Source of the DNA: Legionella drancourtii LLAP12
GTDB lineage: Bacteria; Pseudomonadota; Gammaproteobacteria; Legionellales; Legionellaceae
Assembly: GCF_000162755.2 (NCBI RefSeq)
Contig: NZ_JH413817.1
Coordinates: 137,550 to 196,793, forward strand
DNA: 59,244 nucleotides
Reading direction: 5' to 3'
Under the pieces are notes generated by a model that searched no databases, was not told where the DNA came from, and was given only the letters and a program-made list of their open reading frames with translations. The translations under genes and the position numbers were made by a program. The first letter of the stretch is position 1, and every line of letters starts with the position of its first letter. This document shows, piece by piece, positions 1-59,244 of this stretch.

Positions 1-318
1 GGTGAGCGCGAGAACCAAGACTGAAAAGAAGAAAAAGGTGCCTTTAAAGGGATAAATAAGGTAAAAGGAGACACTGATGAGCATAATGGCTAAGCCCATA
101 AAAATCAGCAGACGTTCTTTGTCTCTAAAAGTGAGAAGCGCGGGTGATTCATAGAAGGCAAGCACCAGAAAGAAGGAAAAGAATGACTGGAAGCTAACCG
201 GTAGAAACAGCCAATAAGCATAGGCACCAATCGTTGCAAGAAAGAGCGCTTTATGCAAGACAACTCTTTGCAGGTCATAGGGGTCATGCTCATCAAGCCA
301 TTGCTTAAACTTTGACAT
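1..318 (-). CDS. FUSC/AaeB-like inner-membrane transporter, N-terminal part (cut by window edge)
   Basis: The frame is open from an ATG at 318 (minus strand) to the window edge, giving 106 residues. It starts MSKFKQWLDEHDPYDL and then shows at least three closely packed hydrophobic segments rich in Phe and Leu, as in the N-terminal membrane bundle of FUSC/aromatic-acid exporter proteins. The start overlaps the end of the HlyD-type adaptor gene by 14 nt, so the two are translationally coupled. With the adaptor and the outer-membrane factor upstream it would form an AaeAB/TolC-like tripartite efflux pump, this protein being the inner-membrane component. Family assignment is an inference from context and hydrophobicity; the cytoplasmic half is outside the window. 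Confidence 0.7.
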   Translation of the reverse strand, partial: MSKFKQWLDEHDPYDLQRVVLHKALFLATIGAYAYWLFLPVSFQSFFSFFLVLAFYESPALLTFRDKERLLIFMGLAIMLISVSFYLIYPFKGTFFFFSVLVLALT

Positions 319-1333
319 AAACATAGGCACTACTTCCAAGACGAAGCGGATAATCTGGATCCGGATCGGTGATGCGAATAATTACCGGCAGGCGTTGTGG
401 CAATAAAATCCATTGGTTTTCATTAACGACATTTTGTAGCTGTGTTCGATTGTCTACTAATTGTCTATTTGCTGACCAATAATCCGATTCAATGAGCCCA
501 TGAAAGATCTTTCTGCCGAGATACATTCTTGGAAAGACGGTGACCTTTGCACCTTTGCGTACACGGCTCAAATCTGTTTCATTAAAATTTGCTTGAATAT
601 AAATATTCTGGGTATCAACCAAAGAAAAAAGAGGCTGATTGACATTTACTGGTGTCCCGAGTGTGAAAAACAGATTTTGAATAATGCCATTATCTTGGGC
701 ATAAACATCAGTGAGCTGCAGATTTACCTTCGCATTTTTTAATTGCGCACGAGTTGAGATGATTGCCCCTTCTTGTGCCTTAATTTGATACTTATCTATT
801 TCCAGCTGTTGTAGAGATGCCTCCCATCTATTCTTTGCCGCCAGGGTCTCTTGTTCCGAATTTTGTAAAGTAATTAACGAAACTGAACGTAAACGATAGC
901 CTTTTTGATATTTTTCATCATCTTGTTTTACCTTAATGTAATTTCTTTCCTCATTTTTACTTAGTTTCAAATCACGCTCATACGTTGCTTTTAGTGCAGC
1001 GAGCGTTGCCTGGGCGCTTACCAAATTGGCGCTGAATTGAGCCTGTGCATAGGCATAGGGTCTTTTAAATACGGTGAAAAGTTTTTGTCCTTTTTGCACC
1101 ACATCGCCGTTTTTTACATAAAGCCCCGTAATGTAACCACTGGTTAACGCAGCCACTGGCCGAACGTTATTGACGACAAAGGCGTTGTCAGTAAAAGGAA
1201 AGAGGAACGAAAAAATATAAACCAGTGTTGTTAAAATACCAATAAAAATAATCGTGTTTGCTAAGGTAATCTTCCTCTTTAAATGAGTAAGACGTTGTTT
1301 CAATCCCTGACGCAATCTGGTAAAAGTTATCAT
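305..1333 (-). CDS. HlyD-family periplasmic adaptor (membrane fusion protein) of a tripartite efflux pump
   Basis: 342 residues. A single N-terminal membrane segment (about residues 25-45) anchors the protein. Next comes a barrel-sandwich half with the typical pattern SGYITGLYVKNGDVVQKGQ (about 65-83), a long alpha-helical hairpin (about 95-210), the second sandwich half (VNQPLFSLVD) and a beta-barrel domain beginning QANFNETDLSRVRKG. This is the layout of EmrA/AaeA-type adaptors, which bridge an inner-membrane pump and a TolC-like channel across the periplasm. It lies between the outer-membrane factor gene (51 nt upstream) and the FUSC-type pump gene it overlaps, so the three form one operon. 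Substrate unknown; AaeA pumps aromatic acids, but nothing here fixes that. Confidence 0.88.
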   Translation of the reverse strand: MITFTRLRQGLKQRLTHLKRKITLANTIIFIGILTTLVYIFSFLFPFTDNAFVVNNVRPVAALTSGYITGLYVKNGDVVQKGQKLFTVFKRPYAYAQAQFSANLVSAQATLAALKATYERDLKLSKNEERNYIKVKQDDEKYQKGYRLRSVSLITLQNSEQETLAAKNRWEASLQQLEIDKYQIKAQEGAIISTRAQLKNAKVNLQLTDVYAQDNGIIQNLFFTLGTPVNVNQPLFSLVDTQNIYIQANFNETDLSRVRKGAKVTVFPRMYLGRKIFHGLIESDYWSANRQLVDNRTQLQNVVNENQWILLPQRLPVIIRITDPDPDYPLRLGSSAYVYVKV

Positions 1334-1383
1334 ATCAACTCAAATCGATTAACTATTCAATATTCAAATAGACCCATAGCAAT

Positions 1384-2730
1384 CTATTTGTCCTGTGTCT
1401 TTTCATAAGCATATCCCCCTGCTAGATCTTGGTATAAAACAACTAGAGATATGGCTAGATCTAATTTAGCCTGATTTGTTCTAAGTGCTAAGCTATCCAA
1501 ATTGATTTTGCTTTGTAATAATTCTTTGTATGAAATCAAGCCTGTTTTTAATAATCCTTGTTGTAATTTGTATTTATGGCGATAGTCTGCTTCGGCACGC
1601 AGATAAATAGTGAACTGCTCATTCATGCGTTTGTTTGCAGAATAATCAGTATCCACTTCACGCAAAATCCGTCGGACGGTCTGATAAAATTCAGCAACTT
1701 TAGCCTTATAAGCCCCTTTACTGGCAACGATTTTGCCTATAGAACCAGGGATTAGACTCCAGTTAGCATAAGCATCGGTTACTTTTATAAATTTGCGATG
1801 CGGTAACTGGGCTTCGCCAACTAACTCATCCAGTTGCAACGTTGGAAAGAAATCACTCCAGGCAACAAGCTTACTTGCCTGGGCTCCTTTTAAGGCATAA
1901 ACCGCCATTTTCATGTCAGGACGATTATTTAAGACGGTGGCGGGCAAACTTCCTGGTCTAAAATGACTAAAGTCTAATTTAGCAAAATTGTTTTTATTGC
2001 TTACTCTGCCGGGATTTTCATTGATGAGGTAGCGCAGCGCATTTTCACTGGACACGATGTTATGCAAAATAGGTTTAATCTGGGCGGCAATTAATTGCTC
2101 ATCGGAATGTAATTGCGCCAAGGCAATGTCATTTTCAAGCCCTGCTTTAATTTCTTGTTCACTTAGAGCAACTAGGGCTTTTAGATCATTATCTAGCTGT
2201 TGCAGAAGTCGCAGCTGCTCTTGTTGTGACATCAGCGTAAAATAGGCTGAGGCAATTTGACCAATTACCACCAAACGAACTCCCTCTGTTGCCGCAAGAG
2301 AATATTGTAGGTTGTAGGTTGCTTTTTTCTGTTGGGTATAGAGCTTCATTATGTTCAAAACATAATAGGGCCAAATAGCATAAAAAGCACCTGGCACTCC
2401 AAGGGCTGGATTGGTTGAATAACCAGCAAATAACTGGATGGTAGGAATCCAGCTTAGTTTGACCTGCAGTAACTCGCCACGTGCTTGTTCTAGATTTCCT
2501 ATGGCAATATGAATATCTGTATTATTACGCAAACCCATTGCCATTAAGTTATTTAATTCCGCATCATGAAATTGTTGCCACCAAGCCAGGTACGGTAAAT
2601 TGTCTAACGGCTTATAGGCTGTGCTACTGGAGGGAAATTTTTTAGGGGCAAGTTGCGAGTGTTGTACCATATCTCTATCACAACTAGATAATCCAATTAT
2701 AAGTATCAAAAATATTATTTTCGGCATCAA
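1384..2730 (-). CDS. Outer-membrane efflux lipoprotein, TolC/NodT family
   Basis: 448 residues. It begins with a lipoprotein signal (hydrophobic stretch then LSSC, Cys17) followed by two long alpha-helical repeats with alternating small residues, including SAYFTLMSQQEQLRLL and NRPDMKMAVYALKGA. The NRPD signature and the coiled helical repeats are typical of NodT/OprM-type channel lipoproteins. It is the first gene of the efflux operon and would form the channel through the outer membrane. One oddity: the residue after the lipid-bearing Cys is Asp, which in Enterobacteria favours inner-membrane retention; Legionella sorting rules may differ. Confidence 0.87.
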   Translation of the reverse strand: MMPKIIFLILIIGLSSCDRDMVQHSQLAPKKFPSSSTAYKPLDNLPYLAWWQQFHDAELNNLMAMGLRNNTDIHIAIGNLEQARGELLQVKLSWIPTIQLFAGYSTNPALGVPGAFYAIWPYYVLNIMKLYTQQKKATYNLQYSLAATEGVRLVVIGQIASAYFTLMSQQEQLRLLQQLDNDLKALVALSEQEIKAGLENDIALAQLHSDEQLIAAQIKPILHNIVSSENALRYLINENPGRVSNKNNFAKLDFSHFRPGSLPATVLNNRPDMKMAVYALKGAQASKLVAWSDFFPTLQLDELVGEAQLPHRKFIKVTDAYANWSLIPGSIGKIVASKGAYKAKVAEFYQTVRRILREVDTDYSANKRMNEQFTIYLRAEADYRHKYKLQQGLLKTGLISYKELLQSKINLDSLALRTNQAKLDLAISLVVLYQDLAGGYAYEKTQDK

Positions 2731-2916
2731 TAAATCATCATCGGCAATAGCAGCATTTTCATCATTGTAATTTATAGTGTTTCCTATGGGGTGTCTAGGG
2801 TTGTCATGAGAATTGCCTTAGAAAATAAGATGTTATGGGCAGGGCTATTGTCCGATTAATGGCTGCGAGGGCGAACCACCAATAGGATTGAAAATAAATT
2901 GGTGGCCTGTGCCATA

Positions 2917-3798
2917 TTATTTCATTAGCTTATCAACAGCACCGGGTTTCATTACAATAATACTAATGCGTCGGTTTATTGCATTAAACGGATCTTTTTT
3001 ATCCAGGGGCATCGTTGAAGAAAATCCCGACACTTTCATGACCTTATTTTCATCCAGACCCGCTTTTATCAAAGCACGGCGGGCAGCATTGGCTCTTTGC
3101 GTAGATAATTCCCAGTTGGTGTATTCTAATTCATCGGGATTATGATAGGGATGCGCATCAGTATATCCTTGAATGGTTACTTTATTAGGTACCCCATTAA
3201 GTAACTTAGAAATTTTGGTAAATATGGGTTCAAATTGTGGATTTAATTTTTCCGAACCTACATCAAACATAGGGTTCTTTTGGTTATCAATAAGCTGAAT
3301 ACGTAAACCATCGTGCACTACTTCCATTAACATTCGATCTTTTAAGCCATTGAGTGACGGATCGTTTTGAATGCTTAAGTTAATTTCTGATTTCAATTCT
3401 TCCAATTTTTGCGTCTGTGTTTGTGATGATTGGATAACCTCTATATCTTGTGGCTTGGCATCTTTGGAATCATTCATCTTTGTGGTCGAAACCTGGCCAT
3501 TAGTATCTTCAATCTGAAGTCCTCCACCTTTAACGCGGATTTGTTGGTTACCTACGTCTTTGCCACCAAAAAAAGTCACTTTAATTGGTTGTTTAAAGTA
3601 TTCGGCAATTCCTTCTCTTTGTGCTTTATTCAATGAGGCAATTAACCACATTAATAAGAAAAACGCCATCATTGCTGTCACAAAGTCAGCATAAGCGATT
3701 TTCCATGAACCACCATGATGTGCATGGCCATGTTTTTTTACTTTTTTGATAATAATGGGCTGGGATTTCTCTTTCGCACTGTTTTCATTTTCACTCAT
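2917..3798 (-). CDS. motB: Flagellar motor stator protein MotB
   Basis: 293 residues. A basic, His-rich N-terminus precedes one membrane helix, GSWKIAYADFVTAMMAFFLL, whose Asp38 matches the proton-carrying Asp32 of E. coli MotB. The C-terminal half (about 165-285) is an OmpA-like peptidoglycan-binding domain with TIQGYTDAHPY and the NRRISIIV end motif. MotB anchors the stator to the cell wall while MotA/MotB conduct protons to drive the flagellum. The gene is 10 nt downstream of motA. L. pneumophila is known to have a second motAB pair next to flagellar genes; this one beside bdhA-patD would be the separate set. Confidence 0.95.
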   Translation of the reverse strand: MSENENSAKEKSQPIIIKKVKKHGHAHHGGSWKIAYADFVTAMMAFFLLMWLIASLNKAQREGIAEYFKQPIKVTFFGGKDVGNQQIRVKGGGLQIEDTNGQVSTTKMNDSKDAKPQDIEVIQSSQTQTQKLEELKSEINLSIQNDPSLNGLKDRMLMEVVHDGLRIQLIDNQKNPMFDVGSEKLNPQFEPIFTKISKLLNGVPNKVTIQGYTDAHPYHNPDELEYTNWELSTQRANAARRALIKAGLDENKVMKVSGFSSTMPLDKKDPFNAINRRISIIVMKPGAVDKLMK

Positions 3799-3808
3799 AA
3801 TTTATACT

Positions 3809-4711
3809 CTAACTAGGGGTTGGTTCAGCATTGGCACTAGACGATGCAGGTTCTGCTTGTTTGACATTTTTTATTTCATCATTTAATTGAGTGAATGAAG
3901 GTCGTTGTGCAGAGAATAAGACTTTACGCCCAAATTCTACCGCGATTAGCGGTGGATTATTGTGTAAGCTGGCGAGGATGGTGGCTTTAATCGATTGCAA
4001 CATTAATTGCGTTTGGTTAGCACGTTGCTCCATGGCTGTGGCTATCGGTCCAATAAATCCATAACCTATTAAAATGCCGAGGAATGTACCTACGAGTGCA
4101 TGCGCAATGAGTATGCCTAATTCTGCTGGCGGCAGGCTGATTGACTCCATGGTGTGCACCACCCCAAGAACAGCAGCTACAATACCAAAAGCAGGCATGG
4201 CATCAGCTACTTTAGTTATGGTATTTGCCGGAATCAATTCTTCTTCATGATGTGATTCAATTTCCATATCCATCAATGCCTCTAATTGAAAAGGCTGCAT
4301 GTTGGAGGTAATGATTAATCTGAAGTAATCGCAGATGAATTCAATAATATGATGCTCACTCATTAATGACGGATAATTGGTGAAAATAGGACTGCTTTCA
4401 GGTTCTTCAATATCTGATTCAATGGACATCATGCCTTGTTGGCGTGCTTTATTTAGCAAGTTATATAATAGGCCTAATAAGCTAATATAAGTGGCTTTAG
4501 AAGTTTTTTCACTGCGAAAAACTTTAGGTATTGCTCTTCCTAGTGCTTTTAAAACACTCAGACTATTACCGACAATAAGAGAGCCTACGGCCGCACCACC
4601 AATGATAAGCAATTCAACCGGTTGGAATATTGCAGCAAGATGGCCACCTCCGAGTGCAAATCCCCCAAAAACACAGAGTAAGACAACTATATAGCCTATT
4701 ATAATTAACAT
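3809..4711 (-). CDS. motA: Flagellar motor stator protein MotA
   Basis: 300 residues with four membrane segments: two at the N-terminus (LIIIGYIVVLLCVFGGFAL and a second after a short turn), a large charged cytoplasmic loop (about 70-165), then the pair starting MPAFGIVAAVLGVVHTM. The Pro in MPAFGIVA matches the conserved Pro173 of E. coli MotA, needed for torque. A GGAGAG ribosome site lies before the ATG. It forms the proton channel with MotB encoded just downstream. The C-terminal tail (Ala/Ser/Pro-rich) is slightly longer than usual. Confidence 0.95.
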   Translation of the reverse strand: MLIIIGYIVVLLCVFGGFALGGGHLAAIFQPVELLIIGGAAVGSLIVGNSLSVLKALGRAIPKVFRSEKTSKATYISLLGLLYNLLNKARQQGMMSIESDIEEPESSPIFTNYPSLMSEHHIIEFICDYFRLIITSNMQPFQLEALMDMEIESHHEEELIPANTITKVADAMPAFGIVAAVLGVVHTMESISLPPAELGILIAHALVGTFLGILIGYGFIGPIATAMEQRANQTQLMLQSIKATILASLHNNPPLIAVEFGRKVLFSAQRPSFTQLNDEIKNVKQAEPASSSANAEPTPS

Positions 4712-4916
4712 TTTTATTCGCTCTCCAAATCTACAACATCCAATTATCTATGCCAGATAATCATGAACAACTCGCCCATAAGGCCAAGTCAAATCTGTTA
4801 ATAAAGGTACAGCATTTATACTCCAGTGAACCGGTTAGGTTGGCTACAGGTGTGCTTGCGTATTGGGTTAATATTAATATGTAGCCTGCATGCTTTTTGT
4901 TTGATTTCTATTTTAT

Positions 4917-6074
4917 TCATTGGTTTGTCTCCATCAAATGCTGCTCGGAGGACATGTCATATAGAGCGATTCCCGCCGATTGTGATGTTGGGGCCAGCCA
5001 TGGTGATTTTTTAATGGCGTTTACTCCGTCACGATAACCACGCTCAATACGTTCAAGTATTGATTTTCTTGAAAACTCATAGTCCTTAGAATTAAGTTCA
5101 CTGTTATCTTGTGCATATAAAAAACGAACCACCGCAATGGTCGACTCACATCCTCTACGGATGCAACGATTGATTTCAGGATTTTTTCTTTCCTTGGGCG
5201 GAACAAATTGCGACAGTATGTGAATGCTGTTTTTTAATTCATGAATTTCTTTATGGAGTTGAATTGTCTTAGAAAAGCGACTGGAGAATTCAATGTCTTT
5301 TTTGCGCATCATAACGTCATCAATGGTTTTTGGATGTAAGCCATAAGAATCAAATAAATGGATTGCAAAACAGAGTAACTTTTGTGTGCCATGCTCTGCG
5401 GATAAAACATAAGTTGCAGGCGAATTGCTGGATAGTCCACCATCCCAATAATATTTTCCATCGACTTCTACAGCGGGAAAACCAGGAGGAAGGGCGCCAC
5501 TTGCCATAATATGTTCTGGTCCAATTTTGCATTTAAAAGAATCAAAATATTCGATTTCACCCGAGCTCACTTCAACAGCACCAAGACATAAGCGGGTGCT
5601 TTTAGAGTTGATGCGCTCAAAGTCTATAAATTCTTCCAGCGTACTTTTAAGTAGACTGGTATCATAATAACTTAACTTATCTGGCGTTGTATCATAACCT
5701 GGAATTATGGGGGGAATACGAGGGCTAAAAAAACCAGGCTGACCAAAAAGAAGGGTCGATTGAGCTGAAATAAAGTGTTGTATTTGTCGATTTCTAAAGT
5801 CATCAGATAGTAATGAGGGGGCTATCAGTGCGGGAGTCGCAATTTTTTCCCAAAATTGATACATTTTTTCAATACGGACTTTTTCATTGTTGCCCGCAGC
5901 TATGGCTGCATTAATGGCACCTATCGAGGTACCAGCAAACCAATCAGGATAATAACCTGCTTCATTCAATGCACGTAAAATCCCTACCTGATAAGCGCCT
6001 AAAGCGCCGCCGCCTTGAAAGCAGCAGGCAATTTGATCATAGTTTGATTTGGTTTTCTTTTTGGTACGTGCCAT
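4917..6074 (-). CDS. patD: Patatin-like phospholipase (PatD-type)
   Basis: 385 residues. It shows the complete patatin catalytic set: an oxyanion loop QGGGALGAYQVG (residues 20-31), the nucleophile elbow GTSIG with Ser50, and the catalytic Asp in WDGGLSSNSP. The region after the patatin domain (from about residue 290) fits the DUF3734 extension found in bacterial relatives. The ATG is 3 nt after the bdhA stop and its GGAG ribosome site lies inside the end of bdhA, so the two are coupled. In L. pneumophila the bdhA-patD operon is known to be needed for amoeba infection; PatD is a lipolytic enzyme. Assignment to patD rests on this gene order plus the motifs. Confidence 0.88.
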   Translation of the reverse strand: MARTKKKTKSNYDQIACCFQGGGALGAYQVGILRALNEAGYYPDWFAGTSIGAINAAIAAGNNEKVRIEKMYQFWEKIATPALIAPSLLSDDFRNRQIQHFISAQSTLLFGQPGFFSPRIPPIIPGYDTTPDKLSYYDTSLLKSTLEEFIDFERINSKSTRLCLGAVEVSSGEIEYFDSFKCKIGPEHIMASGALPPGFPAVEVDGKYYWDGGLSSNSPATYVLSAEHGTQKLLCFAIHLFDSYGLHPKTIDDVMMRKKDIEFSSRFSKTIQLHKEIHELKNSIHILSQFVPPKERKNPEINRCIRRGCESTIAVVRFLYAQDNSELNSKDYEFSRKSILERIERGYRDGVNAIKKSPWLAPTSQSAGIALYDMSSEQHLMETNQ

Positions 6075-6077
6075 TAC

Positions 6078-6860
6078 TTACTCCATGAACCATCCATGAC
6101 TGACAATGAGTGATTGACCAGTTAGGGCATTCGATGCAAATGAAGCAAAGAATAGGGCAGTTTGCGCTACATCATCTGTAGTTGTAAATTCACCATCTAC
6201 AGTCTCTTTTAGCATTACTTTTTTAATGACATCCTCTTCACTGATTCCTAATTCTTTGGCTTGTTCCGGGATTTGTTTTTCTACTAATGGAGTCCGTACG
6301 AAGCCTGGGCAAATCACATTAGCGCGTACATTGTGAGCGGCTCCTTCTTTGGCTACTACTTTACACAAGCCGATTAAGCCATGTTTTGCTGTAACATAGG
6401 GAGCTTTAAGTAGTGAAGCTTCTTTAGAATGAACCGAGCCCATATAAATGATACTGCCACCTTTACCTGATGCATACATGTGTCTGAGTACGGCTCGGGT
6501 TGTTAAAAAAGCACCATCTAAATGAATGGATAATAATTTTTTCCAATCGGAGTAGGCTAATTGATCAAGGGCACTAATGATTTGAATTCCCGCATTGCTG
6601 ACGAGAACATCAACATTGCCAAAGTGTTTCACTACATCGTCAACACCTTGATTCACTTGCTTTTCATCGGTGACATTCATAGCTACGGCCATTGCTTCGC
6701 CACCTTTTGATTTTATTTCTTCTGCGGCAAGATTAGCTTGATCTAGATTGAGATCGGCAATGGCAATTTTTGCTCCCGCTTTGGCGTAAACTAAGGCAAT
6801 TTCTTTGCCTATGCCACTGGCAGCGCCAGTAATTATCGCGACTTTATCTTTTAAGTGCAT
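6078..6860 (-). CDS. bdhA: 3-hydroxybutyrate dehydrogenase (short-chain dehydrogenase)
   Basis: 260 residues, full length for the family. NAD-binding glycine motif TGAASGIG (residues 11-18), NAG at about 90-92, catalytic Ser in [10 protein letters not shown] and YVTAKHG carrying the Tyr and Lys of the YxxxK pair, and the C-terminal end [15 protein letters not shown] match bacterial D-3-hydroxybutyrate dehydrogenases. It oxidises 3-hydroxybutyrate to acetoacetate, linking use of stored polyhydroxybutyrate to central metabolism. First gene of the bdhA-patD pair; an AAGGA ribosome site precedes the ATG. Confidence 0.92.
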
Positions 6861-7174
6861 GATTACAATCCTTGTAGTAGTTTTATTAGGCTAAACCCAA
6901 GTCATACTTGAGTACAATCAAAAAATTAATCTTAAGAGTATAGCAATGGAAATTTGATATTGCTGTATTTACATCAGAATTTTTTGATTTAGAGATTGAG
7001 TTGTAATCGCCATAATTGTGTCAAACCATGGGCATATTTTTCATCCCAGTTGTAAATATCCTCTATTTAGTGGCAGCCCAACAATGGAGTGAGGGACGGC
7101 CATCGCGTTGGACTGCATTGCGTTAGGTACCAAAAAGAGAAGTTTTCGCTCTATATATTAGATTTAATCTGCTA
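6861..7174. other. Non-coding gap upstream of bdhA (314 nt)
   Basis: No reading frame with a credible start or protein-like composition is present. The right half has higher GC (about 7060-7130) than the left. It must contain the promoter of bdhA (minus strand) and the transcription end of the glycine-zipper lipoprotein gene, but I could not pick a convincing sigma-70 pair or terminator. Confidence 0.5.
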
Positions 7175-7432
7175 TTAGTAATAACCATTATTATAATAAC
7201 GATGGTGGTAATAATAGGCACGTCGGTCTTGTTCTTGACCAATGGAATTTCCTACTAAAGCTCCTGCACCTGCGCCGATTACTGTACCCAGAGCACTACC
7301 TCCAGTCACCGCATAGCCTAAGCCTGCGCCAGCAGCTCCACCTACGCCGGTACCAACTTCAGTATTAGTACAACCACCCAGCATAAAAGTTGATAGACTG
7401 ACTACACAGAGCGTAGAGATAATTTTTTTCAT
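7175..7432 (-). CDS. Small glycine-zipper outer-membrane lipoprotein
   Basis: 85 residues from the ATG at 7432, chosen because a GGGAG ribosome site precedes it and the protein then starts with a proper signal (MKKIISTLCVVSLSTFML) and lipobox LGGC. Longer upstream starts would add 29 residues without a ribosome site. The mature part holds a Gly/Ala-rich glycine-zipper hairpin (VGGAAGAGLGYAVTGGSALG, continuing to GNSIGQ), then a Tyr/His/Asn-rich tail. Such 17 kDa-antigen/SlyB-like proteins insert into or lie on the outer membrane. Function unknown; single gene. Confidence 0.85.
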   Translation of the reverse strand: MKKIISTLCVVSLSTFMLGGCTNTEVGTGVGGAAGAGLGYAVTGGSALGTVIGAGAGALVGNSIGQEQDRRAYYYHHRYYNNGYY

Positions 7433-7665
7433 GGCAGACTCCCTTTTCTTATTCATAAGGTGTTTATTTCCTAAAGAGAAATTAAGCTGTGAATTAAACA
7501 CCCAAAATTTACTCTTCATTATGAATTCTAGTACAAAAATTAACTTTTATGATGACAAATTACCCATTTATTGTTTGTAAATGGTACTTTTGTGTTTGAA
7601 ATTTTACTCTTACCCCAGTTTTCCAGTAGTATTGAAAGATTAGAATAATAAAAATAGAGGACGCT
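7433..7665. promoter_or_regulatory. Divergent promoter region between the lipoprotein gene and dapA
   Basis: 233 nt of AT-rich sequence between two divergent start codons. Ribosome sites are visible on both sides (GGGAG for the lipoprotein, AGAGGA for dapA), so both promoters must be here. The plus-strand run ending AGAATAATAAAAATAGAGG suggests a short leader for dapA. I do not assign exact -35/-10 boxes. Confidence 0.5.
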
Positions 7666-8538
7666 ATGTTTAAAGGAAGTATAGTGGCTTTAATAACGCC
7701 AATGCAGAATGACCAAATTGATGTTCCTCGTCTACGTGAATTGGTCGAATTCCACATTGAAATGGGAACCCATGGTATCGTTGCCGCAGGCACTACCGGC
7801 GAATCAGGTACTTTATCTCATGATGAAAAGCTTTTAGTAATTAAAACGGTTGTTGAGCAAGCCAAAGAACGTATCCCTGTCATTGCGGGTACGGCTATGA
7901 ATGCAACACGTGACTGCATCAAATTAACCTGTGAAGCAATGGAGTCTGGGGCTCATGCGGCCTTAATTATGACGCCAGCGTACATCAAACCAACTCAAGA
8001 AGGCTTATTCCAACATTACAGCGCTATTGCGCAAACAGTGCCTATGCCGATTATTCTTTATAATGTTCCTGGAAGAACTGCTTGTGATTTACTGCCTGAA
8101 ACAGTGGCTCGCTTGTCCAAAATTTCTAATATTGTGGGGGTTAAAGAAGCAACCGGACAAATGACGCGTTTACAACAAATTTTGCGTCTTTCTGAAGGCA
8201 GTATTGATGTTTTTAGTGGCGATGATTTTACGGCTGCTTCCTGGATGCTGGCAGGAGCTAAAGGAAATATTTCTGCTTCAGCGAACGTGGCTGCCAAATT
8301 AATGGCTAAAATGTGTGATTGTGCTTTAGATGGGGAGCATGCCGCCAGTTTGCGTTTGCATGAACAATTAATGCCTCTAAATGAGTTATTATTCGTTGAA
8401 ACGAACCCTATTGCTATTAAATGGGCTTTGAACAGAATGGGGCTAATAGGTGATGAAATAAGATTGCCGTTAACTCATTTATCTGCAGAACATCATGCGG
8501 CATTAGAAAATGTAATGAAGAGTTTGGAATTGATTTAA
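7666..8538 (+). CDS. dapA: 4-hydroxy-tetrahydrodipicolinate synthase
   Basis: 290 residues, full length. TIM-barrel enzyme condensing pyruvate with aspartate semialdehyde, the first step to diaminopimelate and lysine. It shows the substrate loop [10 protein letters not shown] (about 43-52), the Tyr and Arg in [12 protein letters not shown] (Tyr133-type and Arg138-type), and the Schiff-base Lys in VGVKEATGQ (about 161). An AGAGGA ribosome site precedes the ATG. The small lipoprotein gene follows 12 nt later, as bamC follows dapA in many gammaproteobacteria. Confidence 0.96.
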
Positions 8539-8550
8539 TCGGGGAATGTT

Positions 8551-8763
8551 GTGAAAAAATTAAGTTTTATTGTAGGTGCAGTACTGATACTTACTGCTTG
8601 TTCAGGTCGTTATTCAAGTAATGGTGAGAGTCTATACTTAAAGAGCCGTAATGGTGTAAAACTGGAAATACCACCACCATTAACAAGAGCAAATATTAGT
8701 GATTTTTATAATTTGCCGCCCCAAAACCAGGATGCGCACGTCAGTATTGCGCCACCGATGTAA
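8551..8763 (+). CDS. Very short lipoprotein, probable N-terminal-only BamC
   Basis: 70 residues with a GTG start behind GGGGAAT. Signal peptide and lipobox LTAC (Cys17), then about 54 residues: Ser/Tyr/Asn near the Cys, a LYLKSRNGVKLEIPPPL stretch and ISDFYNLPP. The order Cys, short polar stretch, 'YL', 'L.IPP', 'Y.LP' parallels the unstructured N-terminal segment of E. coli BamC, the part that lies along BamD, and the dapA neighbour is where bamC normally sits. The two globular helix-grip domains of BamC are missing entirely, and the gene ends cleanly 16 nt before the next ATG. BamC identity is an inference from position and sparse similarity. Confidence 0.7.
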   Translation: MKKLSFIVGAVLILTACSGRYSSNGESLYLKSRNGVKLEIPPPLTRANISDFYNLPPQNQDAHVSIAPPM

Positions 8764-8779
8764 GTAATAAGAGGTTATC

Positions 8780-10069
8780 ATGACATCAGAATCAGCTGAG
8801 TTGCTTATTGTACGAGAGTTATCACAGCGTGTTGTTGATGCGCAACGGAAAATTAGGATCCTTGATAGTATTAAATGGGATGATTCAATAAAAAAGGAAT
8901 TTTTTAAACATAAGGGGCAAAAGCTTCCTTCTGTCGATAAAGAATATTACACCAAGAAACCACTCCCTTTTGATGTTCATGAGAAACAAGAAGAATTTCG
9001 TTTTATTTTACGCGATGCGCAGAATCAATTAGGACAATATTCGACGTTAACTCGTTTAATTCGCCGTCAATGTGAAGAATACAGTCGCGCTTGTCAAATG
9101 TTAGCAGTGCGTGGCACTCCAGCATTTAGCGAGTTGGCCATGGAGTTATATGGTAGTCCAAACGATGTATTTTATGCGGGTGGACCACGTATGTCACAAA
9201 TGGGCACTTTATTATTTGACGTGTTAACTGATTTGAATGTGCAATTACAATCTGAAGCGGATGTGAAACGCCATACACCACAGCAAGCTCAGGAAATTTT
9301 ACAGGCACGTTTAGGCCATTTTTTCGATAAACACCCTGGCAAAGTAACCGTGATGGTAAGTGATGATATGGTGGCGGATGCTTCTGCGGGCGCCGACAGC
9401 ATTAAATTAAGCCAGCAGGCCATGTTTAGCGATAGGGATCTGCGTTATCTGGAAGTACATGAGGGCTGGGTGCATGTTGGCACTACTTTAAATGGTTCTA
9501 TGCAACCGAATTGTTTTTTTCTTTCTAAAGGTTCACCTTCCAGTAGTGTGATTCAGGAGGGTTTAGCCGTCATTACCGAAGTAGTTACTTTTTCCTCCTA
9601 CCCGGGGCGAATGTTAAAAATTACGAATAGGGTAATTGCCTTGGATAAAGTAACACAGGGCGCTAATTTCCTCGATATTTATCGGCATTTTATCGAGTGT
9701 GGTTTAAGTGAAGAAGACAGTTACAATCAAACGGTACGGGTATTTCGTGGCAGCACGCCAACTGGTGGTCCATTCACTAAAGATTTATCGTATGCAAAAG
9801 GTTTTGTGTTGATTTACAATTATATTCGTTTTGCAATTAGTCAAAAGCGTGTTGATTCAATTCCTTTACTGTTCACAGGCAAATTAGTTTTGGATGATTT
9901 GCCTCTATTAGGTGAGCTAAAAGAGCGCGGTATTTTAACTAATCCTGTTTATTTGCCGCCGCCATTTCAGGATTTGGCCGCATTAAGTGCGTGGATGAGT
10001 TTTTCTTTGTATCTGAATCAGTTTGACTTAAATCAGATACAACAAAATTTCCGTTTTTTATTGGTTTAA
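8780..10069 (+). CDS. DUF1704 / MATCAP-like metallopeptidase ('QEGLA motif' protein)
   Basis: 429 residues. It contains VIQEGLAVITE, the signature that names the bacterial 'flavohemoglobin expression-modulating QEGLA motif' family, and upstream of it LEVHEGWVHVG, an HExxxH zinc motif. Together these are the active-site features of DUF1704 proteins, whose animal members (MATCAP) remove C-terminal tyrosine from tubulin. The bacterial role and substrate are not known; the older link to flavohaemoglobin is weak. No signal peptide is visible, so it is cytosolic or exported by another route. It follows the BamC-like gene by 16 nt and is probably in the dapA operon. Confidence 0.85.
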   Translation: MTSESAELLIVRELSQRVVDAQRKIRILDSIKWDDSIKKEFFKHKGQKLPSVDKEYYTKKPLPFDVHEKQEEFRFILRDAQNQLGQYSTLTRLIRRQCEEYSRACQMLAVRGTPAFSELAMELYGSPNDVFYAGGPRMSQMGTLLFDVLTDLNVQLQSEADVKRHTPQQAQEILQARLGHFFDKHPGKVTVMVSDDMVADASAGADSIKLSQQAMFSDRDLRYLEVHEGWVHVGTTLNGSMQPNCFFLSKGSPSSSVIQEGLAVITEVVTFSSYPGRMLKITNRVIALDKVTQGANFLDIYRHFIECGLSEEDSYNQTVRVFRGSTPTGGPFTKDLSYAKGFVLIYNYIRFAISQKRVDSIPLLFTGKLVLDDLPLLGELKERGILTNPVYLPPPFQDLAALSAWMSFSLYLNQFDLNQIQQNFRFLLV

Positions 10070-10169
10070 ATTAACGTAAGTCCGGAGAAGAATATCCTCT
10101 CCCGCTCCGTTCGAGTTGAGGAGGTGCGCAAGGTTTTACTCGCTATCTTATTCTGCTCTTACGCTAACA

Positions 10170-10691
10170 TTACAGGTGTGAGCTAGTAGGCTGTTCTCGC
10201 GCTGTTTCTCCCAGCCCAACACCCATTTCTTTTTTTTCAGGCTGCGATGTAAAAAAACTTTGAGCATGATTTCCCGCGTGCGTTTTGATTGGTGGGTTTT
10301 GTGTTTCTTTAGTCTGTTGGGGGTTGTCCAATAATTTTTTACTGTTTTCAATAATAAATGTATCTTGGGATTCCTCAATTTTCTGAAGATAATGAGCTGC
10401 CATTTCCTTATCTTCTGGTAGCCCGGTTTTATTTAAAATTTGGCATGCCATCAACATGGCATTAGTGCACCCTAAATCGGCTGCTTGCAGCACGGTTTGT
10501 CTGTATTGATCTGATTTGGGATGATAAATCATGGCTAAGTGATACAACGCCAAAGGATTGGTTTTCGCCAATTCTCTCATTTGTGGTAAATGCTTTATTA
10601 CCTGCTTTTTCAGATGAATATTATCAGGCGCTAGTTGTAATTGGCTTACTAAAGAAGCAAATTCACTACTTGACGTTAAATGAGTTGCCAT
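10170..10691 (-). CDS. Hypothetical protein with Sel1-like helical repeats
   Basis: 173 residues from the ATG at 10691 (an upstream ATG at 10709 has no ribosome site; AAGG lies just before 10691). The middle (about 50-115) reads as one or two Sel1/TPR-type helix pairs: ALYHLAMIYHPKSDQYRQTV, then a second pair containing ADLGCTNAMLMACQIL and MAAHYLQKIEES. The last 60 residues are disordered, Gln/Lys/Glu-rich and end EKKEMGVGLGETAREQPTSS. Short helical-repeat proteins with polar tails are common among Legionella Dot/Icm substrates, but nothing here proves export. Function unknown. Confidence 0.6.
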   Translation of the reverse strand: MATHLTSSSEFASLVSQLQLAPDNIHLKKQVIKHLPQMRELAKTNPLALYHLAMIYHPKSDQYRQTVLQAADLGCTNAMLMACQILNKTGLPEDKEMAAHYLQKIEESQDTFIIENSKKLLDNPQQTKETQNPPIKTHAGNHAQSFFTSQPEKKEMGVGLGETAREQPTSSHL

Positions 10692-10796
10692 AACCTTAAC
10701 CATCCACATATTTATAATAGATTGTAGAATAGATGATTAAAATTAAGGCAGTGTTAACTCAAGGTCACTTTACAATTTTTTTACGATTTCGGTAAA

Positions 10797-11552
10797 TTAT
10801 TTACTTAATTTAAAGTCGTAAAGTGCCCATCCTAAATGAAAAAGCATATGGGCCAAGATGGAGCAAATAAGGCCATATTGCCAAAACAAGTAGCCAAAAA
10901 TGACGGATTGCAAGAGGCTAAGTACTATAAATGAATAAATAAATTGCTGGCTTGATGTGCAACCTGCAGCAATATACGCAGGTAGTTGTCCGATCGCAAA
11001 AATTATGCCGCTGATAAAAATTGAGAGCCAAATAATAAGGGGAGAAGGTTGCTTTGTGAAAATGAGCGCAAAAAAAGTGGCTAAATTCAATAAACCCCAA
11101 CGGGCAATAACTTCTTCGACAACACCACCATAAAGAACACAGCCATCAATACCAAGGGTAATGCGCAATTTAGTCATAATTTGCAGGCTTTTTTCATCGA
11201 TAACGTGTTTTGCCAAACCATAATAAAGAAGACCAAAAGTAACAAGTCCTACCAGAGCATAGAGGGTGGTTGGGAGTAAAATAGGCATAAATGCACTTAT
11301 TCCTACTTTACCCTCCAAAAATGCTTCCAATATGGGAGCGCCTAAGCCCGTACTTCGGGATATTATGGTTCCAGCCACACACATGAGTAAGACGGTCACC
11401 AATGTTTGTGCAATAGCAAAACGGTTGATGCGTTTTTTTAATTCTTCAGTATTGTCGGGTAATAAAAAATAAATTAACCGTTTTATCGCAATGAGGGTAC
11501 CCGGAATGGACAGACCGAATAAAACAGTAATTAATGGCCAATTGATTGTCAT
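10797..11552 (-). CDS. CPBP-family intramembrane metalloprotease-like protein
   Basis: 251 residues with about seven or eight membrane segments. Contains VVEEVIARWGLLN (about 142-154), matching the EExxxR motif 1 of the CPBP/CAAX-protease family, IIFAIGQLPAY where the family usually has FxxxH, and LAHMLFHLGWALYD, matching motif 3. The Gln in place of the motif 2 His is an oddity and could reduce or change activity. Family members cleave prenylated or membrane-bound substrates or are part of bacteriocin self-immunity. A single gene, convergent with nothing obvious; substrate unknown. Confidence 0.7.
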   Translation of the reverse strand: MTINWPLITVLFGLSIPGTLIAIKRLIYFLLPDNTEELKKRINRFAIAQTLVTVLLMCVAGTIISRSTGLGAPILEAFLEGKVGISAFMPILLPTTLYALVGLVTFGLLYYGLAKHVIDEKSLQIMTKLRITLGIDGCVLYGGVVEEVIARWGLLNLATFFALIFTKQPSPLIIWLSIFISGIIFAIGQLPAYIAAGCTSSQQFIYSFIVLSLLQSVIFGYLFWQYGLICSILAHMLFHLGWALYDFKLSK

Positions 11553-11603
11553 TTTTCATCCTTAAACGCTTATTTCTCTCTAAGGGGAGAGCAATAGTAA
11601 TTT

Positions 11604-12884
11604 TTATTGTTTTAACAAAACTGTATAAAAGAATCCATCCATGCCTTGGTCTCCAGGCAAAATTTGTTGGCCATGACCTGTCGCACATCCCCAAGGCCAA
11701 TTACCGCTTAGTACTTTGCAATCAGGATTTTCTGCGACAAAACGGGCTATTTGCTGCTCGTTTTCGGCAGATATTACGGAACAAGTGGCATAAACCATCA
11801 AGCCATCTTTAGCCAGTAAGGGCCATAAAGAATTTAATATAGTATGCTGAATTTTAGTTACCGTTACAATTTCGTCATTAGTACGGAGTAATTTAATATC
11901 CGAATGACGACGAATTACCCCGGTAGCCGAACAAGGGGCATCCAATAAAATGCGATCAAAAAGTTGACCATCCCACCAGGTTGTTGGCGTTGACGCATCA
12001 CCCTGCAGTAATGTTGCTTGTAGGTTAAGACGGGTTAAATTTTCTTGTACGCGAATTAATCTTTTGGGGTCGACATCTAAGGCAACACAAGCACTTAAAT
12101 TGGGTTCAGTTTCTAAAATATGGCAGGTTTTGCCACCCGGAGCACAACACGCGTCCAATAGGCGTAAGCCGGGTTTTAATGCCAATAAAGAAACGGCTAA
12201 TTGCGCTGCTGCATCTTGAACCGAGATGCAGCCTTCAGCAAAACCAGGAAGTTGTCGTACATCACAAGGCGAAACCAAAGTAATCCCATCGGGGGCGACA
12301 GGGTGAGCATGCGCTTCTACGCCTGCTTGATTTAATGCCTGTAAATAGTCGGCTACGGAATTTTTTCTGATGTTGACTCTTAGGGTCATCGGTGGATGAG
12401 CATCATTGGCTTGAGCGATTGCTTGCCAGTCATTAGGCCAATCTGTTTTTAAGCGTTTTAAGAGCCACTGTGGTTGGCCGTAAACAAATAAAGGATCTTG
12501 GCTTAGTTTGGCCAGTAATTCCTCTTTTTGTCGACAAAAATTGCGCAAAACGGCATTCACTAAGCCTTTTGCCCAAGCTTTTTTGGTTTTTTCCAGCAAG
12601 GCGACGGTTTCTTTTACTACGGCATAATCAGGCTGGTTCATATAATGTAATTGATAAAGACCTATCAGCAAAGCAATCCAGATTTCAGCTTCTTTAGGTC
12701 TTTTTTTCAGTAAGCAATCGGCTATGGCTTGCAAACGAAAATAATGACGACAAAAACCAAAACAGATTTCTTTAGTCATTGGTGAGACGTCGGCTGAGCT
12801 TGGCATGAGTTGGGATAAGGACGATTTGTCGGCCAGTAATGTCGTTAAAATTTTTAAAGCGTGGAGCCGTTCGTTTTTATTCAT
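11604..12884 (-). CDS. rsmB: 16S rRNA (cytosine-967-C5)-methyltransferase
   Basis: 426 residues, the usual size. N-terminal NusB-like RNA-binding domain (about 1-140), then a Rossmann methyltransferase with the SAM motif LLDACCAPGGKTCHILE, motif IV LLDAPCSATGVIRRHSDIK containing one conserved Cys, and the catalytic Cys in VYATCSVISAENEQQI. It methylates C967 of 16S rRNA. It lies upstream of nothing but is on the same strand as fmt and def, in the usual def-fmt-rsmB order, with a 193-nt spacer before it. Confidence 0.95.
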   Translation of the reverse strand: MNKNERLHALKILTTLLADKSSLSQLMPSSADVSPMTKEICFGFCRHYFRLQAIADCLLKKRPKEAEIWIALLIGLYQLHYMNQPDYAVVKETVALLEKTKKAWAKGLVNAVLRNFCRQKEELLAKLSQDPLFVYGQPQWLLKRLKTDWPNDWQAIAQANDAHPPMTLRVNIRKNSVADYLQALNQAGVEAHAHPVAPDGITLVSPCDVRQLPGFAEGCISVQDAAAQLAVSLLALKPGLRLLDACCAPGGKTCHILETEPNLSACVALDVDPKRLIRVQENLTRLNLQATLLQGDASTPTTWWDGQLFDRILLDAPCSATGVIRRHSDIKLLRTNDEIVTVTKIQHTILNSLWPLLAKDGLMVYATCSVISAENEQQIARFVAENPDCKVLSGNWPWGCATGHGQQILPGDQGMDGFFYTVLLKQ

Positions 12885-12953
12885 GAGTAATTATTCACTA
12901 CCTTAAGTGGTTTTTTTTTTACGGAGTAGGGGCGCTTTATTCCTACGTTCGCA

Positions 12954-13014
12954 GCTTGTCCGCCGAATCCATGGTTTCGTCATGGCGCAAGATTCCAGGA
13001 TCTTGCGGACAAGC
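12954..13014. repeat. Imperfect inverted repeat between fmt and rsmB
   Basis: GCTTGTCCGC at 12954-12963 is repeated as its reverse complement GCGGACAAGC at 13005-13014, with flanking TTCCTAC on the left and GAAGTAGG on the right extending the symmetry. The 41-nt interior holds an extra CCATGG/CATGG pair. No T-run follows in either direction, so it is not a textbook terminator. It resembles a dispersed intergenic hairpin element, but only one copy is seen here. Confidence 0.6.
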
Positions 13015-13077
13015 TTCAGGAAGTAGGTAGCGGATTTTTTCTTAAGTAAGCACCATAAGACTTTACAGCACAGCCTA

Positions 13078-14019
13078 TTAAAATATCAATCCTACATGTA
13101 TCTGTGATTTAGATGAATTTAACCAATCAGCAATAGTAATTACTTTGCCACCAGGGAGCTGAATTTTCTCAACCAATATGCCTTGCCGCCCTGTAGCAAT
13201 CAACATGCCTTTTTTATCAATATGTAGTACTGTTCCAGGCGTTTGCGTGCTTTCTGTGGTGACAACGTGCGCTTGATGAATACGCAATACCTCTTCATTT
13301 AAAAGCGTATAGGCTATGGGCCAAGGATTAAATGCGCGGATTTTTTGATCAATTTCAGCGGCGGTTTGTTGCCAATTAATTAAAGCGTCTTCTTTGTTGA
13401 TTTTTCCGGCATAAGTAGCCAAGTCATTATTTTGTACTTCAGGACGTGCGGTATTATTGGCTAATTCAGTTAACGTTTTAAGCAATGGTTGTGCTGAAAT
13501 CTGGGCTAATTTATCGTGCAAAGTGGTTGCGGTATCGGTGGTCGTGATTGGGCAGCTCACTTTAAGCAGCATATCGCCAGTATCCATGCCTATATCCATT
13601 TGCATAATGGTTACCCCTGATTCGGCATCGCCATGGAGAATGGCATGTTGAATTGGTGAGGCGCCACGCCAGCGTGGTAGTAAAGAGGCATGAACATTAA
13701 CACAGCCTAATCGCGGTATTTCCAGTACCGATTTGGGTAAGATTAAGCCATATGCAATAACAATCAGCACATCGGGCTTTAATGTGGCTAACTCAGCAAC
13801 TGTTTCTGGATTTTTAAAGTTCAGCGGTTGATAAACGGGGATATCATGAGCCAAAGCCCATTCTTTAATCGCAGAGGCTTGTAGCTTGCGGCCACGGCCT
13901 GCGGGACGGTCTGGCTGGGTATAAATGGCTTGAATATGGTGCGCCGATTGCGCTAAGGCATCAAGGCAAGGCAAGCCAAAGGCTGGTGTTCCTGCAAAAA
14001 CAATATTTAATCCACTCAT
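13078..14019 (-). CDS. fmt: Methionyl-tRNA formyltransferase
   Basis: 313 residues, full length. Shows FAGTPAFG at the N-terminus, the formyl-folate-binding and catalytic loop [20 protein letters not shown] with the conserved Asn and His, [13 protein letters not shown] carrying the catalytic Asp, and a C-terminal OB-like domain. It formylates Met-tRNA for initiation; the peptide deformylase gene overlaps its start by 4 nt (ATGA), so the adding and removing enzymes are co-translated. Confidence 0.96.
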
Positions 14020-14531
14020 GATTTGCCACGAGCTAGCTGACGTTTGAACTTATCTAATTTTTTACGTGCCATCGCTTTTTTTAAGGGTGAAAGCATGTCG
14101 ATAAATAATTTACCATTCATGTGATCGATTTCATGTTGCAGGCATTCAGCGAGTAAGCCTTCGGCCTTAATCTCAAAAGGTTTGCCATGGCGGTCTAATG
14201 CCTTAACGGTAACTTTTTCAGCCCGGGTTACTGTATCGTAGGCACCAGGAACCGAAAGACAGCCCTCATCAAATTTGCTTTCACCTTCAGAAGCAATAAT
14301 TTCAGGATTAATAATGACGATTTGATTTTTTTTATCCCCCAGAATATCGATTACGGATAAACGTAAACTAACGCCGATTTGTGCTGCAGCAAGACCTACA
14401 CCATGCGCATCGTACATTGTTTCAAACATGTCATCGATTAGCGTTTGTAAGGTGTCATCAAAGGTAACAACTGGTTTTGATAGCTCTCTTAGGCGAGGAT
14501 CGGGTAAATAAAGAATCTTGTGAATGGCCAT
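14016..14531 (-). CDS. def: Peptide deformylase
   Basis: 171 residues from the ATG at 14531; an upstream in-frame ATG at 14609 would add a 26-residue extension not typical of the family. All three deformylase motifs are present: [10 protein letters not shown] (about 45-54), EGCLSVPG with the metal-ligand Cys, and QHEIDHMNG with the two metal His and catalytic Glu. It removes the formyl group from new proteins. Overlaps fmt by 4 nt and is divergent from the LysM gene. Confidence 0.96.
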
Positions 14532-14623
14532 TGTGTATCTGGTTCTCTGTATAAAAATCGTGATATTATCCTTGATATATTGTAATGCTGCAAGATGCCA
14601 ATAGCCCACAAAGGATTGACTTG

Positions 14624-15661
14624 ATGAGATTTATTCTCTTTTTATTCTTTTTTTTATGCGCCACGCTCAATTATGCACTTAGTTTAAGACCTGATTCCCC
14701 CGAACGTTATGTAATCCAACCTGGCGATAGCTTATGGCGTATTTCTGGTAAATATTTGCATAATCCCTGGGAATGGAAAGAACTTTGGCATGCCAATCCC
14801 ACGATAAAAAATCCTAATCGTTTGTATGCTGGCGATGTATTGATTTTGGCTTATTATGAAAACAAGCCGTACATTAAAGTTTTAAGTAATGGTGTAATTA
14901 AGTTATCTCCTAATGCGCGCCCCATGCCTATTGAACAGGCGATTCCCGCAATCCCTTTGGGTGATCTCAAACCGTTTTTAAATGAATCATTAGTCTTAGA
15001 TGTCGATGCCCTAAGTCGCGCACCCTATGTCGTTGCCTTTATGGGGGAACATATGATGGGCGGGCAGGGGGATGAAGCTTATGTTAAGGGGTTACGCTTG
15101 CGCCGGGAATTAGCCGAAGGTGGTTCTATTGCTTATTCATTGTTTCGTCAAGGGACAAATTATGTTGATCCCATAACGCGAGAACCATTAGGGTTTAAAG
15201 CATCTTTAGTAGGTTATGCTCGCCTAATCGCAGGTGGCGAACCTGCAACTATATTATTAACCAATATTAATGTAGGCATCAAAATACTGGATCGTGTTTT
15301 AATTAATAATAGCCCCGAATTTGATTTGTATTTTGCACCCAAAGCCCCAGCTGTTCCTGTTATGGGACAAATTATCGATATGCCTGATGGTATGCCAAGT
15401 GGTAATAGCCAAGAAGCGGTGGGTGGGGTTGTGGTGATTAACAAAGGCGAGCGTAATGGATTAGAAGCAGGGGATGTTTTAGGTATTTATCGAAAACCAC
15501 ACTTGGTTCGGGATCCGAAAAATTCGTTAATTCCGATTAAATTACCTCCTGAACGCATTGGCGAAGTGATGGTATTTAGGGTCTTTACCAAGACTAGTTT
15601 TGCATTGATAGTTCGTTCTTCACGAGCCGTTTATTTGTATAATACAGTGACTAACCCATGA
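14624..15661 (+). CDS. Secreted LysM-domain protein
   Basis: 345 residues from the ATG at 14624, preceded by AAAGGATT; an earlier start would spoil the signal peptide (MRFILFLFFFLCATLNYALS). After cleavage comes one LysM domain (about 27-75: YVIQPGDSLWRISGKYLHNP, ending NRLYAGDVLIL) for binding peptidoglycan, followed by about 260 residues of beta-rich sequence with no catalytic motif I recognise. This LysM-dprA-smg-topA order opposite def-fmt is common in gammaproteobacteria. Its stop overlaps the dprA start (ATGA). Role: probably periplasmic or cell-wall-associated; precise function unknown. Confidence 0.85.
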   Translation: MRFILFLFFFLCATLNYALSLRPDSPERYVIQPGDSLWRISGKYLHNPWEWKELWHANPTIKNPNRLYAGDVLILAYYENKPYIKVLSNGVIKLSPNARPMPIEQAIPAIPLGDLKPFLNESLVLDVDALSRAPYVVAFMGEHMMGGQGDEAYVKGLRLRRELAEGGSIAYSLFRQGTNYVDPITREPLGFKASLVGYARLIAGGEPATILLTNINVGIKILDRVLINNSPEFDLYFAPKAPAVPVMGQIIDMPDGMPSGNSQEAVGGVVVINKGERNGLEAGDVLGIYRKPHLVRDPKNSLIPIKLPPERIGEVMVFRVFTKTSFALIVRSSRAVYLYNTVTNP

Positions 15662-16731
15662 ATAATTTACCTTATTTTCTTGCTTTAAACCGAATGGATA
15701 AAATTGGCCCGCGTACGGTGGCTAAATTATATAGACGCTGGCCGGATTTACAGCAAATGTTCCAGCTTTCTCAAGCAGAGTTAGAACAAGCTGGATTACC
15801 GTCATTACTGGCGCAGACCATTACCGGCTTTGATTTAAATCTAATTCAGGCTGATTTGCAGTGGTTGCAGGCTGCTGCAGATCATCATTTATTAACTTGG
15901 GATTCGCCAAATTATCCGGCCTTATTAAAAGAAATTACCGATCCTCCGATTGTTTTATATGCCCAAGGCCAGTTATCGGCGTTTCAACAACCGCAATTGG
16001 CCGTAATTGGTAGTCGCAATCCTTCGGCGACGGGCAGCGAAAATGCACGTTTTTTTGCTAAAGAGCTGGCTGCACAGGGCATTACGATTGTGAGTGGTTT
16101 GGCTTTGGGGATAGATGGTCAAGCACATATAGGTTGTCTGGAATCTGGTGGGAAAACGATTGCGGTGATGGGTACCGGGATTGATTGTATTTATCCGCGC
16201 CGGCATGCCAAACTTGCGGAGCAAATTACGCAATCTGGTTTGCTATTAAGTGAGTTTCCGTTAAAAAGTCCACCAATCGCTGGACATTTTCCACGCAGAA
16301 ATCGTATAATAAGTGGCTTATCATTGTGCACTTTGGTTATAGAGGCCGCAATAAAGAGCGGTTCATTAATTACAGCACGGATGGCATTGGAACAAAATCG
16401 GGACGTTTTAGCGATACCAGGATCCATTCATAATCCATTAGCTCGTGGTTGTCATTATTTAGTGCAGCAGGGCGCTAAATTAGTTACCTCAGTTATTGAT
16501 GTTCTTGATGAGCTTAGAATAGAGCCACAACCGCTCATTACTGAGAAACCTATTTTTTTTCTTGCCAGTGAGAATGAAAACCTAGTAAAGTTCATTGGCT
16601 TTGAAATGACGACTATTGATCAGATCATTTTACGTAGTGGAAGCACCGTTGAGCAAGTGACCCGTGAACTTGCAGAATTAGAATTAAAAGGGGCTGTATT
16701 ATCAGTACCCGGTGGCTATATGAGGTGTTAG
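15658..16731 (+). CDS. dprA: DNA-processing protein DprA
   Basis: 357 residues. Short N-terminal helical region (about 1-75), then the Rossmann-like DprA core: VIGSRNPSATG, IVSGLALGIDGQAH, GTGIDCIYPRRHAKLAEQI, LLSEFPL and FPRRNRIISGLSL; a winged-helix domain closes the protein (about 300-357). DprA loads RecA on incoming single-stranded DNA during natural transformation. Starts 4 nt inside the LysM gene; smg follows 1 nt later. Confidence 0.95.
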   Translation: MNNLPYFLALNRMDKIGPRTVAKLYRRWPDLQQMFQLSQAELEQAGLPSLLAQTITGFDLNLIQADLQWLQAAADHHLLTWDSPNYPALLKEITDPPIVLYAQGQLSAFQQPQLAVIGSRNPSATGSENARFFAKELAAQGITIVSGLALGIDGQAHIGCLESGGKTIAVMGTGIDCIYPRRHAKLAEQITQSGLLLSEFPLKSPPIAGHFPRRNRIISGLSLCTLVIEAAIKSGSLITARMALEQNRDVLAIPGSIHNPLARGCHYLVQQGAKLVTSVIDVLDELRIEPQPLITEKPIFFLASENENLVKFIGFEMTTIDQIILRSGSTVEQVTRELAELELKGAVLSVPGGYMRC

Positions 16732-16732
16732 T

Positions 16733-17167
16733 ATGAAAGATAACTTATTTGAAATGTTGTTGAACTTATTTGAAACAAGCCTTACCCAGCTGCAAAAGAG
16801 TCATAAATCCGTTGATCAAGACGCAACGGATGTTAGTGATGACGAAAACACATCTGCAGATGATGAAGTGTTACATGTTCGAATGCAACAACAAAAGTCA
16901 ACCCGCATATTTACTTATGATGAGCAAATGAAGTTGACTAAGGCAAGTTATCAATTTCTCATGCGTATGAAGTTATGGAAAGTTCTTAATGCGGAATCTT
17001 TCGAAATGATTATGAATCAACTGCAATTTTCAGATTCGCGTATCGTAACTTTGCAAGAGACGAAGTGGATTATCAGACATGTATTGTCTTCTAATTTGAC
17101 TGAAGAACAATTGGCGTTTCTCGACTTGGTTCTCTATCAAACAGAAGATGAATCTACACTACATTAA
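16733..17167 (+). CDS. smg: Smg family protein (DUF494)
   Basis: 144 residues. MKDNLFEMLLNLFET at the N-terminus, an acidic linker with DATDVSDDENTSADDE, and the conserved end WIIRHVLSSNLTEEQLAFLDLVLYQ match the small Smg/DUF494 family, which sits beside dprA in many gammaproteobacteria. Molecular function not established. Confidence 0.9.
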   Translation: MKDNLFEMLLNLFETSLTQLQKSHKSVDQDATDVSDDENTSADDEVLHVRMQQQKSTRIFTYDEQMKLTKASYQFLMRMKLWKVLNAESFEMIMNQLQFSDSRIVTLQETKWIIRHVLSSNLTEEQLAFLDLVLYQTEDESTLH

Positions 17168-17288
17168 TGTCAATTATTTAGCACAACCCACAACTTCCTC
17201 GCCCAGCGACTTGACTGTAGGGCGAAAGATTCTATATATATTAATGTTGAATGATTATCATTGAATATAAGGAAAAGGTTAACTTTCT

Positions 17289-19574
17289 ATGAGTAAACAT
17301 TTGGTGATCGTTGAGTCACCCGCTAAAGCTAAAACAATACAAAAATACCTTGGTAGTGATTATGAAGTTTTAGCCTCCTATGGCCACGTTCGCGATCTGC
17401 CTGCCCGTAAAGGTTCAGTAAATCCTGACCAGAACTTTTCTATGACTTATGTTCCCCTGGAAAAGAATGCGCGGCATATTGAAACGATTGCGAAAATGTT
17501 AAAAAAATCAGATTCGTTACTACTCGCAACCGACCCCGATAGAGAAGGCGAGGCCATTTCTTGGCATATTTTTGAATTAATGAAAGAAAAAAATCTACTT
17601 AAAGACAAAGAAGTGCACCGCATTTTTTTCAACGAAATTACCAAATCAGCGATTCAAGATGCAATCAATAATCCACGTGCCATTTCTATGGATCTGGTTA
17701 ATGCGCAACAAGCGCGGCGTGCCTTAGATTATCTGGTGGGTTTTAATCTGTCGCCTTTGTTATGGAAAAAAATTCGCCGTGGCCTTTCTGCTGGCCGTGT
17801 GCAAAGTCCTGCATTGCGCTTAATTGTTGAACGAGAAGAAGAAATAGAGCGCTTTGTTTCCCAAGAGTATTGGAAAATACTGGCTCAGTGCCAGCATGAA
17901 AAAGTTCCTTTTGAAGCGCGATTAACGCATTATAAAAGCGAGAAATTACAGCAATTTACCGTAATTAATGAAGAGCAAGCCCTACAAATCAAAGCAGATT
18001 TGATTAATCAAGCGCAAGGCTCTTTAATTGTTACTCAAATTGAGAAAAAACAACGTAAACGCAAACCCTCACCACCATTTATTACCTCAACCTTACAACA
18101 AGAAGCGGCGCGTAAATTAGGTTTTACGGCACGTAAGTCGATGATGGTTGCTCAGCAGTTGTATGAAGGTATTGATATTGGCACAGGCACTGTGGGTTTG
18201 ATTAGCTACATGCGTACCGATTCGGTGAATTTGGCGGTGGAAGCGGTAGATGAAATACGCGAGTATATTACTGAGCGTTATGGTGCCAGCAATTGCCCAG
18301 CAAGTCCTAGAGTTTATAAGACAAAATCAAAAAATGCTCAAGAGGCGCATGAAGCGATTAGACCAACCTCGGTTAAACGTACGCCAGAAATGGTGCAAGC
18401 AGCACTGACTACAGATCAATACAAACTGTATAGCTTGATTTGGAAGCGTACCATCGCCTGTCAAATGGCGGATGCCTTGATGGATACCGTGGCTGTGGAT
18501 TTAAGTTGTGGCGATGCAGGTAATGTATTTAGAGCCAATGGTTCTACGATTACTTTCCCTGGTTTTCTTGCTGTTTATGAAGAGGGCCGTGATGATTCTA
18601 AAGAAGATGACAGTGAAGGATCATTATTACCGATACTTTCTGTTGGCGAAAAGGTTAAGGTTCACGATATCGCGGCCAATCAGCATTTCACTGAGCCACC
18701 ACCACGATATTCTGAAGCAACTCTGGTTAAAGCCTTAGAAGAATACGATATCGGCCGTCCATCGACTTACGCATCAATTATTCATACGTTACAACAGCGT
18801 GAGTACGTAATTGTTGATAAGAAACGATTCTTCCCAACAGATGTTGGCCGTATTGTGAATCGCTTTTTGACTGGTTATTTCACGCGTTATGTGGATTATA
18901 AATTTACCGCACAACTAGAAGATACGCTTGATGCGATTGCTCGTGGTGAAAAAGAATGGATTCCTGTTCTTGAAGAGTTTTGGCAGCCCTTTGTGCGGCA
19001 AATTCAAACTACGGACGAACAGGTACAACGTAAAGACGTTACCACGGAAATTTTAGATGAAAAATGTCCTAAATGTCAAAAACCTTTGTCAATCAGACTG
19101 GGTAAACGTGGTCGCTTTATCGGCTGTACAGGTTATCCCGAGTGCGATTACACCCAAGATATGGCAGGACAAGACGCTGAAAAAAATGAACCAGAAGTAG
19201 TTGAAGGCCGAGTATGTCCGGTATGTTCCAGTGCGCTACATATTAAAACTGGAAAATATGGCCGTTTTATTGGTTGTAGCAATTACCCACAATGCAAACA
19301 TATGGAGCCTTTGGAAAAACCGGCAGATACTGGCGTTGATTGTCCTAAGTGTCATGAGGCCAAAATATTGCAACGCAAATCCCGCAAAGGAAAAATCTTC
19401 TATTCTTGTGGTAATTACCCTAAGTGTGATTATGCTTTATGGAATGAACCGTTAGCTGAGCCTTGCCCTAAGTGTTCATGGCCCATCTTAACCGTTAAGG
19501 AAAGTAAACGCTTCGGTCGGCAAATTTTGTGTCCTCAAGACGGGTGTGGGTATTCGCGCAAAGACGACGAATAG
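17289..19574 (+). CDS. topA: DNA topoisomerase I
   Basis: 761 residues. N-terminal Toprim domain with VIVESPAKAKTIQKYLG and the metal-binding LLATDPDREGEAIS; LSAGRVQSPALRLIVERE in the core; active-site Tyr in ISYMRTDSVNL. The C-terminus carries four Cys4 zinc ribbons in series (about 590-755), the first beginning CPKCQKPLS and the last ending CGYSRKDDE. Relaxes negative supercoils. AAGGAAAAGG lies upstream of the ATG. Stands alone 121 nt after smg. Confidence 0.97.
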   Translation: MSKHLVIVESPAKAKTIQKYLGSDYEVLASYGHVRDLPARKGSVNPDQNFSMTYVPLEKNARHIETIAKMLKKSDSLLLATDPDREGEAISWHIFELMKEKNLLKDKEVHRIFFNEITKSAIQDAINNPRAISMDLVNAQQARRALDYLVGFNLSPLLWKKIRRGLSAGRVQSPALRLIVEREEEIERFVSQEYWKILAQCQHEKVPFEARLTHYKSEKLQQFTVINEEQALQIKADLINQAQGSLIVTQIEKKQRKRKPSPPFITSTLQQEAARKLGFTARKSMMVAQQLYEGIDIGTGTVGLISYMRTDSVNLAVEAVDEIREYITERYGASNCPASPRVYKTKSKNAQEAHEAIRPTSVKRTPEMVQAALTTDQYKLYSLIWKRTIACQMADALMDTVAVDLSCGDAGNVFRANGSTITFPGFLAVYEEGRDDSKEDDSEGSLLPILSVGEKVKVHDIAANQHFTEPPPRYSEATLVKALEEYDIGRPSTYASIIHTLQQREYVIVDKKRFFPTDVGRIVNRFLTGYFTRYVDYKFTAQLEDTLDAIARGEKEWIPVLEEFWQPFVRQIQTTDEQVQRKDVTTEILDEKCPKCQKPLSIRLGKRGRFIGCTGYPECDYTQDMAGQDAEKNEPEVVEGRVCPVCSSALHIKTGKYGRFIGCSNYPQCKHMEPLEKPADTGVDCPKCHEAKILQRKSRKGKIFYSCGNYPKCDYALWNEPLAEPCPKCSWPILTVKESKRFGRQILCPQDGCGYSRKDDE

Positions 19575-19597
19575 TGTGACGATATACACTCAGATTA

Positions 19598-19625
19598 CCC
19601 GGGTGCCAGCGCAAGCGAACCCGGG
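19598..19625. repeat. Hairpin downstream of topA
   Basis: CCCGGGT (19598-19604) and ACCCGGG (19619-19625) form a perfect 7-bp GC-rich stem around GCCAGCGCAAGCGA. No U-tract follows, so it is not a canonical terminator, but it lies 24 nt after the topA stop and may stabilise the message end. The sequence is GC-rich compared with its surroundings, like a dispersed repeat unit. Confidence 0.55.
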
Positions 19626-19756
19626 AATACAGCATCGCTTCCTGATTCATTGCCCTTATTCAGCTTAGCCATGGTGAATATAAATTAATCATCATGGCAT
19701 TATTGACTCTTAAGTGATAAGTATTGGACAATAAAACATTTTTCTGGAAATGTTTC

Positions 19757-22708
19757 ATGACGAACGCTATTTTTACCGCCATTAGTTGTAATGATTTAAA
19801 GAAAGTACAAGAACTTATTGACGATGGTGTCGATATTAATTGTAGAGGTGAATATTTAACTACACCTTTAATGCTGGCAGTTACAAAAAACAGGCCTGAT
19901 ATTGTTAACTATTTAATTAAAAATGGTGCTGATCCATATTTAATAATGTCTGATGGAGAAGACGCCTTATGGGGGGCAAGGGAATTAAATGTTTCTTCAG
20001 AAATTTTTTTAGCGCTTATTAAAAAAATTGCTGTAGATAAACGCTATATTGAGGTAGACGATAATGATAATATCGAGACAATTACTAATAAGTTGATAAC
20101 TACGCTGCTTTATAAAAGTAATCGTCATAATTGGAATGGTAGCTTATGTTCCGAAATAAGAAAATTTATTGGTGATTTAAAACCTGATTTTGCGATGCAG
20201 GAAAAAGCCTTTTTTGATACGTATATTAGCCACAAAGAAACAGAAGAAAATAATTTTTTTGGTTCTTATTTATCTGATAATTCAGATTCGGAAGATGAAG
20301 AATATTTTGGCGGACTTGATGAGGAAGAGCAGACTAAGCGCACTGCACCGGCTAAGCTTTTTATACAAAGAGGGCAGATAGAAAAAATTACTTATCAGAA
20401 AAAGACAGGTGATAAGCAAAAAGGTGATTTAAAATCAATCAAAAGTGGTTCGGAACTTTTTGACTTAAAATCACGGACTAAAATTCACTACCCTCTCACT
20501 ACGTTTCCTACATTAGAAGCGCATCTGCACCTACTTAATCAGAAGTTAGCAACTGGAATATCAATAAAGAAAGCCATTCAGGAACTAGAGGCAAATACCC
20601 CTAATTTTACGCGCTTTTTTGTCGCTGAATATCGTGGCATTACGTACCAAACAACCAAATGGAATCAATCAAGCCGAAAATCACACCGAAAAGATCAATC
20701 GGAAATAGCAAAACCTCTTTATAGCAATTCTGTAATGGCGGCATCTGGGCTTCGTTTTTTTAGATGCCATACAGAAGCATTAGCAGCCATGGAGTCTCAA
20801 AAGAAGAGTGTTGATGCCAATGCTAAATTAGTACATGAACTATTACTCACCTTGCGAGAGCCAAAAGCTTATACGTACAAAAAATATTCTTATAATAGCC
20901 TTGCCCATGTTTTGCAAAATATTTATACAGAAGATTACGATGGCTTTCATCATCTAATTAAAAAACATCCGGTGCTAAAGGACTTATTTTTAAACGATTT
21001 GAATCCTTTTATTTCCATGGGGGATACGCCTTATCATGCTGAAAAATATGCGCATGGAATAAAGCCCTACAAAGGCCATGAATCGTTCCGTTTAAGACCG
21101 CGCTGGCAAGCCAATGGACGTGCGGAAAGGCCCTATTCCGGAGTGGTTTATGCTTCCTTACATCCACTTACTGATTTTACAAGAAAGGGCCCTTTGCATG
21201 TTGTTTCCTTAAATAGAAACGCTGAAATTAAATTGCAAGATGAACTATTGATTGTTGCCGAGCGAGAATCCTGCTTCCCCTCTTATTTGCCTGAAAATCG
21301 TGTTTTTTATAAGCACATTGCAAAATACCCTTCTTTTAGTGGTAACTATAAATCCATCTATTTAATCAAATATGGATTAACCGAGGTAATTTATAATAAA
21401 TTTAAAGAAAAATTGGCTCATTCTAGACCTCACACTAAAGAGATGGGCGATTTTAAAAAATTATTAGGTGAGTGGTTATGTTCTTTCCATGAAGTCAAAT
21501 CAATTGAATTAGCGCGCCAAGAGGCTGAAAAACGAGGAGGGATCTTAATTTACCGTGATGTTAATGGAGGCTTTTGCTTAACTCCACCAATAGATTCTGT
21601 TAATCGGAACAGCAACGAAATGACTACGCAGATAAAAACACCGGTAAAACTCAAACAACAATCACGAGCTTCTCATTCGCCAGGAGGTTCTGATATCGGA
21701 TTTTTAAATGAACTATTTGATGATCTTGAAATTAGTAGCGACAAATATGGTATTTCTATTTTAGAAAAAAATTCTTCTTTAAGTATGGCTTTTAGCCTCA
21801 TGTTAAATGCGGTTTCTAATAAGTATCATTTAGCACTGCAGCACTTCCTTACAAAGCCAAATTTTAATCAGGAAATTAATAAAACATTTCAATGTGAACG
21901 TTTAGAACATGCAAGTCTTTTGCATTTAGCTGTTTTGGCTAACAATATCAGAGCCGTTGAACTTTTATTAGAAAATGACACCTTTGACCCGAATCTTACA
22001 GCATCCGAAACAACCGATAGTGATCTACATGAGAACAGGTTTTATGAGGAGTTAACTCCATTACATTTAGCTTTGCTCGAAGGGCGTAGAAATATCGCTT
22101 TAAAATTAATTCAAAATGAACGAATTAATATTTCGATGCGTGCTGCCTATGTGGTTAATAAAGATTTACTTGGTGATGTTATCTTGTTACCTAACCAAGA
22201 ATATGATGATTTTGGTAATCCAATCCGAGAGTTACCCAAGGATCACCCGCAATATGATCCCGACGATCTGGGTGTGGCCTGGAGATTCCGAGGAACATGG
22301 CCTATTACACGCTACCGCGGAAATAGCGCGCTACATTTGGCAGTAACGCATGATTGGCCAGAAGTTATAAATGCTCTTATTGACAGAGGAATCGATATTG
22401 ATGCAAGTAACCCAGAAGGAACTACCGCATTAGACCTTGCGCTAAGGGATAAAAAATATATGCTAGCTGCTCAATTAATTAGACATAAAGCAAGCTTAAG
22501 TTATTCGATAAGCTTAAAATGCATTCTTGAAGAAATAGATATTGATTCGCGCAGATATATTTTAGATTCCACAAAGCCAATAAATAAAATGAATATCTCT
22601 AATGAACTGTTTGAACTTTTAATGGCTGTTAAGGAAATGCATCCACAATTTCTTGAGTTTGATGAAGAGAATGAAGCAAGGACAGGGTTTAATGCGATGA
22701 GTAAATAA
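19757..22708 (+). CDS. Large ankyrin-repeat protein, candidate Dot/Icm effector
   Basis: 983 residues from the ATG at 19757 (GGAAA 6 nt upstream); a TTG at 19724 would add 11 residues. One to two ankyrin repeats at the N-terminus (about 2-60: LMLAVTKNRPDIVNYLIKNG), an acidic region (about 165-195: SDNSDSEDEEYF), a central domain of about 350 residues, then at least three more ankyrin repeats (about 710-930: SLLHLAVLANNIRAVELLL, LTPLHLALLEGRRNIALKLI, SALHLAVTHDWPEVINALID). The central domain contains NPFISMGDTPYHAEKYAHG (416-434) followed by LQDELLIVAERE (493-504), a pattern resembling ADP-ribosyltransferase folds. No signal peptide. Ankyrin proteins of this size in Legionella are often translocated effectors; that and the enzymatic guess are inference. 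Confidence 0.8.
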   Translation: MTNAIFTAISCNDLKKVQELIDDGVDINCRGEYLTTPLMLAVTKNRPDIVNYLIKNGADPYLIMSDGEDALWGARELNVSSEIFLALIKKIAVDKRYIEVDDNDNIETITNKLITTLLYKSNRHNWNGSLCSEIRKFIGDLKPDFAMQEKAFFDTYISHKETEENNFFGSYLSDNSDSEDEEYFGGLDEEEQTKRTAPAKLFIQRGQIEKITYQKKTGDKQKGDLKSIKSGSELFDLKSRTKIHYPLTTFPTLEAHLHLLNQKLATGISIKKAIQELEANTPNFTRFFVAEYRGITYQTTKWNQSSRKSHRKDQSEIAKPLYSNSVMAASGLRFFRCHTEALAAMESQKKSVDANAKLVHELLLTLREPKAYTYKKYSYNSLAHVLQNIYTEDYDGFHHLIKKHPVLKDLFLNDLNPFISMGDTPYHAEKYAHGIKPYKGHESFRLRPRWQANGRAERPYSGVVYASLHPLTDFTRKGPLHVVSLNRNAEIKLQDELLIVAERESCFPSYLPENRVFYKHIAKYPSFSGNYKSIYLIKYGLTEVIYNKFKEKLAHSRPHTKEMGDFKKLLGEWLCSFHEVKSIELARQEAEKRGGILIYRDVNGGFCLTPPIDSVNRNSNEMTTQIKTPVKLKQQSRASHSPGGSDIGFLNELFDDLEISSDKYGISILEKNSSLSMAFSLMLNAVSNKYHLALQHFLTKPNFNQEINKTFQCERLEHASLLHLAVLANNIRAVELLLENDTFDPNLTASETTDSDLHENRFYEELTPLHLALLEGRRNIALKLIQNERINISMRAAYVVNKDLLGDVILLPNQEYDDFGNPIRELPKDHPQYDPDDLGVAWRFRGTWPITRYRGNSALHLAVTHDWPEVINALIDRGIDIDASNPEGTTALDLALRDKKYMLAAQLIRHKASLSYSISLKCILEEIDIDSRRYILDSTKPINKMNISNELFELLMAVKEMHPQFLEFDEENEARTGFNAMSK

Positions 22709-22851
22709 AAGGGGGATATTGCGGATCTAGTCACTGACTATAAGTGGTTTTATGGCCCATAAGGAACCCGAAGAGTCAACGGGCAGCCTCATGGGCGCGT
22801 TATTGCTATTCGTGAAATTACGGAAGATTGGCTTTTATTATAGGGACTTAC

Positions 22852-24081
22852 ATGCATAACCGCGGAACCTTGACATGGGTTAGAAAAATTCAAAATATTC
22901 TTTTACTGTGGTTATTCTTTCCATTAATACTTCATGCTTCGTTTATTGAATCAACGCTAGGAACCGCCGTCGTGAATGATGCGACGGCAAGTTATTATAA
23001 TCCAGCAGCTTTAACACTTTTAACCAATGTTCAAATAATAACACTTGGCTCAGTGGCATCTTCTAAAACTCGTTTTACGGGTAAATCAATACAATCAACA
23101 ACGGGCTTCACTCAATTTGGTAGTTCAGCGGCACAAACGTATTATTATTTGCCTTCATTTTATTTAGGTATCCCTGCTAGCGATAAAATGACTTTTGGAT
23201 TTGCTGTTATATCTAATTTTTTTAACAAGAATAGCGAAGAAAATTCCATTCTGCGTTATGCTCAAGCGAACAACAGTATTCGCGATATTGATTTATCTCC
23301 AGCTTTAGGATTTAAGTTAAATGAATTTTTTTCATTAGGTGTCGGACTATCCTGTTCACACACTAATATTCTATTAGAGCCAATTTCTGGATTCCCAAGC
23401 TTAAACATTCCCGATGCCCAAAGTCATAATGACGCGAGTAGTTCGGGTTTAGGGGGCGATATTGGTTTTTTACTAAAGCCAAGCCGTTCAACGTTAGTTG
23501 GGTTTAATTACCGAACTTCAGTTACGTATCGATTTAATGGTAAAAGTGTTTTCAAGGATGATCCGGACGTTATTTCCAATGATTATCATTTTAATTTTTG
23601 GACCCCGGCCAGGAGTGTGCTTTCTGTAAACCATTTTGTAACCTCTTCATTAGGATTTATTGGTACTGTTCAGTACATTCAATGGCGTATATTTAATGAG
23701 GTAAACATTCAAGGTATAGCAACAAAAATAGGTTCTCAACCAATTATTGTGAATGCGAATGTTCCTTTTCATTTACATGATGCTTGGCTTTTTACTGTTG
23801 GCAGCCATTATCGTATAACGCCTAAATGGGTAATCAGGGTTGCCGGTAATTACACGCAAACCCCTGGAAACGGTAATTACCAGATATCCAGTGGTGACAA
23901 TATTATTTTAGGCGCATCAATGGGGTATGAAATCTACAAAAATATTATTATTGATGGCAGCTTCGCTCACGCCTTTATCCAAAATCAAAATGTAAACATT
24001 ATGACTGGTAGGAACATCATTAATGGTGAAAATAGAACTTTCCGAGATGCATTTTCTTTAAAATTAACGTTCAATCGATAA
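22852..24081 (+). CDS. FadL/OMPP1-type outer-membrane transport protein
   Basis: 409 residues from the ATG at 22852, chosen for its AGGGA ribosome site (a TTG at 22828 lacks one). A signal peptide (hydrophobic ILLLWLFFPLILHAS) is followed by TAVVNDATASYYNPAALTLL, the NPA-containing hatch motif of the FadL family, and then alternating amphipathic strands ending ENRTFRDAFSLKLTFNR with a C-terminal aromatic-rich strand. Such 14-strand barrels admit fatty acids or other hydrophobic compounds. A single gene; substrate not deducible. Confidence 0.88.
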   Translation: MHNRGTLTWVRKIQNILLLWLFFPLILHASFIESTLGTAVVNDATASYYNPAALTLLTNVQIITLGSVASSKTRFTGKSIQSTTGFTQFGSSAAQTYYYLPSFYLGIPASDKMTFGFAVISNFFNKNSEENSILRYAQANNSIRDIDLSPALGFKLNEFFSLGVGLSCSHTNILLEPISGFPSLNIPDAQSHNDASSSGLGGDIGFLLKPSRSTLVGFNYRTSVTYRFNGKSVFKDDPDVISNDYHFNFWTPARSVLSVNHFVTSSLGFIGTVQYIQWRIFNEVNIQGIATKIGSQPIIVNANVPFHLHDAWLFTVGSHYRITPKWVIRVAGNYTQTPGNGNYQISSGDNIILGASMGYEIYKNIIIDGSFAHAFIQNQNVNIMTGRNIINGENRTFRDAFSLKLTFNR

Positions 24082-24417
24082 TAAAAAAATCTTGCAAACC
24101 GCTTTGAATGGTACGTTTACATTGGTTTATCCCATCTATGAATTGGCATTTGTACCAGTGTAGGAATGGAGCTTCATCTGTGCCGGAAGGCATGTTGGAT
24201 ACATAGAATCTTTAATAGTAGGGCTGTTTGACCCGTTTGAAAATTGACTTATAATTTCTAAAATTATACAGAAAGGGATATTTATGCTTAGACTAACCTC
24301 AGAAACAGATAAGCTCCAATTCATTCAATTATTCGAGCAATTAACAAAAAAATGGTGTAAACGTTGAAGGACTTCCGCTATCCACGGAAACCGGTTGCGT
24401 GGATGACATTGTATTCG
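24082..24417. other. Gap after the FadL-type gene, with one tiny reading frame
   Basis: 336 nt. The only candidate is a 27-codon frame at 24284-24367 (plus), starting MLRLTSETDKLQF behind GAAAGGGA and ending WCKR. It could be a real micropeptide or the head of a decayed gene, since nothing homologous-looking continues after its stop. Otherwise I see no gene or RNA. Confidence 0.35.
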
Positions 24418-24452
24418 GAGTGTTTGCAAGGAAATATTCCTTGCAAACACTC
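24418..24452. repeat. Perfect 16-bp hairpin at the end of the mini-lipoprotein gene
   Basis: GAGTGTTTGCAAGGAA (24418-24433) and its exact reverse complement (24437-24452) flank a 3-nt ATA. It begins 7 nt beyond the stop of the lipoprotein gene on the minus strand, so it most likely ends that transcript, although no T-run follows on either strand. The long perfect stem and minimal loop are unusual for an intrinsic terminator. Confidence 0.7.
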
Positions 24453-24458
24453 AAGGTA

Positions 24459-24632
24459 TTAATAATAATCAATAGTCGTAGTCGTCACATCAATAGGACC
24501 TTGGCTGTAAGGATAAATCATCACGGGTTCAACGACGGGGGCAATGGCAACTTGCCTGTATTGAACAACTTGCGTCGTGCAACAGCATCCAGCCATAAAG
24601 ACAACAGCTCCTATTAGAATTATCCATTTCAT
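24459..24632 (-). CDS. Mini-lipoprotein, Tyr-terminated (copy 1)
   Basis: 57 residues from the ATG at 24632 (GGGGA upstream). Signal MKWIILIGAVVFMAGC with lipobox MAGC, then CC, a Val/Gln/Arg segment, VVEPVMIYPYSQGP and the tail DVTTTTIDYY. The neighbouring gene at 24790-24960 ends in the identical ten residues DVTTTTIDYY, so the two are tandem paralogues. Function unknown. Confidence 0.75.
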   Translation of the reverse strand: MKWIILIGAVVFMAGCCCTTQVVQYRQVAIAPVVEPVMIYPYSQGPIDVTTTTIDYY

Positions 24633-24789
24633 TGTGAATCCCCGATCGTTACATTTAAACAAAGTGTAGATTATTTAAACATCGATCGCCAGTAACCATA
24701 AGAGACAATTAATTACCTTGCTTCGTATTAGGGGCTCGGCCTTGTGCTTACGGGTCTTTATATCAATATTCCTCTTTGAATAATCATCG

Positions 24790-24960
24790 TTAATAATAGT
24801 CAATGGTTGTCGTTGTGACGTCGGTCAGACAGTAACTATTGGGGTAACGCATAAAGGGTTCAACAATAGTGGCAGAAGCACGTTCTCTGCATATAAGCGG
24901 AGAATTAAAACAACACCCAGTCATCAATAAAACAACTACCAATAGAATCATCCCTTTCAT
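24790..24960 (-). CDS. Mini-lipoprotein, Tyr-terminated (copy 2)
   Basis: 56 residues, ATG at 24960, stop TAA at 24790-24792. Signal MKGMILLVVVLLMTGC with lipobox MTGC then CF; the mature part has IVEPFMRYPNSYCLTD and ends VTTTTIDYY, matching copy 1 in the EP.M.YP and C-terminal blocks. It carries extra Cys residues (LICRE, SYCLT) that copy 1 lacks. Presumably made by tandem duplication followed by divergence. Function unknown. Confidence 0.72.
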   Translation of the reverse strand: MKGMILLVVVLLMTGCCFNSPLICRERASATIVEPFMRYPNSYCLTDVTTTTIDYY

Positions 24961-25116
24961 TCTGAGTCTCTATCTTTAATATATAAATAAATCGCTTATT
25001 CTTTGCTTGTTAAGCACCCATGTTGGAAGTGATATTTTACTCATTCTTCCGGTTCATTTTGAATCAGTATATACTCATCAGCTTGGTATCGAAAGCAATT
25101 CAGACAGGATGTGAGG

Positions 25117-27354
25117 ATGTTAGATAGAGCCAGTGTAGTTGATGAACAATTTGTTAAAAGAGTACAACAAGCTGATTTCCCTATTCCTAATAGTATCATC
25201 AGCTTGGAAACAGCCGAGTTGGATAAAAAAACAGCCATCGATCTGTTTGACTCGCAGATTAAGTCGCGATTATTGGATTTAATTGCCAGGCAGCTTAAAG
25301 AAAAAGGCTTATCTTTTTATACTATAGGCAGTAGCGGGCATGAAGGAAATGCTCTTATAGGCCAGGTTTTTCGCCCTGAAGATATGGCCTTTTTACATTA
25401 CCGTAGTGGCGCCTTCTACATCCAGCGTGCGAAAAAAGTGCCAGGTGTTGATGGGGTCAGGGATATCTTATTGTCTTTAGTTGCTGCAGCCTGTGACCCG
25501 ATTTCAGGTGGTCGTCATAAGGTTTTTGGTTCAGTGCCTTTAAATATCCCACCACAAACCTCAACCATTGCCTCACATTTACCCAAAGCTTTAGGCGCTG
25601 CTTTATCCATTAAATGTGCAAAAGACATAGCGTTTCCTGGTAGCTTAAATCCAGACTCGGTGGTTCTTTGTTCTTTTGGTGATGCATCAACGAACCATGC
25701 ATCTGCACAGACGACCTTCAATGCATGTTCTTGGATAGCACAACAGCATTATCCTTTACCTATCGTATTTATTTGTGAAGATAATGGCATTGGTATTTCC
25801 GTCCGCACCCCAACAAATTGGATTGCGCAATCAATCGGTGCGCGTCCAGGTATTCATTACATTGCCTGTGATGGGCTAAATATTGCCGATGTTTACGCTA
25901 AAGCACAAGAGGCAGAGTATTTAGCACGCATCAAAAAACAACCTGTATTTTTACACATGCGCTGTGTGCGTCTATTGGGGCATGCCGGCTCGGATATTGA
26001 GTCGCAATACCTGACCCAGGCAGAAATAGAGTTTACTGAATCACATGATCCTTTATTGCATACCGCCGGCATACTTTATCGCGAAGGCTGGATGACGCAA
26101 GAAGCCATTATTAGTCTTTATGACAGTAATAAAGACTTAATTGAAGCGAAGGCGGCAGAAGCGATTCGCCAACCGCGAATGGAAAGCGCAGAAGTAATTA
26201 TGGCCTCACTTACGCCCAAGGTCGCCAAAAAACAAAGTTATACTCTTCCTAATGAAATAAAGCGTGCTGCTGTATTTGGTAATGCTTATCCGCAGTTAGC
26301 GCAAAAACGTAATTTATGTCAGCACATTAATTTTGCGTTGACGGATTTACTGGCCCAGTATCCCAATATGCTGGTATTTGGTGAGGATGTTGGTAAGAAA
26401 GGTGGGGTTTATCGGGTTACCGCTGATTTACAGGCACGTTTTGGCAAGCGCCGCGTATTTGATACGATTCTTGATGAGACGACTATTTTAGGAACCGCGA
26501 TTGGCTTAGCTCATAATGGCTTTATCCCTGTTCCTGAGATTCAGTTCTTGGCCTATTTACATAATGCAGAAGACCAATTGCGCGGTGAGGCATCGACCTT
26601 ATCCTTTTTTTCCGGTGGGCAATACCAAAATCCGATGGTCATCCGCATTGCATCTCTTGCTTATCAAAAAGGTTTTGGTGGCCATTTCCATAATGATAAT
26701 TCCATTGCAGTCTTGCGTGATTTGCCTGGCGTGATTGTGGCAAGCCCCTCTAATGGTCCTGATGCTGCTAAAATGTTACGGACTTGCATGCGTTTAGCTT
26801 ATGAGGAAGGACGCATAGTCGTATTTTTAGAGCCTATAGCCTTATATATGACTAAAGATTTACATGAAACTGGTGATAATGGTTGGCTATTTGATTATCC
26901 TGCGCCACAGGCATTAATTGAACCTGGCGAAGTTGGCGTGTATGGTGAAGGTGCTACTGTTATTTTAACTTATGCCAATGGCTATTATTTATCGCGCCAG
27001 GCTGCGAAAGTATTGCAAGACGAACATAATATCAATGTAAAAATTGTTGATTTACGTTGGCTAAGTCCTTTGCCTGAAGACGCCATTTTACAAGAAATAG
27101 CGCAAGCGAAGAACGTGCTTATTGTGGATGAAGGCCGACAAAGCGGCTCAGTGAGTGAAGGGTTAATCACATTATTAGTGGAAAAAGCAACCTCTAGTTT
27201 GCAAATCAAACGGATTACCGGTAAGGATTGTTTTATTCCATTAGGGACTGCTTGGCACTATTTATTGCCCAGTAAGGAAAGTATCATTGACGCAGTAATT
27301 GCGCTACGGTCAGAGAAAAAGGAGATAGAAATTGGACGACTTGTTGTTTCTTGA
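25117..27354 (+). CDS. Thiamine-diphosphate 2-oxoacid dehydrogenase E1, alpha and beta subunits fused
   Basis: 745 residues from the ATG at 25117 (AGGA 7 nt upstream; the GTG at 25111 is too close to it). The N-terminal half is E1-alpha-like: SSGHEGNALIGQ, RSGAFYIQRAKK, and the ThDP/magnesium motif CSFGDASTNHA followed by CEDNGIGISVRTP. The C-terminal half (from about 405) is E1-beta-like: VFGEDVGKKGGVYRVT, DTILDETTILGTAIGLA, PEIQFLAYLHNAEDQLRGEA and the end DLRWLSPLPEDAILQEIA. Free-standing branched-chain or pyruvate E1 enzymes use two chains; here one chain carries both. It overlaps the glutaryl-CoA dehydrogenase gene, which suggests its product feeds that pathway. No E2/E3 gene is nearby. 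Confidence 0.87.
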   Translation: MLDRASVVDEQFVKRVQQADFPIPNSIISLETAELDKKTAIDLFDSQIKSRLLDLIARQLKEKGLSFYTIGSSGHEGNALIGQVFRPEDMAFLHYRSGAFYIQRAKKVPGVDGVRDILLSLVAAACDPISGGRHKVFGSVPLNIPPQTSTIASHLPKALGAALSIKCAKDIAFPGSLNPDSVVLCSFGDASTNHASAQTTFNACSWIAQQHYPLPIVFICEDNGIGISVRTPTNWIAQSIGARPGIHYIACDGLNIADVYAKAQEAEYLARIKKQPVFLHMRCVRLLGHAGSDIESQYLTQAEIEFTESHDPLLHTAGILYREGWMTQEAIISLYDSNKDLIEAKAAEAIRQPRMESAEVIMASLTPKVAKKQSYTLPNEIKRAAVFGNAYPQLAQKRNLCQHINFALTDLLAQYPNMLVFGEDVGKKGGVYRVTADLQARFGKRRVFDTILDETTILGTAIGLAHNGFIPVPEIQFLAYLHNAEDQLRGEASTLSFFSGGQYQNPMVIRIASLAYQKGFGGHFHNDNSIAVLRDLPGVIVASPSNGPDAAKMLRTCMRLAYEEGRIVVFLEPIALYMTKDLHETGDNGWLFDYPAPQALIEPGEVGVYGEGATVILTYANGYYLSRQAAKVLQDEHNINVKIVDLRWLSPLPEDAILQEIAQAKNVLIVDEGRQSGSVSEGLITLLVEKATSSLQIKRITGKDCFIPLGTAWHYLLPSKESIIDAVIALRSEKKEIEIGRLVVS

Positions 27355-28489
27355 TGAACAATTGCAAGATGATGAACGAATGATACGCGACAGTGTTGCG
27401 CGGTTTGTACGTAATGATGTAATACCGTTGATGGCTGAGTCTTTTGAACACGCACAATTTCCACGTGAATTGATTCGTAAATCAGCAGAGTTAGGCTTAT
27501 TAGGTTTAACCTTACCTGCGGAATATGGTGGTGCCGAAGCGTCTTATGTCGCTTATGGTTTAGTGTGTCAAGAATTAGAAAAGGGTGATAGTGGCCTGCG
27601 TAGTTTTGTTTCCGTACAAAGTTCTTTATGTATGTATCCAATTTTTCGCTACGGTAGTGAAGAGCAGCGGGTGCGTTATTTGCCCGGCATGGCCACTGGT
27701 GAAATCATCGGCTGTTTTGGCTTAACAGAACCCGATGCGGGCTCTGATCCAGCCAGTATGCGCACTAATGCTAAAAAAGTAGACGGTGGCTGGCGTTTAA
27801 ATGGTGCCAAAATGTGGATCACCAATGCACCGATTGCCGACATTGCTATTGTCTGGGCAAAAACGGATGCGGGTATTCGTGGTTTTATTGTCGATACTAA
27901 GTCCGAAGGCGTGCGTTGTCCGGAAATTAAATTAAAAATGTCCTTACGTGCCTCAATTACTGGTGAATTGGTTTTTGATAACGTGTTTGTTCGTGATGAA
28001 AATTTATTGCCTGGCAGCGAAAAAGGTTTGGGGGCGGCATTAAGTTGCTTGAGCCAGGCTCGATATGGCATTGCCTGGGGTGCTATAGGCGCCGCGATAG
28101 AGTGCTTTGATATCACCAGTAATTATCTGCTAGAGCGTAAACAATTTGATAAACCACTCGCTTCATTCCAGATCATTCAAAAAGACCTTGCAGATATGTA
28201 TACTGAAATTATTAAAGCCCAATGCCTGAACTTACACGTTGGTCGCTTGAAAGATGAAAAACGTGAAACACCAACGATGATTTCACTTGTGAAAGGGAAT
28301 TCTTGTCGTGAGGCATTGAAAATTGCCAGAAAATGCAGGAATCTATTAGGAGGGAATGGAATTAGTTTAGAGTATCATGTTATACGACATATGCTTAATT
28401 TAGAATCAGTCTTCACTTATGAAGGTACGGACAATGTCCATACTTTGGTACTAGGAAAACATATAACCGGAATTAATGCTTTTGGTTAA
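27332..28489 (+). CDS. gcdH: Glutaryl-CoA dehydrogenase (acyl-CoA dehydrogenase family)
   Basis: 385 residues, starting at a TTG behind AAGGAGAT, 23 nt inside the E1 gene. It matches human glutaryl-CoA dehydrogenase block by block: SVQSSL, YGSEEQR, GCFGLTEPDAGSDP, SLRASITGELVFD, QARYGIAWGAIGA, LGGNGISLEYHVIRH and the catalytic Glu in FTYEGTDNVH. The Arg of GLRSFVSVQSS corresponds to the Arg that binds the glutaryl carboxylate. It oxidises and decarboxylates glutaryl-CoA to crotonyl-CoA in lysine/tryptophan breakdown, using FAD. Confidence 0.92.
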   Translation: MDDLLFLDEQLQDDERMIRDSVARFVRNDVIPLMAESFEHAQFPRELIRKSAELGLLGLTLPAEYGGAEASYVAYGLVCQELEKGDSGLRSFVSVQSSLCMYPIFRYGSEEQRVRYLPGMATGEIIGCFGLTEPDAGSDPASMRTNAKKVDGGWRLNGAKMWITNAPIADIAIVWAKTDAGIRGFIVDTKSEGVRCPEIKLKMSLRASITGELVFDNVFVRDENLLPGSEKGLGAALSCLSQARYGIAWGAIGAAIECFDITSNYLLERKQFDKPLASFQIIQKDLADMYTEIIKAQCLNLHVGRLKDEKRETPTMISLVKGNSCREALKIARKCRNLLGGNGISLEYHVIRHMLNLESVFTYEGTDNVHTLVLGKHITGINAFG

Positions 28490-28522
28490 ACGTAACTATT
28501 CAGCATTCCTACTCAATGATCT

Positions 28523-28556
28523 CCTCTTCCATCCGTGGGAGAGGGGGTGGAAGAGG
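28523..28556 (+). terminator. Hairpin after gcdH
   Basis: CCTCTTCCA (28523-28531) and TGGAAGAGG (28548-28556) form a perfect 9-bp stem with a 16-nt interior that is itself G-rich. It lies 34 nt after the stop of gcdH. No T-run follows, so termination is likely but not textbook; it could equally be a repeat element. Confidence 0.4.
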
Positions 28557-28698
28557 GCGCAGTTTGTACCAAAGTCTCTCTCGCCATACTTCCTCACACA
28601 GGGAGCAGAAGTGGATAGTAACGCTTTAACAAAGCTCTTTTATTGGCTTTAAAGCGGAAGTTCCTGCCAGTTTAATTGCAACTTACAGGAGTATCACT

Positions 28699-29055
28699 AT
28701 GTCTAAAATGATTTTAAAAAAAACTTTAACTTTAAGTTTGTTTGCATTAAGCATGTCGGCCCAGGCTGAAATCAATAAAGAACTATTAGCCAACCGCTGC
28801 TATGAACTGGCCCAAACGGTTACCTCCCTGGTTCCTAGCCAACACAATCCTACCTGTGTTGATAAACTGTATCTAGCCTCTATGCAAATGAATACCGCTG
28901 GCGCATTAATTTTAGACGACTCGACTGCAGCAGCAAAACAAATCATTAGCAACGCGGTTTCTGCACTACAATACGCCGAATTAACCAGCTGCAAACAATA
29001 CATTCAAATCTCCCATTCAAAACTTGAAGCGAATAAACTGAAACACATGTTATAG
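28699..29055 (+). CDS. Small secreted protein of unknown function
   Basis: 118 residues. ACAGGAG ribosome site before the ATG; a clean Sec signal peptide ending SMSAQA|E (about residue 23). The mature part is all-helical in appearance with four Cys (NRCYELA, NPTCVD, ELTSCKQ and more), which could form disulphides in the periplasm. Single gene; not recognised. Confidence 0.75.
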   Translation: MSKMILKKTLTLSLFALSMSAQAEINKELLANRCYELAQTVTSLVPSQHNPTCVDKLYLASMQMNTAGALILDDSTAAAKQIISNAVSALQYAELTSCKQYIQISHSKLEANKLKHML

Positions 29056-29071
29056 GCAATAAAACAAGTTT

Positions 29072-29125
29072 GAGGTGTTCATGTTGAAATTTATCGTATC
29101 TCAACACCTCAACCCCCTTGTTATT
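29072..29125 (+). terminator. Hairpin between the secreted-protein gene and tRNA-Pro
   Basis: GAGGTGTT (29072-29079) pairs with AACACCTC (29103-29110); AAACAAG just before the left arm and CTTGTT after the right arm extend the symmetry, and TTATTTT follows. This is a plausible intrinsic terminator for the upstream gene. Confidence 0.5.
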
Positions 29126-29157
29126 TTCGTCAGACTTAGTTATTATTTGCCACCAAT

Positions 29158-29234
29158 CGGGGCGTAGCGCAGCCTGGTAGCGTACTAGCATGGGGTGCTA
29201 GTGGTCGAAGGTTCAAATCCTTCCGTCCCGACCA
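29158..29234 (+). tRNA. tRNA-Pro (anticodon GGG)
   Basis: 77 nt including an encoded CCA. Acceptor CGGGGCG pairs with CGTCCCG (one G-U), followed by A-CCA. D-arm GCGCAGCCTGGTAGCG, anticodon stem CTAGC/GCTAG around the loop ATGGGGT (anticodon GGG, reading CCC), and T-arm AAGGTTCAAATCCTT all fold. The conjugative element begins directly after its 3' end, so this gene is the likely attachment site; the last ~25 nt would be the att core. Legionella elements are known to use tRNA-Pro. Confidence 0.95.
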
Positions 29235-29281
29235 AGCCCAGCAAGGGGTTATAGAATCTCTTCCTCATTAGAAACACCTCT

Positions 29282-29304
29282 TGGCTACACTTATGGCTAC
29301 ACTT
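29282..29304. repeat. Tandem 11-bp repeat next to tRNA-Pro, possible integrase arm sites
   Basis: TGGCTACACTT occurs at 29282-29292 and again at 29294-29304, separated by one A, starting 48 nt beyond the tRNA. Short direct repeats at this distance from a tRNA att core are the usual layout of arm-type sites for tyrosine integrases. No integrase gene lies here; it may be at the other end of the element. Inference from position only. Confidence 0.45.
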
Positions 29305-29382
29305 TTAAATAGATTGTTTGCTTTATAATACCTACTTAACCCAGTATACTTCAAAAAAAACTCTATTGATAAGGCTCTTCCT

Positions 29383-29973
29383 ATGACAAATTGCGGATGT
29401 CATCCTACCGCCACGACCCTTGCAGAACGAAAAGTTTTAATTATTGCTTTGATTCTTAATGCTTCTATGTTCGTTGTAGGGTTGATTGCTGGGGTGTTAG
29501 CAGAATCAACAAGCCTTCTAGCAGACTCTTTGGATATGCTTGCTGATGCAGCGGCATATTCTATTGCATTGTATGCAATAGGACGTAGTCAACGTTTCAA
29601 AGGTATAGCTGCTACATTAAGCGGAGTATTATTATTGGTTCTTGGTACGGGTGTATTAATTGAAGTTATACGGCGTGCTTGGCTAGGTAGTTTTCCTGAA
29701 AGTACAACCATAATTACGATTGCTTGTATTTCATTAATCGTAAATGTGAATGTGCTTCGCTTATTAAAAGGGTTTCGTAAAGGAGAAGCGCATTTACGTG
29801 CAGCTTGGCTTTTCACTCGAGCGGATGTCATTATAAATTTAGGGGTGATTTTTTCTGGGATATTGGTTGCATTAACAAAATCACGTTATCCAGATTTAAT
29901 TGTTGGATTTTTCGTTGGTCTTTATGTGATAAAAGAAGCCTATGAAATACTTGGTGATGCTCGGAAAATTTAA
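29383..29973 (+). CDS. Short CDF-type cation transporter lacking the cytosolic domain
   Basis: 196 residues with about five or six membrane helices. LLADSLDMLADAAAYSIALY in the second helix matches the metal-site signature of cation diffusion facilitators (usual H/DxxxD), and FTRADVIINLGVI corresponds to the fifth-helix metal site. The N-terminal NCGCHPT could also bind metal. Full-size CDF proteins have a C-terminal cytosolic dimer domain of about 80 residues that is absent here. First gene of the element after tRNA-Pro; metal (Zn, Co, Cd or other) cannot be told. Confidence 0.8.
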   Translation: MTNCGCHPTATTLAERKVLIIALILNASMFVVGLIAGVLAESTSLLADSLDMLADAAAYSIALYAIGRSQRFKGIAATLSGVLLLVLGTGVLIEVIRRAWLGSFPESTTIITIACISLIVNVNVLRLLKGFRKGEAHLRAAWLFTRADVIINLGVIFSGILVALTKSRYPDLIVGFFVGLYVIKEAYEILGDARKI

Positions 29974-30168
29974 AACACCTAAACTCACCAAAAAAATGAT
30001 TTGTTTGGGCTGCACTCACTAACCACAAAAAGTTGTGTCATAACTTATCTTTCTATTAAACAAATACCTCGATCACGCGAGCAATAATATAGTGGGCAGC
30101 TACAGCAAATTTATAATGGGAGATGATTTTGTGAACAAGATTACTGTAACTCATATAAAGGTTTAGAA

Positions 30169-30405
30169 ATGTTATCAGAAACAATTTTATATGGAAAATA
30201 CCGGCATTATAAAACCGAAAATCTGTATGAAATCATTGGCCACGCCCGTCATAGTGAAACATGTGAGGATATGGTGGTGTATAGAGCCCTATACCACTGC
30301 CATGAGTTTGGGGAGAATCAGCTTTGGGTCCGTCCTAAGCAGATGTTTTTTGAGCAAGTCATGCATAATGGACAAACGGTCCCTCGATTTCAACGAATAG
30401 AGTAA
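30169..30405 (+). CDS. DUF1653 protein
   Basis: 78 residues. YGKYRHYKTENLYEIIGHAR, then HSETCEDMVVYRALYHC and LWVRPKQMFFEQV are the signature of the small DUF1653 family, a beta-rich single domain that is common on chromosomes and mobile elements. AAAGG precedes the ATG. Function not known. Confidence 0.85.
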   Translation: MLSETILYGKYRHYKTENLYEIIGHARHSETCEDMVVYRALYHCHEFGENQLWVRPKQMFFEQVMHNGQTVPRFQRIE

Positions 30406-30464
30406 AAATAAAATGACAAAAAACAGGCTATTGTAACCTGTTTGCTGTTATTTTTTAGTTCGTA

Positions 30465-30680
30465 TTAAATGGCCACTTCTGTTTCTTCCTGTTTGATATT
30501 ATTATTAATCCATTGTTCGATGCTTTCTATATGCCAAGCTAAGGTAGTTCCATTTAATTTAACTGGTCTTGGGAATTTACCAATTAACCACCAACGTCTT
30601 ATAGTTAACCGATCTCGACCAAGGATCTGCTCAAGGTCACTGATAAATAAAATTTGTTGCTTGAATTCAGTATGTTGCAT
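30465..30680 (-). CDS. alpA: AlpA-like DNA-binding regulator / excisionase
   Basis: 71 residues. A MerR-type helix-turn-helix near the N-terminus (LEQILGRDRLTIRRWW) followed by FPRPVKLNGTTLAWHIESIEQWI matches the AlpA family, which activates integrase genes or acts as excisionase in prophages and integrative elements. AGGGA precedes the ATG. Its upstream region carries the palindrome CTCGAATCGAG (30744-30754) shared with the lvrA promoter, suggesting control by LvrR. Confidence 0.85.
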   Translation of the reverse strand: MQHTEFKQQILFISDLEQILGRDRLTIRRWWLIGKFPRPVKLNGTTLAWHIESIEQWINNNIKQEETEVAI

Positions 30681-30743
30681 GATAATTCCCTGTCCTATTA
30701 TTACTTATCAACATTTTTCTTGAATATATCCATTTTAAAAATG

Positions 30744-30754
30744 CTCGAATCGAG
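30744..30754. promoter_or_regulatory. Palindromic operator CTCGAATCGAG, candidate LvrR site 1
   Basis: Eleven-base perfect palindrome 63 nt upstream of the alpA start and 128 nt upstream of the borosin precursor start. A second half site, ATATCGAGTATT (30768-30779), lies about 24 nt away. The same palindrome with the central base changed (CTCGATTCGAG) lies in the lvrR-lvrA promoter at 38835-38845, and CGAGTATT follows both the 30771 and 38841 cores. This is the pattern expected of one repressor controlling both ends of the element. Confidence 0.65.
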
Positions 30755-30882
30755 TAGTTATTTAATCATATCGAGTATTAGCATGCAATAATTATTCTTC
30801 AAATTTTTTTATAAGCGCTATACCTTTGCTCGTTTTGTTTATACAATTGACTACGGGATCTATTATTACAGAGGAAATAGGG

Positions 30883-31047
30883 ATGAATTTACTAGATGTA
30901 ATAGAAAAGGCAGTAGGTAGTGAGTATTTCGATAATGCTGAATGTTCAGAATCATGTTTAGCAATGCAGGAAGCAAGCATGAATATAGAGCTTTCTTTAA
31001 ATCAATCTCAACAACCTAATGCAAACAAAGTTGTAACCATTAAGTAA
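30883..31047 (+). CDS. Putative borosin precursor peptide
   Basis: 54 residues from the ATG at 30883, which has a strong AGAGGA site 7 nt upstream; the in-frame TTG at 30826 has none. It begins MNLLDVIEKAVGSEYFDNAE (amphipathic helix), a middle with two Cys (AECSESC), a Gln/Asn-rich spacer and the tail NKVVTIK. Split borosins have a separate small precursor with a helical recognition part and a C-terminal core rich in Val, Ile and Thr, which the methyltransferase N-methylates on the backbone; this peptide fits that plan and sits 4 nt before the methyltransferase gene. No homologue was searched for. Precursor role is inference from position, length and tail composition. Confidence 0.7.
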   Translation: MNLLDVIEKAVGSEYFDNAECSESCLAMQEASMNIELSLNQSQQPNANKVVTIK

Positions 31048-31051
31048 TTAA

Positions 31052-31852
31052 ATGCACACACTTATTGTAGTAGGTTCTGGGATCAAGTCGATTGCTCATT
31101 TAACTGAAGAGACCAAAGTAGTTATTCAAAAGGCGGATAAGGTTCTTTATTTAGTAAATGAAGAAAACTTAAAGTCTTGGATTCAGCGAGAAGCTAAAGA
31201 GGCTGAATCTTTGGAACCTATTTATTTTAATTTTGATAAAAGAGCTGATTCTTATCATCAAATAACCACTCATATTGTTAACGAATATCAAAAAGCTAAA
31301 ACTCTTTGTGTAGTTTTATATGGTCATCCAACAGTATTTGCCGAGTCCGCTTTGAATGCAGTGAAAATGATCAAAGCAGACAATGGAAATGCGTTAATAT
31401 TGCCGGCAGTATCATCTATGGATTGTCTTTTTTCTGATTTACAAATTGATCCGGGGGAGCAGGGTTGTTTTGTAATGGATGCGACTGAGCTATTAATTTA
31501 TGAAAGGCAAGTTGATATATATGCACACAATATTTTTTGGCAAATTTCAAATTTGGGAATGCACGATATAAAGTACTCTCAAAAATTAGATATTTTATGT
31601 GGTTATTTATTAAATTATTATCCTGAAAATACGCTTGTTTGCATTTATGAGGCAGCTGTTCTGCCTTTGCAAAAACCACGAATTGAGTGGATTAAACTGC
31701 AGGAACTTAAGCAAGTAGAGATTAAACCGATATCTACTCTTTATATTCCCCCTATTGCTCAAAAAGCTATAAGTAAAAAATACCTAGAGCTTTTAGGAAT
31801 GGATATTCAAAACTTTAAATTATCTACTGAGTCGTACACATCCTCGAAATAA
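31052..31852 (+). CDS. Borosin-type peptide alpha-N-methyltransferase (OphMA family)
   Basis: 266 residues, tetrapyrrole-methylase fold. It parallels the fungal borosin enzyme OphMA from end to end: LIVVGSGIKSI (4-14) for LTIVGTGIESI, KRADSYHQ (63-70) for KSRMDTYTQ with Arg64 and Tyr68 at the catalytic Arg72 and Tyr76 positions, LYGHPTVFA (89-97) for FYGHPGVFV, LPAVSSMDCLFSDLQIDP (117-134) for LPGVSAEDCLYADLCIDP, and TLYIPP. Unlike OphMA it ends after the methyltransferase domain and has no fused substrate tail, as in split borosins. It would transfer methyl groups from SAM to backbone amides of the 54-residue peptide. No clear ribosome site precedes the ATG, so translation probably depends on the precursor gene ending 4 nt upstream. 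Confidence 0.85.
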   Translation: MHTLIVVGSGIKSIAHLTEETKVVIQKADKVLYLVNEENLKSWIQREAKEAESLEPIYFNFDKRADSYHQITTHIVNEYQKAKTLCVVLYGHPTVFAESALNAVKMIKADNGNALILPAVSSMDCLFSDLQIDPGEQGCFVMDATELLIYERQVDIYAHNIFWQISNLGMHDIKYSQKLDILCGYLLNYYPENTLVCIYEAAVLPLQKPRIEWIKLQELKQVEIKPISTLYIPPIAQKAISKKYLELLGMDIQNFKLSTESYTSSK

Positions 31853-33121
31853 TTTAGCATCGCCTGAGAAGTTGGTGTTGTTATCACAATACGAGAATGA
31901 AAACCGTTTATCTGATTCTAAAAGATCAACGGGGTTTCTTATTATCTGTTTTCCTGTTGATTTATAATGATAAAAAGAAAATTCAGTATCTTTACTAACA
32001 TGATAAAGAGGACTACCAAAGGCGTCACTATTCTCTTCAGTGAACTCGTCTTGATAAGCAAATAAAACATTTTTTAGTGTTTCGAGTTCGGTCAATGTGC
32101 TATTACTTTGATTTGTTTTAAATGTGTTTATTTTAGAAAAAGGGCACTGTAAGGGATAGTAAACACTATCATTTTCTTCATTTAGGGAAGAAGGCACCAT
32201 TATCGTTGGGGTATACTCAAGACCGTAACATTCATTATAAGCTTTCTGGATATCCTGGATTGGAAAATATTGTTCATCAACTGCTGGTTTTACACCAATG
32301 CCGGCTCCCATACAGATATTAAAGACATATTTTGCAGTATCCATTATAAAAGGAGTTGGTCGGAATCGATTGATTTTCTTTGCACTGAGAAACAAATCAT
32401 TACAGGAGGTATCATATGTATTCTGCATTAATTTTTTTCTTAATGACTCTGAAAAATATAGTTTTAATTTAAGCCATTGTTCATTATTCTTAACTTGCTC
32501 AATAAATTGCTCAGAAAAATAAAGAATTTCACTTTGCCAGTTACTTAAAGTATTTTTATTTTGTAGGATTTCTTTGAAAATAAGGTAATGCTCATAAGGC
32601 GACTTAGGGGCAGGTAATGATACATTAAAATATTTTTGAATTTTTGTATGTCTTCTTTGACATCCTATATTGGGGAGTAAAAAAGAAGATAAGGCACCTG
32701 AGGATACCGATAAAATATTATTATCAACCGTCTGATCTTCATCAAATATAACTTGCATGTTAAAAATGGCACCTGGTCCCTGTACGCAATCAGGAAAGAT
32801 TCTTTGATTTTCCCCAAAATAATGCCATTCACAATATTTATCTAAAATCATCCCTAAAGGAAGACTATTCTTTCCATATCCCAAGTGTTGAAATAATTCG
32901 TTGCTCGTATGTGTACTATCAATTTTTTCTAATCTCCCTGATTCTGTTGGTAAGTATGCATGATTTTTAATACCAAAATGTTCGCCAAAATCATATTGAG
33001 CAAGAAAAAAAGGAATGTCCCCTCCTGGAGTAATCTGCTCAATTACCTCGTAAATAGAAGGGTTGATAGTTCTTACTTTATTTTTGATTTCATCCCATGA
33101 AACTCGCTTAATTTTGTTCAT
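31820..33121 (-). CDS. Unknown 433-residue protein of the borosin locus
   Basis: 433 residues from the ATG at 33121 (AAGG upstream; a longer start adds 9 residues). It is convergent with the methyltransferase gene and overlaps its last 33 nt. No signal peptide or membrane segment. Features: GDIPFFLAQYDFGEHFG near 35-50, an aromatic-rich LDKYCEWHYFGENQRIFPDC (about 95-115), a polar helical middle, ICMGAGIGVKPAVDEQYFP (about 280-298) and a Cys-containing C-terminus. I do not recognise a family. Its place between the methyltransferase and the transporter makes a maturation, leader-removal or immunity role possible, but that is guesswork. Confidence 0.7.
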   Translation of the reverse strand: MNKIKRVSWDEIKNKVRTINPSIYEVIEQITPGGDIPFFLAQYDFGEHFGIKNHAYLPTESGRLEKIDSTHTSNELFQHLGYGKNSLPLGMILDKYCEWHYFGENQRIFPDCVQGPGAIFNMQVIFDEDQTVDNNILSVSSGALSSFLLPNIGCQRRHTKIQKYFNVSLPAPKSPYEHYLIFKEILQNKNTLSNWQSEILYFSEQFIEQVKNNEQWLKLKLYFSESLRKKLMQNTYDTSCNDLFLSAKKINRFRPTPFIMDTAKYVFNICMGAGIGVKPAVDEQYFPIQDIQKAYNECYGLEYTPTIMVPSSLNEENDSVYYPLQCPFSKINTFKTNQSNSTLTELETLKNVLFAYQDEFTEENSDAFGSPLYHVSKDTEFSFYHYKSTGKQIIRNPVDLLESDKRFSFSYCDNNTNFSGDAKLFRGCVRLSR

Positions 33122-33250
33122 TCCTAAAAACCTTATAAAACAAAGCACTTACAAATACCGCAATTTTATACAAGTAAATACATGTAAAAAAAATTTAATA
33201 CTAGCCAATTTTAATGGTAGAGTCACCACTAAAAGGACTTAGGAAATAAA

Positions 33251-34738
33251 ATGATTAAGACATTGCATAAAATGCCCAAGGGCGTAATACCACTCTATTT
33301 TATTCAAGCGTTTTCTACATTTTCATTTGCTATTCTCTATTCCTCCTTATCACTCTACGTTACTAAACAACTTGGTTTATCTAATACTGTTTCAAATAGC
33401 ATTGTGGGCTTATTTCTGGCATTTAATTATGCCTTACATTTGTTAGGGGGAGTAATAGGAGGACGCTTTCTAAGCAATCGTTCATTATTTTTTATTACTA
33501 CCATTCTGCAAAGTATAGGCATTATGTGTTTGGTTTTTTCACAAAGCTCACTTCTGTATATAGGATTAAGTTTGTTTTTGGTGGGATGCGGGCTTAATAC
33601 TACCTGCTACAACACTATGCTAGCGGATCGTTTTCATTCTACCGATAATCGAAGGGAAAAAGCATTTTTTTACAGCTATTCTGCGATGAACATTGGTTTT
33701 TTTGCGGGTTATATTATTAGTGGCTTTTATGATTATTCGAATCAATACCAACACATATTTTTTGCAAGCCTTGTTACTAATCTAGTTACTATAATTCTAA
33801 TCGCTTTTAATTGGGCTGCTCTTGAAGATAACAATAGTCTCTTATTAGATTTGAAAAATGATTCACGTCAGAAATTGAGAAATTGGATTGGTATAGCGGC
33901 TATTTTAATATTAGTGCCTTTTTTGACTGTGAGTTTTAATTCATCTGATTTTAGTAATGGCATGGTGATGGTGCTCAGTATTATTATGTTTTTTGTTATT
34001 TTATTCTTAGGTCACAAGCAAAAAATTAAAGCCGATAAACAAAAGATTAAGGCTTATTTAATCCTGACAGTTACTTCAATAATCTTTTGGATGATCTATT
34101 ACACAGGTCCTATGGGTGTAACTATCTTTATTAAAAATAATGTTGATAAGCATATTTTTGATTATGAATTGGCGACTCAATGGGTTTTAAATATAAATGC
34201 CTTGGTTATCATTGTGGGCGCACCGATTATGGCAATCGTTATTAACAAGCTGCAATCCAAAGGCTTCAATTTTTCTGTTTCTATGCAATTTGTATGGGCC
34301 TTTATAATTCTGGCATTTTCTTTCTTTTTCTTAGCTTGCGGCGTGACGTTTTCTGATAGTCACGGTTATAGCAGTCTTAGCTGGGTAATACTTCATTTAG
34401 TGGCTCAATCTATTGCCGAGTTACTAATTGGTCCAGTAGGGTATGCAATGATAGGGCGAATTGCCCCTGCTAAGTTACAAGGAATTCTGATGGGTACTTG
34501 GATGATGGTATCTGGGGTTTCGGCTTCATTATCATCTTATTTTTCTAATGCGATGATGAAAACAGACTCTATTGATCCTTTAATAACGAATGCTGATTAT
34601 TTTCATGTATTTAATCAATTGGGCATTTGGGCATTGATAGGCGGAGTATTTTTGTATTTTATTTCTGGAAAGATACGAAGTCTCATTGATGATACAAACG
34701 AACTTGATAGCAAATCGACTGAAACAGTTATTGCCTGA
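33251..34738 (+). CDS. MFS transporter of the POT/PTR peptide-transporter type
   Basis: 495 residues, 12-14 membrane helices. HLLGGVIGGRFLSNRSLFF sits where POT transporters have the GGxxADR loop, and FFYSYSAMNIGFFAGYIISG matches the second POT signature (FSxFYxxINxG). The usual ExxER proton-coupling motif in helix 1 is absent (YFIQAFSTFSFAILYSS), so it may work differently, possibly as an exporter. Divergent from the unknown 433-residue gene, sharing a 129-nt promoter region. A peptide carrier beside a peptide-modifying enzyme suggests movement of the product. Confidence 0.85.
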   Translation: MIKTLHKMPKGVIPLYFIQAFSTFSFAILYSSLSLYVTKQLGLSNTVSNSIVGLFLAFNYALHLLGGVIGGRFLSNRSLFFITTILQSIGIMCLVFSQSSLLYIGLSLFLVGCGLNTTCYNTMLADRFHSTDNRREKAFFYSYSAMNIGFFAGYIISGFYDYSNQYQHIFFASLVTNLVTIILIAFNWAALEDNNSLLLDLKNDSRQKLRNWIGIAAILILVPFLTVSFNSSDFSNGMVMVLSIIMFFVILFLGHKQKIKADKQKIKAYLILTVTSIIFWMIYYTGPMGVTIFIKNNVDKHIFDYELATQWVLNINALVIIVGAPIMAIVINKLQSKGFNFSVSMQFVWAFIILAFSFFFLACGVTFSDSHGYSSLSWVILHLVAQSIAELLIGPVGYAMIGRIAPAKLQGILMGTWMMVSGVSASLSSYFSNAMMKTDSIDPLITNADYFHVFNQLGIWALIGGVFLYFISGKIRSLIDDTNELDSKSTETVIA

Positions 34739-34801
34739 TTTAAGTTGGATCTAATTGCTTAATGTTATTTCAAGTTTGCATTTTACCTCCAACATTCTCG
34801 T

Positions 34802-34825
34802 AGTAAAAAAACTAATTTTTTTACT
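34802..34825. repeat. AT-rich perfect palindrome after the transporter gene
   Basis: AGTAAAAAAA (34802-34811) CTAA TTTTTTTACT (34816-34825): a perfect 10-bp stem whose right arm carries a 7-T run. It can act as a bidirectional intrinsic terminator, although its stem is nearly all A-T. It lies 63 nt after the transporter stop. A second small inverted repeat AAGGGC/GCCCTT follows at about 34850-34870. Confidence 0.5.
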
Positions 34826-34899
34826 CTCTTCAGTATGTTTTACTGTTTTCAAGGGCAGTACTAGAGCCCTTGCCGTAAGTAAAATCTGGAGATTATTAC

Positions 34900-35142
34900 A
34901 TGGGATGTTTGGCTGAAGTGTTGGGATCTTTTTCTGATGTGAATTTTAAATGTAAAAAAGAGAATCAAAAATATTTAATAGAGTTTATCCTGTTTTTCAG
35001 CAATTATGATTTGAAGTCATTAGCTGAACTTTTGGAAGTTAATCTTTTGTTCTTAAGCCAAGTTGTTAGCGGCAAATATTATCTTAATGAGGATAGAGCC
35101 TTAAAGCTGTTGAAGTGGTTCTTGATTTTTATTGGCGAATAA
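34900..35142 (+). CDS. Small helix-turn-helix-like protein
   Basis: 80 residues, GGAGA before the ATG. Residues 35-75 (DLKSLAELLEVNLLFLSQVV, then SGKYYLNEDRALKLLKWF) have the spacing of an XRE/lambda-repressor HTH with a Ser-Gly-Lys turn. N-terminus has no recognised feature. Probably a regulator carried by the element; target unknown. Confidence 0.65.
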   Translation: MGCLAEVLGSFSDVNFKCKKENQKYLIEFILFFSNYDLKSLAELLEVNLLFLSQVVSGKYYLNEDRALKLLKWFLIFIGE

Positions 35143-35330
35143 AGGACCTTCCTACAAATATTCAATAATATTAGCTTTGTAATTTACTTTTTATGAGAAA
35201 CAAGCAGGCTGAACAACGCAATGTTTTTTAGTCGCTAATAAGAGTGAACTATTTTAAAAATTAATAGTTGTTCTAATGAAGTCCCTGACTGTTATAATAC
35301 TCATATGCTTATGACAACATAATAGTAAAT

Positions 35331-35507
35331 ATGAGTGAAACTACGATTTTGAAAGAAATAACCCAAGAATTTCTAGAAAAAATTAGAGAAGAAAATATTT
35401 TAGAAAATACCGATAAATTTGAACAGTTCTCTGAATTATTTAATGGTTATGAGATTCCAAATGGCGAGCAACTTAAGCAAATATTATTTGATGAGGAGCT
35501 CTCTTGA
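35331..35507 (+). CDS. 58-residue acidic protein coupled to the ATPase gene
   Basis: 58 residues, ATG at 35331, TGA at 35505-35507. Highly charged, mostly helical (ILKEITQEFLEKIREENILE, then GEQLKQILFDEELS), net acidic. The stop overlaps the TTG start of the ATPase (TTGA), so they are translated together. Small acidic partners encoded directly before SMC/Rad50-like ATPases occur in several defence and plasmid-control systems; no family is recognised here. Confidence 0.65.
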   Translation: MSETTILKEITQEFLEKIREENILENTDKFEQFSELFNGYEIPNGEQLKQILFDEELS

Positions 35508-37954
35508 TAAGGATAGAATCAATAACAATAGAAAATCTTAGAGGAATTAAACGTCTTCATCATAATCTCGGGCATGGCAACCTTGTTATACAAGGTCCAA
35601 ATGGTTCGGGAAAAAGTGGCATTATTGATGCGATTGAATTTGCATTAACGGGAAATATCTCTAGATTGTCCGGCACGGGGTCGTCGGGAGTTACACTTAG
35701 TATACATGCACCACATGTTGATTTTCGAGATAACCCTAGAAAAGCTAAAGCGATAATTAAAGTAACCAATGATTTGACCGGTAATTCCTTCACTATAGAA
35801 AGAACCGTAGCCCATTTAAAAAAACCTAAAATAGAGCCAGAAAATGAAGAAGGTAAAATAATTTTAAACTTTCTATCAGAGCACCCCGAGTTTTCATTAT
35901 CACGACGAGAAATTCTAAAATTTATTGTGACTGAACCCAGTAAACGTGCCAAAGAAGTTCAAGAGCTTTTAAAAATGGATTCAATTGATAAAATTAGAAG
36001 TGTGTTTAATAAATTAAACAATGAAACTAAAAGATCTTTTACTGAAAAATCGAATAATCTCACTCAGGCTGAAAAAGCTTTGTTACAACACTTTGAAATG
36101 ACAGAAATTAACAAAAATAATATGTTGAAACTGGTCAATGATATGAGGGCTATTTTGATCTTGGACAAGATAGAGTCTATTAATATTGATACGAAATTTT
36201 CCATAGGTCTTGGCAATGATACTCAAAACAATAAAAAAACAGTTGATAAAAAAGTGCTGTGCCCAGGTATTAATAGCTTGCTGATAAAACTAGAAGCAAA
36301 AACTATAACCACCTCACTGGAAGCTACCAATGAAGCAATTGTAAATCTTCAAAGTAATTATGAATTTTTGCAATACGTTAATAAACAAGAGTTTTATGAG
36401 AAGGGATTAAACTTCATTATTGATAACTTCTGCCCCTTTTGTGATACAGCTTATGACCTACAATTATTAATAAGTCATATTCAGCAGAAAATTGCTGATA
36501 ATGTAAAAGCAGCTACCCTTTTGAGTACCATTCAATCAGGATGCAATATTCTTAAATCTGATTATATTATGCTGCTTTCTGAACTTGATGAGATTAAAAG
36601 GGGCGCATTTTCTCTCAATTTAACTTCTGAAGCTGAAAAATTGGTGGCATTGTCAGAAAGAATAAAATTAGACTGTGAGTTTCTGGATTCCCCTATTGAT
36701 AATTTAGAAAAGGTTACTAGCTTAATTAAAGATCCTTATGGTAGGTTTGACGTACAAATCGTTGTCTTATTACAAAGCATCTTTACTTGTGTAAATAAAA
36801 TACCTGATTATTCATCTGAAGAAAATGCAAAGCGCTTCCTTATAATTGCAGATGAAAGGCTTGATGCTTATAAGTTTGCAAAACATCAGATTAGCATTTG
36901 GGATAAAAGAGCCCAAAAAACAACGCAATTATTATCTTTATTTGAAAGTATTAGCGAGAAAAAACTTGTTGATCTTTATGCTGAAGTTGAGAAAGATTTC
37001 TCACGCTTTTATAGTCAAATTAATAATGATGATGAAAAAGAATTTAATGCTCAGTTAACTCCTTCAAAAGGTAGTCTTGGTCTTGATGTTGATTTTTATG
37101 GTAGAGGAGTTTTCCCTCCCTTAGCTTTTCATAGCGAAGGACATCAGGATGGAATGGGGCTTTGTCTATATTTAGCATTATCAAAAAAAATCATGGGTAA
37201 TAAATTTACATTTTGTTTGTTGGATGACGTTTTGATGTCGATAGATACGAGTCACCGCAGAGCATTTTGCATATTATTAAAATCTGAATTCCCATTAACA
37301 CAATTTGTCATTACTACACATGATGAAATCTGGAAAAAGCAGTTAATCAATGAAGGATTTGTTAGTTCAAAGCAAGTACTTAATTTTCGAGGATGGTCTG
37401 TTGATAATGGCCCATCATTTCTTAATGAGAAAGATACTTTAGAGACATTAGATCGTTGTATCAAAGAACAATCCATCTCAGAAGCCGCCTCGATTTTACG
37501 GCATTATCTTGAATATATAATGACAGAATTGAGTATTAAATTAAGAGTGAAACTGGAAATAAGATATAATAATTCTTATGATTTCGGTGAAACACTTTCA
37601 GCAGTAATTAGTAGATATAAAGAATTGTTAAAGAAAGCAAAAACGGCTGCTAACTCATGGAATCAACAGGATATAGTAGGTAATATTAGCTTTATAGATA
37701 CCAAGTTGATTGCAGCGATACAAAAGACTAATTTGGAGCAATGGACATTAAACCCATCAGTTCATTACAACGAATGGGCTAATTTTACTTCAAACGAATT
37801 CTCACGTTTAAAAGAAGCTTTCTTTGAACTACTTAATCAATTCAAATGTGCTAAATGTGATGGTTGGATATACGCATCACCCTCAAAGGGGAACGTTGAT
37901 GAGGTTCGTTGTGAGTGCGGTGAACTCCTTCTTAACTTTAAAACAAAGAATTAA
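35504..37954 (+). CDS. Rad50/SMC-like ATPase of the element, possible defence protein
   Basis: 816 residues, TTG start overlapping the small gene. Walker A GPNGSGKS (31-38), then long helical coiled coil with a central CPFCDTAYD (about 311-319) like a zinc hook, a degenerate ABC signature HSEGHQDGMGLCLYL, Walker B FCLLDDVLMSID with an H-switch-like ITTHDE after it, and a C-terminal domain ending in a zinc ribbon (CAKCDGW, then CECGELL). The layout is that of AAA_23/Rad50-type ATPases, but no nuclease domain is visible. On an integrative element, with its own small partner, an anti-phage or anti-plasmid role is a fair hypothesis. Confidence 0.8.
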   Translation: MIRIESITIENLRGIKRLHHNLGHGNLVIQGPNGSGKSGIIDAIEFALTGNISRLSGTGSSGVTLSIHAPHVDFRDNPRKAKAIIKVTNDLTGNSFTIERTVAHLKKPKIEPENEEGKIILNFLSEHPEFSLSRREILKFIVTEPSKRAKEVQELLKMDSIDKIRSVFNKLNNETKRSFTEKSNNLTQAEKALLQHFEMTEINKNNMLKLVNDMRAILILDKIESINIDTKFSIGLGNDTQNNKKTVDKKVLCPGINSLLIKLEAKTITTSLEATNEAIVNLQSNYEFLQYVNKQEFYEKGLNFIIDNFCPFCDTAYDLQLLISHIQQKIADNVKAATLLSTIQSGCNILKSDYIMLLSELDEIKRGAFSLNLTSEAEKLVALSERIKLDCEFLDSPIDNLEKVTSLIKDPYGRFDVQIVVLLQSIFTCVNKIPDYSSEENAKRFLIIADERLDAYKFAKHQISIWDKRAQKTTQLLSLFESISEKKLVDLYAEVEKDFSRFYSQINNDDEKEFNAQLTPSKGSLGLDVDFYGRGVFPPLAFHSEGHQDGMGLCLYLALSKKIMGNKFTFCLLDDVLMSIDTSHRRAFCILLKSEFPLTQFVITTHDEIWKKQLINEGFVSSKQVLNFRGWSVDNGPSFLNEKDTLETLDRCIKEQSISEAASILRHYLEYIMTELSIKLRVKLEIRYNNSYDFGETLSAVISRYKELLKKAKTAANSWNQQDIVGNISFIDTKLIAAIQKTNLEQWTLNPSVHYNEWANFTSNEFSRLKEAFFELLNQFKCAKCDGWIYASPSKGNVDEVRCECGELLLNFKTKN

Positions 37955-38065
37955 AATATTCTTTTAATATTTACTCTTATAATCCCCCTTTACAGGAGGA
38001 GCTAGTAGCATATGGCATTGTTTATAAATATTTTGTTTTGGCTACAGTTCAGTAACCTTATATGT

Positions 38066-38749
38066 TTAATATTTTAATATCCTCTGCAAACTAATTACAG
38101 TGCCAACAATTTTATCTTTTGTATCGCCATTAACTTGTAAACTAGCCCAATTCTCATTTAGGGCAATCAATTCAAACTCAGGAGTAGTTCGTGATGCAGA
38201 CAATTGTTTGTATTTACGAAGAATAACTTCATTATCACCATCAAGCTTGGCTATCACAAAATCACCAGGATTTGGCATCGTTTCTGGATCAATTATAAGC
38301 ACATCAGTCTTCCTGAATTCTGGAATCATACTGTCATCTTTAACCTCTAGTGCAAAAGCATTTTCCCCTATACGAGCAGTTAAACTAGGGCTGATCGGAA
38401 TTAAGGTAAATATTTCAGAATATTGTTCATTTTTAATTTCCTGAATACAAACCGCAGGATCGCATGCCTGTTTGTAATTAAGTAGAGGAATTAATGCACC
38501 TAGACCCAGAGGTTTTTTAAGTTTGCCTTGTTTATCATCAGACAAACACATCAAAAATGCTGGTGAAACCTCCAGTACCTTTGCCAGTTGTTTAATTTCT
38601 TCTGGGCCTGGAGTTCGTTCACCGCGCTCATAGTTGTTAATTCTGGATATTTTCAAGCTATCAGTTAACTCTGCCAGAGCTTTTCTGGTTAAGCCTTTGA
38701 TGGTGCGCTCGTGCTTAATTCGTTGTCCTATTTTCTCTTTTATGTTCAT
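38066..38749 (-). CDS. lvrR: LvrR, cI/LexA-type repressor of the element
   Basis: 227 residues. N-terminal XRE HTH (TRKALAELTDSLKISRINNY, about 21-40, then ERGERTPGPEE) and a C-terminal S24 peptidase domain with Ser140 in KDDSMIPEF and Lys179 in VILRKYK. In phage repressors this domain self-cleaves under RecA and switches the element on. I see no Ala-Gly or Cys-Gly cleavage pair in the linker (about 80-125), so cleavage could be unusual or absent. Divergent from lvrA, matching the known lvrRABC order of Legionella conjugative elements. Confidence 0.85.
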   Translation of the reverse strand: MNIKEKIGQRIKHERTIKGLTRKALAELTDSLKISRINNYERGERTPGPEEIKQLAKVLEVSPAFLMCLSDDKQGKLKKPLGLGALIPLLNYKQACDPAVCIQEIKNEQYSEIFTLIPISPSLTARIGENAFALEVKDDSMIPEFRKTDVLIIDPETMPNPGDFVIAKLDGDNEVILRKYKQLSASRTTPEFELIALNENWASLQVNGDTKDKIVGTVISLQRILKY

Positions 38750-38834
38750 TCCATGTCGCTCATAAAAATACTTAATAAATATGATACCAGATATTGACTG
38801 ATTCTCAATATGTGTTAACTTGTAATTTATATTG

Positions 38835-38845
38835 CTCGATTCGAG
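38835..38845. promoter_or_regulatory. Palindromic operator CTCGATTCGAG, candidate LvrR site 2
   Basis: Perfect palindrome apart from the central base, in the 156-nt divergent promoter between lvrR (start 38749) and lvrA (start 38906). It is followed by TATTTAT, which could be a -10 box for lvrA, so a bound repressor would block lvrA. Matches the alpA/borosin site at 30744-30754. Confidence 0.65.
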
Positions 38846-38905
38846 TATTTATGCACGAAAAGAGCTGTTTGTTGTTGAGTGGATATTGAAAAAGAAGAGG
38901 GAGAG

Positions 38906-39790
38906 ATGGATTTCATAGTTAATCAAAACGAAATGGCTGGGTTGTGTGGTTTAACGCACATCCAGCAATTAGTTTATTTTAGAGGGATTAAGCCGTACAT
39001 GAATGTGAAAACAGGCATAGTTGGGATTGATCGAGGTATTAGTTATCAATCCATTGCTGAACAGCTTTATATCGAACCTCATCAAGGCATTAAAAGCGTT
39101 AGTTTTTCTCGCGCTCAGGTACGACGTGCGGTGGCAGGTCTTGAACGGGCAGGGCTTATTCAATTTCTGTCTGAAGATCATACTTTGATTTTAAAATGCA
39201 TATTGGCAACAAGGGATTATTATGTCTCAAAAAAAGCCGTCACAAAGCCGTCACAGCAAGGCATCACTAAAAAATCTCAAAAAGATATTGAAAACACTGG
39301 CAATTTGGCAAATGCGACCTTAAAAGCCGGCATAGCAGAAAGTGCAAAAGCCGACATACCTCTTATAAACAATAATTATTTATATTTATTTAAGCAATTC
39401 GAAAAATTTTGGTCGCGTTTTCCAAACAAAAAATCCAAACAAAAAGCATGGAGTGAATTTCAACAAATCAATCCTGATGAACAACTTTTTGAAAAAATAA
39501 TCATCGCGATTGATGCGCAAATTAATAATCGTGAGGAACACAAGCTTTCTGGGGAATGGCTTCCCCCATGGAAGTATCCTGCCAATTGGTTAGCCCAGCA
39601 TTGCTGGAAAGATGAACTCTCAACCGTAATGACACAGGAGCAAAGTAATGCAAAGAATAAGCGAAGTAATGCAAAAAAATCTCCCAGTGAAATCTTCTGG
39701 GACACATGCGGTGATGCAGAGTTCGATTTTGCAGATGAAACACCCAAACAATCAACCCCAAGCAACGTCCTCAACTTCAGTAAAGACTGA
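38906..39790 (+). CDS. lvrA: LvrA, phage-replication-protein-like DNA-binding protein
   Basis: 294 residues from the ATG at 38906, which has AGGGAG directly upstream (a GTG at 38879 would add 9). N-terminal winged-helix region (about 1-95: SYQSIAEQLYIEPHQGIKSV, SFSRAQVRRAVAGLERAGLI). C-terminal half (about 165-240) reads FEKFWSRFPNKKSKQKAWSEF ending WKYPANWLAQHCWKDEL, which is the conserved block of phage replication (lambda O-like/DnaT-like) proteins. LvrA is described as part of a regulatory locus of Legionella elements, but the sequence also suggests replication. Its end overlaps lvrB by 143 nt. Confidence 0.8.
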   Translation: MDFIVNQNEMAGLCGLTHIQQLVYFRGIKPYMNVKTGIVGIDRGISYQSIAEQLYIEPHQGIKSVSFSRAQVRRAVAGLERAGLIQFLSEDHTLILKCILATRDYYVSKKAVTKPSQQGITKKSQKDIENTGNLANATLKAGIAESAKADIPLINNNYLYLFKQFEKFWSRFPNKKSKQKAWSEFQQINPDEQLFEKIIIAIDAQINNREEHKLSGEWLPPWKYPANWLAQHCWKDELSTVMTQEQSNAKNKRSNAKKSPSEIFWDTCGDAEFDFADETPKQSTPSNVLNFSKD

Positions 39791-40130
39791 GGCTCATGAT
39801 AAACGAATTGATACGTTGTTTATCCGTCTTGGCGCTATTTATGGCCATATCTGGTGGAGCAATTACCAAAATGAAAATGCTTTGTCTGTTGCCAAGAAAG
39901 AATGGTCTGACACTTTAAGTCGTTTTAATAATCAAATTCTTAAAGAAGTCTTACTGAGCATTCGTGAACGAAATGTTTTTCCACCTAGTTTGCCCCAGTT
40001 TTTTGAATATTGTATGGCCACGTTTAAACGTCATGAGCCTTATCGAGTTAATAGAGAGCCTATTCAGCCAGCAAGTTCTGATATTGCAACCAAGCACCTT
40101 AATGCCATGTTGCGATTCTTAAGACCTTAA
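39648..40130 (+). CDS. lvrB: LvrB, lambda-P/helicase-loader-like protein
   Basis: 160 residues with the ATG at 39648 behind GGAGCAAAGTA; shorter starts at 39669, 39714 or 39735 cannot be excluded, because the first ~45 residues (which overlap lvrA out of frame) are low-complexity. The conserved part runs from about 55: RLGAIYGHIWWSNYQNENAL, KKEWSDTLSRFNNQILKEVL and NVFPPSLPQFFEYC, with the W...W...L..F and PPSLPQF..C pattern of phage replication protein P/helicase loaders. Together with LvrA it looks like an initiator/loader pair. Confidence 0.75.
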   Translation: MQRISEVMQKNLPVKSSGTHAVMQSSILQMKHPNNQPQATSSTSVKTEAHDKRIDTLFIRLGAIYGHIWWSNYQNENALSVAKKEWSDTLSRFNNQILKEVLLSIRERNVFPPSLPQFFEYCMATFKRHEPYRVNREPIQPASSDIATKHLNAMLRFLRP

Positions 40131-40150
40131 CTTTAAAAAGGAGATTTTAC

Positions 40151-40360
40151 ATGCTTGTACTTACCCGTCGCGTTGGAGAACTAATACTAATCGACAAAGG
40201 TCAAATTGAAATCAAGGTTTTATACGTTCGCAATGGTCATATAGCCATAGGAATCAAAGCTCCTCTACATATAGACGTTGATCGCAAGGAAATTTTTATT
40301 AAGAAAATGACTAATCCTCAGATCGAAGCAGAGAAGGAATTCATTACAGAAACTAATTAA
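40151..40360 (+). CDS. lvrC: LvrC, CsrA-family RNA-binding regulator
   Basis: 69 residues. MLVLTRRVGELILI at the N-terminus and the GHIAIGIKAP and VDRKEIF blocks match CsrA (MLILTRRVGE, RIGV.AP, V.REEI), including Arg6-Arg7 and Arg44-type positions that bind GGA loops in mRNA. In Legionella, CsrA proteins on conjugative elements (LvrC) influence the life cycle and element mobility. AAAAAGGAGA precedes the ATG. Immediately upstream of the type IV secretion genes, whose first ribosome site contains CGGAAGGAG. Confidence 0.92.
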   Translation: MLVLTRRVGELILIDKGQIEIKVLYVRNGHIAIGIKAPLHIDVDRKEIFIKKMTNPQIEAEKEFITETN

Positions 40361-40369
40361 CCATCAGCA

Positions 40370-40392
40370 CCGGGCATGAAGCCCGGAAGGAG
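40370..40392 (+). promoter_or_regulatory. Hairpin with GGA-containing ribosome site before the first T4SS gene
   Basis: CCGGGC (40370-40375) and GCCCGG (40381-40386) pair around ATGAA, and the right arm runs straight into AAGGAG, the ribosome site of the PilL-like gene at 40399. The combined sequence CCCGGAAGGAG has two GGA cores, one at the stem edge, as in CsrA-bound leaders. LvrC, encoded just before, is an obvious candidate to bind it and control secretion-system translation. Untested inference. Confidence 0.5.
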
Positions 40393-40398
40393 TTTGTT

Positions 40399-40845
40399 AT
40401 GTCCAAGTTGCTATTAATCACTTCACTAAGCCTGCTTACATTGACAATTCATGCGGCCAATGATGTAACCCAGATTCACCGTTATGCCACCGTAGCTAAT
40501 AAACCTTTGGCTGCTCAAGTTAATCCTTTATTAGCAGTTCAACAAATTCATTTTCCACAAGAAGTTAAAACTGTTGGGGAGGCGATTGAATGGTGGTTGC
40601 ACTATTCAGGTTTTACTCTTGTGAGCAAAGAAAAACAACCTGAGAGCTTGCAAACTGTAATGCATCAGACCTTGCCTCAAATTCATAGAAACCTTGGCCC
40701 ATTAACAGTTAAAGGGGGGTTGGAAGTTCTTGCTGGTCAGCAAGTCTTCATGCTGGTTGAGAATCCCTTGTTACGCCAGGTGAACTTCAAATTAAAACCT
40801 GCTTATCAATCTGCTGTTAAGCCAGTGACAAGGAGTAAAGCATGA
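40399..40845 (+). CDS. PilL N-terminal-type conjugation protein (TIGR03748 family)
   Basis: 148 residues with a signal peptide (MSKLLLITSLSLLTLTIHA). YATVANKPLAAQVNPLLAVQQIHFP, then VGEAIEWWLHYSGFTLVS and LPQIHRNLGPLTVKGGLEVL, match the N-terminal domain of PilL-like proteins of PFGI-1-class elements. First gene of the mating-pair-formation operon, after a hairpin/RBS site; overlaps the next gene by 4 nt. A periplasmic part of the transfer apparatus. Confidence 0.78.
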   Translation: MSKLLLITSLSLLTLTIHAANDVTQIHRYATVANKPLAAQVNPLLAVQQIHFPQEVKTVGEAIEWWLHYSGFTLVSKEKQPESLQTVMHQTLPQIHRNLGPLTVKGGLEVLAGQQVFMLVENPLLRQVNFKLKPAYQSAVKPVTRSKA

Positions 40846-41444
40846 TTTTATTTAACGCCTCAACGAAATGGATAGCGATTGCAGCCCTTAATCTGGCTCT
40901 TGTCGTTGGTATGATTTTCATCATAGAACGTCCAGTTGACTCCACGAAAGACACAGAAATAATTAGTACTCGCTTAAATGACATTCAATCACAGCTTATC
41001 AACCTACAAAAGGAAGTTACAAAGCCTAGTGAAAAAATTGATTTGAGTTCGATCAATCAGGATTTCAATAAGCTAGCTTCTTTAATCGAGCAACTAAAAT
41101 CCAAGGATGACCAACTCCTAACTGATAATCGTACTGAACTAACACACAAGCTGGATGCTATTCATGAAGTCATTAATACCTTGGATAAAAAACAAAATCC
41201 CGTCAAATATCTCCCTGTGTCAGCATTACCATTTAAAGTATTGAGCATCGACAGTATCCAACAGGTCAATGTAGCCAGTGTTACCTATGACTTTAAGACA
41301 TTCCCACTAGAGAAAGGAGATAAGCTAATTGATTGGACTGTTTTGAATGTAGATTTTGGTAAGCAACGACTCGAACTGGAAAATAGTAAAAAAGAGTATG
41401 TTGTGGTGACCCTGGATACTGAGCAAGGTGATCAAAATGCTTAA
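40842..41444 (+). CDS. Membrane-anchored coiled-coil conjugation protein
   Basis: 200 residues. One N-terminal membrane helix (WIAIAALNLALVVGMIFIIE), a coiled coil (about 40-115, heptads such as LNDIQSQLINLQKEV), then a beta domain with LPFKVLSIDSIQQVNVASVTY and PLEKGDKLIDWTVLNVDF. This is the shape of PilP/TraP-like periplasmic proteins, but the family is not certain. Between the PilL-like gene and a TIGR03759 gene, overlapping both. Confidence 0.65.
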   Translation: MILFNASTKWIAIAALNLALVVGMIFIIERPVDSTKDTEIISTRLNDIQSQLINLQKEVTKPSEKIDLSSINQDFNKLASLIEQLKSKDDQLLTDNRTELTHKLDAIHEVINTLDKKQNPVKYLPVSALPFKVLSIDSIQQVNVASVTYDFKTFPLEKGDKLIDWTVLNVDFGKQRLELENSKKEYVVVTLDTEQGDQNA

Positions 41445-42276
41445 GTACTCTGTAATAGCAATATCCTTGTTTTCAACTCAGCTAGCTTTTGCTGAGTTGA
41501 ATATCCCTGGTATCAACACTCAATCGTTGAATACTCTTGCAGCACAAGACCAGACATTGGCGAAAGCTGGATTAACTGTTAATGACGATGACTTAACCTC
41601 AGAACAAGACATCAACAAAATTCAACTCAATGAACAACAACTTCATGAATCCAAGGTTTGGGACTTAACAATTGAAGAAGAAAAACGTTATGTCCTGCTC
41701 ATGCAAAATCGTAGCAAGATCTATTATCAGGGACTAAGACAAACTCCTCTGGATATTCTTGGCCTCAATGCCAGAAATGAAGCTGAGCGTAATCATTTTG
41801 CCGAATTAGCAGCAGCTCAGGAAGCCCAGAAAGTCTCTAAAAATATTGCCTGGAATAATGCATTTTATAAGGCCTATAACAAGCTCTTTGCCAATGTACC
41901 TGTTGTTGGTGATTTTGATCCGTCTCCTTACTCACCCTATGCCCATAAGTCTGTTCAACTAAATCAGGGAGACATCCTTTATCTGTTCATGAAACCAGAT
42001 GAAGCAGTCAAAACTATTTTGATGATTTTAACTGAAGCAGTTGAAAATACTCCTGATACTCGCTTACACCTCATGCTTTTGGATAGTGATGATTTATCAA
42101 TTCAATTATGGGCTAACAAGAATCAAATACCACAACATCTGATAAACAGTGGCCGTCTTACGCTCAATCATGGCGACCTGAATTATCAATCTCTAAAGGC
42201 TAATAAAAAAACCACCCCGTTGTTATTACTTTCTAAAAACGGCAGTTCTAGCGTTGTTGATCTGGGGAGGTTTTAA
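41437..42276 (+). CDS. Integrating conjugative element protein, TIGR03759 family
   Basis: 279 residues from the ATG at 41437, preceded by GAGCAAGG; the GTG at 41428 would add three. Signal peptide then the family block WDLTIEEEKRYVLLMQNRS, DILGLNARNEAERNHFAELA and QLNQGDILYLFMK. Known only from GI-type transfer clusters (PFL_4693 type), presumed periplasmic structural part. Overlaps its predecessor by 8 nt. Confidence 0.85.
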   Translation: MLKYSVIAISLFSTQLAFAELNIPGINTQSLNTLAAQDQTLAKAGLTVNDDDLTSEQDINKIQLNEQQLHESKVWDLTIEEEKRYVLLMQNRSKIYYQGLRQTPLDILGLNARNEAERNHFAELAAAQEAQKVSKNIAWNNAFYKAYNKLFANVPVVGDFDPSPYSPYAHKSVQLNQGDILYLFMKPDEAVKTILMILTEAVENTPDTRLHLMLLDSDDLSIQLWANKNQIPQHLINSGRLTLNHGDLNYQSLKANKKTTPLLLLSKNGSSSVVDLGRF

Positions 42277-42277
42277 G

Positions 42278-42736
42278 ATGAGAAAGATATCACTAATTGC
42301 AGGTTTATTGATGATTACTTCCTGCTATGCCTATCAAGTCATCGATAGGGAACACTACATCAAAGAATCGCAAGAGCAACTCACAGAAGAATCACTGAAA
42401 CTTCAAGCAAAACTGGATGCGCGATTACCTGCAACCAGCAAAGCAACAGCGGGCAAAGTATTAAAACGCAAATTAGAATTAATTAACTTTTCTTATTCTA
42501 TTTTTATCATTGGTGATGATGCTGTATCTCGTCAATGGTTAAAGGATCATGCACAAGAGTTAGAAAAAATAAATGCTCTGGGTTTTATTACTAATATAGA
42601 CAGCAGTTCCAGTCTGTTGGAACTTCAGGAATTAATCAAAGCGCCATTATTGCCTGCTAATGTAGATGACCTCTTAGCCATCTTCAAAGAAAGCCATTAC
42701 CCACTGATTTTTAATAAAGGTGAGATATGGCAATAA
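42278..42736 (+). CDS. Integrating conjugative element protein, TIGR03765 family
   Basis: 152 residues from the ATG at 42278 (GGGGAGG upstream; the TTG at 42254 lies inside the previous gene). Signal peptide ending SCYAY, then NFSYSIFIIGDDAVSRQWLK and LEKINALGFITNI, the core of the TIGR03765 (PFL_4695) family. Starts 1 nt after its predecessor's stop; overlaps the next gene by 10 nt. In related clusters traD follows here, but in this element traD has moved to the far end. Confidence 0.82.
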   Translation: MRKISLIAGLLMITSCYAYQVIDREHYIKESQEQLTEESLKLQAKLDARLPATSKATAGKVLKRKLELINFSYSIFIIGDDAVSRQWLKDHAQELEKINALGFITNIDSSSSLLELQELIKAPLLPANVDDLLAIFKESHYPLIFNKGEIWQ

Positions 42737-43425
42737 AAACTCAAACCCAAAAGAAATCCAAAAGAATCATCATGAGCTTGCTGTTACTTGTCTTCATAGG
42801 CTGGTTGATTTTATTGGGTTGGGCATTGAGTCTATGGGGAATGACTGGCTTTGATTCAGCCTGGCAAACCATCTATGAACTATCCAAACAACAAACTAGT
42901 GCAGTCGCAGAATTTAATGATGCTTCAGTGGCTGAGCGTTTCAAATCATGGGTTACCGCAGTACCAACTGAAAAGATGACTGACAAAGTAGTAAAAGTTA
43001 CTACCGTTATAAAAAATGAATTAAATACGGTTTTACCAGAAAACAACTCTGAATTAGATCAGATAGTAGATGACTTATTTACCACTACAAAACAAGTTGG
43101 GTTGCTTATCAGTCTGACTGCTCATGTGATGTTTATCAAGCTGATGATTATTCTGGCAAGCATTCCATTATTTGCTTTAGCTATGACAGCAGGTTTGGTC
43201 GATGGTTTGAATCAACGAGCCATTCGCACCGCCTCGTTGGGGCGTGAGTCCTCATATGTATTTCATCAATTAAATCGCTACTTCAAACGTGGTTTGCTGA
43301 TGTTATTGGCCTTATGGCTAGCAGTTCCTTTGTGTATTACCCCAGCACTAATGTTCGTACCCGTCAGTATCTTATTAAGTGTGATGGTTTCCATTACAGC
43401 CAGTCGCTTTAAGAAATATTTGTAA
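42727..43425 (+). CDS. Integrating conjugative element membrane protein, TIGR03747 family
   Basis: 232 residues with about four to five membrane helices: LLLLVFIGWLILLGWAL near the start, a soluble stretch (about 55-110), then IKLMIILASIPLFALAMTAG, DGLNQRAIRTASLGRESSYVFH and a final paired segment. GLVDGLNQRAIRTASLGRES is the conserved motif of the PFL_4697/TIGR03747 family. Inner-membrane component of the GI-type secretion system. Confidence 0.82.
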   Translation: MAIKTQTQKKSKRIIMSLLLLVFIGWLILLGWALSLWGMTGFDSAWQTIYELSKQQTSAVAEFNDASVAERFKSWVTAVPTEKMTDKVVKVTTVIKNELNTVLPENNSELDQIVDDLFTTTKQVGLLISLTAHVMFIKLMIILASIPLFALAMTAGLVDGLNQRAIRTASLGRESSYVFHQLNRYFKRGLLMLLALWLAVPLCITPALMFVPVSILLSVMVSITASRFKKYL

Positions 43426-43434
43426 GGAGAAAAA

Positions 43435-43761
43435 ATGAAAAGATTGTTTTTGATTTTAATGCTGAGCATGACTTGCTTTGCAACATACGCCAGTGAAGAA
43501 GCTCTTAATCAAACGTTGGTCAGAGTGATTAACCAAATTAACGCCATCATGCCCTTGCTGGATGAAGCCCAAACGGAAATTGAACCTAATACTCGAATCC
43601 AATTACACATTGAATCTTTTGAAGGATCTGATGGTAAGTCACATCCTGGGTTGCGTAATGATTTATTGGTTATCCGCAATTCACTAATTGATTACATCAA
43701 TAAGCCCGCCATCGAACCTAAAACTATCAAGCCTTTAGCGCTTGATTTCATTGGTAAGTAG
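43435..43761 (+). CDS. RAQPRD-family conjugation protein
   Basis: 108 residues with a signal peptide (MKRLFLILMLSMTCFATYA). Helical mature part with AIMPLLDEAQTEIEPNTRIQ, then GLRNDLLVIRNSLIDYINKP, close to the RAQPRD (TIGR01690) plan, in which R..LRxDL..IR.GI..Y is conserved, although the name-giving motif itself is degenerate. A GGAG site precedes the ATG. Confidence 0.75.
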   Translation: MKRLFLILMLSMTCFATYASEEALNQTLVRVINQINAIMPLLDEAQTEIEPNTRIQLHIESFEGSDGKSHPGLRNDLLVIRNSLIDYINKPAIEPKTIKPLALDFIGK

Positions 43762-43763
43762 CC

Positions 43764-44027
43764 ATGGGCAAAGTGGATATCGCTAAAACATTTGCCGCCA
43801 GCTTCAAGCAAGCGGCAGGTAATACAGCTGCTGGGGTGTACTCAAGTTGCATTCGGTTCATCGCGATCATGATGGTCATTATCGCAGTGATCTGGTGCAT
43901 CAATCACTTTATGGGCAATGAAGAAAGAGAACAAGATGGTTTTCTCATTCGTCTGGGCTCTCGTTCAATTCGCATTGTAATGGGACTTTGCCTATTCATT
44001 CTAATTTTAATAGTAAAGGGGAATTAA
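43764..44027 (+). CDS. Small membrane protein of the transfer apparatus, TIGR03758-like
   Basis: 87 residues, two membrane helices (CIRFIAIMMVIIAVIWCIN and IRIVMGLCLFILILIV) joined by a charged loop. Starts with VDIAKTFAASFKQAAG, as in the TIGR03758/DUF3262 family. Position between the RAQPRD gene and the pilin-like gene agrees. Probably minor pilin or channel part. Confidence 0.75.
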   Translation: MGKVDIAKTFAASFKQAAGNTAAGVYSSCIRFIAIMMVIIAVIWCINHFMGNEEREQDGFLIRLGSRSIRIVMGLCLFILILIVKGN

Positions 44028-44029
44028 CC

Positions 44030-44416
44030 ATGAAAAATAAAAACGTCCAGTTGAATCAATGGTGGCAAAAAATCGGTACGGGTTTTATCAGTTTAAACTA
44101 CGCACCAGCCCTGTTTGCTGATAATTGGTTCCCTAAAATTTCTAATGCTGATGATATTAGTGACGGCAATAAAAGCATGATGACGGTGACAGGAAATTAC
44201 GTCAGACAAGGATTGGGATTATTACTCTTTATTGCTGCGGTAATGAGTTTTATCAAGTTCATCACAACAGTTCAGCATGGTATAGAGGAATCCAAGAAAA
44301 ATGACGGTTCGATGGTGGCTTTTGGTACTTTTGCGGTGATGGGTATTACTTATCTGGCAATCAGTATTGTTGCAGGGTACGTGGGTTATACCATGATTAC
44401 CAAATTCAAGATTTAG
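44030..44416 (+). CDS. Pilin-like conjugation protein (TIGR03745 family)
   Basis: 128 residues from the ATG at 44030 (AAAGGGGA). Signal-like N-terminus (about 20-35: GFISLNYAPALFAD), then two membrane helices (GLGLLLFIAAVMSFIKFI and FAVMGITYLAISIVAGYVGY). Matches TIGR03745 (DUF2976), the small two-helix protein taken as the VirB2/TraA-like pilin of GI-type systems. Starts 2 nt after the previous stop. Confidence 0.8.
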   Translation: MKNKNVQLNQWWQKIGTGFISLNYAPALFADNWFPKISNADDISDGNKSMMTVTGNYVRQGLGLLLFIAAVMSFIKFITTVQHGIEESKKNDGSMVAFGTFAVMGITYLAISIVAGYVGYTMITKFKI

Positions 44417-44425
44417 GTGGCTGCC

Positions 44426-44788
44426 ATGAACCGACCTTCATCACGCCATCTGTCTCATGATTACGAAGCCTACAAAGGGTTAAGTCTGCGTGAACTATTC
44501 TGGATTGTCATTGTAGCAACGCCAGGTACCAGCTTGCTTTTTACCTTAAGCGGTATACCTGCAGGCTACCCTTTGGCTTTTGGTTGCGTTGGTTTTTTGG
44601 TGGGTTTTGTGTTGTCCATTACGGTTTGTCCAAAGCGTGTTGCCCGATTAAAAACGGGCAAACCTTATGGTTATCTAATGAAGAAAACCATTTTAGGGTT
44701 TGCACGTTGGGGCATAAGAACTTCGCCTTATCTTTCTCATAAAGGCATCTGGCAAAAATCCAAATTAGTAGGTGAACCTCATGTTTAA
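44426..44788 (+). CDS. Conjugation membrane protein, TIGR03750 family
   Basis: 120 residues from the ATG at 44426 (AGGTGG 6 nt upstream; the GTG at 44417 is abutted to the previous stop). LSHDYEAYKGLSLRELFWIV then two membrane helices, GVGxLVGFVLSITVCPKRVARLKTGKPYGYL-like middle and FARWGIRTSPYL. This is the VirB3-like PFL_4702/DUF3487 family. Overlaps the next gene by 8 nt. Confidence 0.8.
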   Translation: MNRPSSRHLSHDYEAYKGLSLRELFWIVIVATPGTSLLFTLSGIPAGYPLAFGCVGFLVGFVLSITVCPKRVARLKTGKPYGYLMKKTILGFARWGIRTSPYLSHKGIWQKSKLVGEPHV

Positions 44789-45443
44789 TTACTGGAAGAA
44801 AATCGATAGCTTAAACCATCTCAACCGCCTTTTATTGGCCTTTATCTCAGTGCTTGTATTCATTGTAGCTGGACTGATTATCACTCTGGTTAAATCCCCT
44901 AATCGTTATGAATTTTGGCTAACCCCTTCAATGGCAACAAATGGTGGATTAATTAAAGCAGAGCAAATTCCTGCTGAGTATGTGCAAGGGTTTGTTGCAA
45001 CGTTAATGCCTGCTTTAAATACCTGGTCCAAATCAGGTAAAAGTGAGTTCACTAATAACCTCGCCAGTTTCCACTATTACTTCACCCCACGTCATAGACA
45101 TTTAATGGAGCAAACATTGGTAGCGTATAAAGATGCTCAACTCTTCAATAGAGTTCAAGTGGCTAGTCTTTATCGCTTTATGGAAGACAGTGATGTGAAA
45201 GCCATAGGCAATAACATGTGGGAAGTACATCTGGTTTTACGCATCACGCAAAGACTTAAAGACAATAGCCCTATGGTCATTGCTGACAAGGTAGTTGATT
45301 ACCATCTTCGAGTAGTCAAAGTGACCTTATCTCGCCTGCAAAATCCCTTTCAATTAGCTCTCGATGGTTATACCCAACCAGAAGCCCTGGTCAAAGATTT
45401 GTTAGCTACACCTTTGGAGGAAAAACAACATGACAAAGTATAA
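44781..45443 (+). CDS. Conjugation protein, TIGR03746 family (VirB5/TraE-like position)
   Basis: 220 residues from the ATG at 44781 (AGGTGA upstream). N-terminal membrane helix (LLLAFISVLVFIVAGLIITLV) then a soluble domain: VQGFVATLMPALNTWSKSGK, LASFHYYFTPRHRHLMEQ, NMWEVHLVLRITQRLKDN and VVDYHLRVVKVTLSRLQNPF. This matches PFL_4703/DUF2895, a TraE-like bridging protein of the transfer channel. Confidence 0.83.
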   Translation: MFNYWKKIDSLNHLNRLLLAFISVLVFIVAGLIITLVKSPNRYEFWLTPSMATNGGLIKAEQIPAEYVQGFVATLMPALNTWSKSGKSEFTNNLASFHYYFTPRHRHLMEQTLVAYKDAQLFNRVQVASLYRFMEDSDVKAIGNNMWEVHLVLRITQRLKDNSPMVIADKVVDYHLRVVKVTLSRLQNPFQLALDGYTQPEALVKDLLATPLEEKQHDKV

Positions 45444-46215
45444 ATGGTTGTTCGTATTAATCAGTGTTTTGGTCAGTATGGAGGTTTTCGCACTCGATGC
45501 CGAGCATGTGTTATGGGATAAAACGCCTATTCATTTGAGTATTTCTTTAAATGAGGAACGATTAGTTCATTTCCCCCAAGCCATTAGCATTATCGACAAC
45601 GAAGCTGGCGAAAAAATCGCAGTATTAAAAATTCAGGATGCTCTTTATCTTAAAGGAAAGGAATCTTTTGATAACAAACGCCTGCTCGTTCAGCTTATGC
45701 CCCAAGGCGAAGTGATTATTCTTAACTTATCTGCCAATGAGAAAATCACCGCCAATAAACCTGTAGAAATCTTGTTGGAAAATAAAGAAGAATCTAACAA
45801 TAATCAACCGGAAACGGCTAACAGTTTTGATATCAACTCAATCACATTGACCCGTTTCGCTATCCAATCCCTATATGCCCCACAAAGACTATTAGTCATT
45901 CCTGAAGGGGTTGGTCGTATTCCCATGCAAACCAGAAAAAAAATAAGTCTGATTTTTGGTGCCAGTATGGAGTCTCGTCCTTTGATTTCATGGCATGGAG
46001 GTGCCTTTTATGTCACAGCGGTCGAATTAAAAAATCTGTTGAATAAAGAGGTAGTTGTTGATCCTCGTCGCATGGTGGGAAATTGGCAAACCGCTACCTT
46101 CTATCCCACCAATACATTAGCACCACGAGGTAAAGAAGACACAACCACCGTATTTCTGGTTTCGGATAGACCATTTAATGAGGCCTTGGCTACTGGTAGG
46201 GAGTTTGTACGATGA
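45430..46215 (+). CDS. Conjugation protein, TIGR03749 family (TraK-like)
   Basis: 261 residues with a signal peptide (MTKYKWLFVLISVLVSMEVFA). The N-terminal half (HVLWDKTPIHLSISLNEERLVHFP, then ALYLKGKESFDNKRLLVQLM) resembles secretin-associated TraK proteins; TRFAIQSLYAPQRLLVIPEG and VDPRRMVGNWQTATFYP belong to the TIGR03749/PFL_4704 family. Overlaps neighbours by 14 nt and 4 nt. Confidence 0.8.
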   Translation: MTKYKWLFVLISVLVSMEVFALDAEHVLWDKTPIHLSISLNEERLVHFPQAISIIDNEAGEKIAVLKIQDALYLKGKESFDNKRLLVQLMPQGEVIILNLSANEKITANKPVEILLENKEESNNNQPETANSFDINSITLTRFAIQSLYAPQRLLVIPEGVGRIPMQTRKKISLIFGASMESRPLISWHGGAFYVTAVELKNLLNKEVVVDPRRMVGNWQTATFYPTNTLAPRGKEDTTTVFLVSDRPFNEALATGREFVR

Positions 46216-47555
46216 AGAAAAATGCCGGATTAAAAGTATTAACTAGTGCTGTAGTAGGCGTCGCTGCTTTGATACTAATGAATAGTGGTCATCATTCATC
46301 TGTACCTGATAAACAACAAAGCGATCCTAATAACTTAAATGAAGCCATAGCCAGTCAATTCAATGACAATATTCGTGATGTTGCGGCCAGACAGCAAGAG
46401 ACTGAAAAGAAACTGGCGAGCCTTGAGGCGCAGAATAAAATGCTCAAGGAGCAAAACACTCAAGGAAACATTAATGCACCGCAAACCAACAATCCAGAGT
46501 TAACCAAAGAGCTTGATGCCCTAAAAGAACAAATCGCAGAACTTAAATCCTCACAGGAACAACAACCTCAGGATCAACCTTATTCAATTAATGGTGAACC
46601 AGCAAAAAAACCAATTAAAAAAAGCACTATTAAAGACATAGATCAGTTACTTATGAAACATGAAAACAATCAAACCGAACTTGCTTATTGGGACAGACTC
46701 AATGCCAAGCGTAAATCTTTAACCGAAAAAACTAAAATCAATCTGAAAAAAACAGAAGTAAAAAAATCTATTCCTTTCTACACCATTCCAGCTGGATCGG
46801 ATCTTGGTCACACCACTTTATTATCCGCATTAATTGGTGAAGTTCCAGTGGAAGGAAAATTAATGCAACCACTTTTTCCCTTTTCAGCAGTTATTAATCG
46901 AGGGGATTTAATGGCTGCAAATGGCATCCCATTACCGCCTAATATTTCAGGGATGAAGGTCAATGGCTATGCCATAGGAGTAGGCTCATTCCTCGATAAC
47001 ATCAGTTGTGCACGAGCTTATGTCACCTCTGCTTTATTTGTCTTTGATGATGGCCATTTTGTAACCGTCGGCAAGGAGCAAATGAATGGAACCGCTGAGA
47101 TGATTAATAACGAAAGTCTGGGTTATCTGACTACTGCCTTCGGCAACCCATGCATCAAAGGCCAATATTTTACCAATGCTCCGCGTGTATTAACCGCCAT
47201 GATTGCAGCAGATGGGGTTAAGGGTTTTGGTAATGCATTGTCTCAATGGCAAATGACCTACACGGCCAATGACAATGGCGGAACTGCTACACCAACAGGT
47301 TCTATGGGTAAGTACGCTTTAGGCGGTGCGTTATCCCAAGGATCAGTCAAAGCAGCTGATTGGCTGGAAAAAAGGATTCAGGGTAGTTTTGACATGGTAT
47401 TTGTTCCTGCCAGTGTTGCTTATAAATCAGGGTATAGACCCAATCAATTTTCATTTCATTTAACACAAACCATCAAACTCGATAAAGAAGCGAACGGGAG
47501 AGTATTAGATTATGGCCATTCACAACAAACTACGCATGATTTTAGCCTTAGGTAG
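46212..47555 (+). CDS. TraB-like conjugation protein, TIGR03752 family
   Basis: 447 residues. N-terminal membrane helix, a coiled coil (about 50-120: LASLEAQNKMLKEQNTQ, ELDALKEQIAELKSSQEQ), a Pro/Gln linker, then the beta-rich TraB/VirB10-like domain: FYTIPAGSDLGHTTLLSALI, GEVPVEGKLMQPLFPFSAVI, FDDGHFVTVGKE. Connects inner and outer membrane parts. Overlaps the following lipoprotein gene by 44 nt. Confidence 0.85.
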   Translation: MKKNAGLKVLTSAVVGVAALILMNSGHHSSVPDKQQSDPNNLNEAIASQFNDNIRDVAARQQETEKKLASLEAQNKMLKEQNTQGNINAPQTNNPELTKELDALKEQIAELKSSQEQQPQDQPYSINGEPAKKPIKKSTIKDIDQLLMKHENNQTELAYWDRLNAKRKSLTEKTKINLKKTEVKKSIPFYTIPAGSDLGHTTLLSALIGEVPVEGKLMQPLFPFSAVINRGDLMAANGIPLPPNISGMKVNGYAIGVGSFLDNISCARAYVTSALFVFDDGHFVTVGKEQMNGTAEMINNESLGYLTTAFGNPCIKGQYFTNAPRVLTAMIAADGVKGFGNALSQWQMTYTANDNGGTATPTGSMGKYALGGALSQGSVKAADWLEKRIQGSFDMVFVPASVAYKSGYRPNQFSFHLTQTIKLDKEANGRVLDYGHSQQTTHDFSLR

Positions 47556-47901
47556 CACATTGACTTTGAGTGCGTGTGCTTCTTCGATAGTAGCCTCCAA
47601 AGCAATACCAGAAGGAGGTTTGACTGTCAGTCAGCTCTATCAGCAAAGCATTAGCGAACCAACACAAAGTTGGTCTGTAAAACGAACACCAAACAAGCCT
47701 GTCAATTATGAAGGGTATACACGTGATGCCTCTAATGAAATTCAGAATTTATTTAAGCCCTTAGATAACCCTCAAATTCCAATTTATGTGTTTCCCCATG
47801 TGGCTTTAATTGGTGATGAACAATTGATTAAACCTGGCTACACCACAGGATTTTTTCTCTACAAACAAAACCAGTTTGCTTTGGCATCTGAACAATATTG
47901 A
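47512..47901 (+). CDS. Conjugation-region lipoprotein, TIGR03751 family
   Basis: 129 residues. Signal and lipobox LSAC (Cys22), then SELYQQS-like helix, NYEGYTRDASNEIQNLFKPL and FPHVALIGDEQLIKPGYTTGF, the constant part of TIGR03751 lipoproteins, the VirB7-like stabilizer of the outer-membrane core. The 44-nt overlap with the previous gene means its N-terminus is encoded by the same DNA as the TraB-like tail in another frame. Confidence 0.82.
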   Translation: MAIHNKLRMILALGSTLTLSACASSIVASKAIPEGGLTVSQLYQQSISEPTQSWSVKRTPNKPVNYEGYTRDASNEIQNLFKPLDNPQIPIYVFPHVALIGDEQLIKPGYTTGFFLYKQNQFALASEQY

Positions 47902-47911
47902 GGGGGATGGT

Positions 47912-50710
47912 ATGAAGCTATTATTGAATGAAGCCAGTGATTGGTTGTTAGGTTCTAAATCCAGGAGTGCTATTACAGAAAAGGAAGTTAAGAAAGGGTA
48001 TAGCAACCCCCATCCTTCATTACCTGATCAACTCGCCATAGTCGATTTTTGTGATAAACAAAATCTGTTTTTGTTAAATGATGGAATCAGTATCGGATCA
48101 GGGTTTGAATTAGCCAGCATACCTGCAGAAGCCGCATCTCCTGCTCATCTGGATTCTGTATTTAATAAAATTCGTGACACCTTTGCAGCAGTAGTTCCCT
48201 TGCATAAAGACGATCCTTGGGTAATGCAAATGTATGTGAATGATGAGTACAGCTTAAAACCTGTTTTGAATCACATCACCAATAATCTTGATCCCAAAAT
48301 CGCTCAAATGTCCTTTACTCAGGATTATCTGGCCAGACTCGATGATCTATTCACTAAGATGGTAAGGCCAGAAGGATTATTCTTAGATCCTAAAACTGAT
48401 ATGCCTTATCGCGGTAGAAGAAGGCGTGTTCGTGTTTTGTTTTATCGTTTATACAAACAAGTTCAAACAACACGAGATCAGGCACTGCTGGAACATCAAG
48501 AAGTGATGGCGCAGATTGAAAGCAAACTGAAATCACCTGGCTTGCAACTCAAAAGACTAACAGGTAAGGATTATTACCAATGGTGGGTACGCTGGTTTAA
48601 TCCTGAACCTGCAATGACTAATGGTAATATTGAGGAGTTACTTAGTCGTTTTCCTTACCCCAAAGAAAAACAACCCGCTGGATATAGTTTAAATCAGGCT
48701 ATATTTTTTACGCCGCCTGAAAGTAATGAGAAAGGTTTTGTATTTGATGGTCATCAACATCGAATATTATATGTAGATGGCTTAAGAGAAGCGCCTGAAA
48801 CAGGTTTGTTGTCTCGTGAAAAACCTCAAGCAAATCCCAAACATCGTTATGCATTATTAGACAGATTACCAGAGGGAGCAATCTATACCATTCAGGTCAC
48901 TTTTAGTAATGATGAAGCTCTTGATGCTCATTTAATGCGACTTGAAAAAGGCATCATTGGTACCAGTTTAAAACCGCAACAGGTCAGAGATGATATTAAA
49001 ACTGCCCGAGATGAATTATCAATGGGCAACAGATTATTTTGGGTTAATCAGGCAATATTCTATCGTGCAAAAACTGAAGAACATGCAATCCAAATTGAAA
49101 AAGACCTAAAGGACTTGTTCATTGATGCCAAAATGCCTTTAATACCTTCCAGTTATGATCTTCACCCAATCAACAGTTACCTTAATGCATTACCTTTTAA
49201 TTTTGTTCCAACTTTTGCGCGACAATATTTACGATTTGACCGTTTAATCTATGCCTCAGAATTAGCAGCTTTACTTCCAGTCTATGGTCGTAATCAAGGT
49301 GCGCGACATCTGCCTTGTCTTACTTTCTTTAATCGTCTGGGTGAGCCGGTATTGTTTGATCCATTGCATACGGACTTTATTAGCCAAAACTCTCATATGG
49401 CGCTTTTCGCTAATTCAGGTGGTGGGAAATCTGTAGCAGCGGGATGGATAATTAATACATTAATGGCTACTAAAAACGCGCGTATTGTATTGTTTGAAAT
49501 GGGTAACTCTTTTGACCGTTTTCTCACCCATTGTCGAGCTAAGGGAAAAAGTGTCAAACAATTATTATTAAGCAATCAAAAAAGCAAAGCTGTTCCTTTA
49601 AACCCATTTTGTGAAGCCTACAAAGCACTTGATGAAATCAGTAGTAATTTAAGTGATGAAAAGGCCAAAAACTTGGCTGAAAAAATAATGCAGATGAAAG
49701 AAGGATTAAATGAGGCTGCAAACTCTGCAGAGCAGGCATGTAATGAAGAATCACGTAACTATTTGGCAGAGTTGTCACTTGCTTTGCGTACCATGATTAC
49801 TGAAGCTAATGATTTAGAAGAAAAGAGCTTCACTCTAGCTGATGAAACCATACTAATTGAAGTCTTAAGTGATGCCATATTAACTTCCTTTAATGCCAAT
49901 ATTCCGCAAATGCTGACGGAACATGTATTGGCTGCCTTTGCCAGAAGAATGGAAAAAGAGACAGTTCCTCGCAAAAAAGACCGTATTTTAGATATGCATG
50001 ACCGATTAAAAAGTTATGTAATTAATAGTAATAAATCACGATTTTTTAATGTACCTACTGAACCTTTAGGTGATTTTGATATTTTCCATGTCGATGTGTC
50101 AGCTATTAAAGATGATAAAGGGAAATTGGCTCTGGTTATGGTATCGCTCTTACCACGTATTCTTGCTATGGCTGAAGAAAACCAAAATAACAATCGCCCA
50201 ACTTTTCTCTTTTTTGACGAAGCCCATATCCAGTTTCAAATTCCATCTGTGGTCACATGCGCACTGCTTGTAGCTAAAGTTGCACGTAAACTGGGCTTGT
50301 GGCTGGTTCCCAGTACTCAAAATGTCGCAGACATGAATTCTGAAATGGCTACCAAGATTTTATCACTGATTGAAACATGGATTTTATTAGGTATTGATGA
50401 AAAGGAACTGGTTGATGTCCAAAAATTCAAACAATTAACTCCTGAACAAATAGCGCTTATTCGTGACATTGATTCGCAAAAAGGACTTTACGCTGAGGCA
50501 GTCTTACTCGGTTCGCGTTATCAAGGATTATTTCGCGTCATTCCAACTCGTTACATCTTGGCGTTACTACTCAATGAAAAAGCAGAAAAGGCCGAACGTC
50601 ATGCACTAGAAGAACAATACGATGTTCTTAAAGCCGCTGAGATTGTGGCTAGCAGATTGGAGAACAAAGTACGCAATCAAAATGATGGAGGTTATTTTTA
50701 TGAGGATTAA
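47912..50710 (+). CDS. VirB4-like transfer ATPase (TIGR03744/PFL_4706 family)
   Basis: 932 residues from the ATG at 47912 (GAGGGGGA upstream; the TTG at 47876 has no site). N-terminal helical domain, then TraC/VirB4 core: VQLxxEYSL-like entry, LPCLTFFNRLGEPVLFDPL, Walker A NSGGGKSVAAGWI, Walker B FLFFDEAHIQF and the C-terminal Q-x-x-D-like FKQLTPEQIALIRDID. It powers pilus assembly and transfer. Overlaps the next gene by 11 nt. Confidence 0.9.
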   Translation: MKLLLNEASDWLLGSKSRSAITEKEVKKGYSNPHPSLPDQLAIVDFCDKQNLFLLNDGISIGSGFELASIPAEAASPAHLDSVFNKIRDTFAAVVPLHKDDPWVMQMYVNDEYSLKPVLNHITNNLDPKIAQMSFTQDYLARLDDLFTKMVRPEGLFLDPKTDMPYRGRRRRVRVLFYRLYKQVQTTRDQALLEHQEVMAQIESKLKSPGLQLKRLTGKDYYQWWVRWFNPEPAMTNGNIEELLSRFPYPKEKQPAGYSLNQAIFFTPPESNEKGFVFDGHQHRILYVDGLREAPETGLLSREKPQANPKHRYALLDRLPEGAIYTIQVTFSNDEALDAHLMRLEKGIIGTSLKPQQVRDDIKTARDELSMGNRLFWVNQAIFYRAKTEEHAIQIEKDLKDLFIDAKMPLIPSSYDLHPINSYLNALPFNFVPTFARQYLRFDRLIYASELAALLPVYGRNQGARHLPCLTFFNRLGEPVLFDPLHTDFISQNSHMALFANSGGGKSVAAGWIINTLMATKNARIVLFEMGNSFDRFLTHCRAKGKSVKQLLLSNQKSKAVPLNPFCEAYKALDEISSNLSDEKAKNLAEKIMQMKEGLNEAANSAEQACNEESRNYLAELSLALRTMITEANDLEEKSFTLADETILIEVLSDAILTSFNANIPQMLTEHVLAAFARRMEKETVPRKKDRILDMHDRLKSYVINSNKSRFFNVPTEPLGDFDIFHVDVSAIKDDKGKLALVMVSLLPRILAMAEENQNNNRPTFLFFDEAHIQFQIPSVVTCALLVAKVARKLGLWLVPSTQNVADMNSEMATKILSLIETWILLGIDEKELVDVQKFKQLTPEQIALIRDIDSQKGLYAEAVLLGSRYQGLFRVIPTRYILALLLNEKAEKAERHALEEQYDVLKAAEIVASRLENKVRNQNDGGYFYED

Positions 50711-51713
50711 CCATTCTATATTACTTGCATTGTTCTTTGGTTCCACAGTGCTGCATGCACAGGAAAGTATTAAACCACCTAATCCTATTAGCAGTTTTGG
50801 TATTGCAACCAAAGTCATTAGTAAAATCTTTAATAATAGCCATTATAAAGTGATAGGCAGTTGCACTTGGGCGGTTGGCAAGTTGCCACCCAAACTGGTT
50901 CCTGTGCCTGCTGTGGAGCAGTTTCTTCCAGATTTAATTGTCACCGTTGCCAATAGACCTGAAACCAATCCATGGATAGAGGCTAAAGCTTTGTTTGAAA
51001 ATCCGGCCAGTCAAACGTTGTATAAACAAACTTATAAGTTGGCGACAGGTTCAGATCTGGGTTTTGGTGATGATGCAGGACAGATTAACTCAATGCACAT
51101 TAATGATGAGCGAACCAGAATCGTTGATGTGATAGGTAGTCCTGCTGGATTGTATCGTTTTCCTTATCTTTCGCACCGTCCCGAAACACGATTCGGATTT
51201 CCCTATTACATTAGTGAAGCTGATGCTGTATCTGATAGAACTGAAATAGCTGAAATTGCTTATATGGCTACTCATCCTCAATTACTGTTTAACCACGATA
51301 TTGGCAGTCAGACTGATATCTGGGGACATGAAACTCCACGACTAATGAGGGTAACGCAACCTTCACGGTTTCGTGCCTCAATAGTTGCTGCCATGCATGC
51401 TGCCGATATCGTTACCAATAAAAACAGTCTGCATGTCACCCAAAGTACCAGCAATTCTTGCGGCCCAAATTGTGTTGTTTCCAATGTGATTTTTGACCCA
51501 AAACGTAAGCAGGTAATTTGGCAGGAAGTCTATCCCAAGAGTCGTAATATAAACCCAACTGACTCAAGTGATATGGGCATAGAAGATGATAAAGCAGGAA
51601 ATGGAAATTATGTCTTTGTGGTTTGGCGTAAATATCGTGGCTGTGTTCATCATGAAGGAAAGTACATCCGTGCTTTGTCATTTCCCAAAGTAGGTCAACC
51701 TCAAAAACGATAG
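50700..51713 (+). CDS. TraU-like conjugation protein, TIGR03756 family
   Basis: 337 residues from the ATG at 50700 (ATGGAGG upstream, inside the VirB4-like gene). Signal peptide (LLALFFGSTVLHA), GSCTWAVGKLPPKLVPVPAVEQF then DLIVTVANRPETNPWIEAK, FPYLSHRPETRFGFPYYISEAD, and a C-terminal half with Cys pairs (NSCGPNCVV; RGCVHHEG). Periplasmic TraU-like role in channel function. Confidence 0.85.
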   Translation: MRINHSILLALFFGSTVLHAQESIKPPNPISSFGIATKVISKIFNNSHYKVIGSCTWAVGKLPPKLVPVPAVEQFLPDLIVTVANRPETNPWIEAKALFENPASQTLYKQTYKLATGSDLGFGDDAGQINSMHINDERTRIVDVIGSPAGLYRFPYLSHRPETRFGFPYYISEADAVSDRTEIAEIAYMATHPQLLFNHDIGSQTDIWGHETPRLMRVTQPSRFRASIVAAMHAADIVTNKNSLHVTQSTSNSCGPNCVVSNVIFDPKRKQVIWQEVYPKSRNINPTDSSDMGIEDDKAGNGNYVFVVWRKYRGCVHHEGKYIRALSFPKVGQPQKR

Positions 51714-51722
51714 GAAGAAATT

Positions 51723-53111
51723 ATGAATAAAACAACAATTGCACTAATTTGTTTCCTCCCAACAATCTTATTTGCCGATTCATTTATGCCTAATGAGTCA
51801 GACTACTATTATAAATTGGGTGGTTCATCTAACTTGTACATACCTCCTGTTAATAACGATCAAACTATAACTATAGGAGGAAATGTTGATGCTCGTCTAG
51901 GTTTTACCTGTAGTGGTTTTAATCCTGTCGTTTCTATCACGAACACTTTTCAGGATATGAAATCTTCAGCAATGAATATACCTGGTGGAATTATTGATAA
52001 TTTGAAAGGCTCCGTAGCTGGATACCCCATGTATAAGCTACAGCAATCCATGCCAGCTCTTTATAATGTTTTGCAAAATACTGCATCTGGTGCGCTAAAT
52101 GAATTTGCCGTCAAAGTGAAAGATTGCCAGGACGTTAAACAGACTCTGGAAGAAGGTCAATCGCCTATGGAAAGTATGTTATCAATTTCAGACAGTCAAG
52201 GTTGGCTAGACGCTGCTAGACGTGCCAAAACAGAAAATGTAGATGTTACTGCAACTGCCAAAAACATTGCAAAGAAAAGAGATGAATATGGCTTACCCTG
52301 GATTGGACATGAAGCAGGTAATGCAGGTGGTAAGTATCAAAGACCAATTAAAGTCATTAATGATGTGGTGATAGCTGGTTACAACATTCTACTAAACCGA
52401 AAACCTTTAAATAACGATAAAAAAGCCGATGTAATCACACCAATGACTCAGAACTGGAAAACTCCAATGGAGGCTGCTGACTGGGCAGTAAAAATTTTAG
52501 GAGATATTCATGTCAGCGCCAGTGAAGATAAAAACGATAAAACCAAACATGATGCCAAAGCAGGAATAGGATTATCTGCTTTATTACAAAGCTGCGACAG
52601 TAGCAACACATGCACCTCTAATGTAGCCAAAGCACTGTGGAAATTGGTTGATAAACAATGGCCTTTGACTGAAGAAAAGCTCAGATTAGTGAGCGCATCT
52701 AATTTGATGATTACAGATGAAATTATCATCACAATTCAACGTTTACCTCGTGAAGAACAAATACTCACCGTATCTAAACTAGCCGAGCAGATTGCTGTGC
52801 AAAACATGCTGGATAAGGCATTGATGATGCGCAAAATTCTTCAAGCTGGATTACAAGTACAAGAAGTACAAAACCTGAAACCTGCCTTGGATATGGTGCG
52901 GTTTGCATTAAAAAAGCTGGATGACGATATTCATTCACTGGCATTTGAAAGTGAAGTACGCAAAAAAATGATGACAGAAACTCTAACTATGTTAATGGAC
53001 ATGCGCTCCAATGAAATAGCCAAAGGTTTACCCGGTGATGATCATGAGCAATCAAGTGTGAAAAATGGAGCTGTGTATGTGAAACCCCAAACCAACTTCA
53101 AAGGAGATTGA
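51723..53111 (+). CDS. TraH-like conjugation protein, TIGR03755 family
   Basis: 462 residues. Signal peptide, NGxxYYKLGG-like start SDYYYKLGGSSNLYIPP, GNVDARLGFTCSGFNPVVSI, LQQSMPALYNVLQNTASGAL, later YGLPWIGHEAGNAGGKYQRP, and a helical C-terminus. This is the PFL_4711-type protein, TraH-like, in the same order as known clusters. Confidence 0.85.
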   Translation: MNKTTIALICFLPTILFADSFMPNESDYYYKLGGSSNLYIPPVNNDQTITIGGNVDARLGFTCSGFNPVVSITNTFQDMKSSAMNIPGGIIDNLKGSVAGYPMYKLQQSMPALYNVLQNTASGALNEFAVKVKDCQDVKQTLEEGQSPMESMLSISDSQGWLDAARRAKTENVDVTATAKNIAKKRDEYGLPWIGHEAGNAGGKYQRPIKVINDVVIAGYNILLNRKPLNNDKKADVITPMTQNWKTPMEAADWAVKILGDIHVSASEDKNDKTKHDAKAGIGLSALLQSCDSSNTCTSNVAKALWKLVDKQWPLTEEKLRLVSASNLMITDEIIITIQRLPREEQILTVSKLAEQIAVQNMLDKALMMRKILQAGLQVQEVQNLKPALDMVRFALKKLDDDIHSLAFESEVRKKMMTETLTMLMDMRSNEIAKGLPGDDHEQSSVKNGAVYVKPQTNFKGD

Positions 53112-53112
53112 T

Positions 53113-54681
53113 ATGGTAGTTTTTAGTCCATTATCCCTCTACACCACTTATTTAGGTTGGCAGCAATATGAAGTCTTATTCAACGCCCTGTGGCAAACAG
53201 GGCTACTTTATCTTGGCTTTCTTATGGTGGGCTATCGGTTTTTGAAAAATGTCCTGGCTCCAGCAGGATCTACCCATCATGCAGCTGAACATGCCTTAAA
53301 TAATTTTCTTTATGAATTGGCAATGACATTCTTAATTTGCGGGATATTCGTTTATCCCTGTGTCCCTTTGGAAGAAAAAGCTCTAAGTTTTAAACCCATG
53401 TGTGGAATTAAAAAGGGTTCTGATGCCAAGACTTCTACATTAAAAGATACCGGAACTACTTACGATGAAGCCTTCGCAGATGTTTTGACCCCCAGTGTCA
53501 AAATGCCTATAGGATTTGCCATTTTGCAAAACTATATGTCTGGGATCACTTATGGCTTAATGAAAGTAACAGGGTGTACCGATAGCTTACAAGCCATCGA
53601 AGGCGATTTAATTTCCACGTATCTACCAACAGAAGTTCGGGAACAAGCCTTAAAATTTCATAGGCAATGTTTTTTGGAGGCCAGAAACAGTTATCACAAT
53701 GAACCATATGACAAGGTCAAGGTAAAAGAAATCCTGAAAAAATATGGTGGTGAAGAAGATCTGAAATGGATAGGTTCAAAAGTCTATCAAACTCTGTACT
53801 ACGGAAAAATTCATGCCCGACAACCTGTACCAGGATTTAGTTTTAAAGAAGCTCCCAATAGCAATTTGGAAAAGGCGGCTCAACGAGGTGATATTGATTC
53901 AAAACACTTGCCAGAGGAAGGTTATCCAACATGTAATCAATGGTGGGGTAAACTAAAAACAGATTTGGTGAAAGTCGCCAATGAAGCTAGTGTTTTTGAT
54001 AGCCATCTGAATTATTTCGCTGTGTTAGACAGAGTTCGTACTTTTAAAACTAACCATCCCAAAGCGTGGGGTTCACAATTAAGCTCAGAAGATTACATCG
54101 CCAAGATGCTGCTTAACGATAGCCGTGATATGCAAGCCAACAGTGTTAAAAATCTTATGGATAATACTAATGGTGCATTCGGTGGTGCCATATCCCATGG
54201 ACTGGTTAACATGGGGCAATGGACAAAATCATGGACTTCAACACCATTGAAACGGGAAGCTATTATGCAAACACTACCTGTAATGCAAGCTTTCCTATAT
54301 TTTTTTCTGATTATTATGACTCCAGTTATTTTGGCTTTAAGCGGATATAACCCTAAGGCATTAGGCAGTATCTGTGGTTTATTCATCATGGCTATCTTTC
54401 TGCAATACCTCTGGCATTTGGTTGGTTTTGTTGAACGGAGTGTACTTGATCCCTTGGGGCAAAATGATGCCGTTTCTGCCATGCGTAATATGGCTGTCAT
54501 GTTTTATTTCATTGCACCTATGTTGCTGTTGAAACTGTCCAGTCATTTTGGTGGAGAGGCAGGAGCAGGGCTATCTAGTTTGATAAATGAAGCGGGTCAA
54601 CAAAGTGATAAAGTTGCTAATTCAGCATCAGACACTATAAGACAAGGAGCAAAAATAGCCAGTGCAGGGAAAATGCTATGA
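53113..54681 (+). CDS. traG: TraG N-terminal-type mating-pair protein
   Basis: 522 residues. Hydrophobic start (WQTGLLYLGFLMVGYRFL), ELAMTFLICGIFVYPCVPLE, a long central region with Cys residues and several further membrane helices near the C-terminus (AFLYFFLIIMTPVILALSGY, IAPMLLLKL). This is the TraG_N family, involved in pilus assembly and mating stabilisation. Starts 1 nt after the TraH-like stop. An oddity is that the C-terminal exclusion domain of full TraG is absent, as is normal for GI-type members. Confidence 0.82.
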   Translation: MVVFSPLSLYTTYLGWQQYEVLFNALWQTGLLYLGFLMVGYRFLKNVLAPAGSTHHAAEHALNNFLYELAMTFLICGIFVYPCVPLEEKALSFKPMCGIKKGSDAKTSTLKDTGTTYDEAFADVLTPSVKMPIGFAILQNYMSGITYGLMKVTGCTDSLQAIEGDLISTYLPTEVREQALKFHRQCFLEARNSYHNEPYDKVKVKEILKKYGGEEDLKWIGSKVYQTLYYGKIHARQPVPGFSFKEAPNSNLEKAAQRGDIDSKHLPEEGYPTCNQWWGKLKTDLVKVANEASVFDSHLNYFAVLDRVRTFKTNHPKAWGSQLSSEDYIAKMLLNDSRDMQANSVKNLMDNTNGAFGGAISHGLVNMGQWTKSWTSTPLKREAIMQTLPVMQAFLYFFLIIMTPVILALSGYNPKALGSICGLFIMAIFLQYLWHLVGFVERSVLDPLGQNDAVSAMRNMAVMFYFIAPMLLLKLSSHFGGEAGAGLSSLINEAGQQSDKVANSASDTIRQGAKIASAGKML

Positions 54682-54692
54682 GTCAAATAACT

Positions 54693-54902
54693 TCATTCAC
54701 CATGAATGCTTTTGGCATATTCAGATCCACTGATCGCATCTTCCTCATAAAGCTGTTGTGCTTTTCCGGCTGTATAGCGTGTTTTAGATCGATCATCCGA
54801 GGCAAAGGACGCTATTACTTGCAAAGTTAAAAATGCAAATTTCCAAAGGATTTTCAATGCCATAAAGGCCATGGATTTACGACTTTTGATATTCCTAATC
54901 AT
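54693..54902 (-). CDS. Small opposite-strand protein between traG and traD
   Basis: 69 residues from the ATG at 54902 (GGAAA 8 nt upstream). One membrane helix (FMALKILWKFAFLTLQVIASF) followed by SKTRYTAGKAQQLYEEDAISGSEY, whose 'LY..G.I...EY' pattern resembles a SHOCT-like end. It reads against the transfer operon, with the traG end 12 nt away. Not a recognised family. Confidence 0.55.
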   Translation of the reverse strand: MIRNIKSRKSMAFMALKILWKFAFLTLQVIASFASDDRSKTRYTAGKAQQLYEEDAISGSEYAKSIHGE

Positions 54903-54913
54903 AAGGATTTTCC

Positions 54914-55246
54914 ATGTTAAATAAATATATTCGTTCAACTATTATAGTCATGATTCAGGTTATTCTGCCAGTAGTGCTCCTTTTATTATTGGCACCACAA
55001 CTGTTGCAATTTAATCATGAGTTTAATCAAGCCAGTCACTTTTTTCTAACTCATAAAATCAGTTTTCTAGTTACTCATATAACGTTTTATCTGGCATTGT
55101 TTGGGTTATGGCCAAGAGTCATCTCTTTCTATGTTCAGCGAAGTAATACCGAAATTCCTACTGAGCACATTCAATCTGCGTTAAAAGCTAAATGGTACTT
55201 ATTGGTCGCAATGGTCTTTTTTGAATTACTGGTTTGGTGGAGATAA
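54914..55246 (+). CDS. Small membrane protein preceding traD
   Basis: 110 residues with three or four membrane helices: IVMIQVILPVVLLLLLAPQL, FLVTHITFYLALFGLWPRVI and WYLLVAMVFFELLVWW. Ends 3 nt before the traD start with GGAGATAATA as the ribosome site inside its last codons, so co-translated with traD. Not recognised otherwise; probably an accessory to the coupling protein. Confidence 0.7.
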   Translation: MLNKYIRSTIIVMIQVILPVVLLLLLAPQLLQFNHEFNQASHFFLTHKISFLVTHITFYLALFGLWPRVISFYVQRSNTEIPTEHIQSALKAKWYLLVAMVFFELLVWWR

Positions 55247-55248
55247 TA

Positions 55249-57243
55249 ATGGCTGATTATCCCGTTGAAAACTTATTACGTGAACCAACAGAAATCTATA
55301 CAAGTATTACTTGTACTGCATTAGCTTTACTTGCTACGACTAAACCTCATTTATTTTTATTAACCCAAGGCATGGGATATTACGCCGGAGTAAGTCTAGG
55401 TTGTTTAAGTTTAGTCAGAGGATGGCAAGCACTGAAAATCAAACGCTATCATCGCCGATTAATTACTATGCCGTACTACGCATTATCAACTACTCAAGTA
55501 CCCTTATCCCCAAAATGGCTGTTCGTTGGAAAGGGCTTTCGTTGGCTACCACACCACACTCAACGTTTGCATCAGATTAAGCAAATAAAAAATGAATTGT
55601 TCATGCAAAGAGGAAAATGCTACAGAACAGTAAGAGAATTTTGCCAAAACCATGAAAAAACAATATTGGCAAAAATGTTAAGTAGTTCGTCTAAACTAAA
55701 CCCTTTCAGACCAGATCCACCTGTAGGTGGTAGCCCTTTTCTGCATGGATTAGGCGAAAAAGATAGTCCAGTTTACATACCTCAAGATGTACGTGTTGGA
55801 CATACCTTTGTTGTAGGTACCACAAGAGTGGGAAAAACAAGGTTGGCCAGTATTCTGATCAATCAGGATATCCGAAATGGTGATGCGGTGATTGTAGTAG
55901 ATCCCAAAGGGGATCTAGATCTAGTACGTGATATGTATTCAGCCTGTGAGGCATCAGGACGTTTAGATGATTTTCGTATAGTGCATTTAGGTTTTCCCGA
56001 ATTATCCGCCCATTACAATCCATTAAAAAATTATGATCAGGTTAGTGAGGTTGCAACTCGAATAACTGATGCAATTGCCGCAGAAGGTGAAGGGAAACAA
56101 TTCGCAGCTTTTGCATGGAAATACGTTAACATAGTCGCAATTTGCTTGGAGGAAATGCAACAGCCTATCACCTATAAATCAATAGCATTCTACATCAGCC
56201 GACTAGATCAACTGCTTATGGCCTATTCAGACACAATCATGCCAAATCTTTACCCTGATTATAATGATCACATAGAAGCTATACTGACTCATCATGAAGA
56301 ACGTAACAGTCGTAAAAATAAAAATACGGCTCCTATGGATAGACCCAAAGCAGTCGCAGAGTACTTAAAAAATTATATAAATAAAACTATCGCTGCAGGA
56401 AATGTTGAAAGCCTCCATGATCAAATCCTAATAGATCTATATGATGCTGCGATAATGGATAAACATTATTATGACAAAATTACCGCAAGCGTAGGACCAG
56501 TCTTATCTGAGATCAATAAAAGTAACGCTTCTGCTATTTTCTCATTTAACAAAAGTCCTAATGAAATTGAATTAATGACTGCAATTAAGGAAAAGAAAGT
56601 CATTTACATAGGCCTAGATAGTCTGACTAATCCGAATATAGCCCAAGCAGTGGGTAAAGCATTCTTATCTGATTTAGTCTCTACTGCAGGAAAGATCTAT
56701 AAAGAAAGTAATGCCAATTATCGTTTAAATCTGCATTGTGATGAACTTTCAGAAATCATCCAGGATTCTTTTGTAAAAATCCTCAATAAAGCAGGTGGTG
56801 CAGGATTCCAGGTAACAGCCTATGCTCAAACCATACAAGATATGGAAGTCTCTCTTGGCTCAAAAGCTAAAGCTGCAGTAACCGAGGGTAATTTTAATAC
56901 CCTGATTATGCTTAGAGTTAAAAATGAGGAAACCGCTAATTTATTGGTTAAAGCCTTACCCCAGGTTGGTGTCGTTGATCATACTCAAGTATCTATGGTT
57001 AATGATACTCCCAATGGAGAGGATGGGATTTATTTTAATACTACTAATGAAGATCGTGTACAAACTACCTCAGTACCCATGGTTGATGTAAATGACCTTA
57101 TTTCTTTACCTAAGGGACAAGCTTTTGTTTTGGTGAATGGGGGAGAGCTTTATAAAATTAGAATTCCATTGCCATCAAACAATATAAATTCAATTAATAA
57201 TTTCATAAATATTACTAATCTAGTCAATGGGGATAGATATTAA
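55249..57243 (+). CDS. traD: Type IV coupling protein TraD/VirD4
   Basis: 664 residues from the ATG at 55249 (a TTG at 55234 is less likely). Two N-terminal membrane segments (about 20-55), then the ATPase: PVYIPQDVRVGHTFVVGTTR with Walker A GTTRVGKT, DAVIVVDPKGDLDLVRDMY, and Walker B LNLHCDELSEIIQD, VTAYAQTIQDMEVSLGSKAK. This receives DNA-protein from the relaxosome and feeds the channel. It is placed at the distal end of the operon, not after the TIGR03765 gene as in other PFGI-1-class elements. Confidence 0.92.
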   Translation: MADYPVENLLREPTEIYTSITCTALALLATTKPHLFLLTQGMGYYAGVSLGCLSLVRGWQALKIKRYHRRLITMPYYALSTTQVPLSPKWLFVGKGFRWLPHHTQRLHQIKQIKNELFMQRGKCYRTVREFCQNHEKTILAKMLSSSSKLNPFRPDPPVGGSPFLHGLGEKDSPVYIPQDVRVGHTFVVGTTRVGKTRLASILINQDIRNGDAVIVVDPKGDLDLVRDMYSACEASGRLDDFRIVHLGFPELSAHYNPLKNYDQVSEVATRITDAIAAEGEGKQFAAFAWKYVNIVAICLEEMQQPITYKSIAFYISRLDQLLMAYSDTIMPNLYPDYNDHIEAILTHHEERNSRKNKNTAPMDRPKAVAEYLKNYINKTIAAGNVESLHDQILIDLYDAAIMDKHYYDKITASVGPVLSEINKSNASAIFSFNKSPNEIELMTAIKEKKVIYIGLDSLTNPNIAQAVGKAFLSDLVSTAGKIYKESNANYRLNLHCDELSEIIQDSFVKILNKAGGAGFQVTAYAQTIQDMEVSLGSKAKAAVTEGNFNTLIMLRVKNEETANLLVKALPQVGVVDHTQVSMVNDTPNGEDGIYFNTTNEDRVQTTSVPMVDVNDLISLPKGQAFVLVNGGELYKIRIPLPSNNINSINNFINITNLVNGDRY

Positions 57244-57582
57244 GTCAGGGATTGCTGCCAATTGGGCAGCGATTTTGCATACTGAGTAATTAAATTGTTT
57301 AATTGAGCTAACATTCCGACCATCTGATTATATGGTTAAATAACGATCAATAATTGATGTATTTTTCCACCAATTAAAAATATTACCTCAAGATCTCTCC
57401 ATTGCTAAATTTTTCATAAGGATAACTGACGAGCCTGTGCAATTCAGGCGAAATCTTCGGGTCTTATGCTAAGAAACTCATTCTATAACCTGTGGCAGGA
57501 TGCCTGGTCGGCAATCTGTAGTTCTAGGATATCCTCTTTGAGTGAATCACTCGACTAACACTAAATCAAAGACAGGGCAACA
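57244..57582. other. Gap after traD with no gene seen
   Basis: 339 nt without a credible reading frame. Contains GC-richer stretches (about 57430-57530, with GAGCCTGTGCAATTCAGGCG) that look like decayed coding sequence or an insertion boundary, but no repeat ends could be fixed. It leads into the traD remnant. Confidence 0.4.
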
Positions 57583-57700
57583 TCTTTTGTGCCCGTGATC
57601 GATGTGAATGATGTTATTTCTTTGCCTAGGGTTAGGCTTTTTTAGTAATAGCGGGGAGTTATATAAAATTAGAATTCTCTTTGCCTTTGAGTTCTATAAA
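57583..57700 (+). pseudogene. traD: Remnant of a second traD 3' end
   Basis: GTGCCCGTGATCGATGTGAA continues to ATTTCTTTGCCT and aligns with traD GTACCCATGGTTGATGTAAATGAC...; the frame VPVIDVNDVISLPR (57589 on) matches VPMVDVNDLISLPK of traD. A stop appears after VRLF, and after a shift GGAGTTATATAAAATTAGAATTCTCTTTGCC again parallels GGAGAGCTTTATAAAATTAGAATTCCATTGCC. So the 3' ~100 nt of a related traD was present here and has decayed with at least one indel. Confidence 0.72.
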
Positions 57701-57773
57701 AGCAAAAACAGATATCACAATTAATTGAAATGCGCCAAGGAAAACTTTGATTTGTTCTTTTTAGTGCACTCAC

Positions 57774-57814
57774 TTGACAATATACCCACCACGGTATATA
57801 TCTATAGGGGTATA
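57774..57814 (+). promoter_or_regulatory. csoR promoter with metal-repressor operators
   Basis: TTGACA (57774-57779) and TATATC (57797-57802), 17 nt apart, form a good sigma-70 promoter. The palindrome TATACCCACCACGGTATA (57781-57798) overlaps the spacer and the start of the -10 box, and TATAGGGGTATA (57803-57814) follows. Both fit CsoR-type G/C-run operators flanked by TATA. Copper binding to CsoR should release this promoter and start copA transcription. Confidence 0.8.
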
Positions 57815-57827
57815 TAGGAGAAAAGTT

Positions 57828-58103
57828 ATGACCAAACATTCGGAGCATCATCATGAGTTATCTCGACTTAATAGAGTTATAGGTCAGCTCGAAGGTATTA
57901 AGCGGATGATTGAAGAGCAGCGTTATTGTGTGGATATTTTGTCGCAATTGCGTGCTGTTCGTAATGCGGTAAAAACTATTGAGCTTGGCGTGCTTGAGCG
58001 CCATGTTTTAAATTGTCTTAATGAGGTTGCTTGCCATGGCAGTCAGGAATCGCGTCAGGAAAAAATGGATGAGATAATGGGCTTGCTTAAAAAATACGAT
58101 TGA
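57828..58103 (+). CDS. csoR: CsoR-family copper-sensing repressor
   Basis: 91 residues from the ATG at 57828 (AGGAG upstream; the TTG at 57774 is in the promoter). RLNRVIGQLEGIKRMIEEQR is the CsoR/FrmR DNA-binding helix; QRYCVDIL, LERHVLNCLNEVACHG carries the Cys-His-Cys set that binds copper in CsoR (Cys in QRYC, His and Cys in ERHVLNC). The N-terminal HHH-E-H-rich part may add metal contacts. It lies 8 nt before a copper ATPase gene. RcnR/NcrB-type nickel sensors are the main alternative. Confidence 0.9.
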   Translation: MTKHSEHHHELSRLNRVIGQLEGIKRMIEEQRYCVDILSQLRAVRNAVKTIELGVLERHVLNCLNEVACHGSQESRQEKMDEIMGLLKKYD

Positions 58104-58111
58104 GGTGAATG

Positions 58112-59244
58112 ATGAGTACACATAACCACAAAACCGAGCACACCAAAGAGGAGCACAGTTGTTGTGCTCATCAACATAAAAACCCTCCTATGCCTATTGT
58201 TGATAAAGAGACAAGAAATACAATGTATACCTGCCCAATGCATCCGCAAATCCGTCAAGAAAAACCAGGTACTTGTCCCATTTGCGGAATGGCCCTTGAG
58301 CCTGAATTAGTGAGTTTAACAGAGCAAAAAAATCCTGAATATCAGGATATGTTTTGGCGTTTCATTGTGGCATTTGTCGCCAGTATTCCCATTGTGATTT
58401 TAGCGATGGGTGAACGCTGGTTGAGCGCATCGATTCCAGTGCCTTTATCCTTATGGCTTCAAGCAATGCTTGCCACCGTGGTGGTTTGGGGTTGTGGCTG
58501 GCCATTCTTCGTTCGAGGTTGGCAATCGCTTCGATCACAACGATTGAATATGTTTACTCTAATTGCCTTAGGTACGGGAGTTGCCTGGGGGTATAGTTTA
58601 GTAGTAGTTATTTTCCCCCAATGGTTTCCCCTTCATTTGCAAGAAAATGGGATGATTCCTGTATATTTCGAAGCGGCAGCAGTCATTACGACTCTGGTGC
58701 TTTTAGGTCAAGTATTGGAGTTGAAGGCGCGAGAGCGCACAGGAGATGCTATTCGCGCGTTGCTTCATTTAAATCCTACACTCGCTCACCGATTAAATGA
58801 TCATGACGAAGAGGAGGATATTACGCTTGATGAGGTGCGCGTAGGGGACAGATTACTAGTGCGTCCGGGTGAAAAAATCCCGATTGATGGGGAAGTGATT
58901 CACGGTCAAAGCGATGTCGATGAGTCCATGCTAACCGGTGAGCCTATGCCTGTGGCAAAAGAAATAGGTAATCACGTCATTGGCGGGACACTCAATCAAC
59001 AAGGAAGCTTCATTATAAAAGCCGCCCAGGTGGGCAAAGATACGTTACTTGCTCGTATTATTATCCAAGTCAGCGAAGCGCAACGCAGTCAAGCTCCTAT
59101 TCAACGGTTGGCCGATGCTGTTTCAGCCTGGTTTGTGCCATTGGTTTTAGGGATTGCAGGGCTTTCGTTTCTCGTCTGGTTTTTAATAGGGCCTGAGCCT
59201 TCTTTAAGTTATGGACTAATTGCTGCTATTTCCGTACTGATTAT
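58112..59244 (+). CDS. copA: Copper-exporting P1B-type ATPase, N-terminal part (cut by window edge)
   Basis: 377 residues to the window end. Start at the ATG 58112 (GAGG six nt upstream; the adjacent ATG at 58109 is also possible). A His/Cys-rich N-terminus, a heavy-metal-binding domain [20 protein letters not shown] (about 48-67) followed by CGMALEPE, then the membrane part with two helices, the A domain with [11 protein letters not shown] (actuator TGE) and further helices. The CPC metal site and phosphorylation domain are outside. With csoR just upstream it is a copper-resistance unit. Symbol assigned by context. Confidence 0.88.

What the first reader, a model, noticed from the sequence alone, without database searches (positions are those of the whole stretch)
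30883..34738. Split borosin-type RiPP locus inside a conjugative element
The 266-residue protein at 31052-31852 follows OphMA, the fungal borosin backbone N-methyltransferase, block by block: GSGIKSI, the Arg64/Tyr68 pair, YGHPTVFA, the VSSMDCLFSDLQIDP block and TLYIPP. It lacks the fused substrate tail of OphMA. A 54-residue peptide with a strong ribosome site ends 4 nt upstream and finishes in NKVVTIK. An unknown 433-residue protein and a POT-type peptide transporter complete the locus. Borosins with separate precursors (split borosins) are known in other bacteria, but a locus with this unknown partner and transporter, mobile on an lvr-type element, would be new as far as I know.
Basis: partly seen in the sequence, partly recalled or inferred. 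Interest (0 to 1): 0.93.

Follow-up and report, generated by a model that had tools for sequence, protein, structure and literature searches.

The report
Mobile Legionella peptide backbone-methylation module
A mobile element in a Legionella-type bacterium carries a compact gene set that very probably adds methyl groups to the backbone of a tiny gene-encoded peptide; relatives are common in the genus and share a transporter and an unexplained partner protein that also accompanies a chemically different peptide-modifying system.

Summary
The 266-aa enzyme is a borosin-type backbone N-methyltransferase by sequence (dbOphM 4.5e-38, SonM 1.4e-35); four active-site positions are conserved in 53 of 53 Legionella-type relatives. 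A short ORF lies just upstream of the enzyme in all 53; in the window's group (34) every peptide has an N(K/T/S/I)(I/V) core and 17 have two.

The split-borosin reading is supported; the chemistry is untested. The window's precursor shows no detectable SonA-type leader, so no borosin type is assigned. Verdict: new variant of a known kind; the shared partner family is the real novelty.

The parts
29158..29234 (+). tRNA-Pro (ggg), likely attachment site of the island
   Evidence: ARAGORN; published Legionella islands LlbGI and LdrGI-b are associated with tRNA-Pro (PMC3864950, passages)
30465..30680 (-). 71-aa ORF, AlpA/excisionase-like by eye (recalled resemblance), divergent from the peptide gene
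   Evidence: similar ORFs (by eye) beside the module in L134, L136, L138
30883..31047 (+). 54-aa precursor peptide: conserved N-terminus LLDxIExAVGxEY and C-terminal core
31012..31044 (+). putative core, residues 44-54 (QPNANKVVTIK); in 17 of 34 group-A relatives the motif occurs twice, 14 residues apart
31052..31852 (+). borosin-type backbone N-methyltransferase, 266 aa; Y58, R64, Y68, Y90
31820..33121 (-). partner protein, 433 aa, no significant Pfam match; N-terminal half predicted as a cyclic-nucleotide-binding-like beta-roll
33251..34738 (+). POT/PTR2 family peptide transporter, 495 aa; 43% identical to the one in the YcaO-TfuA locus of plasmid pLLO
   Evidence: (TIGR00924 192.3 bits, cut-off 130.2)
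34900..35142 (+). 80-aa recurrent small protein after the transporter (helix-turn-helix-like by eye)
38879..57243 (+). lvr-type regulatory genes (lvrA-like 38879, csrA-like 40151) and genomic-island type IV secretion genes
   Evidence: ORF list and inspection only; layout as in PMC3864950 (passages); no HMM was run on these genes

Best explanation
This is a split-borosin-like RiPP locus carried as cargo of a Legionella-type genomic island. The 54-aa peptide is translated together with the methyltransferase, which binds its N-terminal leader (LLDxIExAVGxEY) and uses S-adenosylmethionine to methylate backbone amides in the C-terminal NKVVTIK core, most likely at the Val/Ile positions. The leader is then removed and the short N-methylated peptide is moved across the membrane by the POT carrier. 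The partner protein acts on, or recognises, the finished backbone-modified peptide; because the same family sits beside YcaO-TfuA loci, it must tolerate two chemistries, so I think it most likely finishes or binds the short peptide rather than helping the methyltransferase itself. Shown: homology, active-site residues, conserved precursor, conserved gene association, tRNA-side island setting. Inferred: methylation, sites, leader removal, direction of transport, partner role.
For: Borosin enzymes are the only strong PDB matches. Y58/R64/Y68/Y90 in 53 of 53 Legionella-type enzymes; SonM R67, Y71, Y58, Y93 are the published counterparts (PMC8429565, section on key residues). A short ORF lies within 160 nt upstream of the enzyme ORF in 53 of 53 (34 group A, 14 B, 5 C); group A keeps leader and core, half with two cores. 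Peptide under purifying selection. Partner within 8 kb of 55 of 66 enzyme places and within 10 kb of 19 of 21 TfuA places in 45 genomes. The same four genes in L014, L016, L017, and in L015 with its peptide. A 350-540 aa multi-spanning protein within 3.5 kb of the partner in 11 of 12 enzyme loci, 11 of 17 TfuA loci and 13 of 25 others; 0 of 15 window control genes.
Against: No chemistry was tested. The window precursor has no detectable SonA-like leader domain (A3 profile: 0 PDB hits up to E = 10). No protease is recognisable among the four proteins scanned. 11 of 66 enzyme places have no partner within 8 kb; some are fragments or at contig ends, others are near full length. In the genus 8 of 83 partner places have neither enzyme nor TfuA nearby, and of 38 further loci 30 had neither within about 6-8 kb (several are cut by contig ends), so the partner is not tied to these chemistries. 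The partner is convergent with, not co-transcribed with, the enzyme. Groups B and C precursors share only loose core similarity with the window's peptide, and the L. israelensis one gives no alignment at all.
Confidence: 0.78

Rival explanations
1. The partner is a receptor or regulator: the short methylated peptide is a signal, taken up by the POT symporter and sensed by the partner's CRP-like N-terminal domain, perhaps with the 80-aa protein.
Against: No DNA-binding family was found in 17 members. The best fold match has 8% identity, and by eye the phosphate-binding residues of that family (recalled) are not conserved in A2. Conserved Lys, Glu, His, Asp and Cys residues also suit an enzyme.
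Confidence: 0.3
2. The methyltransferase modifies something other than the adjacent peptide (another protein, a side chain or a terminus), and the short ORF is regulatory.
For: The precursor lacks a recognisable borosin binding domain. Precursors differ strongly between groups.
Against: A short ORF lies upstream of the enzyme in 53 of 53 cases; duplicated cores; lowest pN/pS at the core end.
Confidence: 0.1
3. The enzyme is an ordinary tetrapyrrole methylase or YabN-like protein.
For: Pfam TP_methylase; YabN model 80.9 bits.
Against: Borosin enzymes score 122-134 bits in the PDB and no cobalamin enzyme is among the 31 sequences listed up to E = 10; YabN cut-off 525 bits not approached; borosin active-site residues present.
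Confidence: 0.02
4. The partner is an immunity or self-protection protein carried with membrane-active or otherwise toxic short peptides.
For: Frequent companion of modifying enzymes and carriers.
Against: Enzyme-like conservation; several genomes have three or four copies whose mapped loci show no borosin enzyme or TfuA.
Confidence: 0.15

Closest known systems
Split borosin SonM/SonA of Shewanella oneidensis (type IV; PMC8429565)
   Same: Free-standing methyltransferase of about 263 aa, separate precursor directly beside it, conserved active-site Tyr/Arg/Tyr/Tyr.
   Different: Precursor is shorter (54 vs 71 aa) with no detectable LigA-like borosin binding domain; core NKVVTIK; partner protein and POT carrier; on a genomic island.
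Omphalotin synthase OphMA/dbOphMA (fungal, fused borosins)
   Same: Methyltransferase domain aligns over residues 3-248 of 266 (dbOphM, E 4.5e-38).
   Different: No fused clasp or core; bacterial; no recognisable macrocyclase among the four proteins scanned.
Rhizobial SonA-type loci on plasmids (L002, L003)
   Same: Enzyme 34-36% identical, separate precursor upstream.
   Different: Precursors are of SonA/LigA type (Pfam LigA matches 2 of the 10 members of A4, presumably these two); no partner was found in their records (one search hits only Legionella); L003 has TauD-type oxygenase and prolyl oligopeptidase genes nearby.
YcaO-TfuA loci on Legionella conjugative plasmids (pLLO and relatives)
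   Same: Same partner family (about 25% identity) and a POT carrier 43% identical to the window's.
   Different: YcaO, TfuA, ThiF, ThiS and ATP-grasp in place of the methyltransferase; no precursor identified by me.
Legionella genomic islands with GI-T4SS (LGI; PMC3864950)
   Same: tRNA-adjacent, lvrA and csrA-like genes, island-type conjugation genes (window side by inspection).
   Different: The passages I saw name no peptide-modification cargo, and 'oligopeptide' occurs 0 times in its main text; the rest of that paper was not read.

Membership tests
Split borosin pathways | Free-standing alpha-N-methyltransferase homologous to OphMA/SonM | tested here: met
   (dbOphM 4.5e-38, SonM 1.4e-35), 266 aa without fused tail
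Split borosin pathways | Active-site Tyr/Arg/Tyr and the YGHP Tyr | tested here: met
   Y58, R64, Y68, Y90; 53 of 53 Legionella-type relatives
Split borosin pathways | Separately encoded precursor beside the enzyme (defining in PMC8429565) | tested here: met
   30883-31047; short upstream ORF in 53 of 53, purifying selection
Split borosin pathways | Backbone N-methylation of the core | not testable with these tools
Type IV borosin (SonA type) | Helical borosin binding domain in the precursor leader | tested here: inconclusive
   A3 profile finds no PDB chain up to E = 10; a structural equivalent in about 40 residues is not excluded; no enzyme-peptide model was made
Tetrapyrrole methylase / YabN | Score above the curated cut-off of a specific model | tested here: not met
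   YabN 80.9 of 525 bits; CbiE 17.8 of 92.9; CobF 14.7 of 195.8; CobJ 12.9 of 246.35
YcaO-TfuA thioamide-type RiPP locus | YcaO and TfuA genes | tested here: not met
   Pfam on the four locus proteins gives neither; other window genes were not scanned
POT/PTR2 peptide transporters | Curated cut-off passed | tested here: met
   PF00854 89.7 of 27 bits; TIGR00924 192.3 of 130.2 bits
Legionella genomic island with GI-T4SS | tRNA gene at one end | tested here: met
   tRNA-Pro 29158-29234
Legionella genomic island with GI-T4SS | lvr regulatory genes and conjugation cluster | tested here: inconclusive
   lvrA-like, csrA-like and conjugation-type ORFs recognised by inspection only
Legionella genomic island with GI-T4SS | Direct repeat of the tRNA 3' end (attR) | tested here: inconclusive
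   no exact second copy of the last 14-30 nt in the window; the far end may lie beyond the window, and published repeats may hold mismatches
Cyclic-nucleotide-binding fold (partner N-half) | Fold resemblance of the predicted model | tested here: met
Cyclic-nucleotide-binding fold (partner N-half) | Conserved ligand-binding residues | tested here: inconclusive
   recalled phosphate-binding cassette not seen by eye in A2; no ligand test

The most novel reading that the evidence does not exclude
Legionella carries a plug-in family of mobile peptide systems: one new protein family (the partner) plus a POT/MFS carrier form a constant chassis, into which different backbone-modifying machines (borosin methyltransferase or YcaO-TfuA) are exchanged. 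The products would be very short, protease-proof, backbone-methylated or thioamidated peptides, sometimes two per precursor, that the partner finishes or senses.
Probability: 0.4. Interest if true: 0.85.

Novelty: new variant of a known kind. Interest (0 to 1): 0.74.

Why it matters
Borosins are nearly the only gene-encoded route to backbone N-methylated peptides, a property prized in drugs, and bacterial products are largely unknown (my knowledge, in line with PMC8429565 abstract and PMC11285071 passages). A genus-wide set of loci with tiny precursors, conserved and duplicated cores and a recurring carrier predicts short products. The partner, without a significant Pfam match yet near 55 of 66 borosin enzymes and 19 of 21 TfuA places in 45 genomes, ties two otherwise unrelated backbone modifications together and makes the question of what happens after modification testable. 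It would also be a new class of cargo for Legionella islands and plasmids.

Tried and rejected
Ordinary cobalamin/porphyrin methylase: rejected. One-off locus: rejected. Locus in phages or viral contigs: tblastn of the enzyme in 50,697 phage records found none at E 1e-5; a pattern scan of viral contigs with the partner alignment found none. The first genome-contig scan with the enzyme alone found nothing, probably because its patterns were too specific; the later scan with the partner alignment found 21 loci. The 64-aa gene of pLLO as a RiPP precursor: rejected, it looks like a helix-turn-helix protein (GerE 0.015, under the cut-off) and does not align with the window peptide. I found no precursor for the YcaO-TfuA loci in the gaps examined. 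NCBIfam tryptophan 2,3-dioxygenase hint for the partner (E 0.01): not supported by Pfam over 17 members (only three chance-level matches, one member each, E 0.15-0.39), nor by a profile search of the PDB (only a designed protein at E 1.3), nor among the 50 fold matches listed, which is no proof of absence. A group-B precursor alignment that included two rhizobial peptides touches SonA at E 0.4-0.55; I give it no weight, since Pfam LigA matched only 2 of its 10 members, the number of rhizobial peptides in it. Partner C-terminal half alone: alignment A5 made, prediction not obtained. Foldseek E-values not obtained.

Limits of counts: 'Legionella-type' enzymes means all non-duplicate enzymes in held loci except the 7 of the non-Legionella plasmids L002-L007 (53 of 60; some come from gammaproteobacterial MAGs); of those 7, 6 keep the Arg and 5 the YGHP Tyr. 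Many of the 34 group-A peptides are close relatives, so they are not independent, and the core pattern was chosen after seeing them (34 of 34 against a shuffled mean of 8.6, maximum 19). Groups B and C were taken as the longest 55-110 aa ORF near the enzyme, a loose rule. In one search the control inside loci had 0 genes, so only 15 window genes serve as control; loci with under 4.5 kb on either side of the partner and duplicates were dropped; several misses have a carrier slightly farther away. Genome searches cover the 45 (genus of G001, the genome of L014), 143 (family and order, same tally) and 369 (class, sampled, with few candidates scored per genome) genomes held; the 24 of 369 include G001 and G126 of the family itself.
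Full report
Observation. The window holds the four genes as reported, with one correction: the 433-aa gene is on the minus strand (33121 to 31820), convergent with the methyltransferase gene and overlapping its end by 33 nt. An 80-aa gene after the transporter (34900-35142) has look-alikes in related loci (by eye) and probably belongs to the module.

The enzyme. Against all PDB chains the 266-aa protein matches borosin enzymes and nothing else strongly: dbOphM 4.5e-38, OphMA constructs 1e-35 to 2e-34, SonM 1.4e-35, MroMA about 6e-35. Pfam gives the superfamily TP_methylase (2.3e-13). NCBIfam's YabN and cobalamin models stay far under their cut-offs. The residues studied in SonM (Y58, R67, Y71, Y93; PMC8429565, sections 6 and 9 and passages seen) correspond to Y58, R64, Y68 and Y90 here (the pairing rests on the dbOphM alignment and on recalled OphMA numbering) and are present in 53 of 53 Legionella-type enzymes.

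The precursor. In held loci each of the 53 Legionella-type enzymes has a short ORF within 160 nt upstream. I sorted them by pattern into group A (34, the window's), B (14) and C (5). Group A shares LLDxIExAVGxEY at the N-terminus and a QP-x-x-NK(I/V)V-x-I core at or near the C-terminus (14 aligned); 17 of 34 have two cores, each pair 14 residues apart, for example L057; some second copies are degenerate. Group B ends in motifs such as ADMSRVVR, ADRTTIFEI or a doubled SDMSHVxP; group C carries an ACE motif near the end. Among five gap-free 54-codon peptides dN/dS is 0.22-0.67 in 10 pairs, and the last 13 codons have the lowest pN/pS, 0.24. The SonA leader domain (BBD, PMC8429565 passages) is not detectable in group A.

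The partner and the association. tblastn of the partner in plasmids hit 8 records, all Legionella. One is a L. israelensis plasmid with MFS carrier, 64-aa peptide, methyltransferase and convergent 445-aa partner (30% identical, 2e-70). Seven are plasmids of other species typed conjugative; in the five that I opened the partner sits with a POT carrier, ATP-grasp, ThiS, ThiF, YcaO and TfuA. The window's carrier is 43% identical to that of pLLO, but unlike the MFS of L. israelensis. A scan of genome contigs gave 21 loci: five with the window's type of enzyme and partner (L014-L018, the last partial), three others with enzyme and partner (L021-L023), ten with YcaO and TfuA (L024-L033; no ThiS or ThiF found in L033), three with neither found (L019, L020, L034).

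In the 45 held genomes of the genus of G001 the enzyme occurs in 33 (66 places) and the partner in 35 (83 places). 55 of 66 enzyme places have a partner within 8 kb, 54 of them convergent; 56 of 83 partner places have an enzyme. In many group-B loci an MFS gene of about 1.2 kb lies between the two. Eleven enzyme places lack a partner; G007 and G022 have partner plus POT in one place and an enzyme in another. TfuA occurs in 17 genomes, 21 places, 19 of which have a partner within 10 kb; 8 partner places have neither, two of them at contig ends. By rough arithmetic, 83 partner places in some 165 Mb would put a partner near less than one of 66 enzyme places by chance. In the wider family 55 of 143 genomes have the partner, in the class sample 24 of 369. 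In 38 loci fetched from family and class genomes, six had an enzyme (L166, L173, L175, L176, L179, L180) and L168 had ThiF-YcaO-TfuA; L159 has a TfuA within 8 kb; the other 30 had neither, L163 among them with two ATP-grasp genes and a POT. This counts against a role limited to these two chemistries.

Mobile context. tRNA-Pro lies at 29158-29234; lvrA-like, csrA-like and conjugation ORFs follow at 38879-57243 (by inspection). Published Legionella islands LlbGI and LdrGI-b are associated with tRNA-Pro (PMC3864950, passages). No exact second tRNA 3' end was found in the window. ycaO and tfu genes of unknown function are marked in a figure legend on Legionella F-type conjugation regions (PMC3218107, one passage).

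Comparison and novelty. Split borosins, with types IV to X, are known (PMC11395268 introduction; PMC11285071 passages). In the library no paper holds both 'borosin' and 'Legionella'; two hold TfuA, YcaO and Legionella, and the passages seen describe no such partner; a TfuA genome-mining paper has 'Legionella' 0 times in its main text (PMC8120280, passages). I did not look up the type V-X surveys themselves; they did not appear in the 27 listed papers, so Legionella entries in their tables cannot be excluded. Other search listings were seen as listings only. The enzyme is therefore a new member of a known kind; the short precursor family with single or double cores and the shared partner and carrier make the locus a new variant.

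Mechanism. Shown: enzyme family, active-site residues, conserved precursor, conserved association, tRNA-side setting. Inferred: leader-guided backbone methylation of the NKVVTIK core, leader removal, movement by the POT carrier, and a finishing or sensing role of the partner. I put 0.78 on the split-borosin reading and about even odds between finishing enzyme and other roles for the partner.

Noticed in passing
L009:2537-11319 and L024-L033: Conserved YcaO-TfuA loci (most with ThiF, ThiS, ATP-grasp) with a POT carrier on Legionella plasmids and genomes; I found no precursor gene in the gaps examined, so the substrate is unknown.
   Followed up: partly
L111-L117: A second, divergent YcaO-TfuA class (TfuA 32-38% to pLLO) with the partner gene convergent on TfuA and, in six of the seven, a 470-aa protein without Pfam match in the one scanned.
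   Followed up: partly
L104:8774-13521; look-alikes by eye in L123 and L124: Partner next to an aspartate decarboxylase, D-Ala-D-Ala-ligase-like and L-amino-acid-ligase-like ATP-grasp enzymes, an Asp/Glu racemase and an MFS carrier: a possible enzymatic short-peptide pathway.
   Followed up: partly
L107:8701-11343: Partner beside a weakly AfsA-like protein, a phosphopantetheine-carrier protein and an unknown 491-aa protein.
   Followed up: no
L005, L006: Borosin-type methyltransferase domain inside 738-798 aa proteins, followed by a gene annotated StrG, on megaplasmids of Azospirillum and Mycetohabitans.
   Followed up: no
L007:4714-4947: Serratia plasmid: a 77-aa peptide of three near-identical HPRLQAAAPMNLAKVIGGF repeats just before a distant methyltransferase relative, with a 2OG-Fe(II) oxygenase gene nearby.
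   Followed up: no
window 35504-37954: 816-aa SMC/RecF-like ATPase ORF (by eye) between the module and the lvr genes, possibly another cargo or defence gene.
   Followed up: no
G172, G205, G215, G372, G438: Genomes of 1.7-2.6 Mb with three or four partner copies each; the mapped ones show no borosin enzyme or TfuA beside them.
   Followed up: partly
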